A stretch of 64,000 bases of DNA, from the NCBI GenBank assembly GCA_012861695.1, contig JAAOOA010000052.1, positions 214,001 through 278,000 on the forward strand, in the 5' to 3' direction. The notes under the pieces are model-generated. The model saw only the letters and a list, made by a program, of their open reading frames with translations. It was not told the origin of the DNA and searched no databases. Source of the DNA: Trematomus loennbergii (Eukaryota; Chordata; Actinopteri; Perciformes; Nototheniidae). Shown piece by piece: positions 1-64,000 of this stretch; position 1 is the stretch's first letter; each line of letters begins with the position of its first letter. A program made the translations under genes and the position numbers.

Positions 1-17
1 TAATTATATAACTAGTA

Positions 18-646
18 TTAAAGGGGACCTATCATGCAAAATGTTCCTCCGTAACCAAATCTCTAAAAACGGGGCTACAACGGAGCTGATCCAGATTTGC
101 GTCCGATATGACGTAATATCTGAAATGTGGACCCACGGCCCTATCAGAAACGTTGCTATCAGAAACAATGCCCGACTGTTTTGGACGTAATATGGTCGGT
201 GTTTACATTAGCATCGCTAACACTCAGAGCTAACCTGTACTGGAGAGCATGTGTGTGAAGAAGCAGGAAATAAAAAGGAACTCACCTTGTGGTATAACCG
301 GCAAGAGAGAAAGCCTTTGAGCTCCATACTGTTTCAGAGATAATCCTTGATAATCCATGATATGGCGTTTCATCACGGCAGTATTTAGTTTAGACAGTAG
401 CTGCCGGGTCCCGCATGAGCTCAGCCCCCCTTTTTTATTTGTTATCATTTATTTAATTTTTTTAAAGCTTTATACCCAAATCAGCTCTTTTGAAACAGGA
501 AGTGAAATAGAGGGATATGAGGCATGGCTAGAATGGGTGATCTGTTTGGTATTTTGAGCAAAACTTCATAGACATGTTTTTTATATATCTTTATATATCT
601 GAGACCTATGCTATTGCCTAAAAATAGCATGATAGGTGACCTTTAA
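18..646. mobile_element. piggyBac-like MITE with TTAA target duplication
   Basis: TTAA lies at 18-21 and 643-646. The inner ends are imperfect inverted repeats (AGGGGACCTATCATGC on the left; the complement of GCATGATAGGTGACCT on the right). No transposase is present, so it is non-autonomous. Positions 110-365 recur at 59553-59690 plus 60842-60957, a truncated copy split by another element. The piggyBac assignment rests on the TTAA duplication and is an inference. Confidence 0.7.
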
Positions 647-700
647 ATAAAATCAGTCATAATTTAAATAAAACCTTAGTAATCCTCCTAAAGTACTCAC

Positions 701-1021
701 GCTGCACTTGTACCCGCGGGCCTTCTCGTGTTTGAGCGTGTGCATGATGAGGGCGTATCGTCTCTGGAACGACGCGCCGCACTCGGAGCAGCTGTGCTCT
801 CCGTCAGCTGCTTTCTGCTCCGGCTTCACCCCCCCGCTCTCTGGCTCCGCCTCCTTCTCCCCGGCCTCCTCTGTGATTGGCTCTCGGGTCGGCGTCTCGC
901 TCTCCGTGGCGCTGACCTGTGGCTCCGCCCCCTCCTCAGACACACACTGAGCTCCTTCATCCTGCTGAGGATCCACCGGGTGCTTTGGAGGTCTCCCTCT
1001 CTTCCCGGGCCTCAAAACCAC
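701..1021 (-). CDS. zbtb11: zbtb11 exon: AT-hook and first C2H2 zinc finger
   Basis: This exon encodes about 107 residues of ZBTB11, a nuclear BTB/zinc-finger transcription regulator. It opens with an AT-hook-like KRGRPPKHP, continues through a Glu/Pro-rich linker, and ends in a C2H2 finger (CSECGASF, then HTLKH, spacing C-x2-C-x12-H-x3-H). The segment FQRRYALIMHTLKHE matches the first finger of human ZBTB11 as I remember it. Splicing fits: an acceptor ends at 1022 and a GTGAGT donor lies at 695-700. The frame is open throughout. The remaining finger exons of this copy would lie left of the window. Exon order with 2180-2476, 4776-5231, 6259-6500 and 8242-8474 is collinear with the protein. 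Confidence 0.88.
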
Positions 1022-1069
1022 CTGGAAACACAACCATGGTTAATAAATCTACACGTTACCCTCTTTAAA

Positions 1070-1462
1070 CAGGGTATATGCAGGAATCCTGAAGTCAATG
1101 TAAGACCTTTTAAGACCTTTTTTAAGACCCTTTCCATACATTTTAAGACCTCATCGCCACTTGAGTTCTAACCGGTTACATTGGCGACACACTTTACCTC
1201 ACATTGACTATATTCAGTATTGAGTGTCCTTCCTCCTTATCTTCCAACCATTTGGACGCAGACTTGCATTTCCCTGGAACGCAATGATTACATTCAGGCA
1301 GACTGTAGAATACAACCTCTTTGGACCATTTATATACTTATTGAAAACAAGCTACAAAATGTAATACCTTGGAAAATGCACTTTAATACTTTTTAATAGC
1401 CTTCATTTTCGCTAAATTGATTTATCAACTTGTAATACTTTTTAAGACCCGCGGACACCCTG
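1070..1462. mobile_element. hAT-like MITE (CAGGGTATATGC family), copy 1
   Basis: It begins CAGGGTATATGCAGG and ends CGGACACCCTG, with short CAGGGT-type inverted ends. A TTAAA duplication flanks it (1065-1069 and 1463-1467). It contains several TTTTAAGACC motifs. A second copy lies at 6768-7795. It sits in a zbtb11 intron. The superfamily is inferred from the CAGGG ends. Confidence 0.6.
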
Positions 1463-1839
1463 TTAAAAGGATGATATGTAATTTACCCCCCCCCCCTACC
1501 AGTAGCACTATTTATAAATCTGGATAGTTTTGGGAGAAGTTGCAAAGAGTCGGCCGTCGAAATGTTGGCCTTCTTTTAAAAGTACTGAAACTTCTCTCGG
1601 CTTGAGGAGATTCAAACGCCAAAACGGTTCATTAAAACAATTAAATAGTATGTTTTGGCTGTTTGAAAACTTTCCAAACCAATTTGCTTTTAAGCCAAAC
1701 ACGAGACTTCTTTAATTTTAAATTCCATAATTGGTCATGAAGCTAAATCCAGCCGATCCAGCTGTTTTGCATTAGACCAAAATGCGTTTTAGGACCCGAA
1801 ACAAAACGTAATTCGCCCCAACTGTAGACCACACCAGTG

Positions 1840-2100
1840 TGTCTTTACAAGCCAGGTTTCTTATCCAGTTGCCAAGCCAAGTCCCTATCGACTGCGCCAC
1901 CACCGCCACGGGTCTCTGCATTTGACCCATCCTAGTGTTAGGAGCAGTGTGCTGCCATTATGTACAGCGCCCGGGGAGCAGTGTAGGGAACGGTGCCTTG
2001 TTCAGGGACACCTCGGTAGCACTTGGTCTTTCCAGGACTTGAACTGGTGACCTTCCAGTTGCCAAGCCAAGTCCCTATGGACTTCGCCACACCGCCCTAG
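1840..2100 (-). repeat. tRNA-derived SINE remnants (two heads)
   Basis: Two copies of a tRNA-like SINE head in antisense orientation share GCCAAGCCAAGTCCCTAT (near 1871 and 2057), followed by a GACT-CGCCAC block. The segment between them resembles the common teleost SINE body (GTGTAGGGAACGGTGCC, then GTTCAGGGACACCTCGG). The tRNA-like part lacks a complete cloverleaf, so these are not tRNA genes. Confidence 0.5.
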
Positions 2101-2179
2101 ATCATACCATTTTTTATGTTTCTGAGTTTTCTATAGAAAAAGGAAAAACCCCAAAAAGCAGAATAGGGCCCTTTTGTAC

Positions 2180-2476
2180 CTTTGGGGTTGTGGGTCGTGG
2201 GGGTGTTGAGGCTTTCTTCCCCTCCTCCTCCTCCAGGCCCATGTGTAGTCGAGCGTACCCCCCCTCAGCGATGGAGCGCTGCCTCAGCCTCCTCCTGGTG
2301 GGCTCGTCTGACTCCAGTCTCTCTCCGTTGTTCTCATCGTCCTCCAGCGTATCTTCCTCCTCCAGCGGCACCACCTCCTCCACCTCCTCCAACACCTCCT
2401 CCTTCTTCACTTTCGCCGGACGTCCTCTCTTTCGTTTCTGCGGTGTCGGCGTCGCTGCTGCTTCTTCTTCTTCCAC
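2180..2476 (-). CDS. zbtb11: zbtb11 exon: AT-hook and acidic region
   Basis: An acceptor (CCTCAG) precedes 2476 and a GTAC donor follows 2180. The open frame of about 99 residues starts with acidic VEEEEAAA, has an AT-hook-like RKRGRPAK, then a long Glu/Asp run. It ends with TRRRLRQRSIAEGGYARLH, which corresponds to SRLRQRSVNEGAYIRLH of human ZBTB11 just before the finger array. This is the clearest landmark for the gene in this part. The exon lies between the divergent middle exon (4776-5231) and the first-finger exon (701-1021), as expected. No frameshift is seen. Confidence 0.85.
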
Positions 2477-2921
2477 CTGAGGAGGCGCCGAATTAAGTTA
2501 AGCAGGTTTCTTTTAAAATGTTACACACAATATATCCAGCTCAAAAGACACTGCATCCCTAATTGCTAGGCGACTTGTACTTATGAGGTGGAAGCAGGAG
2601 GCGTCTGCCACTCATGTCCAGTGGGTGACTGAGCTTATGAAGTTTCTACACATGGAGAAAATAAAGTGTACTTTGGACGGCTCCACAACCATTTTGAACG
2701 TACATGGAAAGTTTGAAACTGTACTCTTCCCTAACTGATTCATCATTTTTTATTTTTTATCTGAATTAGAACACAGACTACTATAGTCAACCATGACTAA
2801 CATTTATCTCAAACTTTGTATGTGGTTGTTGTTGTGGTTAGTTTTTTGTGCTGTGATTTCAACCATCTGTTTGTCTATCATTTTAAATGTTTTTGTACTA
2901 TTAATCGTGTCTTATTCTGTA

Positions 2922-2944
2922 GGGGGGGGGGGGGGGGGGGGGGG
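2922..2944 (+). repeat. 23-base G run
   Basis: An uninterrupted G homopolymer in a zbtb11 intron. It could form G-quadruplex structures on the plus strand, and its length is likely to be unreliable in any assembly. Confidence 0.9.
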
Positions 2945-3140
2945 ATTAAAAAAATGGACAACTTGCACACCTGTTTTTTTTTGTCTTTGACACTGCATGT
3001 GTTGATTTATTTTAGAAATGCGTGTATGGTAGAATATTGTAGTTTGATGTAGAATGTTTTATTAGAAGAAACACGATAAAGACATTCTTATGTACTTCAG
3101 GGCTGATGGTATGGACGCAGATTTTGTCTTTTTTGTGCAG

Positions 3141-3523
3141 TTAAAGGTGGGGTAGGTAATTCACTTCAGAAACACTTTTTGTTATATTCCATGGAATGCT
3201 CTTAACATCCCGATAGCAATGAATACATTAAATGCTTTGACAAAAATACATATAAAAAATGTCATCTGTGGAAGCCGTGGCGCTGTAAAAAGCACGACCA
3301 ATCATCTGAGCCGGCCCGGCTAAAATAACTGGATGGCCTACCTGCCTGTCAGCCTTCCATCTCGTGCACAAACTTATCTCGTGCCCTCATTGGTCATGTG
3401 CGCGTTCGTGTGTGTTGGAGGAGGGGCTCTGTGAGGAAGTCTGAAGGAAGGGGCAGATTTTTTCCGGTTGTGTACTTTCAAATTCTAGCGCACTCGAGCT
3501 GGTTTCTCCATTCTTACCTTTAA
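3141..3523. mobile_element. piggyBac-like MITE (TTAAAGGT ends)
   Basis: TTAA lies at 3141-3144 and 3520-3523. Inside are inverted ends AGGTGGGGTAGGTAAT and the complement of CATTCTTACCT. It is non-coding. The sequence resembles a MITE family often seen in teleost introns. The family match is from memory; the TTAA and ends are seen directly. Confidence 0.55.
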
Positions 3524-3863
3524 GTGTATTTTTAGGGAAATTTCATATCCATAAAAATAAATGGGCTGACTCCAAACCACATTTTTTATCAACAATTTAA
3601 ACAATATATTAGCACTATTAAAAACATTAGGAATAAGAAGGCAATCGAAAATAATTTGATATTTAACAAATATTTAATCTGAAGTATCAAAATATATTTT
3701 TCTTTCCTTTTTTCTTTATGTAATGTCTGAGGGTTTTCAGTCTGTGGCTATAAGTATGGTTTTATTGTCTCGTGCTTTAACATTAGTTTCTTTTTGTCCT
3801 ATTGGTTTTGTCTAAATGGGGCGAAGCTCAGGCAGTCAACTCGAGCACTTATGCTGCATTCAT

Positions 3864-4053
3864 TACATTACATGTCACTTGTTAGACGCTTTTATCCAAA
3901 GCGACTTACATACTCAATACAGTGGACAATCCCCACAGGAGCACTTTGAGGTGAAGTGTCTCAGGGACACAACGACATGCTGACTGCAGTGGGGTTTGAA
4001 CCTGTGCTCCCCTGGTCCGAACACCAACGCACTAGTCCACTGCGCCACACTCA
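3864..4053 (-). repeat. tRNA-derived SINE, antisense
   Basis: Read on the minus strand, a tRNA-like head (the GTGGCGCAGTGGACTAGTGCG region with a B-box-like GGTTCAAACCCC) leads to a tail containing AAAGCGTCTAACAAGTGACA. A related plus-strand copy lies at 9028-9215 and a head-only copy at 8122-8192. Confidence 0.65.
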
Positions 4054-4059
4054 TACATA

Positions 4060-4775
4060 ACGCCCCTTGCCACTCTACAACCAACCAAACAGAGTCTCTT
4101 AATATGCCGCTCTATTTAACCTGCCAGATCTCTCTATGCATTGCTTGCTGCAGCTACTTCCACGTCGCTGCTGCTCGCTGCCCCACCACCACCCCAGCTT
4201 CCACCTGTAGGCTCGGGGGGTTAGTTATTTAATCATCACTCATCGTGCTATGTATATCTGTGGAGTGATGAGGCCCGAGCCTAGACGCCAAACTCAACTA
4301 TATGCTGCTTCTAATAAACATTGTTTAGTTGTCTGACTGAAATGTATTTACACTGCTTTTTTATATATCTATTGATGTACAGCACTTTGGTTAACTTTTT
4401 AAATGTGCTATATGTATCTTTTTACATTGGCTTTTATGTCCAGTACTTGAGATGTGTGTGTCCTGTTCTTATGTTTGTTCCTTTCGGGACCCTACGTGGT
4501 CTGTGTTTTGTTTTTATGTTAACCTTAACATGTTGTTATTGTATTCATGTCGCTGTGGTCTTCATTTGAACTTTTGTTCTTTCTTGTGAAGCACTTTGTG
4601 AATTCTATTAATGTGAAAGGTGTTCTACTAAATAAACTTATTATTATTATACAAGTAAAGTTGGATTGAATTGAATTGTTGCTTTGTATGTCTGCCCCTG
4701 GACTTTGTTGTATGTCAAATGTATGATGTTCATGTATGATATTGAATAGATGAATACAAAATAAATAAAAACCTG
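4060..4775. other. zbtb11 intron, no gene recognised
   Basis: This AT-rich non-coding stretch contains a likely retroposon 3' tail near 4580-4660 (GAAGCACTTTGTGAATTC, then AATAAA and an ATT run), which resembles the 3' end of an L2-type LINE or a SINE. I see no other gene or structured RNA. Confidence 0.4.
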
Positions 4776-5231
4776 AGGAGACGCCGTCGGGGAGGAAGAA
4801 GAAAGTTTGACGTCCTCCGAGAGCTCATTTTGTCCGGTTCGACGTTTAAGACAAACCCCACGGTAGCTTCAGCGTTTTGAGGCTCCTCCTCCATCGCCAA
4901 ACACGCCGAAACCACCGCTAAACTCTCGCTAGCCCCCGCCTGCCCGCTGTGAGTCACCACCGTCATCGTGTCCCCTTCTTCTGCACCGCGGGAAATCAAC
5001 GTCATGGTCTCCCCTGCTTCCAGCTGTTCACTGTTAGCGATCAGAGCCACGTTTTCTGATTCTCCCGCCTCCATCTCCATCTCCATCTGATCCTCTCTCC
5101 CTTCAGAGACCTCCATCTGTGGGACGAACCCCTCCTCAGACGCTGAAACGAACGCCAAGGCTCTCCGCCATTTTGTGTCACCACTGCACTGCCGTCGCTC
5201 TCGATGGTGACCACGAAGCCCTCGTCCTTAG
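4776..5231 (-). CDS. zbtb11: zbtb11 middle exon (frameshifted, cut by repeat)
   Basis: This is the divergent acidic middle region of zbtb11. The upstream part reads DEGFVVTIESDGSAVVTQNG in one frame. Near 5160 the reading moves to another frame (LAFVSASEEGFVPQMEVSEG and onward, with GETMTLISRGAEEG), so one base has been gained or lost. A possible donor (CTCAG then GTTTTT) lies near 4775. On its 5' side the exon meets a dispersed SINE/LINE tail at 5232 with no acceptor visible, so the exon is probably truncated by that insertion. Assignment rests on position between the BTB exons and the AT-hook exon, and on acidic composition. Human ZBTB11 is poorly conserved here. Confidence 0.6.
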
Positions 5232-5345
5232 AGCAAGGCAAGGCAAGGCACGTTTATTTATATAGCACTTTTCAACACAAGGCGATTCAAAGTGCTTTAC
5301 AAAAATGAAAGACATTAAGAGCATAAAACACATTAGAAACATTAA
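5232..5345 (+). repeat. SINE/LINE tail repeat
   Basis: AAGGCAAGGCACGTTTATTTATATAGCACTTTTCAACACAAGGCGATTCAAAGTGC-type sequence is a common teleost retroposon tail. It abuts the frameshifted zbtb11 exon at 5231. Positions 5346-6258 hold AT-rich intron with low-complexity CTCAAAAT repeats near 6040-6120 and no gene that I recognise. Confidence 0.5.
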
Positions 5346-6258
5346 AAAGCAAAGATAATAAAACAGTTTCATCCCACAGGCCATAAGAATGTTAAACACC
5401 TGAACTTCTGAAAGAACATCCATAACATTCATCTGTTTGCAACTTACATATATCAATATTCCAATTACTGTATATAGACTATTCTGCACATTTCTATTAT
5501 ATTCTGTTTCTATCATATTCTATTTCCTTGTACTATTTGTATCTGTTTTATTGTGTTGCACTGTTGGAGGAGCCTGTGACCTAAGATTTTCATTGACATA
5601 ACTACACTGTAGCTATGTCATAAAACATGAATAGTTACAGGGCAGTGTAAGATGTCAATAGTTCAATTAAGAACAGCAGCTAAAAGAAAAGTCTTCAGCC
5701 TGGTTTCTGTTAGTTTGTTCCAGATATTTGACAATATCCCTAACCAAATTCTCACATTCCTCTACCCCTAGTCTCCCCATGAAATTAATAGTTATTTTGA
5801 CACTTTTCTAGCTGTTAGAAAATATCACTGGTCCCCGGCTTGAGCTTCAATCTCAGGATGCATGTATTTGTGATCCTCTCCAGAATGGAAGTAGTCATCA
5901 CATACAGAGCATCAACTAGTTCCTGAACAGTGTCCTTCACATGCTGATATCCAAGAGAGGGAGTTACACAGTCACAAGATGGAGGAATACCGGTTCTTCT
6001 AAGTAATCATACATCCTGTCATGTTCAAAATACTGAGTTTTCTCTCAAAATGTTTTTTTAAATGACTATTTCTCAAAATTCTGTCTTTTTCTCAAAATCT
6101 CAAAATTCTGTATTTTTTCTCAAAATATGCCTACAACAGTCCTGAGCTCTTCTAGGTAATCATACATCCTGTCATGTACACAGCTTCAGTTGGGATACCT
6201 TTGTTATCATGTTACTCTCATATTGGAAGAGGACATTCACTATTTTCCCAACACTAAC

Positions 6259-6500
6259 CTTCTTAGAGCTGTCCTGATTGGCCGGCTGCATGGACACCAC
6301 GGTGTGAACGTCTCCCCTCTGGTACACCGTCAGCTTCTGCTCCTCCACCTTCTTGTGCACGGACTCGCAGATCTGCAGCACCTCCGTCATCAGAAGGTGT
6401 CGGGCCAGGTTGGCGATGTCGGCCATGACGCAGAAGTTGAAGGTGAGCATGGAGGTGTAGGCGAAGTCCAGAAGAGGCAGGAAGCTGGCTTTAGTGAAAC
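6259..6500 (-). CDS. zbtb11: zbtb11 exon: C-terminal half of BTB domain
   Basis: The exon is bounded by a CTGCAG acceptor next to 6500 and a GTTAGT donor at 6253-6258. The open frame begins FTKASFLPLLDFAYTSML and contains FCVMADIANLARHLLMTEVL and ICESVHKKVEEQKLTVYQ. These line up with FCKASFLPLLEFAYTSVL and ICESVHKLMEEKQLTVYK of human ZBTB11. This is the dimerising BTB/POZ C-terminal half, including its last helices. It is the best-conserved piece of the gene in the window and is free of frameshifts. Confidence 0.92.
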
Positions 6501-6767
6501 CTGCAGAGAGAAGGAAGAGGAAGGTGAGAACGGAGAAAATGTTTGATCAAAAATAAGTCTCTATCAAAAGGTTCAGCTTCATATGTCTGTAGTTATATAT
6601 TATGATATTATAACCCTAAAAAGAGATTCCCAAGTCAGCTTTCAATGCTTCCAAACGGGAAATGTTGACGTTGATAAGAAGGTTATGTTGTCTTGATGGA
6701 GCAACCAGGAAGTGCAGATACAAATAGGGTGTTTTGTTGGTTTAACACTTAATGAATTTAATATATA

Positions 6768-7795
6768 CAGGGTATATGCAGGAATCCTGAAGTCAAATGT
6801 ATCCCTTTTAAGACCTTTCTTACATAAAGGTCTTCCATACATTTTAAGACCTTTTTAAGACCCTTTCCATACATTTTAAGACCTCATCGCCACTTGGAGT
6901 TCTAACCGGTTACCTTGGCGACACACTTTACCTCACATTGACTATATACAGTATTGATTGTCCTTCCTCCTTATCTTCCAACCATTTGGACGCAGACTTG
7001 CATTTCCCCATAACGATGTTGTTTAACAACCGGCGTAAACGGACCTTCGCGCTATCAAGCAGTGAGCGTGCGATGTCCTGTTCAGATGACGTCACATCCA
7101 ACGGGATGCCATAAATAAACTACACAGAATCACACTACACACCTACGCAATGATTACATTCAGGCACACTGTAGAATACAACCTCTTTGGACATTCATAT
7201 ACTTATTAAATGCTTAAATGTAAACCTTGGAAAATGCAGTTTAATACTTTTTAATAGGGCTGTGCGATTATGGCAAAATCATAATCACGATTATTTTGGT
7301 CAATAATTGATATCACGATTATTAAATACGATTATTCATTGACTTTGAAAACATCCATTTATTGAACTTTAAAACAAATACAAATAATAATTTGAACAGT
7401 GTCTTTTTAACTGTTGATTACCCTGAACGTATAACTCAACTGAAAAACAATAAAAAATGATACATTTGTATTAACATTTAAAAAAAATATAAAAATAATA
7501 AATACCAATAAACAAGATCAACAAATATTTTGGAGCGCACTTCCACAAGCTACTAAACATATATAAATATGATAAATACAAATAAATGAGATCAAATATG
7601 TTGCAGTGCAGTCACAACCTAGCAAAGCAAAATAATTGTTTTATTCGATTATGTTGTTTTCGTAATTGTGGCAGGCCAAAATCGTAATTGCGATTAAAAT
7701 ACGATTAATTGCACAGCCCTACTTTGTAATAGCCTTCATTTTCGCTAAATTGATTTATCAACTTTAATACATTTTAAGACCCCGCGTACACCCTG
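6768..7795. mobile_element. hAT-like MITE (CAGGGTATATGC family), copy 2
   Basis: The same family as 1070-1462. It begins CAGGGTATATGCAGG and ends CGTACACCCTG, with TATATA at 6762-6767 and 7796-7801. It is longer than copy 1 because a TA-flanked element (7255-7721) and extra sequence lie inside. It lies in the intron between the two BTB exons. Confidence 0.65.
7255..7721. mobile_element. TA-flanked MITE (GGGCTGTGCGAT ends)
   Basis: A TA dinucleotide flanks inverted ends GGGCTGTGCGATTATGG and the complement of CGATTAATTGCACAGCCC. The interior is an AT-rich, inverted-repeat-prone sequence. It is nested in the hAT-like MITE 6768-7795. The TA duplication suggests a Tc1/mariner-type origin, which is inferred. 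Confidence 0.65.
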
Positions 7796-7843
7796 TATAT
7801 AGGTTAAGAGCCAAAATAAATTATATTTATAGTTTATTGAAAC

Positions 7844-7991
7844 GTAGGTAGGTAGGTAGGTAGGTAGGTAGGTAGGTAGGTAGGTAGGTAGGTAGGTAGG
7901 TAGGTAGGTATAGGTAGGTATAGGTATAGGTAGGTAGGTAGGTAGGTATAGGTAGGTAGGTAGGTAGGTAGGTAGGTAGGTAGGTAGGTAG
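7844..7991 (+). repeat. (TAGG)n microsatellite
   Basis: About 148 bases of GGTA/TAGG tetranucleotide repeat with three TATAGG interruptions. Its open frames (poly-Leu-Pro-Thr-Tyr) are artefacts. Confidence 0.95.
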
Positions 7992-8121
7992 TTTAGGAAA
8001 TGTTTGCTTGCAGCAGCATAAAAAAAACAAGGCAATGTACATAAGAGAAATTAAGACACACGAAATAAACAGTCCAAAAATATTTCAGAAATAGAAATAA
8101 AGTAGCATTAAAAATGAAAGT

Positions 8122-8192
8122 GCAATGGGACTCGAACTTGCTCTCCCCTGATCCAAAGTGTCAGCGCACTATCTCACTCAGCCACAGCCTTC
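8122..8192 (-). repeat. tRNA-like SINE head, antisense
   Basis: On the minus strand it reads as a tRNA-like head with GGTTCAAGTCC-type B-box similarity and the GTGAGATAGTGCGCTGAC block seen in the SINE at 9028-9215. It is too degenerate to be a functional tRNA. Confidence 0.5.
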
Positions 8193-8241
8193 ACAGCAAC
8201 ATAATGCTTTGTTACGATACGACAAAGACAACATTTCTCAC

Positions 8242-8474
8242 CGGACAGGTCGACCACGGCATCGTGTGTGGACGCGGCTCCCTTCTCGAAGAAGAGCTCG
8301 TTGAAGTATTCGCTGCAGGCGGCGAGGACGGCTTTGTGCGCTCGGTACTCGTCTCCCTCGATGAGCAGCGTGATGTCACGAACTGGTTAGTGAGGCGCTG
8401 CTGGTTCAGTTTGTCCAGCATCGTCTGGCTGTGTTTGGGCAGGAACTGATTCACCTCGCCCTTACTGTCCACCT
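8242..8474 (-). CDS. zbtb11: zbtb11 exon: N-terminal half of BTB domain, one-base frameshift
   Basis: The acceptor (TTTCCCAG) precedes 8474 and the GTGAG donor lies at 8237-8241. The first part reads [20 protein letters not shown] and [10 protein letters not shown], matching VDTKGVVKRSSPKHCQAVLK and LNEQRLSNQF of human ZBTB11. After TNQF a single base is missing near 8379. In the next frame the text resumes as [20 protein letters not shown], then [14 protein letters not shown] and [10 protein letters not shown], a normal BTB core. The intact frame is therefore broken inside the dimerisation domain. This may be a real loss-of-function change or an assembly indel. The upstream first exon of ZBTB11 (zinc-binding integrase-like region) was not found. 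Confidence 0.88.
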
Positions 8475-9027
8475 GGGAAACACACACATTAAACACCTTC
8501 AAAATCTAATCAACACATGTCAACAATAATAACCGGTCATCAAGGTTAACCAACATATGAAATGAAACATTTGAAATGAAATACTTTCATCAATGAACTA
8601 CTCATATCCTACACCGTACATTTAGTTTTTTCTATCTCTTGGCTTTTGATGACTTTAAGTATTTGATTATATTTAAATGTATTTGTTGGAGTGTTGCTTT
8701 GCTTTTCATTGTTCCTTTCTTGTCAAAGGGTAAAAAAGCAAAAGCCATTAGGCTCTCTCTCCAAATGAATTACTTCCTTAAGACAATACAAAATACAATT
8801 TCAAGAATGTTCAAAACACCACACAACATTTAAAAAACTTTTTAAGGACATCCAGCACGTTTACAAAAGCTGTCAGTTCAATTTGTCTCAATGATTGATT
8901 TTATGTTGAGAACTTACACTGCATTGTTACTTTATACTTTTTACTTTTTATACTTACGTTTAATGTTGTATTTATTTCTGTTCTCTTGACTGGTTTTAAA
9001 TGTGATTTTAACAAAGATTCAATATGT
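8475..9027. other. Non-coding, no feature recognised
   Basis: AT-rich sequence upstream of the BTB exon. The expected first zbtb11 exon was looked for on the minus strand and not seen. Confidence 0.4.
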
Positions 9028-9215
9028 GGGAGGCTGTGGCAGAGGGATAGTGCGCTGATCTTCGGATCAGGCGAAAACAAGTTCAAGTCCCCCAGCAGTC
9101 AGCATGTCGTTGTGTCCCTGGGCGAGACACTTCACCCCTTAAATCGCCCCTTCGGGATTGCTCACAGAACTGAATGTATGTTAGTCGCTTTGGGTAAAAG
9201 CATCTAACAAGTGAC
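9028..9215 (+). repeat. tRNA-derived SINE, sense
   Basis: The tRNA-like head has A-box-like TAGTGCGCTGATC and B-box-like GTTCAAGTCCC. A conserved body follows (CCTGGGCGAGACACTTCACC), then a tail (TCGCTTTGGGTAAAAGCATC). It is an antisense counterpart of 3864-4053. Confidence 0.7.
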
Positions 9216-9348
9216 ATGTCATGTGAGCACCAAAAATACCCTTTGTGTTCACCTTCCTTTAAAGTGATTTTCCAGGAGACAATGTAGAGACAGAGATCTC
9301 ATAACTTGGACAAATGAAACTGAAACCATCTCACATTTCTGCTAATAT

Positions 9349-9385
<37 letters not shown>

Positions 9386-9440
9386 CATGTTATTTATATA
9401 GCGCTTTTCCTGGTGCTCAAAGCGCTTTACAAGCAAGTAA
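9349..9440 (+). repeat. (AAT)n with retroposon tail
   Basis: About 36 bases of AAT repeat adjoin a TTATTTATATAGCGCTTTTC-type tail shared by many teleost retroposons. It is probably the 3' end of an L2-like LINE or SINE in antisense. Confidence 0.5.
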
Positions 9441-9554
9441 AGAAGACAAAATAACAACATAGTAAAAAGTCAAACTTCAGACTGGAGCTGACAAATAGAG
9501 TATTATCGTATCGTAATATCGTATTATCATATTGTAAACACTCTGTTCTCTGAC

Positions 9555-9619
9555 CTGTGTGCAGGCTGGTTTGCTCCTCCATGCTCCTCTTGCTGACGAA
9601 GGACTTCTTGCAGAACCTC
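9555..9619 (-). pseudogene. zbtb11: zbtb11 zinc-finger exon fragment
   Basis: On the minus strand it reads RFCKKSFVSKRSMEEQTSLH followed by TG and a GTCAGA donor. It lines up with QCELCVKSFVTKRSLQEHMS (then IHTG) of human ZBTB11, a finger in the middle of the array. Its 5' part is missing because the hAT called T starts at 9620. In protein order this exon belongs downstream of the first-finger exon (701-1021), yet it lies upstream of the BTB exons here. It therefore belongs to a second, rearranged copy. The second-finger-His position reads QTSLH rather than EHMSIH, another sign of decay or divergence. Confidence 0.7.
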
Positions 9620-10293
9620 TATGAGGTGTGATTTGTGCCAAAGAGCGAACTCACTGAGCAGACAATCGTGTCGGTCGTCGCCTACCATGCCGTGAACTAT
9701 GCCGTGAGAGAAGTAACGTGACACTCTCGTCGCCACCCCGCTCGTCTGAGAAGCTACGTGACGTCTGCGTCTGAAGTTACTTTACTTTGGTAGTTATCAC
9801 CAAATAACCCAGTAATGTTGCAGCTACGTTGCTGTTCAAGCTAGAATCTATTTCAATATAGTTTTGGTATTAAAATAATGTTACACCTCTTGTATGCCCT
9901 GAATGCAAAAAACAACCACAGACAAGAATATATATTTTAATTATCAAAATGATAACAAAGGCTGAAAAAACAGGAGAAGCCTGTCTTCCCTTGGTCTCCA
10001 GGAGAAAACTGTATATCACCAAGTTTTCATATAGTTTTGTGTGTGAAATAGATCGCTGCAGTGAACACGACTTTATGTATTTGTTTATGGTTTATTTGAT
10101 TTGGAGGGATGCAGTATACATAGAAGTTCAGAGAAGAGGCAACCCCTATATATTGTTTATTTTATTTCATTTCAGCACCATGGTAGAGGCAAATATAGAG
10201 TTAATGTGCGGAGATTATAATGTCCCGTTTACTAAAATATGTATTGTTTTATGATGTTGAGTTGACAAAATAGTCACTGTGCTACATTTTGCT
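9620..10293. mobile_element. hAT element T, truncated copy
   Basis: It starts TATGAGGTGTGATTTGTGCC, the same terminus as the full T element at 11139. It runs collinear with 11139-11635 plus 12550-12720, then stops at 10293 without a right end. It lacks the 0.9-kb inner element, so it serves as an empty site for that insertion. Its left end cuts the zbtb11 finger-exon fragment. Confidence 0.75.
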
Positions 10294-10294
10294 G

Positions 10295-10605
10295 CCAGGG
10301 ATGCCATCAGGTCCAGGAGCCTTGTGTGGGTTAACCCTTTTAAAGGATTTACACACATCTGCCCTATTTAAAACAAAAGGGCAGGGTAGCTCCTGGTCCC
10401 TCTGTACCTCCACAGCCCGGCTGCTCTCAAAGCGTGCAAAAAACTGTTCAGCTCATCTGGGAGAGATGCGCACGCAGACACTCCCGCAGCACCCCCCGCT
10501 GCTCCTTTGTAGTCGGTCATTGTCCTATAATACTGCTTCTAGTATCTGTTGTCCAGCGCTCCGTCTTTTAATCTCTTTCTCTCTCTACATCCTCCTTAGG
10601 TAATT
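10295..10605 (-). pseudogene. LINE reverse-transcriptase fragment
   Basis: On the minus strand a conceptual reading gives ELNSFFARFE, then a stretch containing VNPHKAPGPDGIPG. This is the conserved N-terminal motif of non-LTR reverse transcriptases (the N-x-x-K-A-x-G-P-D-G signature). It is only a fragment, lacks the catalytic domain, and abuts truncated T at 10293. Confidence 0.6.
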
Positions 10606-11098
10606 ATAGTGTTTAATAGCAGTCTCTACTACTGTCATGATGACCTCTGAAATGTCTGAATTGACCAATCAGAATCAAGTATTCAACTAAGCCATGTATA
10701 TAAATATCAATACATTTCAAGGAGTATAACAAGTATATTCTGCACCTTGAATATTAAGTATTTTCCAGACAGTTTTTTTGTGTTTACGAGTTTTTTTATC
10801 CCAAATGTAATTGTAATTATCAAAATAGTGGCAGATTATTTTTCTGACGATGGACTAATTGTTTCAGCTCGAGTGGAATTTTTCCGTCTGCTTCTCCTCA
10901 ATCAACACTAGGGGGAGTAGAGAACCAGAAGCAACTAAAGATTAGGGTGTAAACTAAGCATTTCAATTGTCTAAACGTTGACTTATTTCTTAATAACTGT
11001 TAGCACCCCTTACTCCTCTGAAATGTCCCAATTGACCAATCAGAATCGAGTATTCAACTAAGCCATGTCATTAATATCAAAACATTTCAAAGAGTATA
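10606..11098 (+). repeat. Repeat R: one near-complete unit and the start of a second
   Basis: R has recognisable blocks: CCTCTGAAATGT..GACCAATCAGAATC, then AAGTATATTCTGCACCTTGA, then GATGGA-TAATTGTT-CAGCTCGAGTGGAA, then CTAGGGGGAGTA. Unit 1 (about 10650-10930) is unbroken. Unit 2 starts near 10941 and stops at 11098, resuming at 20283 after an inserted LINE. It is split again at 20331 (MITE) and 21165 (hAT-like end), and its last block appears at 53983-54062. Further partial copies lie at 59460-59552 and 60958-61166. Unit 1 is the reference for the unfilled state of these insertions. Confidence 0.75.
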
Positions 11099-11635
11099 TA
11101 GGCCTGTACGTGGGAGTGAAATTGCACGGAACATACTGTATGAGGTGTGATTTGTGCCAAAGAGCGAACTCACTGAGCAGACAATCGTGTCGGTCGTCGC
11201 CTACCATGCCGTGAACTATGCCGTGAGAGAAGTAACGTGACACTCTCGTCGCCACCCCTCTCGTCTGAGAAGCTACGTGACGTCTGCGTCTGAAGTTACT
11301 TTACTTAGTTATCACCAAATAACCCAGTAATGTTACAGCTACGTTGCTGTTCAAGATAGAATCTATTTCAATATAGTTTTGGTATTAAAATAATGTTACA
11401 CCTCTTGTATGCCCTGAATGCAAAAAACAACCACAGACAAGAATATATATTTTTAATTATCAAAATGATAACAAAGGCTGAAAAAACAGGAGAAGCCTGT
11501 CTTCCCTTGGTCTCCAGGAGAAAACTGTATATCACCAAGTTTTCATATAGTTTTGTGTGTGAAATAGATCGCTGCAGTGAACACGACTTTATGTATTTGT
11601 TTATGGTTTATTTGATTTGGAGGGATGCAGTATAC

Positions 11636-12549
11636 GGGTCATTCCAGAATTGGAGGACAATTTAGACACCAACATTTTTGAAAAATGAACCTTTCATTAT
11701 TATTTTTTGTTATGTATTTAGGAAAAACAGATAATAAACCATCAAAAAAAGTGATTTGCCCAGCTAAGGCATCAAATGTATATTTTCCAATGAAGAATTA
11801 ACCCTGTTACTCTAATTATAGTAACAGGGTTGAAAATCAATGCTAATTTTAGCTTTTACCTCAGGAATAATGCTAGCTGCACAATGTAATGCTATTGTCA
11901 AGGAATGGACACACTTAGATATTTAACTAAAGAAACATACATTTGAAATTAATTTGTTTTAGTCTCATAATTTGAGTAACAGGGTTGCGTTTGTATGAGT
12001 GCCACACTCCTTCAAGAGTGACAAGATTGGAAATATATTACAAATAAAAGAGAGGACTTAGTTTTGGTCTACCCATGGTAGCAGCACATGGCTTGCTGAT
12101 GTCCTTTCCACTGTGTCATGCGACAAACAGTTTTTCACTTCCTCTGCCAAGCTAAAAAGGTTTCGGTAACAGGGTTGCGCGCATGTTGAGGGACACACCT
12201 CTGTGCAAAATTACTGTTATTTAAAATGTGTTTATGATTTAACAAATTGATTTTACCATTACAAGACACATATATCAATAGAATAATACCAAAAAAGTAA
12301 ATAAAAACCCTATTTTAAATGTTATATTTGACATGCAAGTTGGTCAAGAGAAAAGGGCATTTTAGGGGGTGTTCGAGAGCTATTTGATATTTTAAATAAT
12401 ATTTTGAAACCACTTTTTCTACAACTTTATATGCATCTTGTCTCAAGACAAGTATATTTAACACAACAAGTGCATGTCTTAGCTTTTTGGGCATGGATTA
12501 TTAGATTTTTTATATGGGGGACATGAAATGTCCTCCAATTCTGGAATGA
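11636..12549. mobile_element. Non-autonomous TIR element nested in T
   Basis: Inverted ends TCATTCCAGAATTGGAGGAC and the complement of GTCCTCCAATTCTGGAATGA are perfect over about 20 bp. The truncated T copy lacks it: GCAGTATAC runs directly to ATAGAAGTTCAG near 10120. Inside, the motif GTAACAGGGTTG recurs several times (near 11820, 11975 and 12166), once as half of a hairpin at about 11801-11832. No coding potential was recognised and the superfamily is unassigned. Confidence 0.7.
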
Positions 12550-14320
12550 GAAGTTCAGAGAAGAGGCAACCCCTATATATTGTTTATTTTATTTCATTTC
12601 AGCACCATGGCAGAGGCAAATATAGAGTTAATGTGTGGAGTTATAATGTCCCGTTTACTAAAATATGTTTGTTTTATGATGTTGAGTTGACAAAATAGTC
12701 ACTGTTACATTTTGCTGCACTCAAGCATACTTCTGAAGACAAGAGTTGTGTCCCCCTTTGGCCACAAGGGGGAGTATATATATATTGTATATATATATTT
12801 TGTATAGATGTTGCAACTATACAGAGCTTTGGCAATACTATATGTAACTGAGGTCATGCTAATAAAGCTATTGAATTGAGTATACCTTTAAGTGAGCTGT
12901 CAGGAGGAAACAAAGGTTCACCAACACATGCACTTTAATGCTGAGAAAGTACAAAGACGTGAAACGATGTGCTGCAATGTCTGTGTATCTTTGAAGAATG
13001 CCAAGTAAAGGAAGAAAGTAATAACTCGCACTGAGTCTTAATACATTACTTTATTTCTATTATATAACACTATCCAATGATTTATTATGTTTGTGTTACA
13101 CACACCATTAACCTATACAACAATAGGGAGCCCTGGCTCAAGGACGGACAAAACAAGGACACCACACATGTTATTTTCCAATTACAGTATATTTATTTAA
13201 AGAGAGCAACTCAATTGTGATATCAGTTAATCAGTAATGTGTGTAGTGTACGGGTGTGTGATGTGTCAGCAGGGCCGGACTGGGACCATAGGTCAGGCCG
13301 GGAATTATACACCCAGCCAGGCCACTGTTTAGTTTGGGGGCGTTTTGCTGGATGTATCGTCAATATTTACAACGTTGCTGCCCGTAGTGATAGCCCTACA
13401 GTTTGAATCTACTACTTAAATAGAAACATATGGACATAGGATATTGTTAAAAAAAGGTGTGCATATGTATTTGGGAACCTTTCCATGTGAACATGTTTTA
13501 TTTGGGGGTGGACCTCAAATGGATTAAACTGTGATCAATAACTATAGTAACTTATTGAGAGAACATGAACATAGCTTGCTTATACTGTTGTCATTACATT
13601 TCCTTTGTTTTGTTCAGTGTTTTCATAGACATAGCCTATTGAAACAGTTTCCTCTGTACCTGCCAGTTCTGTCCACTGAGCTCTGCATCTCTCCCTCAGG
13701 GCCATCACCATCAGCATCATCTGATAGTGGAACTGAATAAGGAGAATATGTAATCATTACATTAACAACTATTTATGAAATAACATTATTCAAGAACATA
13801 CATTATGCAACACTTATTTATCACTTAGTTGACCCTGTATTTGCATGGCTAATACCATAATGATTGTCTCCCCTTTAGACAACATAACCATCTCAAGTGA
13901 TCCCTCACAGTATGAGGGGTTTGTAGCCCCACAGTTAGCTGCAGTCTAACGGTTATTACATATATTTGCCTTGAGTAACATGAAGGACATGTTTGGGTTT
14001 TGTGTAGCCTTATAGTCTCCAGTCACACAGGGCCTGCCACTAACTTAGCATTGGACTGAGAAACTGTTTTGTTGACAGTCGATGTGCACATCAGGCTACA
14101 ATATAGAAAGAAATGTGGCTCATAATGTTCGCTCACTTACTTTCTGTTTCTATACCACGGGGGGTTCTGAATAAATCAGTGTTTTAGCACATTTCACTGC
14201 CTTTTGCTGCAGGATGGGGGTCCATCCTTCCACAATAATTAACCTTGCCGTCAGTTTCAGTCGGTCCAGTCCACACTACTGTAAACAGCAGCGAGCTGGT
14301 CTCGTGAGAAACGGAGAGTG
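12550..14320. other. Interior of T, no gene recognised
   Basis: It contains a TATATATA-rich stretch near 12775-12805, a block starting GCAGGGCCGGACTGGGACC at about 13270 that resembles the end of another transposon family, and a short open frame at 13531-13740 ending SGPSPSASSDSGTE with no recognisable domain. I cannot support a gene here. Confidence 0.35.
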
Positions 14321-14480
14321 GAACAACCAATCACATCTTCATTATTCTCCTGACTGTATATATAAAGGTCTGGTCTGACAGGTGCGTGGTTCTCACTGCG
14401 CTTCATACCGGTGCAACTTTGAACACCTTCAATATATGCCGCATTAATGGATTTGGCCTGCAGTCACCGCATCTGGGCTG
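14320..14480 (+). promoter_or_regulatory. Possible core promoter (CCAAT and TATA) within T
   Basis: AACCAATCAC near 14325 is followed by TATATATAAAGG near 14358 at normal CCAAT-to-TATA spacing. An ATTAAA lies downstream near 14481. The arrangement could be the U3-R part of a solo LTR or a transposase promoter. No LTR ends were found, so this is tentative. Confidence 0.25.
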
Positions 14481-15133
14481 AATTAAACACGTATTATTTT
14501 AGTCCTGTGTGTTTATTAGAGGCCATGTCAGCAGGCCACATCACATCATGCCAGCGTTGCGTTCACAAGACATACAAGCCACAAACTGGCAATCGAAACA
14601 TGCTACAACCTGAGGGACAGTGAATGAGACACACAGACACAGACACACCCACTTGAGGGAGGGAGGGACAGCTGATCGCCGTGCAGCAATCAGCTGTTCC
14701 CGAGCAGAGAGAGAGAGAGAGCTGCTCGACACAACTCTTATTAATCCCCGTACCGGACAATTGTTATTTGTTCCAAATCGGAACCGGATTTCGGTTCCCG
14801 ATCCTCATCACATCCCCAGCCACAGCCGTGGTCTTAACCGGTCTTGACATAACATCTCGAGTCCTATAGGTCCGATACAGAGACAATACGAAACCAAATG
14901 CAGTCGATTCCGAGACCAATACCGTTAAAAAGTGGTCTGGAGACCGGTCTCGAGTACAACACCAGCAAATATTCTCATACTAATGATTATTAATTAGTAT
15001 TCCCCTCTCTTCTGATACCAATACTGTGCCGATGAGAAAGTGTAGGCTACCTGTAACACTCTCCAAACTACTGTAGGAGCGGAATCATTAGAAAAATATA
15101 ATATAGGATAATCTATACAATGCGAACGGAGGC

Positions 15134-15217
15134 GAGACGTACGTTATTCACGCGCTTATCCACACGTACGTTATTCACACGCATATCCACACGTACGTTA
15201 TCAACACGCATATCTAA
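15134..15217 (+). repeat. Tandem repeat, about 30-bp unit with ACGTACGTTAT
   Basis: Three units share ACGTACGTTAT and CACGC(A/T)TATC. Just downstream, at 15270-15325, several TGACGTC/TGACGTCG motifs cluster (CRE-like). Both lie near the right end of hAT T and may be subterminal transposase-binding repeats, which is inferred. Confidence 0.6.
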
Positions 15218-15443
15218 GATAGCACTTTCAAAGCTACGCCGCCGCCACGTGAGCGCGTACTTTGAGCGCACCTATGATACGTCGCCGTGACGTCTGACGT
15301 CTGACAACGTCGTGACGTCGCCTGTATTGTACGTCAACCCATTCAAAATTGATGGAGGCGTTGGCGCACGTTGACACGCCAGTTCTCCGCTCAGTGAGCT
15401 TAGTTATCTGTTCTTTGGCACAAATCACACCTCATACATACTG

Positions 15444-16107
15444 GAGAGGACGCTGGCGTTGACTGTTCGCCGCTTCTCCGCCTCTGTTACCCTCTGTTCT
15501 TGCAAAAACTTCCGAATTGGACTACTGCCCTGCACTGCACTGCACATTGTTTTTAACATTTTTAACTTACTTTACCTTCTGCCTCCGTTGCTGGCTGTAG
15601 CCGGCTGCCCTCACTCAGCCATCAAAGTGCCGGGTGGCTACTGCTACCTGCTACATCGCCTTTTTGTCTGTCTCCACCCCACGCAACAACCGTGGACTCT
15701 CTCTGCCTCCTGCCTTCATCTCTGGGGTGCATCTGTCCTGTCCCGCTGTTCACATCCTCCTGCCATGCCGTGGATCTTCCTCGTCTCCACAACAATCCTC
15801 CTCCTCTGTGCACCTAGCCTGCTAGCCGCTATCGCTGCTAACACACTGCTCCCAGCCTTTCCACCTGTCATCATGCTGAAATACTCCATCTCACAGCTTC
15901 TGTCACTCAACATCTCCTCCACCCCGTCTTCCATCTCAGTCATCAGACTTCTTGGACTCCTTCGTGTCCCCGCTACATTCACCGAAGCACCCGCCGCAGT
16001 TTTGTTTACTTTCAGCACGGACAATCCATACCATCCATCTGCTCTACCCAACGCACTGTCGCACACCTGACGCGTCATCAGAATGCAACTCCTACTGCTC
16101 CTCTTAC
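15444..16107 (+). other. 5' region of the L2-like LINE
   Basis: C/T-rich sequence follows the right TSD of T. A 203-codon plus-strand open frame at 15459-16070 has no domain that I recognise. It could be a remnant of LINE ORF1 or a chance frame in a pyrimidine-rich 5' UTR. I do not call a protein. Confidence 0.3.
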
Positions 16108-16672
16108 GGTACGTCTACACAGCAGCGTTAAAAAAATCTTGGAGGTGGGCGTATCTGAAGCTTGAGGATTTTTTGCGAGCAACCAATCACATGAATCTCC
16201 CGCCCGCGACATACGAAGCAAAAAAGCCCGAAGTAAACTGGATATAAACTCCCCAAAACAGGCGAAAACCTACCACTGTCTCTGCCACCTCCCTCCATGC
16301 CTGGCTCCTCCGGTTATATCCCGGTAGGACTGGTCATAAAGCACCGGGTGATTGATTCGCTACCGCTAATTTCTCCTCCATTTTTTGGAATATGAGGAAA
16401 TGACCTGCGGTGTCTCTCCCAGCATACAGCCGTTTGATTGGCTAGAGCTTGAACTGTCAGATTTGCGTACACAGGATTTGATTGGCTGACGCTTCCACCT
16501 CAGCCTCAAAAGTTGAACATTGTTCAACTTTGAATCCTCAAAATCCTGAAAATCTCCGCTCGCCTGCCCACAATCCATTCGGCGAAAAGTGAGGGAAAGT
16601 GACGTCACCCCATTCAAAGTGAATGGGCAGAAGCGTTTCAAGATTTTGTAATGCTGCTGTGTAGACGGTCCG
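16108..16672. mobile_element. MITE with GGTACGTCTACACAGCAG ends
   Basis: The ends GGTACGTCTACACAGCAGC and the complement of GCTGCTGTGTAGACGGTCC are inverted. The match extends inward over about 30 bp with mismatches. TTAC occurs on both sides (16104-16107 and 16673-16676). It is non-coding and inserted in the L2-like LINE. Confidence 0.65.
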
Positions 16673-16885
16673 TTACACTCTCCCCCGCTCATCTACACTC
16701 CAGCGGCATGAAATACCCGGAGCGGATCCCACTCCCCTCCGCCACCCAAAACATATAAGTCATTTCTCCCCACCATCAAGCCCCCCTCCTCTGCCCCACT
16801 GCCTCCCCTCTCGTGCCACACCCGAGCTGCTAACCCAGACAACCTCATACCTATCCAGCCTGCCACCACCCCTCCAACCCCCCAC

Positions 16886-17618
16886 TTGACTAATCTTGCC
16901 CTCCTCAATATCCGGTCACTCAACAATAAAGCCCACATCCTCCACGAAATAATTCTGGACAAATCCATCGAATTCCTTCTGCTCACTGAAACCTGGCAAC
17001 AACCCAATGACTTCTTCTCCCTCAATCAAACATCCCCCCCTGGTTTTAATTACATCACTAAACCCCGCCCCTCACGCCGTGGTGGTGGGCTGGCTGTCAT
17101 TTACAACCAGAACATCCGGACTACAGAACTCACCCTCCCCTCAGTATCATCCTTCGAATTCCTCGCCTTCAAAACCACTCCCTCACTGACAGTTATCCTC
17201 ATTTACCGCCCCCCCAAACCACACCCCTCCTTCCTCTCTGATCTCACTGAACTCCTCACCATTGCTTCATCCCTCTCCCCACGTACGTTACTCCTCGGCG
17301 ACCTCAACATCCACATGGACTCCCCCACCTGCAAACTCGCTTCTGAATTCTCCTCCCTTCTGGACAATTTCTCATTTACCCAACATGTCACCTTCCCCAC
17401 CCATGATAAAGGACACATCCTTGACCTTGTCTGCTCCACCAACCTCCCAGTACTCGACCTCCACCCCTGCCCCTTTCCCCTCTCTGACCACAAACTCATA
17501 AAGTTCATCATCGCATCCCCCGTCCGCCACCCCCCCCCCCCCCCACCCAGGAACATCATCTTCCGTAATTTACGCTCTGTCGAACCCCAGCACCTCTCCG
17601 ACCTGCTATCCTCTACTC
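16886..17618 (+). pseudogene. L2-like LINE AP-endonuclease domain
   Basis: The open frame begins NLALLNIRSLNNKAHILHE and carries the endonuclease signatures LLTETWQ, GGGLAVIYN, LIYRPPKPH, LLGDLNIHMDSP and LSDHKLIKF. These match the apurinic-type endonuclease that nicks target DNA in L2/CR1-clade elements. The frame runs into a hAT insertion at 17619. On the far side the sequence resumes in the middle of the reverse transcriptase, so the linker and RT fingers are lost and the element is dead. Confidence 0.82.
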
Positions 17619-19105
17619 CAGTGGTTCCCAAACTTTTTGGGCCCAAGGCACACCAAAGGACAAAAAAAAATCTCAAGGCACACCTATTGTGCAAAATAGC
17701 CCGTATAACACGTGTTATCACTCATATCATGTAAAATATCTGTAAATGTGCATAATTATTTACTAATGCCAAATAAAATGTGACAATGACAACTATATTA
17801 CTCATGAAATATTTATTAACGAAATATTTCAATTCATTTGAAACTTTATGAAATTAGGCTTCATCACACTCACACAGCAACACACTCATTTAAACCAGAC
17901 AGGTCACACAATAAAAAAAGGAAACTCAGCACAGAGAACTGTCAATGCAAGGAAGCTGCACTGTCCATGGTCCTGAACTACAAATTATAAATATAACATT
18001 TCAGCAATCAGCATTGAAACATGTGCTATTGTAAATATTTGTGCCGATTTACAAATTAGTGAGATACATGTGCCTGTCGGGCGCGCAGATTTTTTAATCC
18101 TTGGTGGCACTGAGGAGAGGGCTACTCGCAAGTCCTGTTCAACAGAGAGCCGTGACCTCCTGTTGTTCTTCATGCCGCTCGCCTGCAGTTTCTCTGTCAA
18201 TTGTTGCTCAATGTCTTCTGACATGTCGTCGATTCTTCTTTTGATTGTATTATCAGACGACGGCACTTTGGATAGCTCATTTGCGGCATCTGGACCAGCA
18301 TGACACCTACAATTTTTTTGCAAGCGGGGAGGATGAGTGTCTCCGCTATTGTGTGAGGTTTCTTCTGCTTTGCAATGAGCTCCGCTAGCATGTAACTAGC
18401 CTCCATTGCCTTTTCAGACACTTTCACACAATCCAACAAACGGTCTTGCTGCCTCTGGTTCAGATCCCGCGCTCTTATGAAGTAGGCCAAGTTTCTCTGA
18501 ACATGGAAGGGATGTTTGGTTTCCAAGTGCCTCTTCAGCTTGCTTGGAACCATGTTCGCATTAGCTAACTTCTCCCGACAGACGACGCACTCGGGTTGAG
18601 GATTGTTGCCATCCCGGTCCAACTGAAGCCATAAGACAGGTAACTGTCATGATACTGTCTGCTGACAGTTTTTTCCTCTTTTCTTTCGGTGGTGGGTTTT
18701 CGGCAATCTCTGCACTGGTGGTTGGTGGTTTGCTCCGCACAAGAAAGCGCTCCATTTCCCTCTTGCATGTTTCTCTGTTTCTCTGTTTTAATGTTGTCCT
18801 TCAGCCTTCGGTGTGTCACGGTCGTATAATTCCCACCTGCAACTGCGTTACCTGCGAAATTGGGGTTCCGTGAGGATTTTTATTAAAAGAATTGTTTTTA
18901 GGTATAGAGTTTGCCTCTGTATTATGAAATGAGTGCATACAAAGTACTGATATAGTAAATTAAAAAATAATTATTTTTGTGTAGTTGTATATTGCAATAA
19001 TAACGTATGGTTGTCACAAAATCCCACGGCACACCCGGACTTGCCTCACGGCACACCAGTGTGCCGCGGCACACCGTTTGGGAACCACCGTTTTGGGAAC
19101 CACTG
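17619..19105 (-). mobile_element. Charlie-type hAT with decayed BED-finger transposase
   Basis: The ends CAGTGGTTCCCAAACTTTTT and the complement of TTTTGGGAACCACTG are inverted. CTCTACTC and CTCTACTT (7 of 8 matching) flank it at 17611-17618 and 19106-19113. The interior is coding on the minus strand (see 17985-18755). It is inserted in the L2-like LINE between endonuclease and RT. Confidence 0.82.
17985..18755 (-). pseudogene. hAT transposase remnant, BED zinc finger
   Basis: Minus-strand frames give PQPECVVCREKLANANMVPS followed by KLKRHLETKHPF, a BED-type finger (C-x2-C and H-x4-H). A ZBED5/SCAND3-like region follows (LAELIAKQKKPHTIAETLIL). The N-terminal part around 18561-18755 is in a different frame from the finger, and another shift lies near 18300-18200, so it is a pseudogene. 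The catalytic RNase-H-like core and the hAT dimerisation domain are absent, removed by internal deletion. Confidence 0.7.
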
Positions 19106-20095
19106 CTCTACTTCATCTCCCTCAACAACCACTCCTCTGCTACAGCTTCAGTCACCCAAGGTGTTCCCCAAGGTTCAGTACTCGGCCCCTCCTCTTCATC
19201 ATCTACATCCTCCCCCTTGGTCAGATTCTGCACCACTACAACCTGGACTTTCACTGCTACGCTGATGACACACAGATTTACCTCAGCACCAAATCCCCCC
19301 ACAACCCCCCCTCACCCACATCGAATCCTGTCTGACTGCTATAAAATCCTGGATGGCACACAACTTCCTCAAACTCAACAGCAATAAAACTGAACTCCTC
19401 CTCATCGGCTCCAAATCCACCCTCAGCAAAAACCCCAACCTGACACTCACCATCGATGGCACCCCTGTTTCCCCCTCCACCCAGGCACGCAACCTTGGCG
19501 TGATATTTGACCCCACTCTCTCCCTCGAGCCCCACATCCGCCTAGTTGTAAAAACCTCATTTTTCCACTCCGCAATATCGCCAAACTCCGTCCCTCTCTC
19601 ACCCGCCCTGCAGCTGAGCGACTCATTCACGCCTTCATCTCCTCCCGCCTGGACTATTGCAACGCACTCCTCTACGGCATCAGCACTACATCCCTCAATA
19701 GACTTCAGCGTGTCCAGAACGCAGCCGCCAGACTCCTCACCCACACCAAATCATGGCATCATATCACCCGGTCCTCAAAGAACTTCACTGGCTCCCCGTT
19801 TCACACCGCATCCAACAAAACTCCTGGTACTCACCTACAAAGCCCTCCACCACCTGGCCCCCCCCTACCTCACTGACCTCCTCATCCTCTACCAACCACC
19901 CGGTCCCTCAGATCCACCTCAGCCGGTTTGCTTTCCATCCCCAACGCCAAACTCCGGAGCTTTGGGACAGAGCCTTCTCTGTGGCAGCCCCGAAGCTCTG
20001 GAACTCCTCCCCCAAGACCTCCGTGAGTCCGAGTCCCTCACCCTGTTCCAGTCCCGCCTCAGAACCCATCTCTTCAAATCTGTATACCCATAAGC
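19106..20095 (+). pseudogene. L2-like LINE reverse transcriptase, C-terminal half
   Basis: Across shifting frames the sequence gives QGVPQGSVLGP, LLFIIYILPLGQ, then FHCYADDTQIYLS (the YADD catalytic box), then MAHNFLKLNSNKTELLLIGS. It ends with a C-terminal domain including LKELHWLPVSHRI and LVLTYKALHHLAPPYLTDLL. At least two frame changes (near 19200 and 19600-19800) make it non-functional. It is the 3' half of the same element as 16886-17618. Confidence 0.8.
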
Positions 20096-20261
20096 CCCCC
20101 CCCCACCCCCACTTCCTCCTGACTGGTTTCTGTTTTTTTTAGTTTTTTTGTTTCTTCTCTCTGTTTTGTTTTTGTTTTGTTGTTGTTTTGTTGCCTGTCC
20201 TTGTCTGTCTACCCTTCCACAAATGTTAAGCGTCTTTGGGTCTTAGAAAATCGCTATAGAA

Positions 20262-20282
20262 ATTGAATTTATTATTATTATA
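20262..20282 (+). repeat. ATT microsatellite tail of the L2-like LINE
   Basis: GAATTTATTATTATTATATT marks the 3' terminus of the LINE, after which repeat R resumes. Confidence 0.6.
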
Positions 20283-20330
20283 TTATATCAAGTATATTCT
20301 GCACCTTGAAAATTAAGTATTTTCCATACT

Positions 20331-20562
20331 TTAAAGGTCCATGTCATGCTTTTTGGTTATCACCCGTCCCCTTGTGTGTTATGAAGGTTTTTCTGCATGT
20401 AAACGGTCTGCAGAGTCACAAACCCTCAAAGTACACCTGTAGCGAGTAAAACTCTAACACAGAAAAGACCTGTCTATGCTGCCCCAGAACGCCTCGTTGG
20501 ACATTCTCTTTTTCCATTTTTTTCTTCCTGGTCGTAGTGACGTAATGGACCAATCCGCGGAC

Positions 20563-20616
<54 letters not shown>

Positions 20617-21065
20617 CACACACACAGCCTTATCTTTTCTCAGCCTGAGAAAGTGAGACACAGCGAAACTCAGCCTGAACTCAGCCTGAGCACACATACA
20701 CTCACAGCCAGGCTCCGAGTGTATGTGTGTGTCAGCTGAGTTCAGGCTGAGTTCAGGCTGAGTCAGGCTGAGTTTCGCTGTGTCTCGCTGTCTCGCAGAC
20801 CCCGCGCAGCAACCAGGAAACGACACCAGTAATCAGGGCCGTCCCTCCTACAGGCCGATCATGCAGACTGCATGGGGCCTCACCTTGCGGAGGGGGCCTC
20901 ACCTTGCGGAGGGGGCCTCAACTGAGCCGAAAATGCGGCGCAATTAGTGTGGAGCGGCACGGTTTCGCCGCTGCGAGGCTCCACTCCAACGATGTAAATC
21001 TATTCTAGTAGACCTCAACAATGGAATTATGATCAGTATAACTGGCCATGACATGGGACCTTTAA
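20331..21065. mobile_element. piggyBac-like MITE (AGGTCCCATGTCATG family), copy 1
   Basis: TTAA lies at 20331-20334 and 21062-21065. The inverted ends are AGGTCCATGTCATGC and the complement of CATGACATGGGACCT. It contains a CA array (20567-20626) and a short tandem of GGGGCCTCACCTTGCGGAG at about 20874-20920. It splits repeat R. Confidence 0.75.
20567..20626 (+). repeat. (CA)n microsatellite
   Basis: About 60 bases of CA repeat inside the piggyBac-like MITE. Confidence 0.95.
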
Positions 21066-21451
21066 AGACCTAGCTTTTGTGTTTTATGAGTTTTTTTTTT
21101 ATCCCAATTGTTATTGTAATTATCAAAAATACTTACAGATTTATTTTCTGACGATGGAATAATTCAGGGTTCTTACAAGTCAAATTCAAGCACTTTTCAA
21201 GCATTTTCAAGGTGCATTTCAAGCTTATCAAGCATCTTACAGCTGTTGTAAATTACATATTTATATACACATACTTATCCTCAAATGATTATTTCCCTAC
21301 CTCACATTAAATCAGATGTTCTTTATGCTATAAACAACCAAATGTGGTTTCGTGATAGCATTCTACATGAGGATGATCAATTAAAGAAAAAGAAAACAAA
21401 GTGTAATATTTCAAAATGAGTGACCCATCTGTAAGTAGACTGGGCATCCCA

Positions 21452-21862
21452 TATAGAGAGCCGCAGTGACGCGTCCTAAAACCGGAAGTAAACTTTCGAC
21501 AAAAACGCAATGCAATTTCTCCATAGGATTTAGGAAAATAGCTGGAAATAAGGTCTGTGGTTGAGACACATTTAAGAGACGGGTCACGTTTTGTTCTGCC
21601 GGATAATCTCCACTTCTCTTATAATTTTCTAATCATAAATCTATCGATCATAAATCTATCGATTCGATTTATGAAAAGTAGGGTAGACATGTGGATATTA
21701 TCCGGCTGAACAAAACGTGATCCGTCTCTTCAATGTGTCTCAACCACACCTTATTTCGAGCTATTTTCCTAAATCCTATGGAGAAACTGCATTGCGTTTT
21801 TGTCGAAGGAACCGGAAGAAGTTTACCTCGGGTTTTAGGACGCGTCACTGCGGTTCTCTATA
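21452..21862. mobile_element. Palindromic foldback MITE, copy 1
   Basis: The whole 411-bp element is one imperfect palindrome from TATAGAGAGCCGCAGTGACG to its complement CGTCACTGCGGTTCTCTATA, centred near ATAAATCTATCGAT. TA-type flanks are present. Copy 2 is at 62409-62832, and a half-copy lies at about 43130-43340 inside the ERV-resident hAT. Confidence 0.75.
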
Positions 21863-23031
21863 ACCTGGCTGAGCCAATATACAACAATCCGCCATATAAC
21901 TTTTCAATACATTCTTTATTAACATGTTTCAGGTCCTTAGGTTGGCAGTAAACATAAGGCTCTCCCAGGTTAGGCCAAAGGGTGCATTATATGCACACAT
22001 ATACTGTATCAACTCAAAGGTGAATTTTCCTTCACATTGAATCAGCAATCAGAAATTATGCAAATCAAATCAACTTTCAATCAGTCTTTGAGCTCCTTGA
22101 GTTGAAAAAGCAAACAGAAAACCTGCACAGAACACTGCACTGAATCATTCAAGGTAAGGCTAAACAGCATACGGCCTGTTAGGGAGTGTCTTTCAGTTCC
22201 TTGAGTTTGTCCGTTAGCTGTCTCTCCAAAGTCTCCAGATGTCTTTCCTTTTCCTTAGCAGCTCTTCCAAGGCCATTGGGCTTGGAGATGAAGCTTAGTT
22301 TTCTTTTATGCAACTGTGTACTACTTCTACTCCACTACAATTCAGAGGTAAAGGTGTACTTTGACTCCACTACATGTATTTCCCTTTAGTTACTTTACAG
22401 ATGTGGATGAATGATGTGAAATATAATCAAGTGTTAAATCAGACTTTAGTTCCACCTGGAGTAAATTCACAAGCTACCCTGCAGTATACAAAGTCATTCA
22501 AACTAGCTGCACCTTTACCAGCTTTGAGAACACTTTAATGATCAATCATTATAAAACATATCATATATATTATTCTGAAATGGAGCCTCAGTGACCTTTG
22601 AGATATCACCCTCTTTCAATCCCAAGAAAACATTCCTCCTCAAAGACACATTCACCTCCGACAGACTTTCACTTGTGGACTAGAGTTATCCTGTGGATAT
22701 GGAATGGAGGCAATCATCTTCAAAAGGGGAAAATATTAATATGTCTCAGATGATCAAGGAACAAGACCAACTGTTGCTAAAAATTTGAATACACTGACTA
22801 TAAAACAAAAGATCTGGATTATGAAATAGACCCGGACAATAATTTCTTCTCTTCTATCATCAACAACTGCTGTTATTACACTGATCAACAGTACAACCAG
22901 AGCATATCATCAGAGGGCAAGCTATCTATTATTCACTTCAACAGCAGAAGCATGTATGCAAACTTTAATCTCATCAAGGAATATTTAAATCAGTTTTAAC
23001 AAACATTTAGCATCATTGCCATATCTGAAAC

Positions 23032-23733
23032 TTGGATCACGGAGACAAAGGCATAGACTTTGAGCTGGAGGGCTATGAGCTCAGATACATAAATAGACAA
23101 AACAAGGGTGGAGGAGGAGTAGCCTTGTATGTGGACAATACTTTAAAATGTAAGGTGATGAATTATATGTCAACAGTGATTGATAATGTATTGGAATGTA
23201 TCACGATTGAAATCTGCAAAGAAAAAACGAAAAATGTAATCATCAGTTGTATATATAGAGCACCCGGCTCTAGTATTGAGATTTTCAAGGACTGGATGGA
23301 GGAAATATTCTCAAAAGTGATTCATAAAACAGTTTTCATTTGTGGTGACTTCAATATTGACCTTCTAAATCCAAATAATCACAGCATGACAGAAGAATTT
23401 ATCAACACAATGTACAGTATGGGTTTATATCCAAAGATTACTAGACCCAGCAGAATCACATCGCACTGTGCTACTCTCATAGACAATATATTCACAAATG
23501 ACATAGAAAACAATACAGTAAGTGGACTCTTAATAAATGATATAAGTGACCACCTACCAGTATTTGCAGTTTATGACAGAAACTATAGTAATAACATGCC
23601 GGACAAAGCTATTCAATACAGACGAGTTAGATCAGAGGAAGCAATGAACGCTTTAAAAAATGCCTTACTGGCACAAAGATGGGATGATTTATACAAAGAA
23701 AACAATATTGACAGTGATATGATCAATTCCTGA
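23032..23733 (+). pseudogene. LINE AP-endonuclease domain
   Basis: The frame carries GGGGVALYVDN, IISCIYRAPGSS, FICGDFNIDLLNP, HCATLIDNIFTND and NDISDHLPVFAVYD, the usual signatures of non-LTR endonucleases (catalytic Asp/Asn in GDFNID and Asp/His in SDH). An in-frame stop upstream of 23032 and another at 23733 break the polyprotein, so it is inactive. Confidence 0.8.
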
Positions 23734-24295
23734 GAATGTTTTTATCATTATATAATACATACTGCCCAATTGTCAAATACAGTAGAAAAATGAAATATGC
23801 AGATTGTCCATGGATCACAAGGGGTTTACAAAATGCCTGTAAAAAGAAAAATTCATTGTATAGAGATTTCATGTGAAATAAAACAAAAGAGACAGAGATT
23901 AGATATAAAAAATATAAAAATAAATTAACAATTTAATAAGGACCTACAAAAGTGAATACTATCGGAAAATACTAGACAAAAATAAAAACAACATTAAAGA
24001 AATATGGAGAATAGTATTATAAAAAATGGGTCTAGAAAAAGGAGTTATCCTACATACTTCATTGACAAGGATAAGGAAGAGGAAAATATGGATGTTGTAT
24101 CCAACAGTTTCAATGATTTCTTTGTAAATGTTGGACCTGAATTAGCAGACAAAAACCCTGATGGAGGAACATCAAAAAAATCGTAATAAAACGTAATCCT
24201 TTCTCAATGTTCCTCACAGCAGTGCATGAAAGGGAAGTAGTTGATATTGTAACGAAATGTAAAAACAAAAATCTACCGATTGTGATGACATTGAC

Positions 24296-24769
24296 ATGAC
24301 TGTATTAAAAAAGGTTATAGATGTTATTTCAAAACCATTCACACACATATGTAACTTATCATTCCAAACTGGTGCATTTCCTAACAAAATGAAAATAGCA
24401 AAAGTCATACCTTTGTTCAAAGCTGGGAACAAACATCACTTCACAAACTACAGACCTGTCTCACTTCTACCACAATTCTCAAAAATTCTTGAAAAGCTTT
24501 TCAATAACAGACTGGACAATTTCATAGAAAAACACAAACTTCTCACCGAAAGTCAATATGGATTCAGAGCCAATAGATCAACATCGATGGCTTTAATAGA
24601 CTCACTTGAAGAAATTACTAGCTCAATTGACCAAAAAGAACATGCCATTGGAATATTCATTGACCTAAAAAAGGCATTTGACACAATTAATCATGACATA
24701 TTAATACAAAAACTGGAACGTTATGGAATCAGGGGTGTCGTTTTGGAATGGGAAAGGAGTTATTTAACC
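24296..24769 (+). pseudogene. LINE reverse transcriptase, N-terminal part
   Basis: The frame reads KIAKVIPLFKAGNKHHFTNY, RPVSLLPQFSKILEKLF, LTESQYGFRANRSTSMALI and GIFIDLKKAFDTINHDIL. These are RT motifs 1, 2 and A (the FIDLKKAFD aspartate is present). It is cut by a hAT at 24770. The style is of the L2/CR1/Daphne-like part of the Jockey superfamily; the exact clade needs a tree. Confidence 0.8.
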
Positions 24770-25974
24770 CAGGGGTTCCCAACCCCCGGTCCGCGGACCG
24801 GTACCGGGCCGCGGAGGTGTTACTGCCGGGCCGCGAAATAGCTGTGAGTTTATCGTAATATTTGCAGAATTATAAATATATAAAAATATTTTATCATAAT
24901 ATTTTTTTCAAAAAGTTTAATTTTCGCACCTATGCCACCAGTCATATTATTTCATCCAGTAGCTAGTTAATCTTTCACCAGAAAACTGTTGAAAATGGCT
25001 TTTATGATGTTCCGAGGGATTCGGCGGCTCAGCCTAAAGTCTCAGCCTCTTGTGCGCACAAGCATGTTACCGGTGCGCCAAGTAGGAAGAGGAGCGCACA
25101 GGAGACAACCGTTTGATTGCAGACTGTTATGTTTATGTGGGGAAATGGTGGTGCATACATTATTTGAGATATATTTCAAACTCGGACTTCATTTTAAGGA
25201 CATGTCGGCCAGGGGTGTAGAGGAGCTATTTGTTTAAGCACCGGATTGGCAAAACAGGAGAGTAAACCAGTCTGCCTTGATCTATGAATTAATGTCCGGG
25301 ACTCTCACGGTATCTGCTGCCCGCAGCTGTTTTATAGAAGGAAACCCTCCTTCATGAAATGGCTGCAGCATCAGGAGGAAGCGGGACGTACTCGGTAAAG
25401 AGCTGTGCCTTTTTACGCACCGCCTTCGCTGTGTTTAACTTAATCAGAACAGTTTAAGAGTGACTGCAGGCTGCTACGTGTTACCACACACACATCTACA
25501 CACATCGAACTGCCCGATTACTCTCCCTTTTATTAGTTTTATGAAGGAGATGTCCAGTCAGTCACCAAGGCGCATGATGTGTGTGTGTATGTGCTCTGCT
25601 CAGCTCAGCTCTGTGTGTTCGGTGTGTTTGTGTCTGTCCGACACCGGCATATATGCGGCTGTTCCCAAAATAAATTAGTTAATCTTAATCTCGATGTAGT
25701 GCTATGCTGTCGGGAGTGCACCGGAAAACAAATGCCAGTGTCACACGCACGCACGCACGCACGCACGCACGCACACACGCACACACACACACACACACTG
25801 AGAAAGGAGCACGTCCTCTGGTGTGAGAAGAGCCTGTTTTGTGTAACACAATACTGTTAGAGTCCTGCTCTCTCTCTGAGTAAATATTAAAATCAGTTCA
25901 AATTGACAACCGGTCCGCGATTTTTTTTTAATGTATCTACCGGTCCTTGGCACAATAAAGGTTGGGAACCCCTG
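24770..25974. mobile_element. hAT MITE with perfect 8-bp TSD
   Basis: The ends are CAGGGGTTCCCAACC and the complement GGTTGGGAACCCCTG. ATTTAACC is duplicated exactly at 24762-24769 and 25975-25982. An ACGC/AC microsatellite lies inside at 25741-25798. No transposase is seen. It is inserted in the RT domain of the LINE. Confidence 0.88.
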
Positions 25975-26011
25975 ATTTAACCAACAGGCAACAGTTTGTG
26001 AAGCTGGGAGA

Positions 26012-26851
26012 GTGTTGTTCTTATATAATTCTAATATATTTTGTTCTGGGGACAATGTACAGCTACTATTGGAAGAGATCACAGCTGAAATATGCAAACT
26101 AAAGTTATGGCTAAACAGTAATAAGTTATCATTAAACTTGAATAAAACAACATTAATCATATTTGGAAATAGCAATACACAAGCATCCATTAAGATAGAT
26201 GGGATTTTCATTGAGAGAGTTAAAGAACATAAATTCCTTGGAATCACAATTGATGAGAAACTGAGCTGGAAACCACAAATAAAACATATTCATTCCAAAG
26301 TCTCAAGAAGTATTGCAATATTAAACAAGGCAAAACAGATTCTTGATCAAAATTCCCTCTACATTCTTTACTGTTCATTGGTTTTACCTTATTTAAGTTA
26401 CTGTGCAGAGGTTTGGGGCAGTAATTATAAAACTACAACACAATCCCTATTTATTCTACAAAAAAGAGCAATAAGACTTATTAAAAATGTCGGCTATAGG
26501 GATCATACAAACCCATTATTCTTAGAGCTAAAATTATTAAAACTGTCAGATCTTGTTGAATTCCAAATCGCACAAATCATGTTTAAGGCAAAAAACGTTC
26601 AGTTACCTGGGAATATTCAGATATTGTTCAATGAAAGACAAGGGAATTATTATTTACGGGGTTCATTTATATTCACTAATGTTAGGGTGCGCACAACAAA
26701 GAGAAGTTTTTGTGTTTCTGTTTGTGGGGTGAAGATCTGGAACAATTTGAGTGAGGAGCTAAAGGGATGTCCAAACATAAAACTATTCAAAAAGAGGTAT
26801 AAAGACTCAATTCTCTCAAGGTACATGATAGATGAAACTGCTAAACCATAA
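26012..26851 (+). pseudogene. LINE reverse transcriptase, C-terminal part, catalytic box deleted
   Basis: It resumes after the hAT with a short piece in the RT frame, then FLYNSNIFCSGDNVQLLLEE. The last part corresponds to sequence normally just after the F/YADD box, which is absent, so the catalytic aspartates are gone. The rest is the usual LINE C-terminal region: KLWLNSNKLSLNLNKTT, FLGITIDEKLSWKPQI, YLSYCAEVWGSNYK, LQKRAIRLIKN and VCGVKIWNNLSEELKG, ending at a stop at 26851. Confidence 0.8.
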
Positions 26852-27312
26852 CTGTTTATATTCTTGTTTTGTATTCTATTTATGAATTTGTGTTTGTATG
26901 AATTTGTGTATGTACATATGTATATATATAAATATATAGAGACCATTGTCCTAACTTGCCTGTATATATTATATGAACGATTATATAAATTATTCAAGAT
27001 TATAAGTATGCGTTTATATTGTATGTTAACATATATTAAGATGTAAAAAAAGAAAAAAAGGGAGAAGGGGTCGGATTAAATAAGTGTAAACTTCTTCCGA
27101 CCCTTTTCGGACGTGTAATTAGCTAAAGCTTTGTTGTTTATTGATATCAGACAATGATACTACAGATTATTCAATTATTAATTAAATGTTTCGTTTTGTT
27201 ATTGCATTCATTTGTATAGTACTGTATCATGTCTGTATCACCTTTTGTTTCATTTGTATTTTCTTTGGTTTTACACGCTCGAAAAAAAACAAAAAACTAA
27301 ACTAAACTAAAC

Positions 27313-27628
27313 TGGATGAACTCAAGAAACACTATCTCCGCCTACAAGGCCTTCCCCTTCCCTCATTTTCCAAAGTGCAGCCTCTCCTACTAATAGGTGC
27401 AGATAACTTTCACCTCATTACCCCAACCAAAAGAGTCTCTTTGGGTCCACAGGGGGCACCAATAGCCCTCCAGCTAGGTTCAAATACAAGATCTCACTCC
27501 TCACCCATCAGTGCATCCACGGGAACGCTCCTTCATACCTCAAGGAACTACTCTCCTCACAAACCTCCACACGCAACCTCCATTCTACAACCAACCATCT
27601 GCTTTCCCCCCAGGACCAAACTCAGCAC
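27313..27628 (+). pseudogene. LINE C-terminal fragment, left of the solo LTR
   Basis: A frame near 27480-27620 gives FKYKISLLTHQCIHGNAPSY then LKELLSSQTSTRNLHSTTNH, which is the C-terminal part of a fish non-LTR polyprotein. The same sequence reappears at 63665-63981. Its last 91 bp (27538-27628) are repeated at 28860-28951 on the other side of the LTR. Confidence 0.6.
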
Positions 27629-28859
27629 TGTAGAGTCAGGAGGACTGATAATTTATTCCGGCAAATTACTCAGACCTACTAATTAACCTAACCGAAGTTA
27701 TTGAGTCTATGTAAGTTTGCTGCTTGGCTCAGATCCACCAACGTCAGCAAGATCTCACCTCTATTAACTCCCTGAAGAACCAGGTTCAATGAACTGCTGT
27801 TTCAATTCAGACGACCCTCTTAATCTGTTTAAGCGATCCCGAAGGATTTTGATATCAGTAAATGAGGTGTGGCCCTATACTCAGTGTGAGTGTGGCAGTG
27901 TGCAATCTTACCTTTGAAGCAGGAGAGGAGAGCGCTGATGTCTTTTAAGTTGTCCCAATCCAAAAGGTGGGATCAGTTTATTTGAAGAAAAATAGGTCCA
28001 AACTTATACAGGGTTTTTACCTTCTCTCGTTACAACATTATAATCATACTAAACATATCATGCTGGGGTTATTTTCTAATCTAAAACCTTAATTCATAGT
28101 TCACACATTAAAGTCTTCTGACAAAATCCAAAAGGAATTTCTTCACAGATTGACGGGGTTAACATCCACACACTATGGCCTGACACATTTAAGTGGTTTT
28201 GCTCCTCAGAATGATCAGATAGAAATCCTAAGTTTAAAAACGTTCATCCATCCATTCACTCAGCATTCAATACACAGAGATTCAAGCAATAGTTACCAAG
28301 TTTGAGAGAACCTTACCGAGAGCAAAAACCCAGCTCTGAAGCTGTTTCTCTCTCACCCAGTGTTTTAAAGCTCAAAACAGGATATAACAACCCAAAGACA
28401 CCTCCTCCATACCCATATTTGTGGAAACTGGGCATGGCCTCTGATGTACAGGACTGGACATGACCAGACATATGCTATGGCATAAGACACACCTTCCCAT
28501 GTTTGTGTAAAAAGGACATGACCCCTACTCTGCAGGACTTGCAAAATATTATTCTCGGCTATGACATAACCACCTTTTTGGGGCCTCAATGTATTTCTCC
28601 TTAAGTCAGGAGCCCCCCTCCCTGTGTACTGCTGTGAGGGGAGAGAGAAGAAACTGCCTCTCCTCTTATCAGTGACAACCATAAACCATTATAGGCCTTA
28701 CACACTCAACTTAACAAACCACTTTGTTTATACTGTAAATATAGAAAATCATAAAATATGATGCATTTTCATTGTGGGTTATACAAGAATATAATTGATT
28801 ATACTTGATTATAATTAACTTTCGTTTGAAGTATTCATCCTAATATGGAGATCTCAACA
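27629..28859 (-). mobile_element. Solo LTR of the macrodomain ERV family, antisense
   Basis: Read on the minus strand it begins TGTTGAGATCTCC and ends in ...CTACA, and it is collinear with the 5' LTR at 39850-41260. It is about 180 bp shorter, partly because it lacks the poly-G tract. No internal retroviral sequence adjoins it, so it is a solo LTR left by LTR-LTR recombination. Its flanks do not show a simple 4-bp duplication but an imperfect direct repeat of about 91 bp. Confidence 0.85.
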
Positions 28860-29160
28860 TACCTCAAGGAACTACTCTCCTCACAAACCTCCACACGCAA
28901 CCTCCATTCTACAACCAACCATCTGCTCCCCCCCAGCACCAAACTCCGCACCATGGGGGGGCTTTCTGTTCACCTGTGGAATTCCCTCCCAGACAAACTG
29001 AGGACTCCACAGACCACTGACTCCTTTAAGAAGGGCCTAAAGACCTTTCTTTTTTTAAAGCCTTTTATTAAACTTGTGTTTCTTTATAAAAAAAAGAAGA
29101 AGTATATGATGCCCCTTGTAGCACTTTGAGATGACTTTTAGCAATGAAAGGTGCTTTACC
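28860..29160 (+). pseudogene. LINE C-terminal fragment and 3' UTR, right of the solo LTR
   Basis: The frame reads LKELLSSQTSTRNLHSTTNH, LLPPSTKLRTMGGLSVHLWN, then SLPDKLRTPQTTDSFKKGL, ending at a stop. A TAGCACTTTGAGATGAC-type 3' UTR follows. The first 92 bp repeat the end of the fragment left of the LTR. Confidence 0.65.
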
Positions 29161-29540
29161 CTATCATTAGGTTGGACACTCCAAGGCCCCCCTATTCAGG
29201 AGCCATCGGATGCCCCCCAGAGTCTCTTCACTCCAACTGGAACCCCCGATGCCAAACTCAGTCGTCAGGTGGAGAAACTATGGCAGATAGGTGTCCTCCC
29301 CTTTCAGGAAGAGCCAGGCATCACCAGATCCAAGCGCCCCTCCAGTCCAGTGGACCCCCTTCCAGCAGCTCATTGACCGGGTCCTGCATCCCACTCTCAG
29401 TATGCAGATATCCAGATGACTACATCGTTCAAAGTGAGGTGTTGGGGCAGGTAAAGGCGGGGCTCCAAGCTAACCTGAAGAAGAGTGAGTTGGGGTATCT
29501 GGGGTCGATGGAGTCTCCTCTTTGGTGCCGGGATGGGTGG
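29160..29540 (+). pseudogene. Possible LTR-retrotransposon RT scrap
   Basis: Broken frames include RVLHPTLS, YPDDYIVQSEV and KAGLQANLKKSELGYLG, which resemble the fish Gypsy RT segment around the Y-x-DD box and following helix (RAGLTANPxKC...YLG). The reading requires frame changes and the DD context is odd, so this is a weak call. Confidence 0.35.
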
Positions 29541-29639
29541 GAGGTGGTGGTAGGTAGCAGCAGGTGTATGTGCAACACATCTTTCTTCTTAAGAAAAGCT
29601 TTAAGTACAATTGATTGTTTTTGTTCATTTCATATTGAG

Positions 29640-30030
29640 GAGAGCCAACAGGAAGTCTCTCATGAGCTGCAGCCTTCTTCTTTATTTTCCAAAATGCCTC
29701 CACGCTCCTCTTCACGTCTCAAACTCGCCCCGTGATGAATAAACTGAGAACAAAGAAAACCTGAGCTTACACACGGTACGACCTCTCACCTTTCTGTGTG
29801 TCTTCACTTCCTGTCACCTGAGAGGAGAAGGAGAGAGAGAGAGAATAATGATGATAATTAAACAAAGAGAAACAGCCAGAATGATGGAGAGAGAAAGAAG
29901 AGTGTTGTTTTCCTCTGAGGTCACGCTCCATTAAAGAGTTTACTATCTTGATGAATGGAGGATATGGTTTCAGTACTCACAGGTCTTCTGGGTCGTGGCT
30001 CTGATCGGCACTTCCACACATGTTCCGATC
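29640..30030 (-). other. Cluster of short splice-bounded segments on the minus strand
   Basis: Three segments have good splice signals: 29981-30030 (CTACAG acceptor, GTGAGT donor), 29790-29817 (CTCAG acceptor, GTGAG donor), and a segment starting at 29743 after TTCTCAG. The last gap is only 46 bp, too short for a normal intron. They lie downstream of the NLR LRR exons on the same strand and could be its terminal exons or decayed exons of another immune gene. No protein family was recognised. Confidence 0.22.
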
Positions 30031-30213
30031 CTGTAGAGACGAACACAATCCAACAGTTTGAGATCCAGTTTAAAATAAGTGTTAGTTCTTTGAGTCAGCT
30101 TCAGAGTCCTGATCTCATGCTTTACATCCCATCATATCTTCTCTGCAAACACTACGACTGCCTGCCACAGCTCTCAGCTGCATGACAGGAAGTAACCACT
30201 CATTGGTCTAGAG

Positions 30214-30766
30214 CAGGGGGGTCCAAACATTTTTCACCGAGGGCCACATACAGAAAAATATATAAAGGTCTGGGCCGCTCTCTAGAGGTATGTTGCCTCA
30301 TAAGTTCAGTTATAAGTCAGGAAACTCAATCAGATGAAGGTAAAGGATGCTTGTTACTTGAGGATGCTTTAAGAAACAAAACAGCTCTCAGCTCTCCAGA
30401 GGGTTTACTGTATTCTGTCAGCAGCTCATTCCTTTAAACAGGAGCTTCAGATTGATTATAATTACAGGAAATATGAAGGGTTTATTTCACGCTTGTTATA
30501 AAAATAAGTTATTGGGCTTTTTCTTATCAAGTTAGATTTGTTAGAAAATGTTTTCAGCTTTAATTGACTGAATTTATTTTAAAGGTGGGATTATTAACAC
30601 ATGAATACTACTGTGTAATATATGTGTACATATATATTTAAGAAGTACAATACAAGACAAGCAGAAGTTTCCTTTGTGGGCCGTATTACATTATACTTTC
30701 AGAATTTGCTGAGGGCCGATTCCGAGGGCCGCATTTGGCCCCCGGGCCGCAGTTTGGACACCCCTG
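30214..30766. mobile_element. hAT MITE (CAGGGGGGTCCAAAC ends)
   Basis: The ends are CAGGGGGGTCCAAAC and the complement of GTTTGGACACCCCTG. Flanks GTCTAGAG and GGCTAGAA match at 6 of 8 positions. The interior is GGGCCGC-rich near both ends and has no transposase. It is downstream of the NLR LRR exons. Confidence 0.7.
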
Positions 30767-31014
30767 GGCTAGAAACTAAAAACATCCCATAAGAACAGAC
30801 TACCTTTCCCACTCGTCTGTAAAACCCCATATGTCTGTTAGAGAGTTGATTACTAAAGTGTGGCTTTGCATGTTCAGCTGGCCTTCTATAGTTGATGGAA
30901 GAATGAAAGAGCCTGCAGTCAGTGGGTAACATCACTGATCTGTTTCCCCAGTGAGAGAAACACCTCCCTGTGGTTCATACAATACTGCTGAGCCAGCAGA
31001 GACCCCTTACTGAC

Positions 31015-31185
31015 CTGAGGGTCTCCAGTCTGCAGTCTGGACTCTCCAGAAGATCTCTCAGCAGCTTCACTCCTGAATCCTTCAGCTCGTTGCCCCACAG
31101 GTTCAGCTCTCTCAGATGGATGTTGGACTTCAGAGCTGAGGCCAGAGCAGAACAGCTGATCTCTGACAAACTGCAGCCACTCAGA
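31015..31185 (-). CDS. NLR gene: leucine-rich repeat exon 2
   Basis: A TTCAG acceptor precedes 31185 and a GTCAG donor lies at 31010-31014. The 57-codon exon reads [20 protein letters not shown], then [20 protein letters not shown], then [17 protein letters not shown]. This is the standard two-repeat LRR exon of fish NLRC3-like genes, usually 174 nt. The ribonuclease-inhibitor-type repeats (LxxLxLxxN) form the sensing or autoinhibitory part of the protein. No further LRR or B30.2 exon was recognised to the left, so the gene may be truncated here. Confidence 0.85.
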
Positions 31186-31502
31186 CTGAATAAAGACAAC
31201 ATGATGAGGATACAAATCAGTTTATAATCAGATGTTATTCAACATTGAAATGAATGGGAACAAAAACATGTCTTCTTCAGAAAGTCAACTTTATCCTGTA
31301 AAACTAATATTACTTCAGATGAACTTTATTCAGACGTTATCGTTTACTAAATATTAAAAACATAGATTTACTTTTCACAACTAACATCTATTACAGTTCC
31401 TTTAAGAATCAGTCAACATTTATCTCTGCAGTTCTTACTTTAGTACCTACAAATGAAAGTATGAATAAAAGAACATTTACAACTTTATGGATGTAAGTTA
31501 AT

Positions 31503-32200
31503 TACCGTAATTTTCGGACTATAAGGTACACATGAATATAAGCCGCAGCAGCTAAATTGAATGATGTGTACATATATAAGCCGCACTGGACTATAAGCCG
31601 CAGGTGTTTTAATGTTTAATTACCATATCTAAGGGTTCGTGCACAGAGGGGATTGTCGGGAAAGAGATGGCTGTTTGAGGAAGCTCCCATTTATTAACAT
31701 TTCAACAAACAAGTTGCATATTTGCATAACGTATTCAAGTGTTACCATTTAGTGCAATAGTAGCTACAGAACATGTACTGTGCTGTGTAAACTGTACTGT
31801 ATCACATAGCGTTTCAGACACACAACTTTTCAACTTTCAAACTTAGGAGAGGTTACGTCTTCTTTGTGTTATAAGATAGGACTGGCAGGGTCAGTCAAAC
31901 CTGGTCGTTATCCCGCGGAGCTCCTGTCCCGGTCCCTTGCGCTCTCTCGGCCCGGTGTCTACAGGGCTAGCAACAGCCTTCAAAACAATGTTAGAGGCGC
32001 TCCTGAAACAGCGTCAAAACGGGTATATTTCCCGGGCTTTAATATACGCTTTGTTTCACTCGTTTGTTGTTTTGTTCCTCCGTGTTTTCAGAGCAAGTCG
32101 TCGGAGCTGTAAAAATCCATAGATTAGCCGCACCGTTATATAAGCCGCAGGGTCGAAAAATGGGAAAAAAGTCGCGGCTTATAGTCCGAAAATTACGGTA
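31503..32200. mobile_element. TA-flanked MITE (CCGTAATTTTCGGACTATAA ends)
   Basis: TA flanks inverted ends CCGTAATTTTCGGACTATAA and the complement of TTATAGTCCGAAAATTACGG. ATAAGCCGCA repeats sit just inside both ends. It is non-coding and lies in the intron between the two LRR exons. Confidence 0.8.
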
Positions 32201-32556
32201 TGTAGAAGAATCAGGTTGAATAACTAATGACTAGTGACTTTTGCATGATAGGAGACCTTTAATCTCAGAGATGATGTAGAAACAATCCATTGATAATCTG
32301 GAACTTTAACTTTGATCAGATGTTTAACAACTCCTTCATCTCCCTCACAGCTCATCAGTACTGACAGCATCTCCACTGACTCATGGAGCACAGAGTGAGT
32401 CTGAGGAAGCTCAAACACTCTCCCTCACACATTCACCTTCTCTTTGTTACTCTGATCAATATTCAGTCATTAGCAAAAGTGGAAAAAAAACTTTAATTTT
32501 TTTCAAATTCAGAAAATGATAAACACAAACAGATGAAGTTCAGTCAGTGAACTGAC

Positions 32557-32729
32557 CTGAGAGTCTCCAGTCTGCAGTTTGGACTCTTTAGTCCAGAGAT
32601 CAGCAGCTCCACTCCTGAATCCTTCAGAGGGTTGCCACTCAGGTCCAGATCTCTCAGATGGGAGGGATCAGACTTCAGAGCTGAGGCCACGACTTCACAG
32701 TGAGTCTCTGAGAGTCCACAGCACTAAGT
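32557..32729 (-). CDS. NLR gene: leucine-rich repeat exon 1 (one base short)
   Basis: A CTATAG acceptor precedes 32729 and the GTCAGT donor lies at 32551-32556. The exon is 173 nt, one less than the usual 174. The text reads [20 protein letters not shown], then [20 protein letters not shown], then [12 protein letters not shown]. The start (LSGCGL in relatives) is reached only by shifting frame near 32722, where a base appears to be missing. It is the same family of exon as 31015-31185. Confidence 0.8.
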
Positions 32730-33514
32730 CTATAATAACACATAAATTACAACATGTGTTAAAAAAGAGGAAACATAATGACCTCAAGCATTTGATGAAA
32801 AACATATTTGAAATGTTCTGATTGAGATTTGCTGTTAGTCCATTTTAATAATATATGATAATAGAGTGTAATGTGTTGTCAGTGTGATCTGATCACAGGT
32901 CTGTGCTCCTGCTGTCACTGACTGTTACCATAGAAACAGAAATTAAATAAATCACTTGACAATATTAGAGATGTACATATTTAAATGTTAATTAATATTG
33001 AGATGTGAATGATGGATGTTTTGGTTTCTCTGAGCATCTGGAAATGTATTGTGCACACAAACACAGTTAACAAACCAATAAAGTTTCAATATTTTAACTG
33101 AATACCATCAGATGTTCTCACTATATGAGTATTAAGACATAACTCTGGTATTGGTGGGATATGATATAGATCTGATTTTAAACTCTAACACATTGTGATA
33201 AAAACGTGTGTGTGTTTAATGATAAAGAAACTACTAGAAAGTAATAATAACTGATAACTGTAAGTCCTGCTGTGTGGTGTGATCACATGCTGAGAAACCT
33301 CTAGAGTCCTTCATGTGTTTGACATGTCGCCTCCATCACTCAATATGAAGAGAGAAACGCTTCAGTTTAACTATTATTATAAATAAATAGAAGAACAGTT
33401 TGGTTTATTTTGCTCTCAGTATTTAAACAGCAGAAATGTTATAGTGTTTATTTGAATAATTAAACTTCTGATCCACATTAGTTTATAAAGTTAATCACAT
33501 CTGGACTTACTTGG
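32730..33514. other. NLR intron, nothing recognised
   Basis: AT-rich intronic sequence between the NACHT exon and the first LRR exon, with no repeats that I can name. Confidence 0.5.
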
Positions 33515-35322
33515 CCTTCCTGCAGTTCCTCACAGCTGGAATCAGTCTCCGTTTCCCCTCCTCTGATGTTTTGTACTGACTCAGGTCCAACTCATCCAGA
33601 ACCTCCTCTGACATCTGCAGCATGTAGGCCAGAGCAGAGCAGTGGATCTCAGAGAGTTCCTTCTCTGATCTGTTCTCTGACTTCAGGAACTCTGTGATCT
33701 CCTGATGTACTGAGTGGTCCTTCATCTCTGTCAGACAGTGGAAGATGTTGATGCTCCTGTCAGGAGAGATTTCATCACTGCTCATCTCCTTCAGGTTGCT
33801 GATGGCTCTCTGGATGGTTTCTGGACTGTTGTCTGTGCGACCCAGCAGGCCTCCTAAGAGTCTCTGGTTGGACTCCAGAGAGAGGCCGTGGAGAAAGCGG
33901 ACAAACAGGTCCAGGTGGCCATTTTCACTTCTGAGGGATTTCTCCATGGCTCCCTTTAGGAAGACATCCAGGGATGGGTAATCCTGATCACTGTTTTTAC
34001 TGTTCTCATAGTCCCAGTCTCCCTGCAGGAAGTCCTTCAGTACCTCTGTGTTCTGTTGGTGTAACAGTGCAACATGTAGACTGCAGCCAGAAACTCCTGA
34101 ATGCTCAGATGAACAAAGCAGTAGACTGTTTTCTGGAAGATCACTCTCTCTCTTTTGAAGATCTCTGTACAAACTCCTGAATGCACCAAGGCCTCGGTGA
34201 CACCAAGACCACAGCGCTGCAGGTCTTCTTGGTAGAACATGATGTCTCCTTTCTCCAGATGTTCAAACGCCAGCCTCCCCAGCTTCAGAAGAAGCTCCCT
34301 GTCAGCCTCCGTCAGCTGCTGTGGACTCGTCTCATGTCCCTCTTCATACTTCTGCTTCTTCCTCTTGGTCTGGACCAGCAGGAAGTGTGAGTACATGTCA
34401 GTGAGGGTCTGGGGCAGCTCTCCTCTCTGGTCTGTAGTCAACATGTGGTCCAGAACTGCAGCAGTGATCCAGCAGAAGACTGGGATCTGACACATGATGT
34501 GGAGGCTCCTGGAGCTCTTGATGTGAGAGATGATTCTGCTGGACAGGTCTTCATCACTCGATCTCCTCCTGAAGTACTCCTCCTTCTGGGCGTCAGTGAA
34601 GCCTCGTACTTCTGTTACCCTGTCCACACACTCAGGAGGGATCTGATTGGCCGCTGCAGGTCTGGAAGTTATCCAGACGAGAGCCGAGGGAAGCAGCTTC
34701 CCCCTGATGAGGTTTGTCAGCAGCACGTTGACTGAGGACTTCTGTGAGACATCAGACACAACCTCATTGTTTCTGAAGTCCAGAGAAAGTCTGCTTTCAT
34801 CCAGGCCGTCAAAGATGAGCAGCACTTTGCAGACAGCCAGCTGCTCTGCTGTGACCTTCTGTAAGGTTGGATGGAAAACATGGAGCAGCCTGAGAAGACT
34901 GTACTGCTCACCTTTGATCAGGTTCATCTCCCTGAAGGAGAGCGGGATCACCAGACTGACATCTTGGTTTCCCAAACCCTCGGCCCAGTCCAGAGTGAAC
35001 TTCTGCACTGAGAAGGTTTTTCCAACTCCAGCGACTCCGTTGGTCAGGACCGCTCTGATGAGAGTCTGTTGGTCAGGTGAGGCTTTAAAGATGTCCTGGC
35101 ACTTGATTGGAGTGTCATGGAGGGTCTCTTTTGGAAGCTGTCTCCAGCTGCCTCACCTCATGTTGGGTATTAACCTCTTCACTCCTGCCTTGTGTGATGT
35201 AGAGCTCAGTGAAGATCCTGTTGAGGAGGGTTTCACTTTGATCAGTTCCTTCAGTCACACGTTCACATCTCCTCCTCAGACTGAGCCTATGTTCATCTAA
35301 AACCTCCTGCAGACCACTCTCT
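33515..35322 (-). CDS. NLR gene: FISNA-NACHT exon, two frameshifts
   Basis: This large exon of a fish NLR (NLRC3-like/NLR-C) encodes the FISNA segment ([51 protein letters not shown]). The NACHT ATPase follows: Walker [16 protein letters not shown] near 35020, Walker [14 protein letters not shown] near 34800, and FRGF-like [12 protein letters not shown]. The winged-helix/superhelical region ends [27 protein letters not shown], then NACHT-associated helices to [13 protein letters not shown] acceptor lies near 35323 and a GTAAGT donor follows 33515. One-base frame changes occur near 35110 (A run) and near 34055, so as assembled it cannot encode one protein. The product would be a cytosolic sensor that oligomerises through NACHT. 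Confidence 0.92.
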
Positions 35323-35512
35323 GCTGGAAGAGAAGGAAACAGAGAGAATCAGAAAATGCTTTTGAGAATATAACAATAAAACTAATAAAAACAGACTGAG
35401 TTTAAATGTTTTATAAACATTTTAATGTCTATGTTCTTCAACAGAATACCTAATAAACAAAACAAATGAACCAGGAAGAGGAATAAGACGCTGCATGAGT
35501 TCGGCCTCTTAC

Positions 35513-35748
35513 CTCGTACAGAGCTGGTCTGACTGGCTGTCTGCAGGCCAGCTCTGGTTCTGGATCTTTCTCCACACTGGGGACAGCAGGGGTCTCCTGA
35601 TGGAGGGCGCTGCTCCCAGTATGAGGTGATGCACTGTCTGCAGAACCAGTGTCCACAGCTGGTAGAGACTGGATCCTTCAGGACGTCCTGACACAGAGCA
35701 CAGCTGGACAGCTGCTCCTCCACAGGAACACCACTCTTCCTCTTCCCT
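35513..35748 (-). CDS. NLR gene: RING-finger exon
   Basis: A CTCCACAG acceptor precedes 35748 and a GTAAGAGG donor lies at 35505-35512. The open frame contains KSGVPVEEQLSSCALCQDVL, KDPVSTSCGHWFCRQCITSY, and PCCPQCGERSRT. The Cys/His spacing (C-x2-C, C-x-H-x2-C-x2-C, C-x2-C) is a C3HC4 RING, as in TRIM-type E3 ligases. A RING-like exon before FISNA-NACHT is a known arrangement in some fish NLR subgroups. It suggests ubiquitin-ligase activity joined to an NLR sensor, but this is inferred. The exon has no frameshift. Confidence 0.85.
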
Positions 35749-36001
35749 CTGTGGAGAGGAACACATCCTTTATAGCACTTTACTTCAGAGGGCTGATTCT
35801 CACCAAAGGTACAACAAGGGGGCACATTCTAGTTTGATATTTAAAAAAAGGTCTATATAATATATACCCTTGTGATCAGGTATAGCTTACAATTCACATG
35901 ATCATAAAACCAGAGAGCATCCTGTCTGGATTCATCACCCAGAGGAGCACATGTTCCCTGTATCTACACACACATTATATTTTATATATATATATATATA
36001 C

Positions 36002-36954
<953 letters not shown>

Positions 36955-36959
36955 ACAAT

Positions 36960-37910
36960 ACAATATATATAAACAATATATATATATACACACCGTATTA
37001 ACCTGGTATAACCCAACTTGCATAGAATCTGCTGTGAATTAATATAAATAAACATATGGAAAGGATGCCTAAATAACAACAGAATGATACTGATGTGTAA
37101 AAAGCCTGAGTTAATGCTTTGTCAGGTCTGTCTCCAACACAACGAGCATAACATTTTTTTCCTTTTTGTTTCTGAAGAGATGGGTTTGATTAAAGCTAGG
37201 CTAACATTAGCTGTTCCATCAACACTCAGAGTAACTTCATGAAGTCATAAGTACAGCAGTCACTATATTGTTAGCACCACAGAAAGTCTCTGGTTTATAC
37301 AGGAACATGAATAACCCTGATTGAATATGAGCTGCTGTCGAGCTCTGTTCTCCTCTCTGATTCCCCTCAGACCGTCAGAGACCCCAGGAGCACAATCTCA
37401 ACACTGACAGGTTTTGTAACAGAGCGTCACAAGCTTTACACTCAGGTTGAAATGTGTCACGCTGCACGAATACGCAGGTGATATGAATTTAACATCTTCA
37501 CTTCCTTCGTGTTGCCAGGCACGGATCTGTGTCTTCGTATTGACTCGACATGTGATTTCACAAAACTCTGTTTTTCTGCTAATGCTAAACACAACCAGCT
37601 CACCAGGTTATTACTATTATTAATAAACATCTTAAAAAGACATATCATAGATATGCCCAAGTAGTTAAATAATGTTTTGGACAATATATATCGTTTTTAA
37701 ATCAGTATTTATCAATATTGTTGCTATTTAAAACCATTTTATACACAGATACAATGATAATATAATTGCATATTGAAATATCCTTAGATAATGTTAGCTT
37801 GCTCTGCTGCGTTCTCCCTTTACAAACTGCTCACATGATTTCATTAAAGAACAGTTTGATATATTAGATTACATCAAAACTGGATCCTCTTCAGGTCAGT
37901 TTACAGGAGA
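36960..37910. other. NLR intron, nothing recognised
   Basis: AT-rich intronic sequence with no element that I can name. Confidence 0.5.
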
Positions 37911-37919
37911 GACTCTTAC

Positions 37920-38020
37920 TTTGTGTCTGAGGGTCCAGGTTCATTACTGAAGTATGGAGTCCAGTCTATAGAAGTCACTCTTCAGAGAACACATGGAGAC
38001 CGTAGACCCTGCTCTGTGTC
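37920..38020 (-). CDS. NLR gene: N-terminal repeat exon B (degraded)
   Basis: On the minus strand the text includes STVSMCSLKSDFYR and, in another frame, NEPGPSDTK before a GTAAGAG donor (37913-37919). It is a sister of the exon at 39717, sharing SLKSD and EPGPSDTK. Such short repeated exons precede FISNA in fish NLR-C genes. The frame is broken in the middle, so it may be skipped or dead. Confidence 0.55.
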
Positions 38021-38315
38021 TGTGGAAACAACACATGTTTAAACATCATAAGTTCATTTAAAGAGCAGCTTTTGATCTATGACTGTTCACCTGATGAAAG
38101 ATCTTTAGAGTTGTTGAGTCGTGATTGTGGGTTTCTGTTGTTCAAATTCATTCGAGTGTGAAACGTTTTACATATTTGCATTTTATTTGCTTAATTTAAC
38201 ACAAAGTCCAACATGTAGAGCAGGGGTGTCAAACTTGCTTGATTTCATTCCGGGCCACATCAGCATTATGGTTGCACTCAAAGGGCCGGTTGTAATTTTA
38301 ATTATATATAAATAT

Positions 38316-39274
<959 letters not shown>

Positions 39275-39716
39275 ATAAATATACATATGTAAATATAATA
39301 TATTAAATAATGTATTATATTACATTGTTGACCCTGCATTGGATTATTATCAGTTCTGGTAATATCTTCCTAAATAACTACGTCTGAAAGCAGAAGTCTA
39401 GGGCAAATCATTGAAAGCAAATATTCAACAATTACACCAATTGTATTGTATATTATATTCTTTGCAAGCTCTTGCGGGCCACATAAAATGAGGTCGCGGG
39501 CCGGATTTGGCCCCCGGGCCTTGAGTTTGACACCCCTGATGTAGAATGTGAGGATGATTTCACTAGTAGATTATTTACTATCTCTGATGATGACAAGAAG
39601 CAAGAGATCAATTCAACTTTGTTAATGTTCTCTACTGGGTTTCATTAAACAGTTTAGATGATCAGATACCAACGAACTGGATCCTCTGCAGGTCAGGTTA
39701 CAGTGGAGACTCTTAC

Positions 39717-39815
39717 TTTGTGTCTGAGGGTCCAGGTTCATCACTGAACTCTGGAGGTCTCTCCAGAGACCAGTCACTCTTCAGAGACAGACCGCTGGAG
39801 ACTGGAGACGTGTCC
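39717..39815 (-). CDS. NLR gene: N-terminal repeat exon A
   Basis: On the minus strand it reads DTSPVSSGLSLKSDWSLERP then PEFSDEPGPSDTK, followed by a GTAAGAG donor (39710-39716). The SLKSD and EPGPSDTK blocks are typical of the repeated N-terminal exons of fish NLR-C genes. The upstream boundary is uncertain because the ERV begins only 35 bp away (39850). Its insertion may have removed or displaced the acceptor region. Confidence 0.6.
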
Positions 39816-39849
39816 TCTTCCTCTTCTTTTAATCACTCATCTTCTCCAG

Positions 39850-40384
39850 TGTTGAGATCTCCAAATCAGGTTGAATACTTAAAACGAAAGTTAGTTATAA
39901 TCAAATATAATCAATTATATTCTTGTATAACCCACAATGAAAATGCTTCATATTTTGATTTTCTATATTTACAGTATAAACAAAACACAAGTGGTTTGTT
40001 AAGTTGAGTGTAAGGCCTATAATGGTTTATGGTTGTCACTGTTAAGAGGAGAGGCAGTTTCTTCCCTCTCCCCTCACAGCAGTACACAGGGAGGGGGGCT
40101 CCTGACTTAAGGAGAAATACATTGAGGCCCCAAAAAGGTGGTTATGTCATAGCCGAGAATAATATTTTGCAAGTCCTGCAGAGTAGGGGTCATGTCCTTT
40201 TTACACAAACATGGGAATGTGTCTTATGCCATAGCATATGTCTGGTCATGTCCAGTCCTGTACATCAGAGGCCATGCCCAGTTTCCACAAATATGGGTAT
40301 GGAGGAGGTGTCTATCCTGTTTTCGAGCATAAAGACACTGGCAGATGGGGAGGAATTATTTATTTTTTTGGAGGGAGAGAGAGA

Positions 40385-40418
<34 letters not shown>

Positions 40419-41260
40419 CTCTCTCCCGGTAAAGCTCTCTTCCTTCAGAGCTGGGTTTTACTCTCGGTAAGGTTAACTGGGTAACTATTGCTTGAATCTC
40501 TGTGTATTGAATGCTGAGTGAATGGATGGATGAAAGTTTTTAAACTTAGGATTTCTAACTGATCATTCTGAGGAGCAAAACCACTTAAATGTGTCAGGCT
40601 ATAGGCTGTGAATGTTAGAACCTTCGATCCACGAGGAGATCCCTCTGGGTTTCTGTCAGAATTCAATCTGAACATTCTGAGGAACTGACCTCTTACATGT
40701 GTCAGGCCATAGTGTGTGGATGTTAACCCCGTCGATCTGTGAGGAAATTCCTTTTGGATTTTGTCGGGAGACTTTAATGGGTGAACTATGAATTAAGGTT
40801 TTAGATTAGAAAAATAACCCCAGCATGATATGTTTAGTATGATTATATGTTGTAACGAGAGAAGGTAAAAACCCTGTATAAGTTTGGACCTATTTTTCTT
40901 CAAATAAACTGATCCCACCTTTTGGATTGGGACAACTTAAAAGACATCAGCGCTCTCCTCTCCTGCTTCAAAGGTAAGATTGCACACTGCCACACTCACA
41001 CTTAGTATAGGGCCACACCTCATTTACTGATATCAAAATCCTTCGGGATCGCTTAAACAGATTTAGGGGGTCGTCTGAATTGAAACAGCAGTTAATTGAA
41101 CCTGGTTCTTCGGGGAGTTAATAGAGGTGAGATCTTGCTGATCGTTGGTGGATCTGAGCCAAGCAGTAAACTTACATAGACTCAATAACTTCGGTTAGGT
41201 TAATTAGGAGGTCTGAATAATTTGCCGGAATAAATTATCAGATGACTCCCGACTCTTACA
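39850..41260 (+). mobile_element. 5' LTR of the ERV
   Basis: It is 1411 bp, from TGTTGAGATCTCC to GACTCTTACA, and collinear with the antisense solo LTR 27629-28859. The 3' fragment at 51474-51764 matches its last 290 bp. A 32-base G run (40387-40418) lies in it and is missing from the solo copy. AATAAACTGATCCC near 40911 could be the polyadenylation signal. AAAGGTAAGA at 40970 resembles a splice donor. Confidence 0.88.
40387..40418 (+). repeat. 32-base G run in the LTR
   Basis: A G homopolymer following a GAGAGAGAG stretch. The solo LTR has no such tract at the matching place, so it expanded after the two copies split, or is an assembly artefact. Confidence 0.9.
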
Positions 41261-41278
41261 TGACGCCCAACGTGGGGC
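41261..41278 (+). other. Primer-binding site, tRNA-Lys type
   Basis: TGACGCCCAACGTGGGGC follows the LTR directly. It differs at one base from the 3' end complement used with tRNA-Lys(CUU) primers (TGG at the start in place of TGA). The contact with the CA of the LTR is exact, which confirms the LTR boundary. The primer assignment is from memory. Confidence 0.75.
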
Positions 41279-41937
41279 TCTGTGAGAAGTTATACTTCTA
41301 CAGAGTTAAAATACAAGAACCAAAACGGCCTAGTGACAACGGTCGATGAGCACAAATCAGCAAAATACAGGCTGAAAGTCTTGTTAAAATACCTACCCAA
41401 ATCCTAGAATATATATTTAAACCTAAAAGTGTAGTAATTAAAGTTGATACTATTGCACCGGACTGAGGGTTATATTATATCGGATATTGCTGTCTGTTAA
41501 AGAAGCTAAAGTAGGCTTTTCTTCCCCTAGCCAAACTGGGAAGCCCCTGTGGTCCCTAATGCACAGGTTTGGTGGCTAGTAGTTATTAGTAAAGTCAGCC
41601 GTAGGAGCACTGCTCAGTACCTGTCCAATTACTTTGAAACGTACAGGTAGGACTTGACAAAGAGCTGCGGTTAGAATTTTTGCGTTAAAACATAACGTGG
41701 TGAAGAGTTAATAGGATATTTAATAAAGATAAACCATAGGTCTAAAAGGGTTCCTTGGCTGTTGGAAAAGCTCGAAGCTCGATACATAACCCTCTTAGTT
41801 GAGGTATCCGCATGCACTAGCTGAATCCAGGAGAGTACCTAGAACCAAGTGACGGTATAGTCGGACTGATCCTCCGGTGTGAGTAATAGCCTAGGAACTT
41901 GCATGTGTATAAAAGAGTGAACTTAAACCCTTAAATA
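41279..41937 (+). other. ERV leader region
   Basis: About 660 bp between the primer-binding site and the first long frame. This is where packaging signals would lie. No clear structure was identified by eye, and no other gene is seen. Confidence 0.5.
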
Positions 41938-42540
41938 ATGGCGGATGAGGTTAGAACGCAGTTTTTTAATGACTCAGAGCCAGCCACAGATTGGGAAGGA
42001 TACACAGAAGCTAGATCCGGACCTTCTGCCCCCCCTGGTCAGCTTAGCCCAGACCCACGGGCGTACCGCGACCTAAATACGTTCCTGTTAGACTACCGTT
42101 TAGACAGAGAGCAACAAGCAGGTGGTATAATGTCTGAGACCCTACCTCCACCCTACGGAGATGATAGCTCACAAATGCCACTTATGAGTATCCCATCTAA
42201 TACTCCTAAAAGAAAACACATTGTTAGACCTGATATTCAGGGAAAAGGAATGTTGGAAATGATAATGGCAGATATTGAAAATCTTAAACTGGATCAACCA
42301 ACCATGTTAGTGAACCCTGCTAATATGGAGCTAAAACATGTAGGAGGAATAGCAGCAGCTCTGGCAAAGAGAATAGGTCCTAGCATGCAAGCACAGAGCG
42401 ATAATATGATAAGGACTATTAAACTGACCCCTTTTGGAAATGGGATTTTCCGTTACACAACAGAAGACTCAATTCAGGCCTTAAAGAACGCTTTACAAAC
42501 AAGTCAGGGAGAGTTAAATGTGGTGCTATGTTGCTCATGA
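41938..42540 (+). CDS. ERV Gag-like protein with late-domain motifs and a macrodomain-like region (internal deletion)
   Basis: This 200-codon frame is the first of the ERV. Residues about 28-33 read GPSAPPG and residues about 69-74 read LPPPYGD. PSAP and PPPY are the classic late-domain motifs through which Gag recruits TSG101 and NEDD4-type ligases for budding. From about residue 112 the text reads MIMADIENLKLDQPTMLVNP, then ANMELKHVGGIAAALAKRIG. This fits the ADP-ribose-binding macrodomain pattern (D-I-x..VNPAN..L.H.GG.A.A). Near residue 165, FGNGIFRYTTEDSIQALKNA resembles the macrodomain glycine-rich loop and last helix. Only about 25 residues separate these blocks, fewer than a normal macrodomain has, so a middle piece is probably deleted. 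No capsid or zinc knuckle is visible. The function would be ADP-ribose binding or removal during infection, which is inferred. Confidence 0.72.
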   Translation: MADEVRTQFFNDSEPATDWEGYTEARSGPSAPPGQLSPDPRAYRDLNTFLLDYRLDREQQAGGIMSETLPPPYGDDSSQMPLMSIPSNTPKRKHIVRPDIQGKGMLEMIMADIENLKLDQPTMLVNPANMELKHVGGIAAALAKRIGPSMQAQSDNMIRTIKLTPFGNGIFRYTTEDSIQALKNALQTSQGELNVVLCCS

Positions 42541-43785
42541 GGGAGCTTACACTTTTGGGAAAAGATCTCCCCCTTTCTCTGCTCCTGAGGTGCTGCAGAC
42601 TCACAGCAGCACACAGGGTCAAAGACAGGCATGACCTCTGGAGAGGAAGACAATCTAAATCTGAACAGACCACAGAGCGACCCATTAAAAGGTTTTATGG
42701 CCTCAACACCAGTGGCGTTTTTATATGTACAAAAGTGGTGGGGCACAAAAAACTTAGATGTCTATATATAAGCTTCTGCAGTGACGTGCAGTGAGGTTCA
42801 TGGCTGGTGAGGCACTGGCACTGACTCTTCAGGTTTACAAATCTTATATTTTGACCTAAACCAAAATATAATATTATTTTCAAAAGCTTTTTTTGTCTGA
42901 TGCTTCGATTAATTTTAAACAGACAGTTCAACAAAAGGATACCCAAAAAATGTAATTTGATCATTTAAATATTGAATTGTTCTCTCTTAGTAAGATCCCA
43001 TTTTCAATAAAATGGCAGTCTTACCTTGACTTGAAGATGAAGTCCATTTGCCTATCCTTCTGGACAAACATTTCTATTACTTTTTTGTAAAAGTCCTCCT
43101 TAACTTTTTGTAGTTTCAAAAGTCTATCATAAATCTAATCGATAGATTTATGATTCGAAAATTATAAAAGTAGGGTAGACATGTGGATGTTATCCGGCTG
43201 AACAAAACGTGCATTTATCTAACAGGTACGTTTCCCATAGATCTTATTTCAAGCTATTTTCTAAAATCCTATAGAGAAACCTCATTGCTTTTTTGCAGCT
43301 TACTTCCTGGTTTTAGGACGCGTCACTGCAGCTCTCGTCTCCTCTTATTATACATCCATGCTCTTCACACACCACACTTTTCGCGGCACACGTACTTACA
43401 GCCAATCAGCTCTGAATGATGTGAGATGACGTATGGTGGGGATGGCAGCTCTGTGCCCCTATAGAGTGGCGAAGTCCCTCCCCTTCCGGTTGAGCCCCAT
43501 GGGACCTTATTTCGGAAAAATTATGTATTGAAGTCAATGGAGAGGGAAAGATTATCTTTCGATCCCGTTTGAATTGTGCCACGAATTACACATATGATGT
43601 TTGTCAATTTAAAAGATAATTTTGCAAGTCAAAAAAAAAAAAATGTGTCGTAAACTGTGAAGTAACACATTTGTTTGTGTGAAACGCTCAATGAACTACA
43701 TCTCTGGTCAACAACAACACACGTCACCAAGATGGCCGTCACTACTGTCTTGTCAACAAACGATTGACTATCACCACAATGAAAC

Positions 43786-44127
43786 GTCGGGTTACGTATT
43801 GTAACCCTTGTTATATAAACACAGGCGGAGCCCTCTACTGGACTCTATGGGTACTACCTTATCATGCAAGCATTCACCTACTGAGATTTCTATAGACGTA
43901 GCCGGCCCCGGGGCGGGCTTACCTGAATGCGTGCGCATCTCACTTCCGTATAAAAGGAGGCCTCGCCTCCTGACCACTATCCTACACCACTCTTCAGCGA
44001 GCGGTATAGGACAGACAGTGCCCCCAAGGTAGAGGGCTCCGCCTGTGTTTATATAACAAGGGTTACAATACGTAACCCGACGTTATATCTCTCACAGGCT
44101 CCGCCCTCTACTGGACTCTATGGGTAC
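43786..44127. repeat. DIRS left terminus and internal complementary region
   Basis: 43786-43838 and 44029-44081 are a perfect 53-bp inverted repeat with a 190-bp loop. The adjoining 44082-44127 complements the other end of the element. It templates circle formation in the DIRS life cycle (established model). Confidence 0.9.
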
Positions 44128-44738
44128 AGTGGGCGGAGCCCCGATGTATGCACGCACTGTCGTCCAGCACACCGTTCCACCTCACTGTCCCTGACCGGCT
44201 TTAGCAGCCACTGCGCCTCACTCACCTCTCCCTCGGTTGTAACCGTGGAGAAGTCCGGGCTGCGGCCGATAGAGCACACCCTGACGCGCTTGCCTCGCAA
44301 AAAAGTGTGCTCAAAAATAGTGCTGAGGACTCCCGTGCGTCTGCCCATAGGCAGACAGGGAAAGTCTGCAGCCCTGTATGGGTTCACTATGCACTCTCCC
44401 TCCTGAGTCCCTAAAGAGCACGGGGAGAACGCAAGTGCCCCCTATGTCCCCCCACTCCGCCACTGACCCTGTGCAGAGTGTGTAGGGACAATAGTATGGA
44501 GGGCTCTCCCCCTCCTGCCCCCAGGCAGGCGAGGGGAGCCTTCAGCCCTGTAAGGGCCCAGAGCGCATTACATCACCCCGCGACCCTCCAGGGGTCCGGA
44601 GAAATGTAAGCGCATTTACGTCCGGGGAGGGGGTCAGATGCCCACTGACCCACAGCCCCCCCCCTCCTCACCAGTCCTGTGTTGCCACAGCAAGTACAGA
44701 CGATGAGAAAGAGCCAGACATATCCAAGAGATAAAACT
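44128..44738. other. DIRS 3' non-coding region
   Basis: GC-rich sequence between the recombinase frame and the internal complementary region. Just before it, on the minus strand at about 44725, a frame continuing from the recombinase reads KFYLLDM, the likely site of the catalytic tyrosine. Confidence 0.45.
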
Positions 44739-46032
44739 TTATGAAGGGCCTGGCGTTGACCAAGACGCCGCCGTGCATATATCCTCCACACTCACACCGC
44801 TGAATAAGGCTGTTGATGCAGCCACAGCTCGTGTGGAGTGCGCACGGACCCCCATGGGACAGGCTCTCCCTGCCTGCTTGTAGGCGTGTGCAATGGTTTC
44901 ACAAAGCCAGCCTGCCAGACGTTTCTTGGACAGAGCTTTTCCAGTCACCCCGCCCCCGAAGCACACAAACAGCTGTTCAGTGCGTCTCAGGGTAGCTGTG
45001 CGCTCTACATAATATGCTAATGCGCGCACCGGGCAGAGGAGGTGTAATTTAGCTTCTCTAGCCCCCCCATGGGGTGGAAGACTAAAACCCCCCAACTGAA
45101 TAGCCCTCGACCTGAACTCACTCCTTAGGCTCTTGGGCACAAAGGAGGGGTTCGGTCTGAGTGTCGCCCCACTCTGGTCACCCCGAATCAATAAACAGCT
45201 CGGGTGCACCGACAGAGCGGTTAACTCGGACACTCTTTTGGCTGACGTTAAGGCAAGTAGCAACGCTGTCTTCCACGACAGTGCTTTCAGGGAGGAGAGC
45301 TCAAGAGGCTCAATGGCCCGTGACCAAGGCCTCGAGCACCAGCGGCAGGTCCCACTGTGGGGCGGAGGCGTGCACCACCGGGCGCAGCCTCCTGACCCCC
45401 TGTAAAAACCGCAACATCAGTGGATGAGAGAAGGCTGACCTGCCGTTGAACCCCTCATGACAGGACGAGATGGCTGCTGCATACACCTTCACTGTGGAAT
45501 GAGCAAGCCCTCTGTCCACCAGTAACTGTAAGAAGGATAAAATAGAGCCCAACTCACAAGATAGGGGCTCTATTCCCCGCTCCTCACACCAATGCTGGAA
45601 TCTCAACCACTTCGGCCTGTAACAGGCTGTGGTGGATTCTGCTCTAGCTGCCTGGATAGACTGAATAACGCTGTCAGACAATCCACCCTGTCTCAGCCTG
45701 TCCCTCTCAGGAGCCAAGCCTGAAGAGGACGGCCCAGAGTGGGTAACGCCCCGATTGCACCTGCCTCTTGAGACATCGCCCCCCAGAACTGGGGGATCGC
45801 CCAGGGCTGGCCCACCTTCATCTGTGTCATTTCTGAGTACCACGGAGCCCCGACGCGATCCGGTGCCACCAGAATGACTGCCAGACGTTCTCGCCTCACT
45901 CTCCCCAGGAGAGGGAGAATGAGACGCAGCGGTGGAAAGGCGTATAGCAGCTTTTTTGGCCATGGCTCGTGTGCAAACGCGTCCACCCCCAAAGGCGGGT
46001 CGTCGCTCAGGGCCATGGAAACCACAGGGCAC
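44739..46032 (-). pseudogene. DIRS tyrosine recombinase, frameshifted
   Basis: The N-terminal core-binding part (46032 to 45310) includes LSDSVIQSIQAARAESTTAC, FQHWCEERGIEPLSC and SFLQLLVDRGLAHSTVKVYA. A one-base shift near 45312 leads to the catalytic part (from 45263): LLLALTSAKRVSELTALSVH with the first Arg, then MGVRAHSTRAVAAS with the His-x-x-Arg box. A second shift near 44745 is needed to reach the tyrosine (KFYLL). The enzyme would insert the circular DNA, but as assembled it is broken twice. Confidence 0.85.
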
Positions 46033-46098
46033 AGTGGCTGTTGCGCCGGCTGGCGAACAGGTCCACTTCCGCTCTCCCGAACTGGGCCCAGATCTGCT

Positions 46099-47514
46099 TC
46101 ACCACCTCCGGGTGAAGCGTCCATTCGCCTGGCAGGGGGCCGCCCCTCGACATGAGGTCGGCCCCCTGTTCTCCAGTCCCGGGATATGGAGGGCTCTCAG
46201 AGATAATACCACCTCTGATGCCCATAACCACAGCCTCTCCGCTGTGGCCAACAAGGCGGCGGAGCGGACTCCGCCCTGCCTGTTGATATAAGCCACTGTG
46301 GTGCTGTTGTCGCTCCTGACCAATACATGTCTCCCTTGAATTAGGGGCATGAAATGCTGGAGGACTAACACTACCGCCCGTAGCTCTAGGAGGTTGCTGT
46401 GTCGTGTTTCTGTTAGAGACCAGCGCCCACCTATAGCCCTCTTCAGGCAGGTCCCTCCCCATCCTGTTCTGGATGCGTCCGTGAACACTGTGATGTAGGA
46501 GGTTACCCGCCCCAGTGGAGACCCCCTCCGGAGGCGCCCGGGAGACCCCCAGAACCGGAGGTTGCCCTCCACTGAGGGGGGGATGGTCACCAGCCGCCGT
46601 TTGTGCCTCTTGGGATCCAAACGCAGACTGGAAAACCACCTCTGCAGGCGGCGCATATGCAATAACCCCAACGGGACCACAACGTGAGCAGCCGCCATGA
46701 GACCCAGAGTCTGCATGACAGCTAAAGCTGTCACTGTTGCCCCCTGTTGCAGCCTGTGCACCGCCCTGAGAAGGGACGCACGCCTGTTCTCTGACAGGGT
46801 GGCACGCAGCGCGCCTGCATCGAGCACCCACTCCCAAATACAACGCCTGTTGGTGAGGTATGGGGGTGCTCTTTCTCCAATTGATCGCAAAGCCTAATTT
46901 GGTTAGGTGTGTGATCAATTGTGCTGTGCAACACATTGCCTGTTCCCGGGACCCAGCCATGACTATGAGGTCGTCTATGTAAAAGAAAACTCTCATGCCC
47001 TGGGCGCGCAGCGGTTGAAGCGCTGTGGCCACACATTTGCTGAATGTGCGTGGGGATAGGGAGTAGCCGAACGGGAGTCTGTTGTACTCGTAGGCTATCC
47101 CTTGAAAGGCAAAACGCAGATATTTCCTGTGCTCACAATCTCCACATGAAAATATGCGTCTTTCAGGTCGATGGTGGTGAACCAATCGCCCGGCTGCACT
47201 AGCCCCATTAACTGTTTGATAGTTAACATGCGAAATTTCCTGCGGCAAATGTGAAGATTCAGGCTGCGCAAATCTAGAATAGGTCTGAATTCCCCTGTCT
47301 TCTTGGAAACCAGGAAGTACATGGAATAAAAACCCCTTTCTTTTTGCTGAGGATGCACCACAGACACTGCCTGTTTCTGCACCAAAGCCTGAATCTCTGT
47401 TGAGAGGAAACCCATCTCCTCTTGGGATGATAAAATTACCTCTCGCATGCCTCTGAATGGAGGTGGGACGCTGCAAAACTGGAGTGAATAACCCCGTTTC
47501 AGCGTCCTGTCCAT
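46099..47514 (-). pseudogene. DIRS reverse transcriptase and RNase H, frameshifted
   Basis: The start reads GFYSMYFLVSKKTGEFRPIL, DLRSLNLHICRRKFRML and WFTTIDLKDAYFHVEI (motif A). After a frame change near 47110, YNRLPFGYSLSPRTFSKCVA and VFFYIDDLIVMAGS follow, giving the YIDD catalytic box near 46990. After another change near 46880 the RNase H domain reads TVFTDASRTGWGGTC, LLELRAVVLVLQHF and VLVRSDNSTTVAYINRQGG, with its Asp and Glu residues present. The order RT then RNase H is normal for DIRS. Confidence 0.88.
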
Positions 47515-47689
47515 CCACTCTGACAGTACACAGCTGAGTTTCCATTCCCCATAATATTGAGTTAATGGACAAGCCCTTAGCTGTGGGGCCGCAGCTATAA
47601 AGCTGTGATACTCTCTGGTGACCCGTTCCGCCGCAAAATCCCCCGTGAAAGGAAGATTTGCCCATGGAGGGTCGACACAGAAAGGGCCG

Positions 47690-47945
47690 ATTTTTTATTG
47701 AGGTCCCTGAACACACCGTCGCGCGCTCTTGTGTGAGCGCGCGCTCCACCCTAACGCTGTTCTCATTACCATGGTAACCAGCATTAACCGGAGTTTTTGT
47801 TGACGTATTGTGTTCACCTGAGGTCCCTGAACACACCATGGGCTCTTGAGAGAGCGCGAGCTCCGCCATAATGCAGCTCTTACCACTACGGTAAACTGTA
47901 TTATTAGGAGCCTTTATTCTAGGCGTAGTGTGTTCCCTAACCATA
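47690..47945 (-). repeat. Direct repeats within the DIRS coding strand, 120-bp period
   Basis: GAGGTCCCTGAACACACC occurs at 47700-47717 and 47820-47837, followed by GCTCTTGTGTGAGCGCG or GCTCTTGAGAGAGCGCG. A third partial unit is near 47925. The period is a multiple of three and one long frame runs through it (CSGTS recurring), so it may be a repeated linker upstream of the RT. Confidence 0.6.
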
Positions 47946-48398
47946 ATGCGCCGACTAGCAAGTCCCTGCACCCGCATAGCGCTACTATAGCACTTCCTGC
48001 GGTTTATCTCTCTCATCTGCGCATGCCCACTAGCTATCTCCTTTACAGGAGAAATAACCGGGGTAGCGAGTGGGGAATATGTACAGTCAACAATGTGTGT
48101 GAGTGCAGGATTGTGAAAACACATGACACTCAGACTTGGATACAGATCACCTTTTCTTTATTAGTTTTCCTAATACAAGGGACCTGGGCATTGAACAGGG
48201 AGGAGGTGGGATTCACCCTAGCGTCCTGGGTGGAGAGACCCGATGAGACGCTTCCTCCCTCCGCCAGTCAGCTGCGTTTTGGCGGAGCTCCCCACCCGGC
48301 GGTTCTCTGCTGCTGCTGAGACTGCCGTGGCCGGGCAGCCCGCCCCCGTGAGTGCCGGTACGCTGGCCCCACGGGGCTGGTTGAAGAAGCGGAGGGTG

Positions 48399-49660
48399 CT
48401 ACCGGCACGGGACTTCGTACCGGCGTCTCTCCCTCCGTCTCACCGTTGCACTGCGCTCCGCCGCCCGCGGAGGACGCTGTGACACCTGGGGAGAAGCTAG
48501 CGGCAACATGCGGCTAAGCTGCAGCCTCTCTTCCTCCAGACGGCTGAAACGCTGGGTGACCGAGGCTATAGACCCAAAGAGCCCTTCCGTGGAAACGGGG
48601 GCTCCAAGGAGATCTGCTCGGTCCTTTTTGGGCAGCGCGGTGAGTCCCAGCCACACATGACGAGACGCCACTGTGGCTAAGGACATCACTCGCCCGGCTG
48701 CGGTGGCCACTCCATGGATCAGATTATTCATCTGACCTATGCAGCGGTCCGGATAATCCTCCCCGTCCTGAGACGGGAGAGCGGGGGCGTCTGCTCGAGG
48801 AGTAATCAAGGAGACGCCCAACACACCCAGATTATTCGCCGCAGCCGCCATCTGTGAACCGAGCCTGAATATTTTATCCAAATATTCTAAGGCTTCCCGG
48901 TCCCGCGGCAGCGGGGGCAGAGGTTTCTTCCCCTCCGCCCAACCAGCTGATCGTGGCAACAGATGGGCCGCCAGGCTCTCGTCGAGGGGGGGCACGCCAG
49001 CACACACCGTGTCTGATCGGCCCTGCACCCTGATAATGCCCGACATGGATGCTATGGCGGCCTTCGTCCTCAATGGACGCCGCCATGTCGCCTCCACACA
49101 CTGCCAGATGTCTGGCAACGGGGGCGAGACGAAAGCCGGCTAAGCACCGGGCCGTAAAACCCCTGCCTAAGGCGGCTTACAGGCCTCGGTGGCAGCGGTG
49201 GGGGGAGCGGTAAGCCTACACGCTCCGCTGCCTGGGTCATCACCGCTGGGAAGTCCAGTCGCGCAGACCTGAGTGCTGGGCCCTCCTGGCTGTCGGACCC
49301 GGGGGTGTCGGACAAGGAGATGTCGTCATCCTCCGTGAAGTCGACCACGCGGTCCCTCGGAAGGACGAACTCAAACGGCACGTCCTCCAGGTCGTCCATT
49401 TCCACCACCTCGAGGTCCACATCCTCTTCCTCTCCGTGCACCTGCGGGCCGAACTTCCTCGAGAAGTACTCCGCACGATGCCGGCGGTTTAGCATCGGGA
49501 TCGAGCAGCAGGAAACACAGGCCGGTGTCTGGCCTGCTCCCTGCTCAGCGTGATCCTGTCCCAGGCACTGAAAACATTGGCGATGCGGGTCTGCTCCCGC
49601 AATCAGTCCAGGGCACGACGGGCAACTGCGATGCTCCAGGAGTGGCTCCATTTTCAACAA
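48399..49660 (-). pseudogene. DIRS gag-like region, frameshifted
   Basis: The first frame (49660 to 49070) opens MLKMEPLLEHRSCPSCPGLI and has a Cys-rich part (CFQCLGQDHAEQ, CVSCCSIP) followed by a long acidic segment. A frame change near 49110 leads to the second part (IASMSGIIRVQGRSDTVC, MAAAANNLGVLGVSLI, MNNLIHGVATAAGRVMSLAT). This is the usual ORF1 of fish DIRS elements, presumed to form particles with the RNA. Confidence 0.75.
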
Positions 49661-51196
49661 TATCTCTCTCTACTTCCTTTCTCCCACTTGTACGTCTCGG
49701 ACTCAGTGCTAGGTTACCACCTCCGCTCGCTGAAGAGTAAAGGATAGTGGTCAGGAGGCGAGGCCTCCTTTTATACGGAAGTGAGATGCGCACGCATTCA
49801 GGTAAGCCCGCCCCGGGGCCGGCTACGTCTATAGAAATCTCAGTAGGTGAATGCTTGCATGATAAGGTAGTACCCATAGAGTCCAGTAGAGGGCGGAGCC
49901 TGTGAGAGATATAACACGTCCTGAAGAATGTCATGCAAAGCTGCCTTCCTTTGATTCTCTCTGAACTGCCTGGTCGTTTTAATGTTTAATGTCAACCATT
50001 TGTGCAGATAGCATGAAGTAGATCGCCGATGCTAACGTTAGCGTTAGCATTTCTCCCCGGAATTAAATGGTGTATTATAGAATGATCACACCGGTGACAG
50101 TACTATTCAAAGGGTTCACGAAATATGACTACTACTCTTACTGTTTAACATTTTGGGTTACTTAATGTTACTTCATGTTAAGGCTAATAAAAATGACAAG
50201 GCTGTAATGCTAACTAACGTGCTAGCTACTAGCTAGGTAGCTAACTTGATCAAGCCACTCCTGGTCGTTTCATCAGACGGGAAGCAAAAGAACGAGCAAG
50301 ACCCATTGCTGGTATAATAAACCTGGTACTAAGCACACAGGCATCTTGTGAAAGTTATCTTATCTTAGCCAGCGCCATATAGATAGATTATATCTATATT
50401 GCGCTGATCTTAGGTATCTGAATGGTGGAGGTAAACAATTGTGACATCACTTACGCGACTCTGGGATTTGTAGTCTTTCTAGTTACGTATTTTTCATAGT
50501 CTTATATTTCAACAGTTTTACGACAAACTGTGACTTTTTTGACATGGAAATTATTTTTTAAGATTGACAAACATCATATGTGTAATTCATGGCACAATTC
50601 AAACGGGATCGAAAGATACGTTTTCTCTCCCCATTGACTTCAATGCATAATTTTTCCGAAATAAGGTCCCATTACCCGGAAGTAAGTGGGCGTGACTTCG
50701 CCACTCTATGGTGTTTGTTTTTTGCCACACACATTACATTGAAAAATACTCTGAGCATGCGCAGTGTAGTTTTTACAGTCACCGTTCACTTTGACAGTGA
50801 AAGGGTGGGCATGATCAGGTTTTGTCCCACATGGCTCAAAACGGCACTGTAGACACTAATTAGAAGAACACAGACTAAAACAGCAATGTACAGACGAATC
50901 AGATGATTAAACATGACCTTAAAATATATTTTATATTTTTTTAATTTCTTTTTTTGCATCTCTTTCCATTTTTTGTAATCATTATGTGTAATACTTTCTG
51001 CTGACAATAGGTGGGGCACCTGCCCCTAATGACTAGTCGCCACTGCTCAACACAAAGAGGAAGATCTGGAGATTGTAAGGAACTCTCCCAAACCAGGCTA
51101 GCCACCCCCACCCCATCACAAGGGGAAGAGTGTTCCTCTCACCAATGAATAAATCATCTCTTAACCAAGTCAGATTTCAAATAGCCATAGCTCCAG

Positions 51197-51478
51197 TTGT
51201 TAAGAAAAGAGGGAGATTCAAAAGTTATCCTTTTATTACAAAGGGAAACGATGAAACCCTTACAGAAAACCTCTGCTCCCAAAATAACTCTGTTTACAGA
51301 CGGGAGTCTGCGAAAAGGTGACCAAGCAGCCGGGTACAGCACAGTTGAGGGTCTTCTTTTTGCTAAAAAACGTAAAATAACACACATCCGTTTTGTTACT
51401 GATAGTGATTGTTGTTACAAAGCAGGTAAAGAAGAGCTTGATTATTGGGAACAAAGGCAGTTTACCAATGTGAAAGGT
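51197..51478 (+). pseudogene. ERV RNase H fragment running into 3' LTR
   Basis: The frame reads APKITLFTDGSLRKGDQAAG (the first catalytic Asp in TDGS), then THIRFVTDSDCCYKAGKEEL (a later Asp in TDSD), then DYWEQRQFTNVKG. This is the N-terminal and middle part of a retroviral RNase H. At 51473 the text passes directly into LTR sequence (AAAGGTAAGATTGCAC), so the rest of pol, env and the first 1.1 kb of the 3' LTR are lost. Confidence 0.75.
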
Positions 51479-51764
51479 AAGATTGCACACTGCCACACTC
51501 ACACTTAGGTAGGGCCACACCTCATTTACTGATATCAAAATCCTTCGGGATCGCTTAAACAGATTTAGGGGGTCGTCTGAATTGAAACAGCAGTTAATTG
51601 AACCTGGTTCTTCGGGGAGTTAATAGAAGTGAGATCTTGCTGATCGTTGGTGGATCTGAGCCAAGCCTCAAACTTACATAGACTCAATAACTTCGGTTAG
51701 GTAATTAGGAGGTCTGAATAATTTAAGTTCGGAATAAATTATCGGATGACTCCCGACTCTTACA
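51474..51764 (+). mobile_element. 3' LTR fragment of the ERV
   Basis: It matches the last 290 bp of the 5' LTR (40971-41260) with a few differences, and ends CTCTTACA before the CCAG duplication. The start coincides with AAAGGTAAG in the 5' LTR, a splice-donor-like sequence. Confidence 0.85.
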
Positions 51765-51786
51765 CCAGTCTGAGAGATAAACCAGT

Positions 51787-51792
51787 AACACA

Positions 51793-51878
<86 letters not shown>
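51787..51878 (+). repeat. (CA)n microsatellite
   Basis: About 90 bases of CA repeat with one AACA interruption, just outside the ERV right end, in the NLR intron. Confidence 0.95.
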
Positions 51879-51879
<1 letters not shown>

Positions 51880-52082
51880 TACATTGTGACTGCGCTGGGC
51901 TGTCACATGTTATGTAACTCTGATGAATCAGTAAACAGGAAATAATAAAAGTGTACAACACTTGCAGAAGTCTCATGGACTCTAGGACGCAGATTGTTAA
52001 CCAATAAGTTATTTTCTGACATCCAATTTGACAGAGTAAATAATGAATGTGTTAAAAAGCAGATCCTGGTGTTAACACTCAC

Positions 52083-52183
52083 CCTGTTGTTCTCCTCCTG
52101 TCGAGCTGTAAAATGGCGTCTGGCAGTCTGACAGCATACTTTCCCCTTCCTTCACCTGTCTGCAGCTCCTCCCTCTGATTCAT
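52083..52183 (-). CDS. Probable first exon of the NLR gene
   Basis: On the minus strand, ATG at 52183 opens MNQREELQTGEGRGKYAVRL then PDAILQLDRRRTTG, up to a GTGAGT donor at 52077-52082. A TATATATAAAGG box lies only 31 bp upstream (52214-52225). If the start site is at the usual distance, the 5' UTR is extremely short, or this ATG is not the true start. Fish NLR-C genes often begin with a short MNQ-type exon, which supports the link. The next NLR exon in order (39717) lies across the ERV insertion. Confidence 0.4.
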
Positions 52184-52213
52184 AACCAGCCTCACCAGCT
52201 GAACCAGTTCACA

Positions 52214-52225
52214 CCTTTATATATA
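52214..52225 (-). promoter_or_regulatory. TATA box of the NLR gene
   Basis: TATATATAAAGG on the minus strand, upstream of the probable first exon. No other element was identified with confidence. Confidence 0.45.
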
Positions 52226-52264
52226 CAGTCTATGGTTCACACACAGGGACTTTTTTCAGTGAGA

Positions 52265-53800
52265 TAGAAAAAGACATGCAGCTAAAAACAAGATCCACAA
52301 AGTTATCAAAAGACGACACAACATCCACACATCAGCGTCCATAGGATATAATTCAATCTGCTTTATATAACAAACAATGAACAGCGACTTAATAAAAACA
52401 CAAGGCTACATTTTACTAATTTACAAGATGTGCCAAAATCAGGGCTGAAATAGAGATTTCTCCTCTAGCAAGTGTTTTAAATAGGAGGAAAAGTGTTTTA
52501 AATAGGGGCAGAGAAACAGGAGAGAATCAGGCTGCAGCACCTCACTGAAAAGTGTTTTAAATAGGAGGAAAGTGTGCAGGGATGTTCAAATGTGTGTTCA
52601 TGCAGCCCCTAAATAATGGTAATACTGATTAAAAATCATTTCTAGGGCAGAAAGTATTTTAAAAGTGAGAAAAACTATTTTAAATGGCTTAAAAAGCACC
52701 AAGTGATTTAAGTGCAGTTCCAAGATTCCCCACAGGAGGGCTCCAGGGAGCGCATCACCCAACATGAGCACAGTGCATTAACAGCAGAAAATACGATTAA
52801 AAAAAGGCAAATCAATTGATTTAAAGTGCAGGGAGGCTCCGCACCAGACACAGGTACATTCCTACATCCCCACAATAGTGACACTGATGGTTTAAAGTCG
52901 TTTCTGCTGGGAACAGAGTGCTAAAAGTCTGATAACAGTGTGGTAAAAGTCTGATTGTTTCAGAGACCCATAGTAATGATACAATAAACCATTTACATCT
53001 AAAAGTATTGATTAAAATTCATTTTATGGGGAAAAGTGCAGATGAGGTATTTTTGGTATTTTGGGCAAAACACTTCACCCAACCCTGTATATATATTATA
53101 TATATATATATTTTTTTTTTCTATGCCGTTAAAAACTGCAATATATACCTGGCTGCTAAATCCTCAGAACTGTTACAGGATGTGTATTTTGTAAATTGTA
53201 TAACTTTTTATTTTATTATATTTTTTATCATATAACTTTTTTTAACTTTAAATACTTTTGTTTGCATGTAACATATGTAACATTAAGCTGTCAGTGGCTC
53301 TTTTCTGCTGTAACAACGTACATGTCCCCTCTGTGGGACTAATAAAGGTTTTCTGATTCTGATCTGATTCAGAACTACGATGCTCAACAGCTCGCTTAAC
53401 GGAACTTTGACGCTGGTATCAGTTTGGTTTCCCACCAATCACGGGAGTATTGTGTATAGAAAGTGTTGAGTTATATTTCTCGCGCAACCTTACATCCATG
53501 AAGGCATGACAGAGGGAGGGCTGTCACTCAGGATGCAAAACTACTCTTTGGTAAGCCCGCCCCCCCAAGCAACATCAGGGCCAAAAGTTTGAGAGAGAAA
53601 AAAACGGTGAAACCTGAAAAAACAAGATTTGAAACTGAAAAAATAATGTTTCGAATCTGAAAACGGAAAATCTGCAACTGAAAAAAAGAAGGATTCAAAT
53701 ATCAAAATATGTATGAAAGGAGTGGAGCTGTCTTTTTATGAAAAGTAATTAAGCTCGCTCCGACTTCTTTCTCTTCTTTTTATCGAAAAAAGCGAACTAT
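52265..53800. other. NLR upstream region, no gene recognised
   Basis: It contains three near-identical AGTGTTTTAAATAGG blocks (52470-52575) and a retroposon-like tail near 53285-53370 (GGGACTAATAAAGGTTTTCT). I see no coding sequence. Confidence 0.4.
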
Positions 53801-53804
53801 TCAG

Positions 53805-54062
53805 TCAGACAGCAAGTTATTAAAAAGTAAAACAAGTGCAATTTCAAGTACTTTATCCAAAATCCAAGCACTTTAACCAAAATTCAAGCACTTTATCCAA
53901 AATCCAAGCACTTTTCAAACCTTGAAAACACCACATGAAATTTCAAGCATTTTCAAGGATTTCCAGCACCGTACGAACCCTGAATAATTGTTACAGCTCG
54001 AGTGGAATTGTTCTGTCTGCTTTTCCTCAAGTCAACCCTAGGGGGAGTAAAGAACTATAAGC
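53805..54062. repeat. Right hAT-like end and last block of repeat R
   Basis: Subterminal direct repeats (CAAGCACTTTATCCAAAATC and variants, about four) lead to the terminus GTACGAACCCTG at 53982. Then R resumes with AATAATTGTTACAGCTCGAG and ends with CTAGGGGGAGTA near 54045. Confidence 0.75.
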
Positions 54063-54276
54063 CATCAAATCTCATAAAGGTTTTCTCCGTCAGCAACAAA
54101 AGATGGAGGCTTCACAAAACAAAATAAATTCAGCCGAACCAAAGAGTGTTTTCATCTCTACCTTTTATTCCTCCTGAGTGCCAAACGCCATGAACATGTA
54201 ACTCATCATCATTCCCTTTCCTCAACATATTTACAAAAATATTAATCTTTTTACATTTTACATTCAGTCCATTCAG

Positions 54277-54597
54277 TTACTCCTCCTCCGCCACATGAGC
54301 CACCTCCACCTCCATCGTCTCGATCACCTCTCCCACTTCTCCCTCCTCTTCCTCCTCTTCCTCCTCCTCCTCCTCCAGCTTGGGGTCTGTTAACCCCTGC
54401 TGAGAGAGGACGTAGTTCACCACCTGCATGATGCCCTGATCTGACAGCGTGGATAACGACCCGTCCGTCACCGCCTGCACCGCCTCCACCGTCTCCTCCG
54501 TGATCAGCACCGTCTCGATCTCCTCGGCAGGCGGCTGCCGGGCCGGTCTCAGCTCTGGAGGCAGCTCGGAGGCCAGGATGCTGACAGCGTGCTCCAC
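54277..54597 (-). CDS. zbtb11: zbtb11 terminal exon
   Basis: A CTTCAG acceptor precedes 54597. The frame reads VEHAVSILASELPPELRPA, then EIETVLITEETVEAVQAVTD, STLSDQGIMQVVNYVLSQQG, a run of Glu, and MEVEVAHVAEEE before TAA (54277-54279). Human ZBTB11 ends with HAVSILTAG, ETVVVTGETMEALEAV, STLSDQSIMQVVNYVLAQQ and VKVEVAHISGGE, so the match is clear. A TTTATT on the plus strand near 54163 could be the polyadenylation signal. The frame is intact. This exon belongs to a zbtb11 copy other than, or rearranged from, the one at 0.7-8.5 kb. Confidence 0.92.
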   Translation of the reverse strand: MEHAVSILASELPPELRPARQPPAEEIETVLITEETVEAVQAVTDGSLSTLSDQGIMQVVNYVLSQQGLTDPKLEEEEEEEEEEEGEVGEVIETMEVEVAHVAEEE

Positions 54598-54719
54598 CTG
54601 AAGGTCAAGGTCAAGGTCAATCTTTCAGTTTGTGTGTACAGACATACTGTTTCCCACAATCCCGAATACACAAACAAATATATATAAAGATATGTATACA
54701 AATAGGTATATACCCAGAG

Positions 54720-55735
54720 ATGGCAAAAGTACACACATCCTTTACTCAAGTAGAAGTACAGATACTCAAGTTTAAATATACTCTGGTAAAAGTAGAAGTA
54801 CTGACTAAACTTCTTTACTCAAGTAAAAGTAAAGAGGGCTTTGAAATGTACTTCAGTAAAAAGTACCCATAACTAGCAGCTGTTTTAAAGAGTACCTGAC
54901 CTCCCTTTATATTAATAGAACAATAATGTCATTGTTAGCTAATGAATGTTTCCATGCTGAACAACGGCAACATGACAACGTTTTCATTGGTCCCTCTTCT
55001 TTAGAGAAGACCAGGAAATGATGGATACACGGATCGTGTTCAAATCAATAGGCACGCAATGACTCTAAATAATAATGATCACGCCACCAAACACACATTC
55101 AAACTAAAGGAACCAGCCTGTTTGGGAAATGTAAGAAGTAGAAAGTACAGGTATTTGTGTTCAACATGTAAGAAGTAGAAAGTACAGGTATTTGTGTTCA
55201 ACATGTAAGAAGTAGAAAGTCCAGGTATTTGGGTTCAAAATGTAAGAAGTAGAAAGTACAGGTATTTGTGTTCAACATGTAAGAAGTAGAAAGTACAGGT
55301 ATTTGTGTTCAACATGTAAGAAGTAGAAAGTACAGGTATTTGTGTTCAAAATGTAAGAAGTAGAAAGTACAGGTATTTGTGTTCAAAATGTAAGAAGTAG
55401 AAAGTACAGGTATTTGTGTTCAAAATGTAAGAAGTAGAAAGTACAGGTATTTGTGTTCAAAATGTAAGAAGTAGAAAGTACAGGTATTTGTGTTCAAAAT
55501 GTAAGAAGTAGAAAGTACAGGTATTTGTGTTCAAAATGTAAGAAGTAGAAAGTACAGGTATTTGAGTTAAAAATGTAAGAAGTAGAAAGTACAGGTATTT
55601 GAGTTCAAAATGTAAGAAGTCAAAGTAAAAAGTCGTCAGAAAAATAAGTAGTGGAGTAAAGTACTGATACCAGAAGTATGTACTAAGTACAGTAACTAAG
55701 TATTTGTACTCCACTACTCCATTTACTTTTACATC
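54720..55735. mobile_element. Fish MITE with AAGTA-rich ends and internal minisatellite
   Basis: Sequences such as CTTTACTCAAGTAGAAGTAC at the left and GTAGTGGAGTAAAGTACTG at the right mark a common teleost interspersed repeat. It fills the intron between the last two zbtb11 exons. A related fragment is seen at 22310-22400 and 63290-63370. Confidence 0.5.
55132..55620 (+). repeat. 37-bp minisatellite, about 13 units
   Basis: The unit is AAGAAGTAGAAAGTACAGGT followed by ATTTGTGTTCAAAATGT. Units differ at few positions (CAACATGT or CAAAATGT, one CCAGG, two TGAGTT). It is inside the MITE in the zbtb11 intron. There are no spacers, so it is not a CRISPR-like array. Confidence 0.95.
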
Positions 55736-55771
55736 AATAAAAGCAGTCACTATCTACAGCATAGCAGTCAC

Positions 55772-55918
55772 CTGTGTCCCCTGGTTGTGAAACTGCAGCG
55801 TATCTTTCTCCAGCATGATCTTCCCCGGCAGGTTGTCTCCGTGGTATTTGGCCATGTGTTTCCTCAGCGTTCGGGCGTCGATGTGCGCCTCCTGGCACAT
55901 CGGGCAGACGTACGGAAA
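55772..55918 (-). CDS. zbtb11: zbtb11 penultimate exon: last zinc finger
   Basis: On the minus strand the frame reads FPYVCPMCQEAHIDARTLRK, HMAKYHGDNLPGKIMLEKDT, LQFHNQGTQ. Human ZBTB11 has PYVCPVCSEAYIDARTLRKH and IMLEKDTLQFHNQGTQ. The finger is C2H2 (CPMC, then H-x4-H in HMAKYH). A GTGACT donor lies at 55766-55771 and an AAACAG acceptor lies at about 55920. It splices in frame to the terminal exon at 54277-54597. No further upstream finger exons are found before tp63 sequence appears at 56.5 kb. Confidence 0.9.
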
Positions 55919-55919
55919 A

Positions 55920-56536
55920 CTGTTTTAGAAAATCTGTATCAAACTTTTATGGCACACTGTACTATGACATTTCTTCACCATTTCGATACAAATTTAATTT
56001 CTAATTTTTTGTATTACTTTTTTATAACATAACCACTGTGATATTGTATACCACTTTTAAATAAAATGACGCTTTATTTAATGATTTTGAAATGAGATAC
56101 TCTACTTTTCCATTTCCATAGCAAACTGAACTATGAATATAATATTTTTGACATTTAATGACATTTTTATTACATCCTTTATTATCCTTATTATCCTTAA
56201 CAACTTGTAATGTATGTTTGTAGTTGTTGTTTTTATAACTTTTTTTATGTCTGCTATACTTAGACTTTTTGTTTTAAGACATACTGTTCATTTTTTACAT
56301 TTTTATATATTTCATTCAACTTTTTCATGACATACTATCCTATAAGATTTGTCATTTAAAACACCCTCAGTTGACCAAAGTGCTGTACAGGGAACAAATA
56401 CAACATAGAATAACTTGTTTAAGATAAAGCATTAAGTATAACAAGTTGAAGGGTGCAGTGTCAGGTTATTTTCTGATCATTAAATCACAGATCACAATTT
56501 ACCCCCCTCTCCCCCTCTCTCTCTTCCCCCCCGCAG
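55920..56536. other. Non-coding between zbtb11 and tp63 exons
   Basis: AT-rich sequence, probably partly zbtb11 intron and partly tp63 intron. The rearrangement junction must lie here. A polypyrimidine tract at 56505-56530 serves the tp63 acceptor. Nothing else was recognised. Confidence 0.5.
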
Positions 56537-56630
56537 CTTCCTTATTCGGCTGGGCTGCGCAGGCTGCCTGGACTACTTCACAGCACAAGGCTTAAGCAAC
56601 ATCTACCAGATTGAGAACTATAACATGGAG
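56537..56630 (+). CDS. tp63: tp63 exon: first part of SAM domain
   Basis: A strong acceptor (pyrimidine tract then CCGCAG, ending 56536) and a GTGAGC donor bound it. The frame reads [20 protein letters not shown] then [11 protein letters not shown]. Human p63 has [20 protein letters not shown] and TIYQIEHYSMD at the same place, while p73 differs (LGCPNCIEYFTSQGLQSIYH). This is the SAM protein-interaction domain found only in alpha isoforms. All upstream exons (DNA-binding and tetramerisation domains) are absent from the window. Confidence 0.9.
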
Positions 56631-56747
56631 GTGAGCCCTTGCCTATCCAACAGCAGTCATTTGATGGGTTAAAAGCAGAAGATACAGAAGATAGAATCCC
56701 ACCCACCCACTACGCATACTAAATCTCCCCTGTGTGTCGACCAATAG

Positions 56748-57046
56748 GACCTGTCCCGGATGAAGATTCCTGCCGAGTACCAGCACTCCATCTGGAAGGG
56801 CATCATGAAGCACCGGCAGGCCATGGACTTCTCCCCCCCCCCCCCCCACATAGTGCGCACCACCAGCGGGGCGTCCACCGTCAGCATGGGCTCCTCCGAG
56901 GCCCGAGGCGAGCGTGTGATCGACGCCGTGCGCTTCACCCCCGGCAGACCATCAGCTTCCCGCCGCGCGACGAGTGGTCCGACTTCTCCTTCGACCTGGA
57001 CTCCCGCCGCAACAAACAGCAGCGAATCAAGGAGGAGGGGGAGTGA
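56748..57046 (+). CDS. tp63: tp63 terminal exon with one-base frameshift
   Basis: The acceptor CAATAG precedes 56748. The frame reads [28 protein letters not shown]-like [26 protein letters not shown]. After RFT one base is missing (near 56942, in a C run), and the correct text continues in the next frame: [33 protein letters not shown], stop at 57044. The tail matches p63 alpha (transactivation-inhibitory domain). A C run at 56837-56847 is another risk point for assembly error. The exon order with 56537-56630 and the short intron fit tp63. Confidence 0.9.
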
Positions 57047-58660
57047 GGCGTTCAAATCTCACCCCCAAATCTCACCCCCAATCTCACCAACCCCACGTCT
57101 GTCATTTCACGCCTGCTGTATGAACATTTCTCTGGGTCAGAGTGGTGCAGGGATGACGTGATTCTCTAGGCTCTAAACTGGTTCCCTCGCCAATTGGATT
57201 ATCCCCAAAGAATAATCTCTGTGGCAAACACACGGCTATAATACTTATACGCTTTGTTCAACTGGATAATCCATATTTATTAACACCACTTTAATGATTT
57301 TTGAAGCATAAATGCAAAGGTAAAAAGCTAACATTAGGCTATCAAGTAGCTACAGCGCGGAAGCATGACTTGGCGGCTAAGCTAACGGCGGCTAATCAGA
57401 AACAAGTTTATTGCCAGGTACGTTTACAAATAAAAGGAATTTGCTGCACACATAAACACAATGTTTATTTGTTAAAATGTTTGGCATAATGACATCAAGC
57501 AGTCTCGTTAGCCACTTGTTAGCACGGCAATTTTTAAGACACACAAAAAGCTTCATACATTCACCAGATCAACTGATACATGTTAAGGCGTAGAACAAAA
57601 CCTACACATATCTACAGCTTGTGTTTACCACAGATTTGATTTCAGGCATGTAAAATCAAAAAACTTCAAGACGAGGGAACCCACAAATGCTGACTCATTT
57701 CTGTGTTTTAGGACTCATTCCTGCACCACTCTGAGTGCAAACAAAAAACCTGCAAAGGAACAAAAATCACATTCACATAAAAGTGCACTTACTTTGCATT
57801 TTTGTTCTCGCCGAGGAAAGCAACACGCGGCGTTGAGCGAAAGGTGCATTTTATTATGTTCTAATTTCTTGAGAGCACTTAAGAAATGCTGAGGATTTTC
57901 AAGCTTCATTTTCTTTGTATGATTCATTCCCATTTAAGAGCTTGACTGGAAACCAAACTGGCATTAGAGGGGATTTATAAGGGCTTTCTTTCTGCAGCGA
58001 CTACGTGTATTTGTATTGTTTCTGGTTATGCAGGTTAGACACTGGTTTTCATTTTAAGTCAGCATTGATTGTAAACATTTCAAACGTTTCCTGTCAGAAC
58101 TATTATGTCAATTGATGGGCGATTTCGTGTTTCTGCTTCTATATTTGCTCTTTTTTTTTACGTCTATTGTGAGATCAGCTGTTTGTGAAGTATGTGTTAA
58201 AGAGACAGATGTAGCCACTTGTAGGCATTTATGCTCTTGACCCAGTGTTTTTACTATGACTGATGTCCTGCTGTGTTTCCGCCTGATTTAATGCACAAGT
58301 GGATTAAATCAGAGTTATTTTTCTACGTATGAACCATGTTTTGGGGTTTATTTCATTTGATAACTGGCCAAAACCTGAAGTATATATATTTGTATAGTTC
58401 CTTTTTTTTTTATATAAAGTCTCCCTTATTAAAAAAAGTAATCAAGCATAATGATGTGAATATAACTCAGTAAGAACAAAGTTTGTATTGATTCTCCGTC
58501 ACCAGCCCTTTGTCTCAGTAGCCAGCATTATTAGAAAAAGCAGAGCGTTTTTTTCATGTTTTTGTACAATGTTTTGTAAATATGATGCAATATACCACGG
58601 GTATTTTGATATAAATCTGAAATAAATATCCATACTTGCTGTATCGCATGTTGAAACTCC
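57047..58660 (+). other. tp63: Probable tp63 3' UTR
   Basis: A long AT-rich stretch without repeats that I can name follows the stop. AAATAAATATCC near 58619 could be the polyadenylation signal. p63 has a long 3' UTR in vertebrates. The assignment is by position only. Confidence 0.5.
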
Positions 58661-58744
58661 ATCTTGTCAATTTATTTCAACTTGTAAATATTCCTTTTTG
58701 TGGTTTCAAAGGTTAGTGACACTGATGTTGTTTTTCAATTTCAT

Positions 58745-59445
58745 CCTGTAAAAGGTTGGTCTCTGGCTTATTCCTGTCCCAGCTGGACTACGGTGATACA
58801 ATCTATAGATTTGCCTGTCCCACTGTTTTGGCCAAACTTGACCCACTCTACCATGCTGCACTGCGTTATATATCAAATGCACCCTATAGGACTCATCATT
58901 GCAAACTGTATAGCCTAACTGGATGGTCCTCACTTAGTATGCGTAGGATGCAGCATTGGTTTTTATTAATGTATAAAGCCATTTTAGGTAAGCTTCCACT
59001 GTACATATGTGCCAGATTTGCCCCAGTTTGTGACTCTTACAACCTCAGATCCAGTGCCTGGATACGGGTCCAGGTTCCTGCTGTGCGGACTGAGGCTGGA
59101 AAAATGAGTCTTTTTTATTATGGTCCTTGGTGTTGGAATGACCTTCAATCAAGCCTAAAACTAAGGGCACTTGTCTCAATAGCATGTTTTAAATTGAAGT
59201 TGTCTGAGGTCCTTACCACCAGCTGCTCTTGCAGTAATAAGTAGTGTACTTTTCTTACTGTCCTAATGTGCACAATGTAGTGACTGCTTTTTCGTCTTTT
59301 GTTTTCTTAGATATGTTCTCTTTATTTTATATGTTTGTGTTATGTGTAACGTTGCTGCCTTCTTGGCCAGGTCAGCATTGTAAATGAGATTTTATCTCAA
59401 AGTTTTTATCTGGTTAAATAAAGGTTAAATAAAAAATAAAATTAA
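58745..59445 (+). pseudogene. LINE 3' fragment
   Basis: A 162-codon frame (58756-59244) reads FLSQLDYGDTIYRFACPTVL, ALRYISNAPYRTHHCKLYSL and WWHWFLLMYKAILG-like MQHWFLLMYKAILGKLPLYI, typical of the C-terminal region of fish non-LTR polyproteins. A 3' UTR ends with GGTTAAATAAAAAATAAA. It is 5'-truncated, as LINE copies usually are. Confidence 0.7.
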
Positions 59446-59459
59446 AATGTGGGAAAATA

Positions 59460-59552
59460 CTGCATTTCATTTAGATTATTAGGGTCTAAACTAAGGATTT
59501 AAAATGTCTAAATATTGACTTATTTCTTAATATCTGTTAGCATTATATATGA
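59460..59552 (+). repeat. Fragment of repeat R
   Basis: GGGTCTAAACTAAGGATTTA and TTGACTTATTTCTTAATATC match R at 10945-11010. It adjoins the broken copy of the 5'-edge MITE. Confidence 0.6.
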
Positions 59553-59690
59553 CGTAATATCTGAAATGTGGACCCACGGCCCTATCAGAAAGTTGCTATC
59601 AGAAACAATGCCCGACTGTTTTGGACGTAATATGGTCGGTGTTTACATTAGCATCGCTAACACTCAGAGCTAACCTGTACTGGAGAGCAT

Positions 59691-60841
59691 GGCCCTTTCT
59701 CATTTCACTAATTCCCCTCCTCGACTCCTATCCTCGAGACTTAGTCCCGCCCACAGGAGATGCGAGCGGAGGAGCCGAGGAGAGAGGAGGGGAAGCAGCA
59801 GGCGGTTAGAGAAATGAGAACTCCTCTCCTCTGAGCGGTCATTTTAAAGAGACGTCCATTAATGATGACAGGAGGCACAGCCCTCTGTCTGATGGACAGA
59901 TGTGTTCATGACGACTTATATATTTACTTTTAATTCATTGACAGTGCGGTATAATGAGACAATAACAGGCTACAGATGCAGACATATACACACACATTTA
60001 TATATATTTTAGATTCTGAAATTGTATATATTTATATAAATATATACAATTTCAGAATCAAACAAGTATGAGAGCACTCTCATAATAACGTAACACTATC
60101 AGAGACTGGATATATCCCCCCCCCCCCCTCTCCCCCCTCTGGACGCTAGAATGAGGAAAATAAATTACGCATCAAAAGTTTTATCTACAAGTATTACAAG
60201 TAAGCAGAGGACACCAAACCAACTGAGACCTGTCTGTCCGCTGCATCTACGCACACACTGTACCACACACACCTACACCACACACACGCACCTACAGCTC
60301 CTAAAGCATATAATCAGGCTACAGCCGTTGTGTATTTTATTATGTGAAGCACTAAATGGTTTTAGAAAAATATCGACTCTTTGTTTGTAGATATCTACTA
60401 AACTAAAGCAAATAAAGAGAGTAGGCCTGTTATACTGAGTGATATATATTATACACACTGCTCTGCTTTCTGCACGGACCTCACAGCTGTTCTCACTGTA
60501 AACATCGCGTCGCGATGAAAGCATTAAAATAAAATAATATCCAGGAGATGCATGCAGAGCTGTCATTGGCTGAGATCAGCCGGCCGTGCGTCACGACTCT
60601 TAGAAACATCACTGTTGTCGGAAATGCATCCACGAAGGAGCGGTGGAGGACCCATCAGTGTATCCTCGGTTATAGCTCCTCCAGAGAGCCTCCTCGACGC
60701 TCGATGCTCGGTCCTCGAAGTGCATTTAGAGAAATGAGATGTCCTTCAACATGGCGCGCTAAAATTCATTTCCGGGTCACTACCGGAGGACCGAGGAGTT
60801 GAGGAGTCGAGGAGGGGGAATTGATGAAATGAGAAAGGGCC
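59691..60841. mobile_element. Harbinger-like non-autonomous element, 3-bp TSD
   Basis: The ends are GGCCCTTTCTCATTTCA and the complement of TGAAATGAGAAAGGGCC, extending with CCCTCCTCGACTCCT. CAT is duplicated at 59688-59690 and 60842-60844, confirmed by the empty site at 248-250. A 3-bp duplication and GGC-type ends suggest PIF/Harbinger (inferred). A 48-bp perfect palindrome lies at 60012-60059. There is no transposase. Confidence 0.8.
60012..60059. repeat. 48-bp perfect palindrome
   Basis: GATTCTGAAATTGTATATAT, then TTATATAA, then the exact complement of the first 20 bases. It can extrude a cruciform with no loop. Confidence 0.9.
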
Positions 60842-60957
60842 CATGTGTGTGAAGAAGCAGGAAATAAAAAGGAACTCACCTTGTGGTATAACCGGCAAGA
60901 GAGAGCTTTGAGCTCCATACTGTTTCAGAAATAATCCTTGATAATCCATGATATGGC

Positions 60958-61166
60958 AACTAAAGATTAGGGTGTAAACTAAGCATTTCAATTGTCTAAA
61001 CGTTGACTTATTTCTTAATAACTGTTAGCACCTCTTACTCCTCTGAAATGTCCCAATTGACCAATCAGAATCGAGTTTTCAACTAAGCCATGTCATTAAT
61101 ATCAAAACATTTCAAAGAGTATATCAAGTATATTCTGCACCTTGAAAATTAAGTATTTCCCATACT
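60958..61166 (+). repeat. Repeat R, left half
   Basis: Matches R unit 2 (10945-11098) and continues without the L2-like LINE into AAGTATATTCTGCACCTTGA, giving the unfilled state of the 11099-20282 insertion. Confidence 0.8.
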
Positions 61167-62020
<854 letters not shown>

Positions 62021-62408
62021 AGACCTAGCTTTTGTGTTTTATGAGGTTTTTTTTTTATCCCAATTGTTATTGTAATTATCAAAAATACTTACAGATTTAT
62101 TTTCTGACGATGGAATAATTCAGGGTTCTTACAAGTCAAATTCAAGCACTTTTCAAGCATTTTCAAGGTGCATTTCAAGCTTATCAAGCATCTTACAGCT
62201 GTTGTAAATTACATATTTATATACACATACTTATCCTCAAATGATTATTTCCCTACCTCACATTAAATCAGATGTTCTTTATGCTATAAACAACCAAATG
62301 TGTGTTTCGTGATAGCATTCTACATGAGGATGATAAATTAAAGAAAAAGAAAACAAAGTGTAATATTTCAAAATGAGTGACCCATCTGTAAGTAGACTGG
62401 GCATCCCA

Positions 62409-62832
62409 TATAGAGAACCGCAGTGACGCGTCCTAAAACCCGGAAGTAAACTTCTTCCAGTTCCTTCGACAAAAACGCAATGCAATTTCTCCATAGGATT
62501 TAGGAAAATAGCTGGAAATAAGGTCTGTGGTTGAGACTCATTTAAGAGACGGGTCACGTTTTTTCTGCCGGATAATATCCACATCTCTTATAATGTTCTA
62601 ATCATAAATCTATCGATTAGATTTATGATTAGAACATTATAAAAGTAGGGTAGACATGTGGATATTATCCGGCTGAACAAAACGTGATCCGTCTCTTCAA
62701 TGTGTCTCAACCACAGACCTTATTTCCAGCTATTTTCCTAAATCCTATGGAGAAACTGCATTGCGTTTTTGTCGAAGGAACTGGAAGAAGTTTACTTCCG
62801 GGTTTTAGGACGCGTCACTGTGGTTCTCTATA
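62409..62832. mobile_element. Palindromic foldback MITE, copy 2
   Basis: A 424-bp near-perfect palindrome, more regular than copy 1. Its centre is ATCATAAATCTATCGATTAG with its complement alongside. TA-type flanks. Confidence 0.8.
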
Positions 62833-63664
62833 ACCTGGCTGAGCCAATATACAACAATCCGCCATATAACTTTTCAATACATTCTTTATTAACATGTTTC
62901 AGGTCCTTAGGTTGGCAGTGAACATAAGGCTCTCCCAGGTTAGGCCAAAGGGTGCATTATATGCACACATATACTGTATAAACTCAAATGTGAATTTTCC
63001 TTCACATTGAATCAGCAATCAGAAATTATGCAAATCAAATCAACTTTCAATCAGTCTTTGAGCTCCTTGAGTTGAAAAAGCAAACAGAAAACCTGCACAG
63101 AACACTGCACTGAATCATTCAAGGTAAGGCTAAACAGCATACGGCCTGTTAGGGAGTGTCTTTCAGTTCCTTGAGTTTGTCCGTTAGCTGTCTCTCCAAA
63201 GTCTCCAGATGTCTTTCCTTTTCCTTAGCAGCTCTTCCAAGGCCATTGGGCTTGGAGATGAAGCTTAGTTTTCTTTTTATGCAACTGTGTACTACATCTA
63301 CTCCACTACAGTTCAGAGGTAAAGGTGTACTTTGACTCCACTACATGTATTTAATACCTTTAGTTACTTTACAGATGTGGATGAATGATGTGAAATATAA
63401 TCAAGTGTTAAATCAGACTTTAGTTCCACCTGGAGTAAATTCACAAGCTACCCTGCAGTATACAAAGTCATTCAAACTAGCTGCACCTTTACCAGCTTTG
63501 AGAACACTTTCATGATCAATCATTATAAAACATATCATATATATTATTCTGAAATGGAGCCTCAGTGACCTTTGAGATATAACCCTCTTTCAATCCCAAG
63601 AAAACATTCCTCCTCAAAGACACATTCACCTCCGACAGACTTTCACTTGTGGACTAGAGTTATC

Positions 63665-64000
63665 CTGTGGATGAACTCAAGAAACACTATCTCCGCCTAC
63701 AAGGCCTTCCCCTTCCCTCATTTCCCAAAGTGCAGCCTCCTACTAATAGGTGCAGATAACTTCCACCTCATTACCCCAACCAAAAGAGTCTCTTTGGGTC
63801 CACAGGGGGCACCAATAGCCCTCCAGCTAGGTTCAAATACAAGATCTCACTCCTCACCCATCAGTGCATCCACGGGAACGCTCCTTCATACCTCAAGGAA
63901 CTACTCTCCTCACAAACCTCCACACGCAACCTCCATTCTACAACCAACCATCTGCTTCCCCCCCAGGACCAAACTCAGCACTGTAGAGTCGGGAGGACTG
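63665..64000 (+). pseudogene. LINE C-terminal fragment and start of an antisense LTR
   Basis: It repeats 27313-27628, including FKYKISLLTHQCIHGNAPSY and LKELLSSQTSTRNLHSTTNH. At 63982 TGTAGAGTCGGGAGGACTG begins the same antisense LTR as at 27629, cut by the window edge. The LTR therefore inserted before the segment was duplicated. Confidence 0.65.

What the first reader, a model, noticed from the sequence alone, without database searches (positions are those of the whole stretch)
41938..42540. ERV first frame joins Gag late-domain motifs to a macrodomain-like region
Seen: the first long frame after an LTR and a primer-binding site contains PSAP, PPPY, and then MLVNPANMELKHVGGIAAA and FGNGIFRYTTEDSI. 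The first two are budding motifs; the last two match macrodomain loops that bind ADP-ribose. Established: macrodomains of several RNA viruses remove ADP-ribose and counter interferon-induced PARPs. Fish retroviruses with captured cellular genes have been reported, but I do not know whether a Gag-macrodomain fusion is among them. Inference: this retrovirus family acquired a macrodomain, placed inside or as part of Gag, possibly against host PARP defences. The copy here has lost the middle of the domain.
Basis: partly seen in the sequence, partly recalled or inferred. Interest (0 to 1): 0.87.

Follow-up and report, generated by a model that had tools for sequence, protein, structure and literature searches.

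The report
Fish foamy-like retrovirus with gag-fused macrodomain
A broken, foamy-virus-like retrovirus in a fish genome carries, in its first gene, part of an ADP-ribose-binding macrodomain like those of the antiviral protein PARP14 and of coronaviruses, which suggests that some fish retroviruses may have built a possible anti-immune enzyme into their structural protein.

Summary
ORF 41938-42540 (200 aa) lies 677 nt after a 1411-bp LTR and contains PSAP, PPPY and a real macrodomain segment: Pfam Macro E 3.7e-5; best PDB relative PARP14, E 6.2e-8; coronavirus nsp3 about 7e-7. The last 38 residues match the macrodomain C-terminal third (11.7 bits; 0 of 5000 shuffles, 0 of 1192 window peptides as high). 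So both ends of one macrodomain sit in order, with about 50-67 model positions missing. The element is a degraded provirus with a CCAG target duplication and a tRNA-Lys-type primer-binding site (recalled reference). A short RNase H-like remnant matches foamy polymerases best (two hits below E 0.01), though Pfam sees no RNase H; I read it as a probable teleost foamy-like ERV. A nested DIRS-like transposon and deletions removed most of gag/pol and env. Gag identity is inferred from position and late-domain motifs; no capsid or matrix domain was found. No relatives could be collected, so family-wide presence and activity are untested. A review cites Basta et al. 2009 for macro-domain ORFs in fish retroviruses: a retroviral macrodomain is not new in itself; its place in a foamy-like first gene may be.

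The parts
39846..39849 (.). target-site duplication CCAG, left copy
39850..41260 (+). 5' LTR, 1411 bp, TG...CA; TATAAG at 40877 and AATAAA at 40903 among other such words
41261..41278 (+). primer-binding site TGACGCCCAACGTGGGGC, 17 of 18 to the tRNA-Lys1,2 type (reference 18-mer recalled)
41279..41937 (+). leader between PBS and first gene
41938..42540 (+). first gene (gag by position), 200 aa, PSAP/PPPY segment fused to an internally deleted macrodomain
42022..42033 (+). PSAP late-domain motif (residues 29-32)
42145..42156 (+). PPPY late-domain motif (residues 70-73)
42253..42411 (+). N-terminal third of the macrodomain (residues 106-158), with NPAN and HVGG motifs
42424..42537 (+). C-terminal piece of the macrodomain (residues 163-200), GIF loop and what follows
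42518..42768 (+). downstream coding-like pieces in other phases, broken; 42518-42631 and 42589-42768 have no Pfam match at E<=1, the latter one unrelated PDB chain at E 0.87
43808..49934 (-). nested DIRS-like retrotransposon interrupting the provirus (approximate ends)
51272..51472 (+). RNase H-like remnant of pol, best matched by foamy polymerases
51473..51764 (+). 3' LTR remnant (last 292 bp), 281 of 294 alignment columns identical to the 5' LTR
51765..51768 (.). target-site duplication CCAG, right copy
27632..28859 (-). second LTR copy of the same family, apparently a solo LTR

Best explanation
This is the remnant of a teleost, probably foamy-like, endogenous retrovirus whose first gene, gag by position, encodes a proline-rich segment with PSAP and PPPY late-domain motifs joined in frame to a macrodomain of the PARP14-macrodomain-1 / coronavirus-Mac1 type. 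In intact relatives (inferred) the domain would be made as part of the Gag precursor, be carried in the particle, and bind or remove ADP-ribose put on viral or host proteins by interferon-induced PARPs of the PARP14 kind. This copy is dead: about 50-67 model positions of the domain are missing, the frame closes at 42540, a DIRS-like transposon sits inside, most of gag/pol and env are gone. Shown: the fusion in this copy, the macrodomain homology, the provirus boundaries. Inferred: Gag identity, family-wide presence, packaging and enzymatic role.
For: LTR, PBS, TSD and first-frame position. Macrodomain N-terminal third by Pfam, NCBIfam and PDB comparison, C-terminal piece by a separate profile with controls. 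23 of 52 aligned residues identical to the PARP14 chain and 23 of 49 to a coronavirus nsp3 chain. NPAN and the H-x-G-G of the catalytic loop are kept; PMC7729036 (passages) describes the last Asn of that motif and that loop as ligand-binding and says HGGG is shared by coronavirus Mac1 and macrodomain 1 of PARP9 and PARP14. Foamy-like pol: of six PDB hits of the RNase H-like remnant at E<=1, the first five (7o24, 7o0g, 2lsn, 7kse, 7ksf) are foamy-virus entries (organisms recalled from the entry codes; the table names Pr125Pol, RNase H and Peptidase A9 or protease/RT/RNase H), best E 4.1e-4. Ray-finned-fish foamy-like ERVs have tRNA-Lys PBSs and about 17.4-kb genomes whose ORF-1 was called gag from knowledge of retroviral genome structure (PMC5512871, section 6 read). 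PARP14 macrodomain 1 is an active hydrolase and coronavirus Mac1 reverses PARP14 ADP-ribosylation (PMC10499325, abstract).
Against: No matrix, capsid or nucleocapsid match in the ORF or in the pieces tested after it. No relative with the same fusion in the collections that answered; these hold viruses and prokaryotes, no fish genomes as far as described, and need near-identical 8-residue words. The copy lacks the middle of the domain, so it cannot itself work as a macrodomain, and the first G of the glycine loop is V (Y in PARP14, G in coronavirus). The RNase H evidence is thin: about 70 residues, two hits below E 0.01, the next at 0.05, 0.23 and 0.37; Pfam finds no RNase H in that frame at E<=1 and NCBIfam ribonuclease HI only E 0.095. 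The C-terminal macrodomain profile is not significant in the six-frame scan (E 0.69). The single-sequence AlphaFold model is uninformative (mean pLDDT 35.9).
Confidence: 0.56

Rival explanations
1. ORF-1 is not Gag but a leader-proximal accessory protein: a macrodomain protein with short motifs that recruit ESCRT and WW-domain ubiquitin ligases, with the real gag lost in the deletions downstream.
For: No Gag domain found in the ORF; the review passage speaks of additional ORFs encoding macro-domain proteins in fish ERVs; fish foamy-like ERVs carry several accessory genes.
Against: It is the first frame after PBS and leader, where gag lies in retroviruses, and carries two classes of late motif that co-occur in only 38 of 100000 shuffles. 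The fish accessory genes described in PMC5512871 lie between pol and env or after env.
Confidence: 0.2
2. One-off capture: this copy (or its parent) recombined with a host PARP14-like transcript, so the macrodomain is not a trait of a virus family.
For: Nearest solved relative is a PARP14 chain; only one internal copy is available.
Against: The segment is only about 44% identical to that PARP14 chain over 52 residues (no fish PARP14 was available to compare) and is in frame with late-domain motifs. The LTRs differ at only 8 of 289 ungapped columns, so a capture by this copy alone should have left a host-like sequence.
Confidence: 0.12
3. The element is one of the epsilon-like fish retroviruses with macro-domain ORFs already reported by Basta et al. 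2009, so nothing is new.
For: A review passage attributes macro-domain ORFs to epsilon-like fish sequences (PMC4977317). The original paper was not held. The RNase H evidence for foamy is thin.
Against: The RNase H-like remnant has no gamma- or epsilonretrovirus chain among its six PDB hits at E<=1; the PBS is of the tRNA-Lys type.
Confidence: 0.11

Closest known systems
[quoted passage not shown] AciFLERV, AliFLERV; Aiewsakun and Katzourakis 2017, PMC5512871)
   Same: teleost host, tRNA-Lys-type PBS, foamy-like polymerase remnant (weak here), ORF-1 first, TE insertions and indels
Macro-domain ORFs of fish epsilon-like retroviruses (Basta et al. 2009, known here only through a passage of PMC4977317)
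   Same: a macrodomain encoded by a fish retrovirus
   Different: described there as additional ORFs of epsilon-like elements; here in the first gene of a probably foamy-like element, next to late-domain motifs
Coronavirus nsp3 Mac1 and host PARP14 macrodomain 1
   Same: 23 of 49 and 23 of 52 aligned residues identical; NxxN and HxGG motifs
   Different: those sit in a replicase protein or a host PARP; this one is in a retroviral first gene and lacks its middle in this copy
Megalocytivirus (Iridoviridae) macrodomains of fish viruses (PMC7729036, passages)
   Same: macrodomain in a fish virus
   Different: a DNA virus, with the catalytic Asp-His dyad shared with eukaryotic MacroD; the domain here has the PARP14/coronavirus-type loop

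Membership tests
Macrodomain (PF01661) | N-terminal third with NxxN and glycine catalytic loop | tested here: met
   Pfam E 3.7e-5 above gathering score; PDB E 6.2e-8
Macrodomain (PF01661) | C-terminal loop, helix and last strand | tested here: met
   tail alone 11.7 bits, 0 of 5000 shuffles and 0 of 1192 window 38-mers as high; against: no hit in default Pfam or PDB search and E 0.69 for the whole frame in the six-frame scan
Macrodomain (PF01661) | complete alpha/beta/alpha fold | tested here: not met
   50-67 of 172 model positions absent from the middle; AlphaFold uninformative. It is a truncated relative, not a working member
Macrodomain (PF01661) | binds or hydrolyses ADP-ribose | not testable with these tools
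   needs a naturally intact relative and an assay
Foamy-like ERV (Spumaretrovirinae-related) | polymerase closest to foamy viruses | tested here: inconclusive
   first 5 of 6 PDB hits at E<=1 are foamy entries (organisms recalled), best E 4.1e-4, two below 0.01; no Pfam RNase H at E<=1; too short for a tree
Foamy-like ERV (Spumaretrovirinae-related) | tRNA-Lys primer-binding site as in ray-finned-fish FLERVs | tested here: met
   17 of 18 to the recalled Lys1,2 18-mer; FLERV PBS type. Other retroviruses use tRNA-Lys too (recalled)
Foamy-like ERV (Spumaretrovirinae-related) | env and bel/acc genes after pol | tested here: not met
   in this copy the RNase H-like remnant joins the 3' LTR directly at 51473; a deletion, so it does not decide membership of the family
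Retroviral Gag | first gene after PBS and leader | tested here: met
Retroviral Gag | late-domain motifs | tested here: met
   PSAP and PPPY; 38 of 100000 shuffles have both classes
Retroviral Gag | matrix, capsid, nucleocapsid or foamy Gag homology | tested here: inconclusive
   no match for the N-terminal part (Pfam none at E<=10; one unrelated PDB chain at E 0.59) or for downstream pieces; a passage of PMC10699275 says that gag of the element DrFV also lacks detectable homology

The most novel reading that the evidence does not exclude
A lineage of teleost foamy-like retroviruses carries a PARP14-type macrodomain inside Gag, so that every particle brings many copies of an ADP-ribose-binding or -hydrolysing module into the cell with the incoming capsid: a virion-borne counter to PARP14-type antiviral ADP-ribosylation, a delivery route for a viral macrodomain that I know of in no other virus (recall).
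Probability: 0.37. Interest if true: 0.82.

Novelty: new variant of a known kind. Interest (0 to 1): 0.61.

Why it matters
Viral macrodomains are listed for Coronaviridae, Togaviridae, rubella virus, hepatitis E virus and some Iridoviridae (PMC7729036, passage), where they are thought to counter PARP defences. A macrodomain inside a retroviral structural gene would mean that the same arms race shaped retroviruses in fish, could account for part of the size of fish foamy-like genomes (17.4 kb), and makes a direct test possible: do naturally intact macrodomains of such elements bind or remove ADP-ribose?

Tried and rejected
Chance resemblance: rejected by E-values and by the tail controls. ERV inserted into a host macrodomain gene: rejected, because the segment lies between the LTRs in one frame with the PSAP/PPPY segment, and no other frame of the window matches the macrodomain profiles at E<=1. 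Macrodomain of the classic MacroD1/2 type: less likely, the loop reads HVGGIAAAL and the best match is a PARP14 chain. AlphaFold of the 200-aa ORF without an alignment: mean pLDDT 35.9, of no use, so no fold search was made. Relatives: none of 3 (IMG/VR), 37 (GTDB contigs) and 19 (IMG/VR, RNase H query) pattern stretches was confirmed, and the degenerate macrodomain pattern had no exact hit in IMG/VR. tblastn of the macro region against phages and plasmids: no match at E<=1. The sigma-70 promoter scan of the LTR is meaningless for a vertebrate LTR and was not used. The piece before the RNase H-like remnant (51079-51318) has no Pfam match at E<=1 and no PDB match at E<=10. No tRNA gene was found in the window to check the PBS against, so the PBS type rests on a recalled 18-mer.

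Full report
What is there. The frame 41938-42540 is 200 codons long and opens 677 nt after the end of a 1411-bp LTR (39850-41260, TG...CA), which is followed by a primer-binding site TGACGCCCAACGTGGGGC, 17 of 18 to the tRNA-Lys1,2 type as I recall it. The last 292 bp of the LTR recur at 51473-51764 (281 of 294 columns identical, 5 gaps), and CCAG flanks the whole on both sides, at 39846-39849 and 51765-51768. So this is a provirus with a target-site duplication, not a loose fragment. With 8 mismatches in 289 columns and the fish rate quoted in PMC5512871 (1.46e-8 per site and year) the insertion is about 1 million years old; the comparison is short, so this is rough.

State of the provirus. 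A DIRS-like retrotransposon lies inside it on the minus strand (about 43808-49934: reverse transcriptase E 2.5e-15, a weak integrase-type SAM domain at E 0.03 below its cut-off, inverted ends 43820-44004 and 49723-49904). After the ORF, coding-like pieces continue in other phases; the two tested have no Pfam match at E<=1 and one has a single unrelated PDB chain at E 0.87. Of pol only an RNase H-like stretch is left (51272-51472), joined straight to the truncated 3' LTR; no env lies between. Another LTR of the family stands on the minus strand at 27632-28859.

What kind of retrovirus. The RNase H-like remnant has six PDB hits at E<=1. The first five (7o24 4.1e-4, 7o0g 0.0027, 2lsn 0.05, 7kse 0.23, 7ksf 0.37) are foamy-virus entries; the organisms are recalled from the entry codes, the table names only the molecules. 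The sixth is an unrelated enzyme at 0.69. Against: Pfam finds no RNase H in that frame at E<=1, and NCBIfam ribonuclease HI reaches only 0.095. With the tRNA-Lys-type PBS this fits the ray-finned-fish foamy-like ERVs of PMC5512871, whose two reconstructed genomes are about 17.4 kb and whose ORF-1 was called gag from knowledge of retroviral genome structure (section 6 read). The host is a teleost by the neighbouring NACHT gene with a weak fish-specific FISNA match (E 0.0044, below its cut-off); this is an inference. The foamy placement is probable, not proved.

The macrodomain. Residues 125-161 match Pfam Macro (E 3.7e-5). In PDB 39 distinct sequences match at E<=1; the best is a PARP14 chain (3vfq, E 6.2e-8, its first macrodomain), then many coronavirus nsp3 chains (about 7e-7); 23 of 52 and 23 of 49 aligned residues are identical. 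The alignments hold NPAN (NASN in PARP14, NAAN in coronavirus) and KHVGG (KHYGG, KHGGG). According to PMC7729036 (passages) the last Asn of NAAN and the glycine loop hold the distal ribose, and the HGGG motif is shared by coronaviruses with macrodomain 1 of PARP9 and PARP14.

The missing middle. The 38 residues from 163 on gave nothing in PDB at E<=10 and no Macro match in Pfam. I therefore built profiles from E. coli YmdB and its relatives in bacteria and viral contigs: a full one from 106 proteins (its 8-sequence seed alignment also reaches PARP14 and PARP9 in PDB), and one of the C-terminal third from 103. The tail scores 11.7 bits against the latter, more than each of 5000 shuffles (4589 reported) and 1192 stop-free 38-mers from the window (1002 reported; best unrelated 6.9). 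The full profile gives ORF-1 21.8 bits and E 1.3e-5 over all window frames, with both pieces in the right order, the only match at E<=1. So the ORF holds the two ends of one macrodomain, without 50-67 of 172 model positions. Whether that gap belongs to this copy or to the family cannot be told without relatives.

Is it Gag? For: first gene, PSAP and PPPY (both classes in 38 of 100000 shuffles). Against or open: the N-terminal part matches nothing (Pfam none at E<=10; one unrelated PDB chain at E 0.59), and no capsid or nucleocapsid was seen. Lack of homology is not unusual here: PMC10699275 (passage) notes that gag of the foamy-like element DrFV has no detectable relatives. I put Gag at about 0.7 and a leader-proximal accessory protein at 0.2.

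How it may work (inferred). In intact relatives a macrodomain within Gag would enter the cell with the capsid and be present again at assembly. PARP14 macrodomain 1 is an active hydrolase, and coronavirus Mac1 reverses PARP14 ADP-ribosylation (PMC10499325, abstract), so the likeliest task is removal or binding of ADP-ribose that PARP14-type enzymes put on viral or antiviral proteins. Nothing here tests this.

Known or new. A review passage (PMC4977317) cites Basta et al. 2009 for CNPase and macro-domain ORFs in epsilon-like fish retroviruses; that paper and Ruboyianes and Worobey 2016 were not held. Exact-term searches: foamy/teleost/macrodomain 0 papers; endogenous retrovirus/macro domain/gag/fish 3; foamy/fish/gag/macro domain 1; macrodomain/endogenous retrovirus/fish/gag 1. 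Looser searches: 20 of 28 listed; 7; 20 of 542; 15 of 61; 7; 12 of 454. In the titles, abstract beginnings and passages that I saw, none reports a Gag-macrodomain fusion. The library lacks most subscription papers and most hits were seen as listings only, so this is weak evidence of novelty. I rate it a new variant of a known kind. On checking, the foamy evidence was found thinner than first written (no Pfam RNase H), so the odds of the main reading were lowered slightly.

Noticed in passing
27632-28859, minus strand: Apparent solo LTR of the same ERV family (95.0% over 600 and 92.7% over 510 alignment columns to the 5' LTR), set between two repeats of about 95 bp and without a clear target-site duplication.
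   Followed up: partly
43808-49934, minus strand: DIRS-like retrotransposon (reverse transcriptase, weak integrase-type SAM domain, inverted ends) nested in the provirus; another pair of inverted repeats at 43461-43658 and 50512-50709 (83%) lies outside it.
   Followed up: partly
34040-35828, minus strand: Fragment of a fish NLR-type gene (NACHT E 3.1e-30, NOD2 winged helix, weak FISNA) beside a RING finger frame, about 4 kb from the ERV.
   Followed up: no
20565-22698 and 61497-63672: Direct repeat of about 2.2 kb, 93% identical.
   Followed up: no
55016-55731: Tandem array with a 37-bp period.
   Followed up: no
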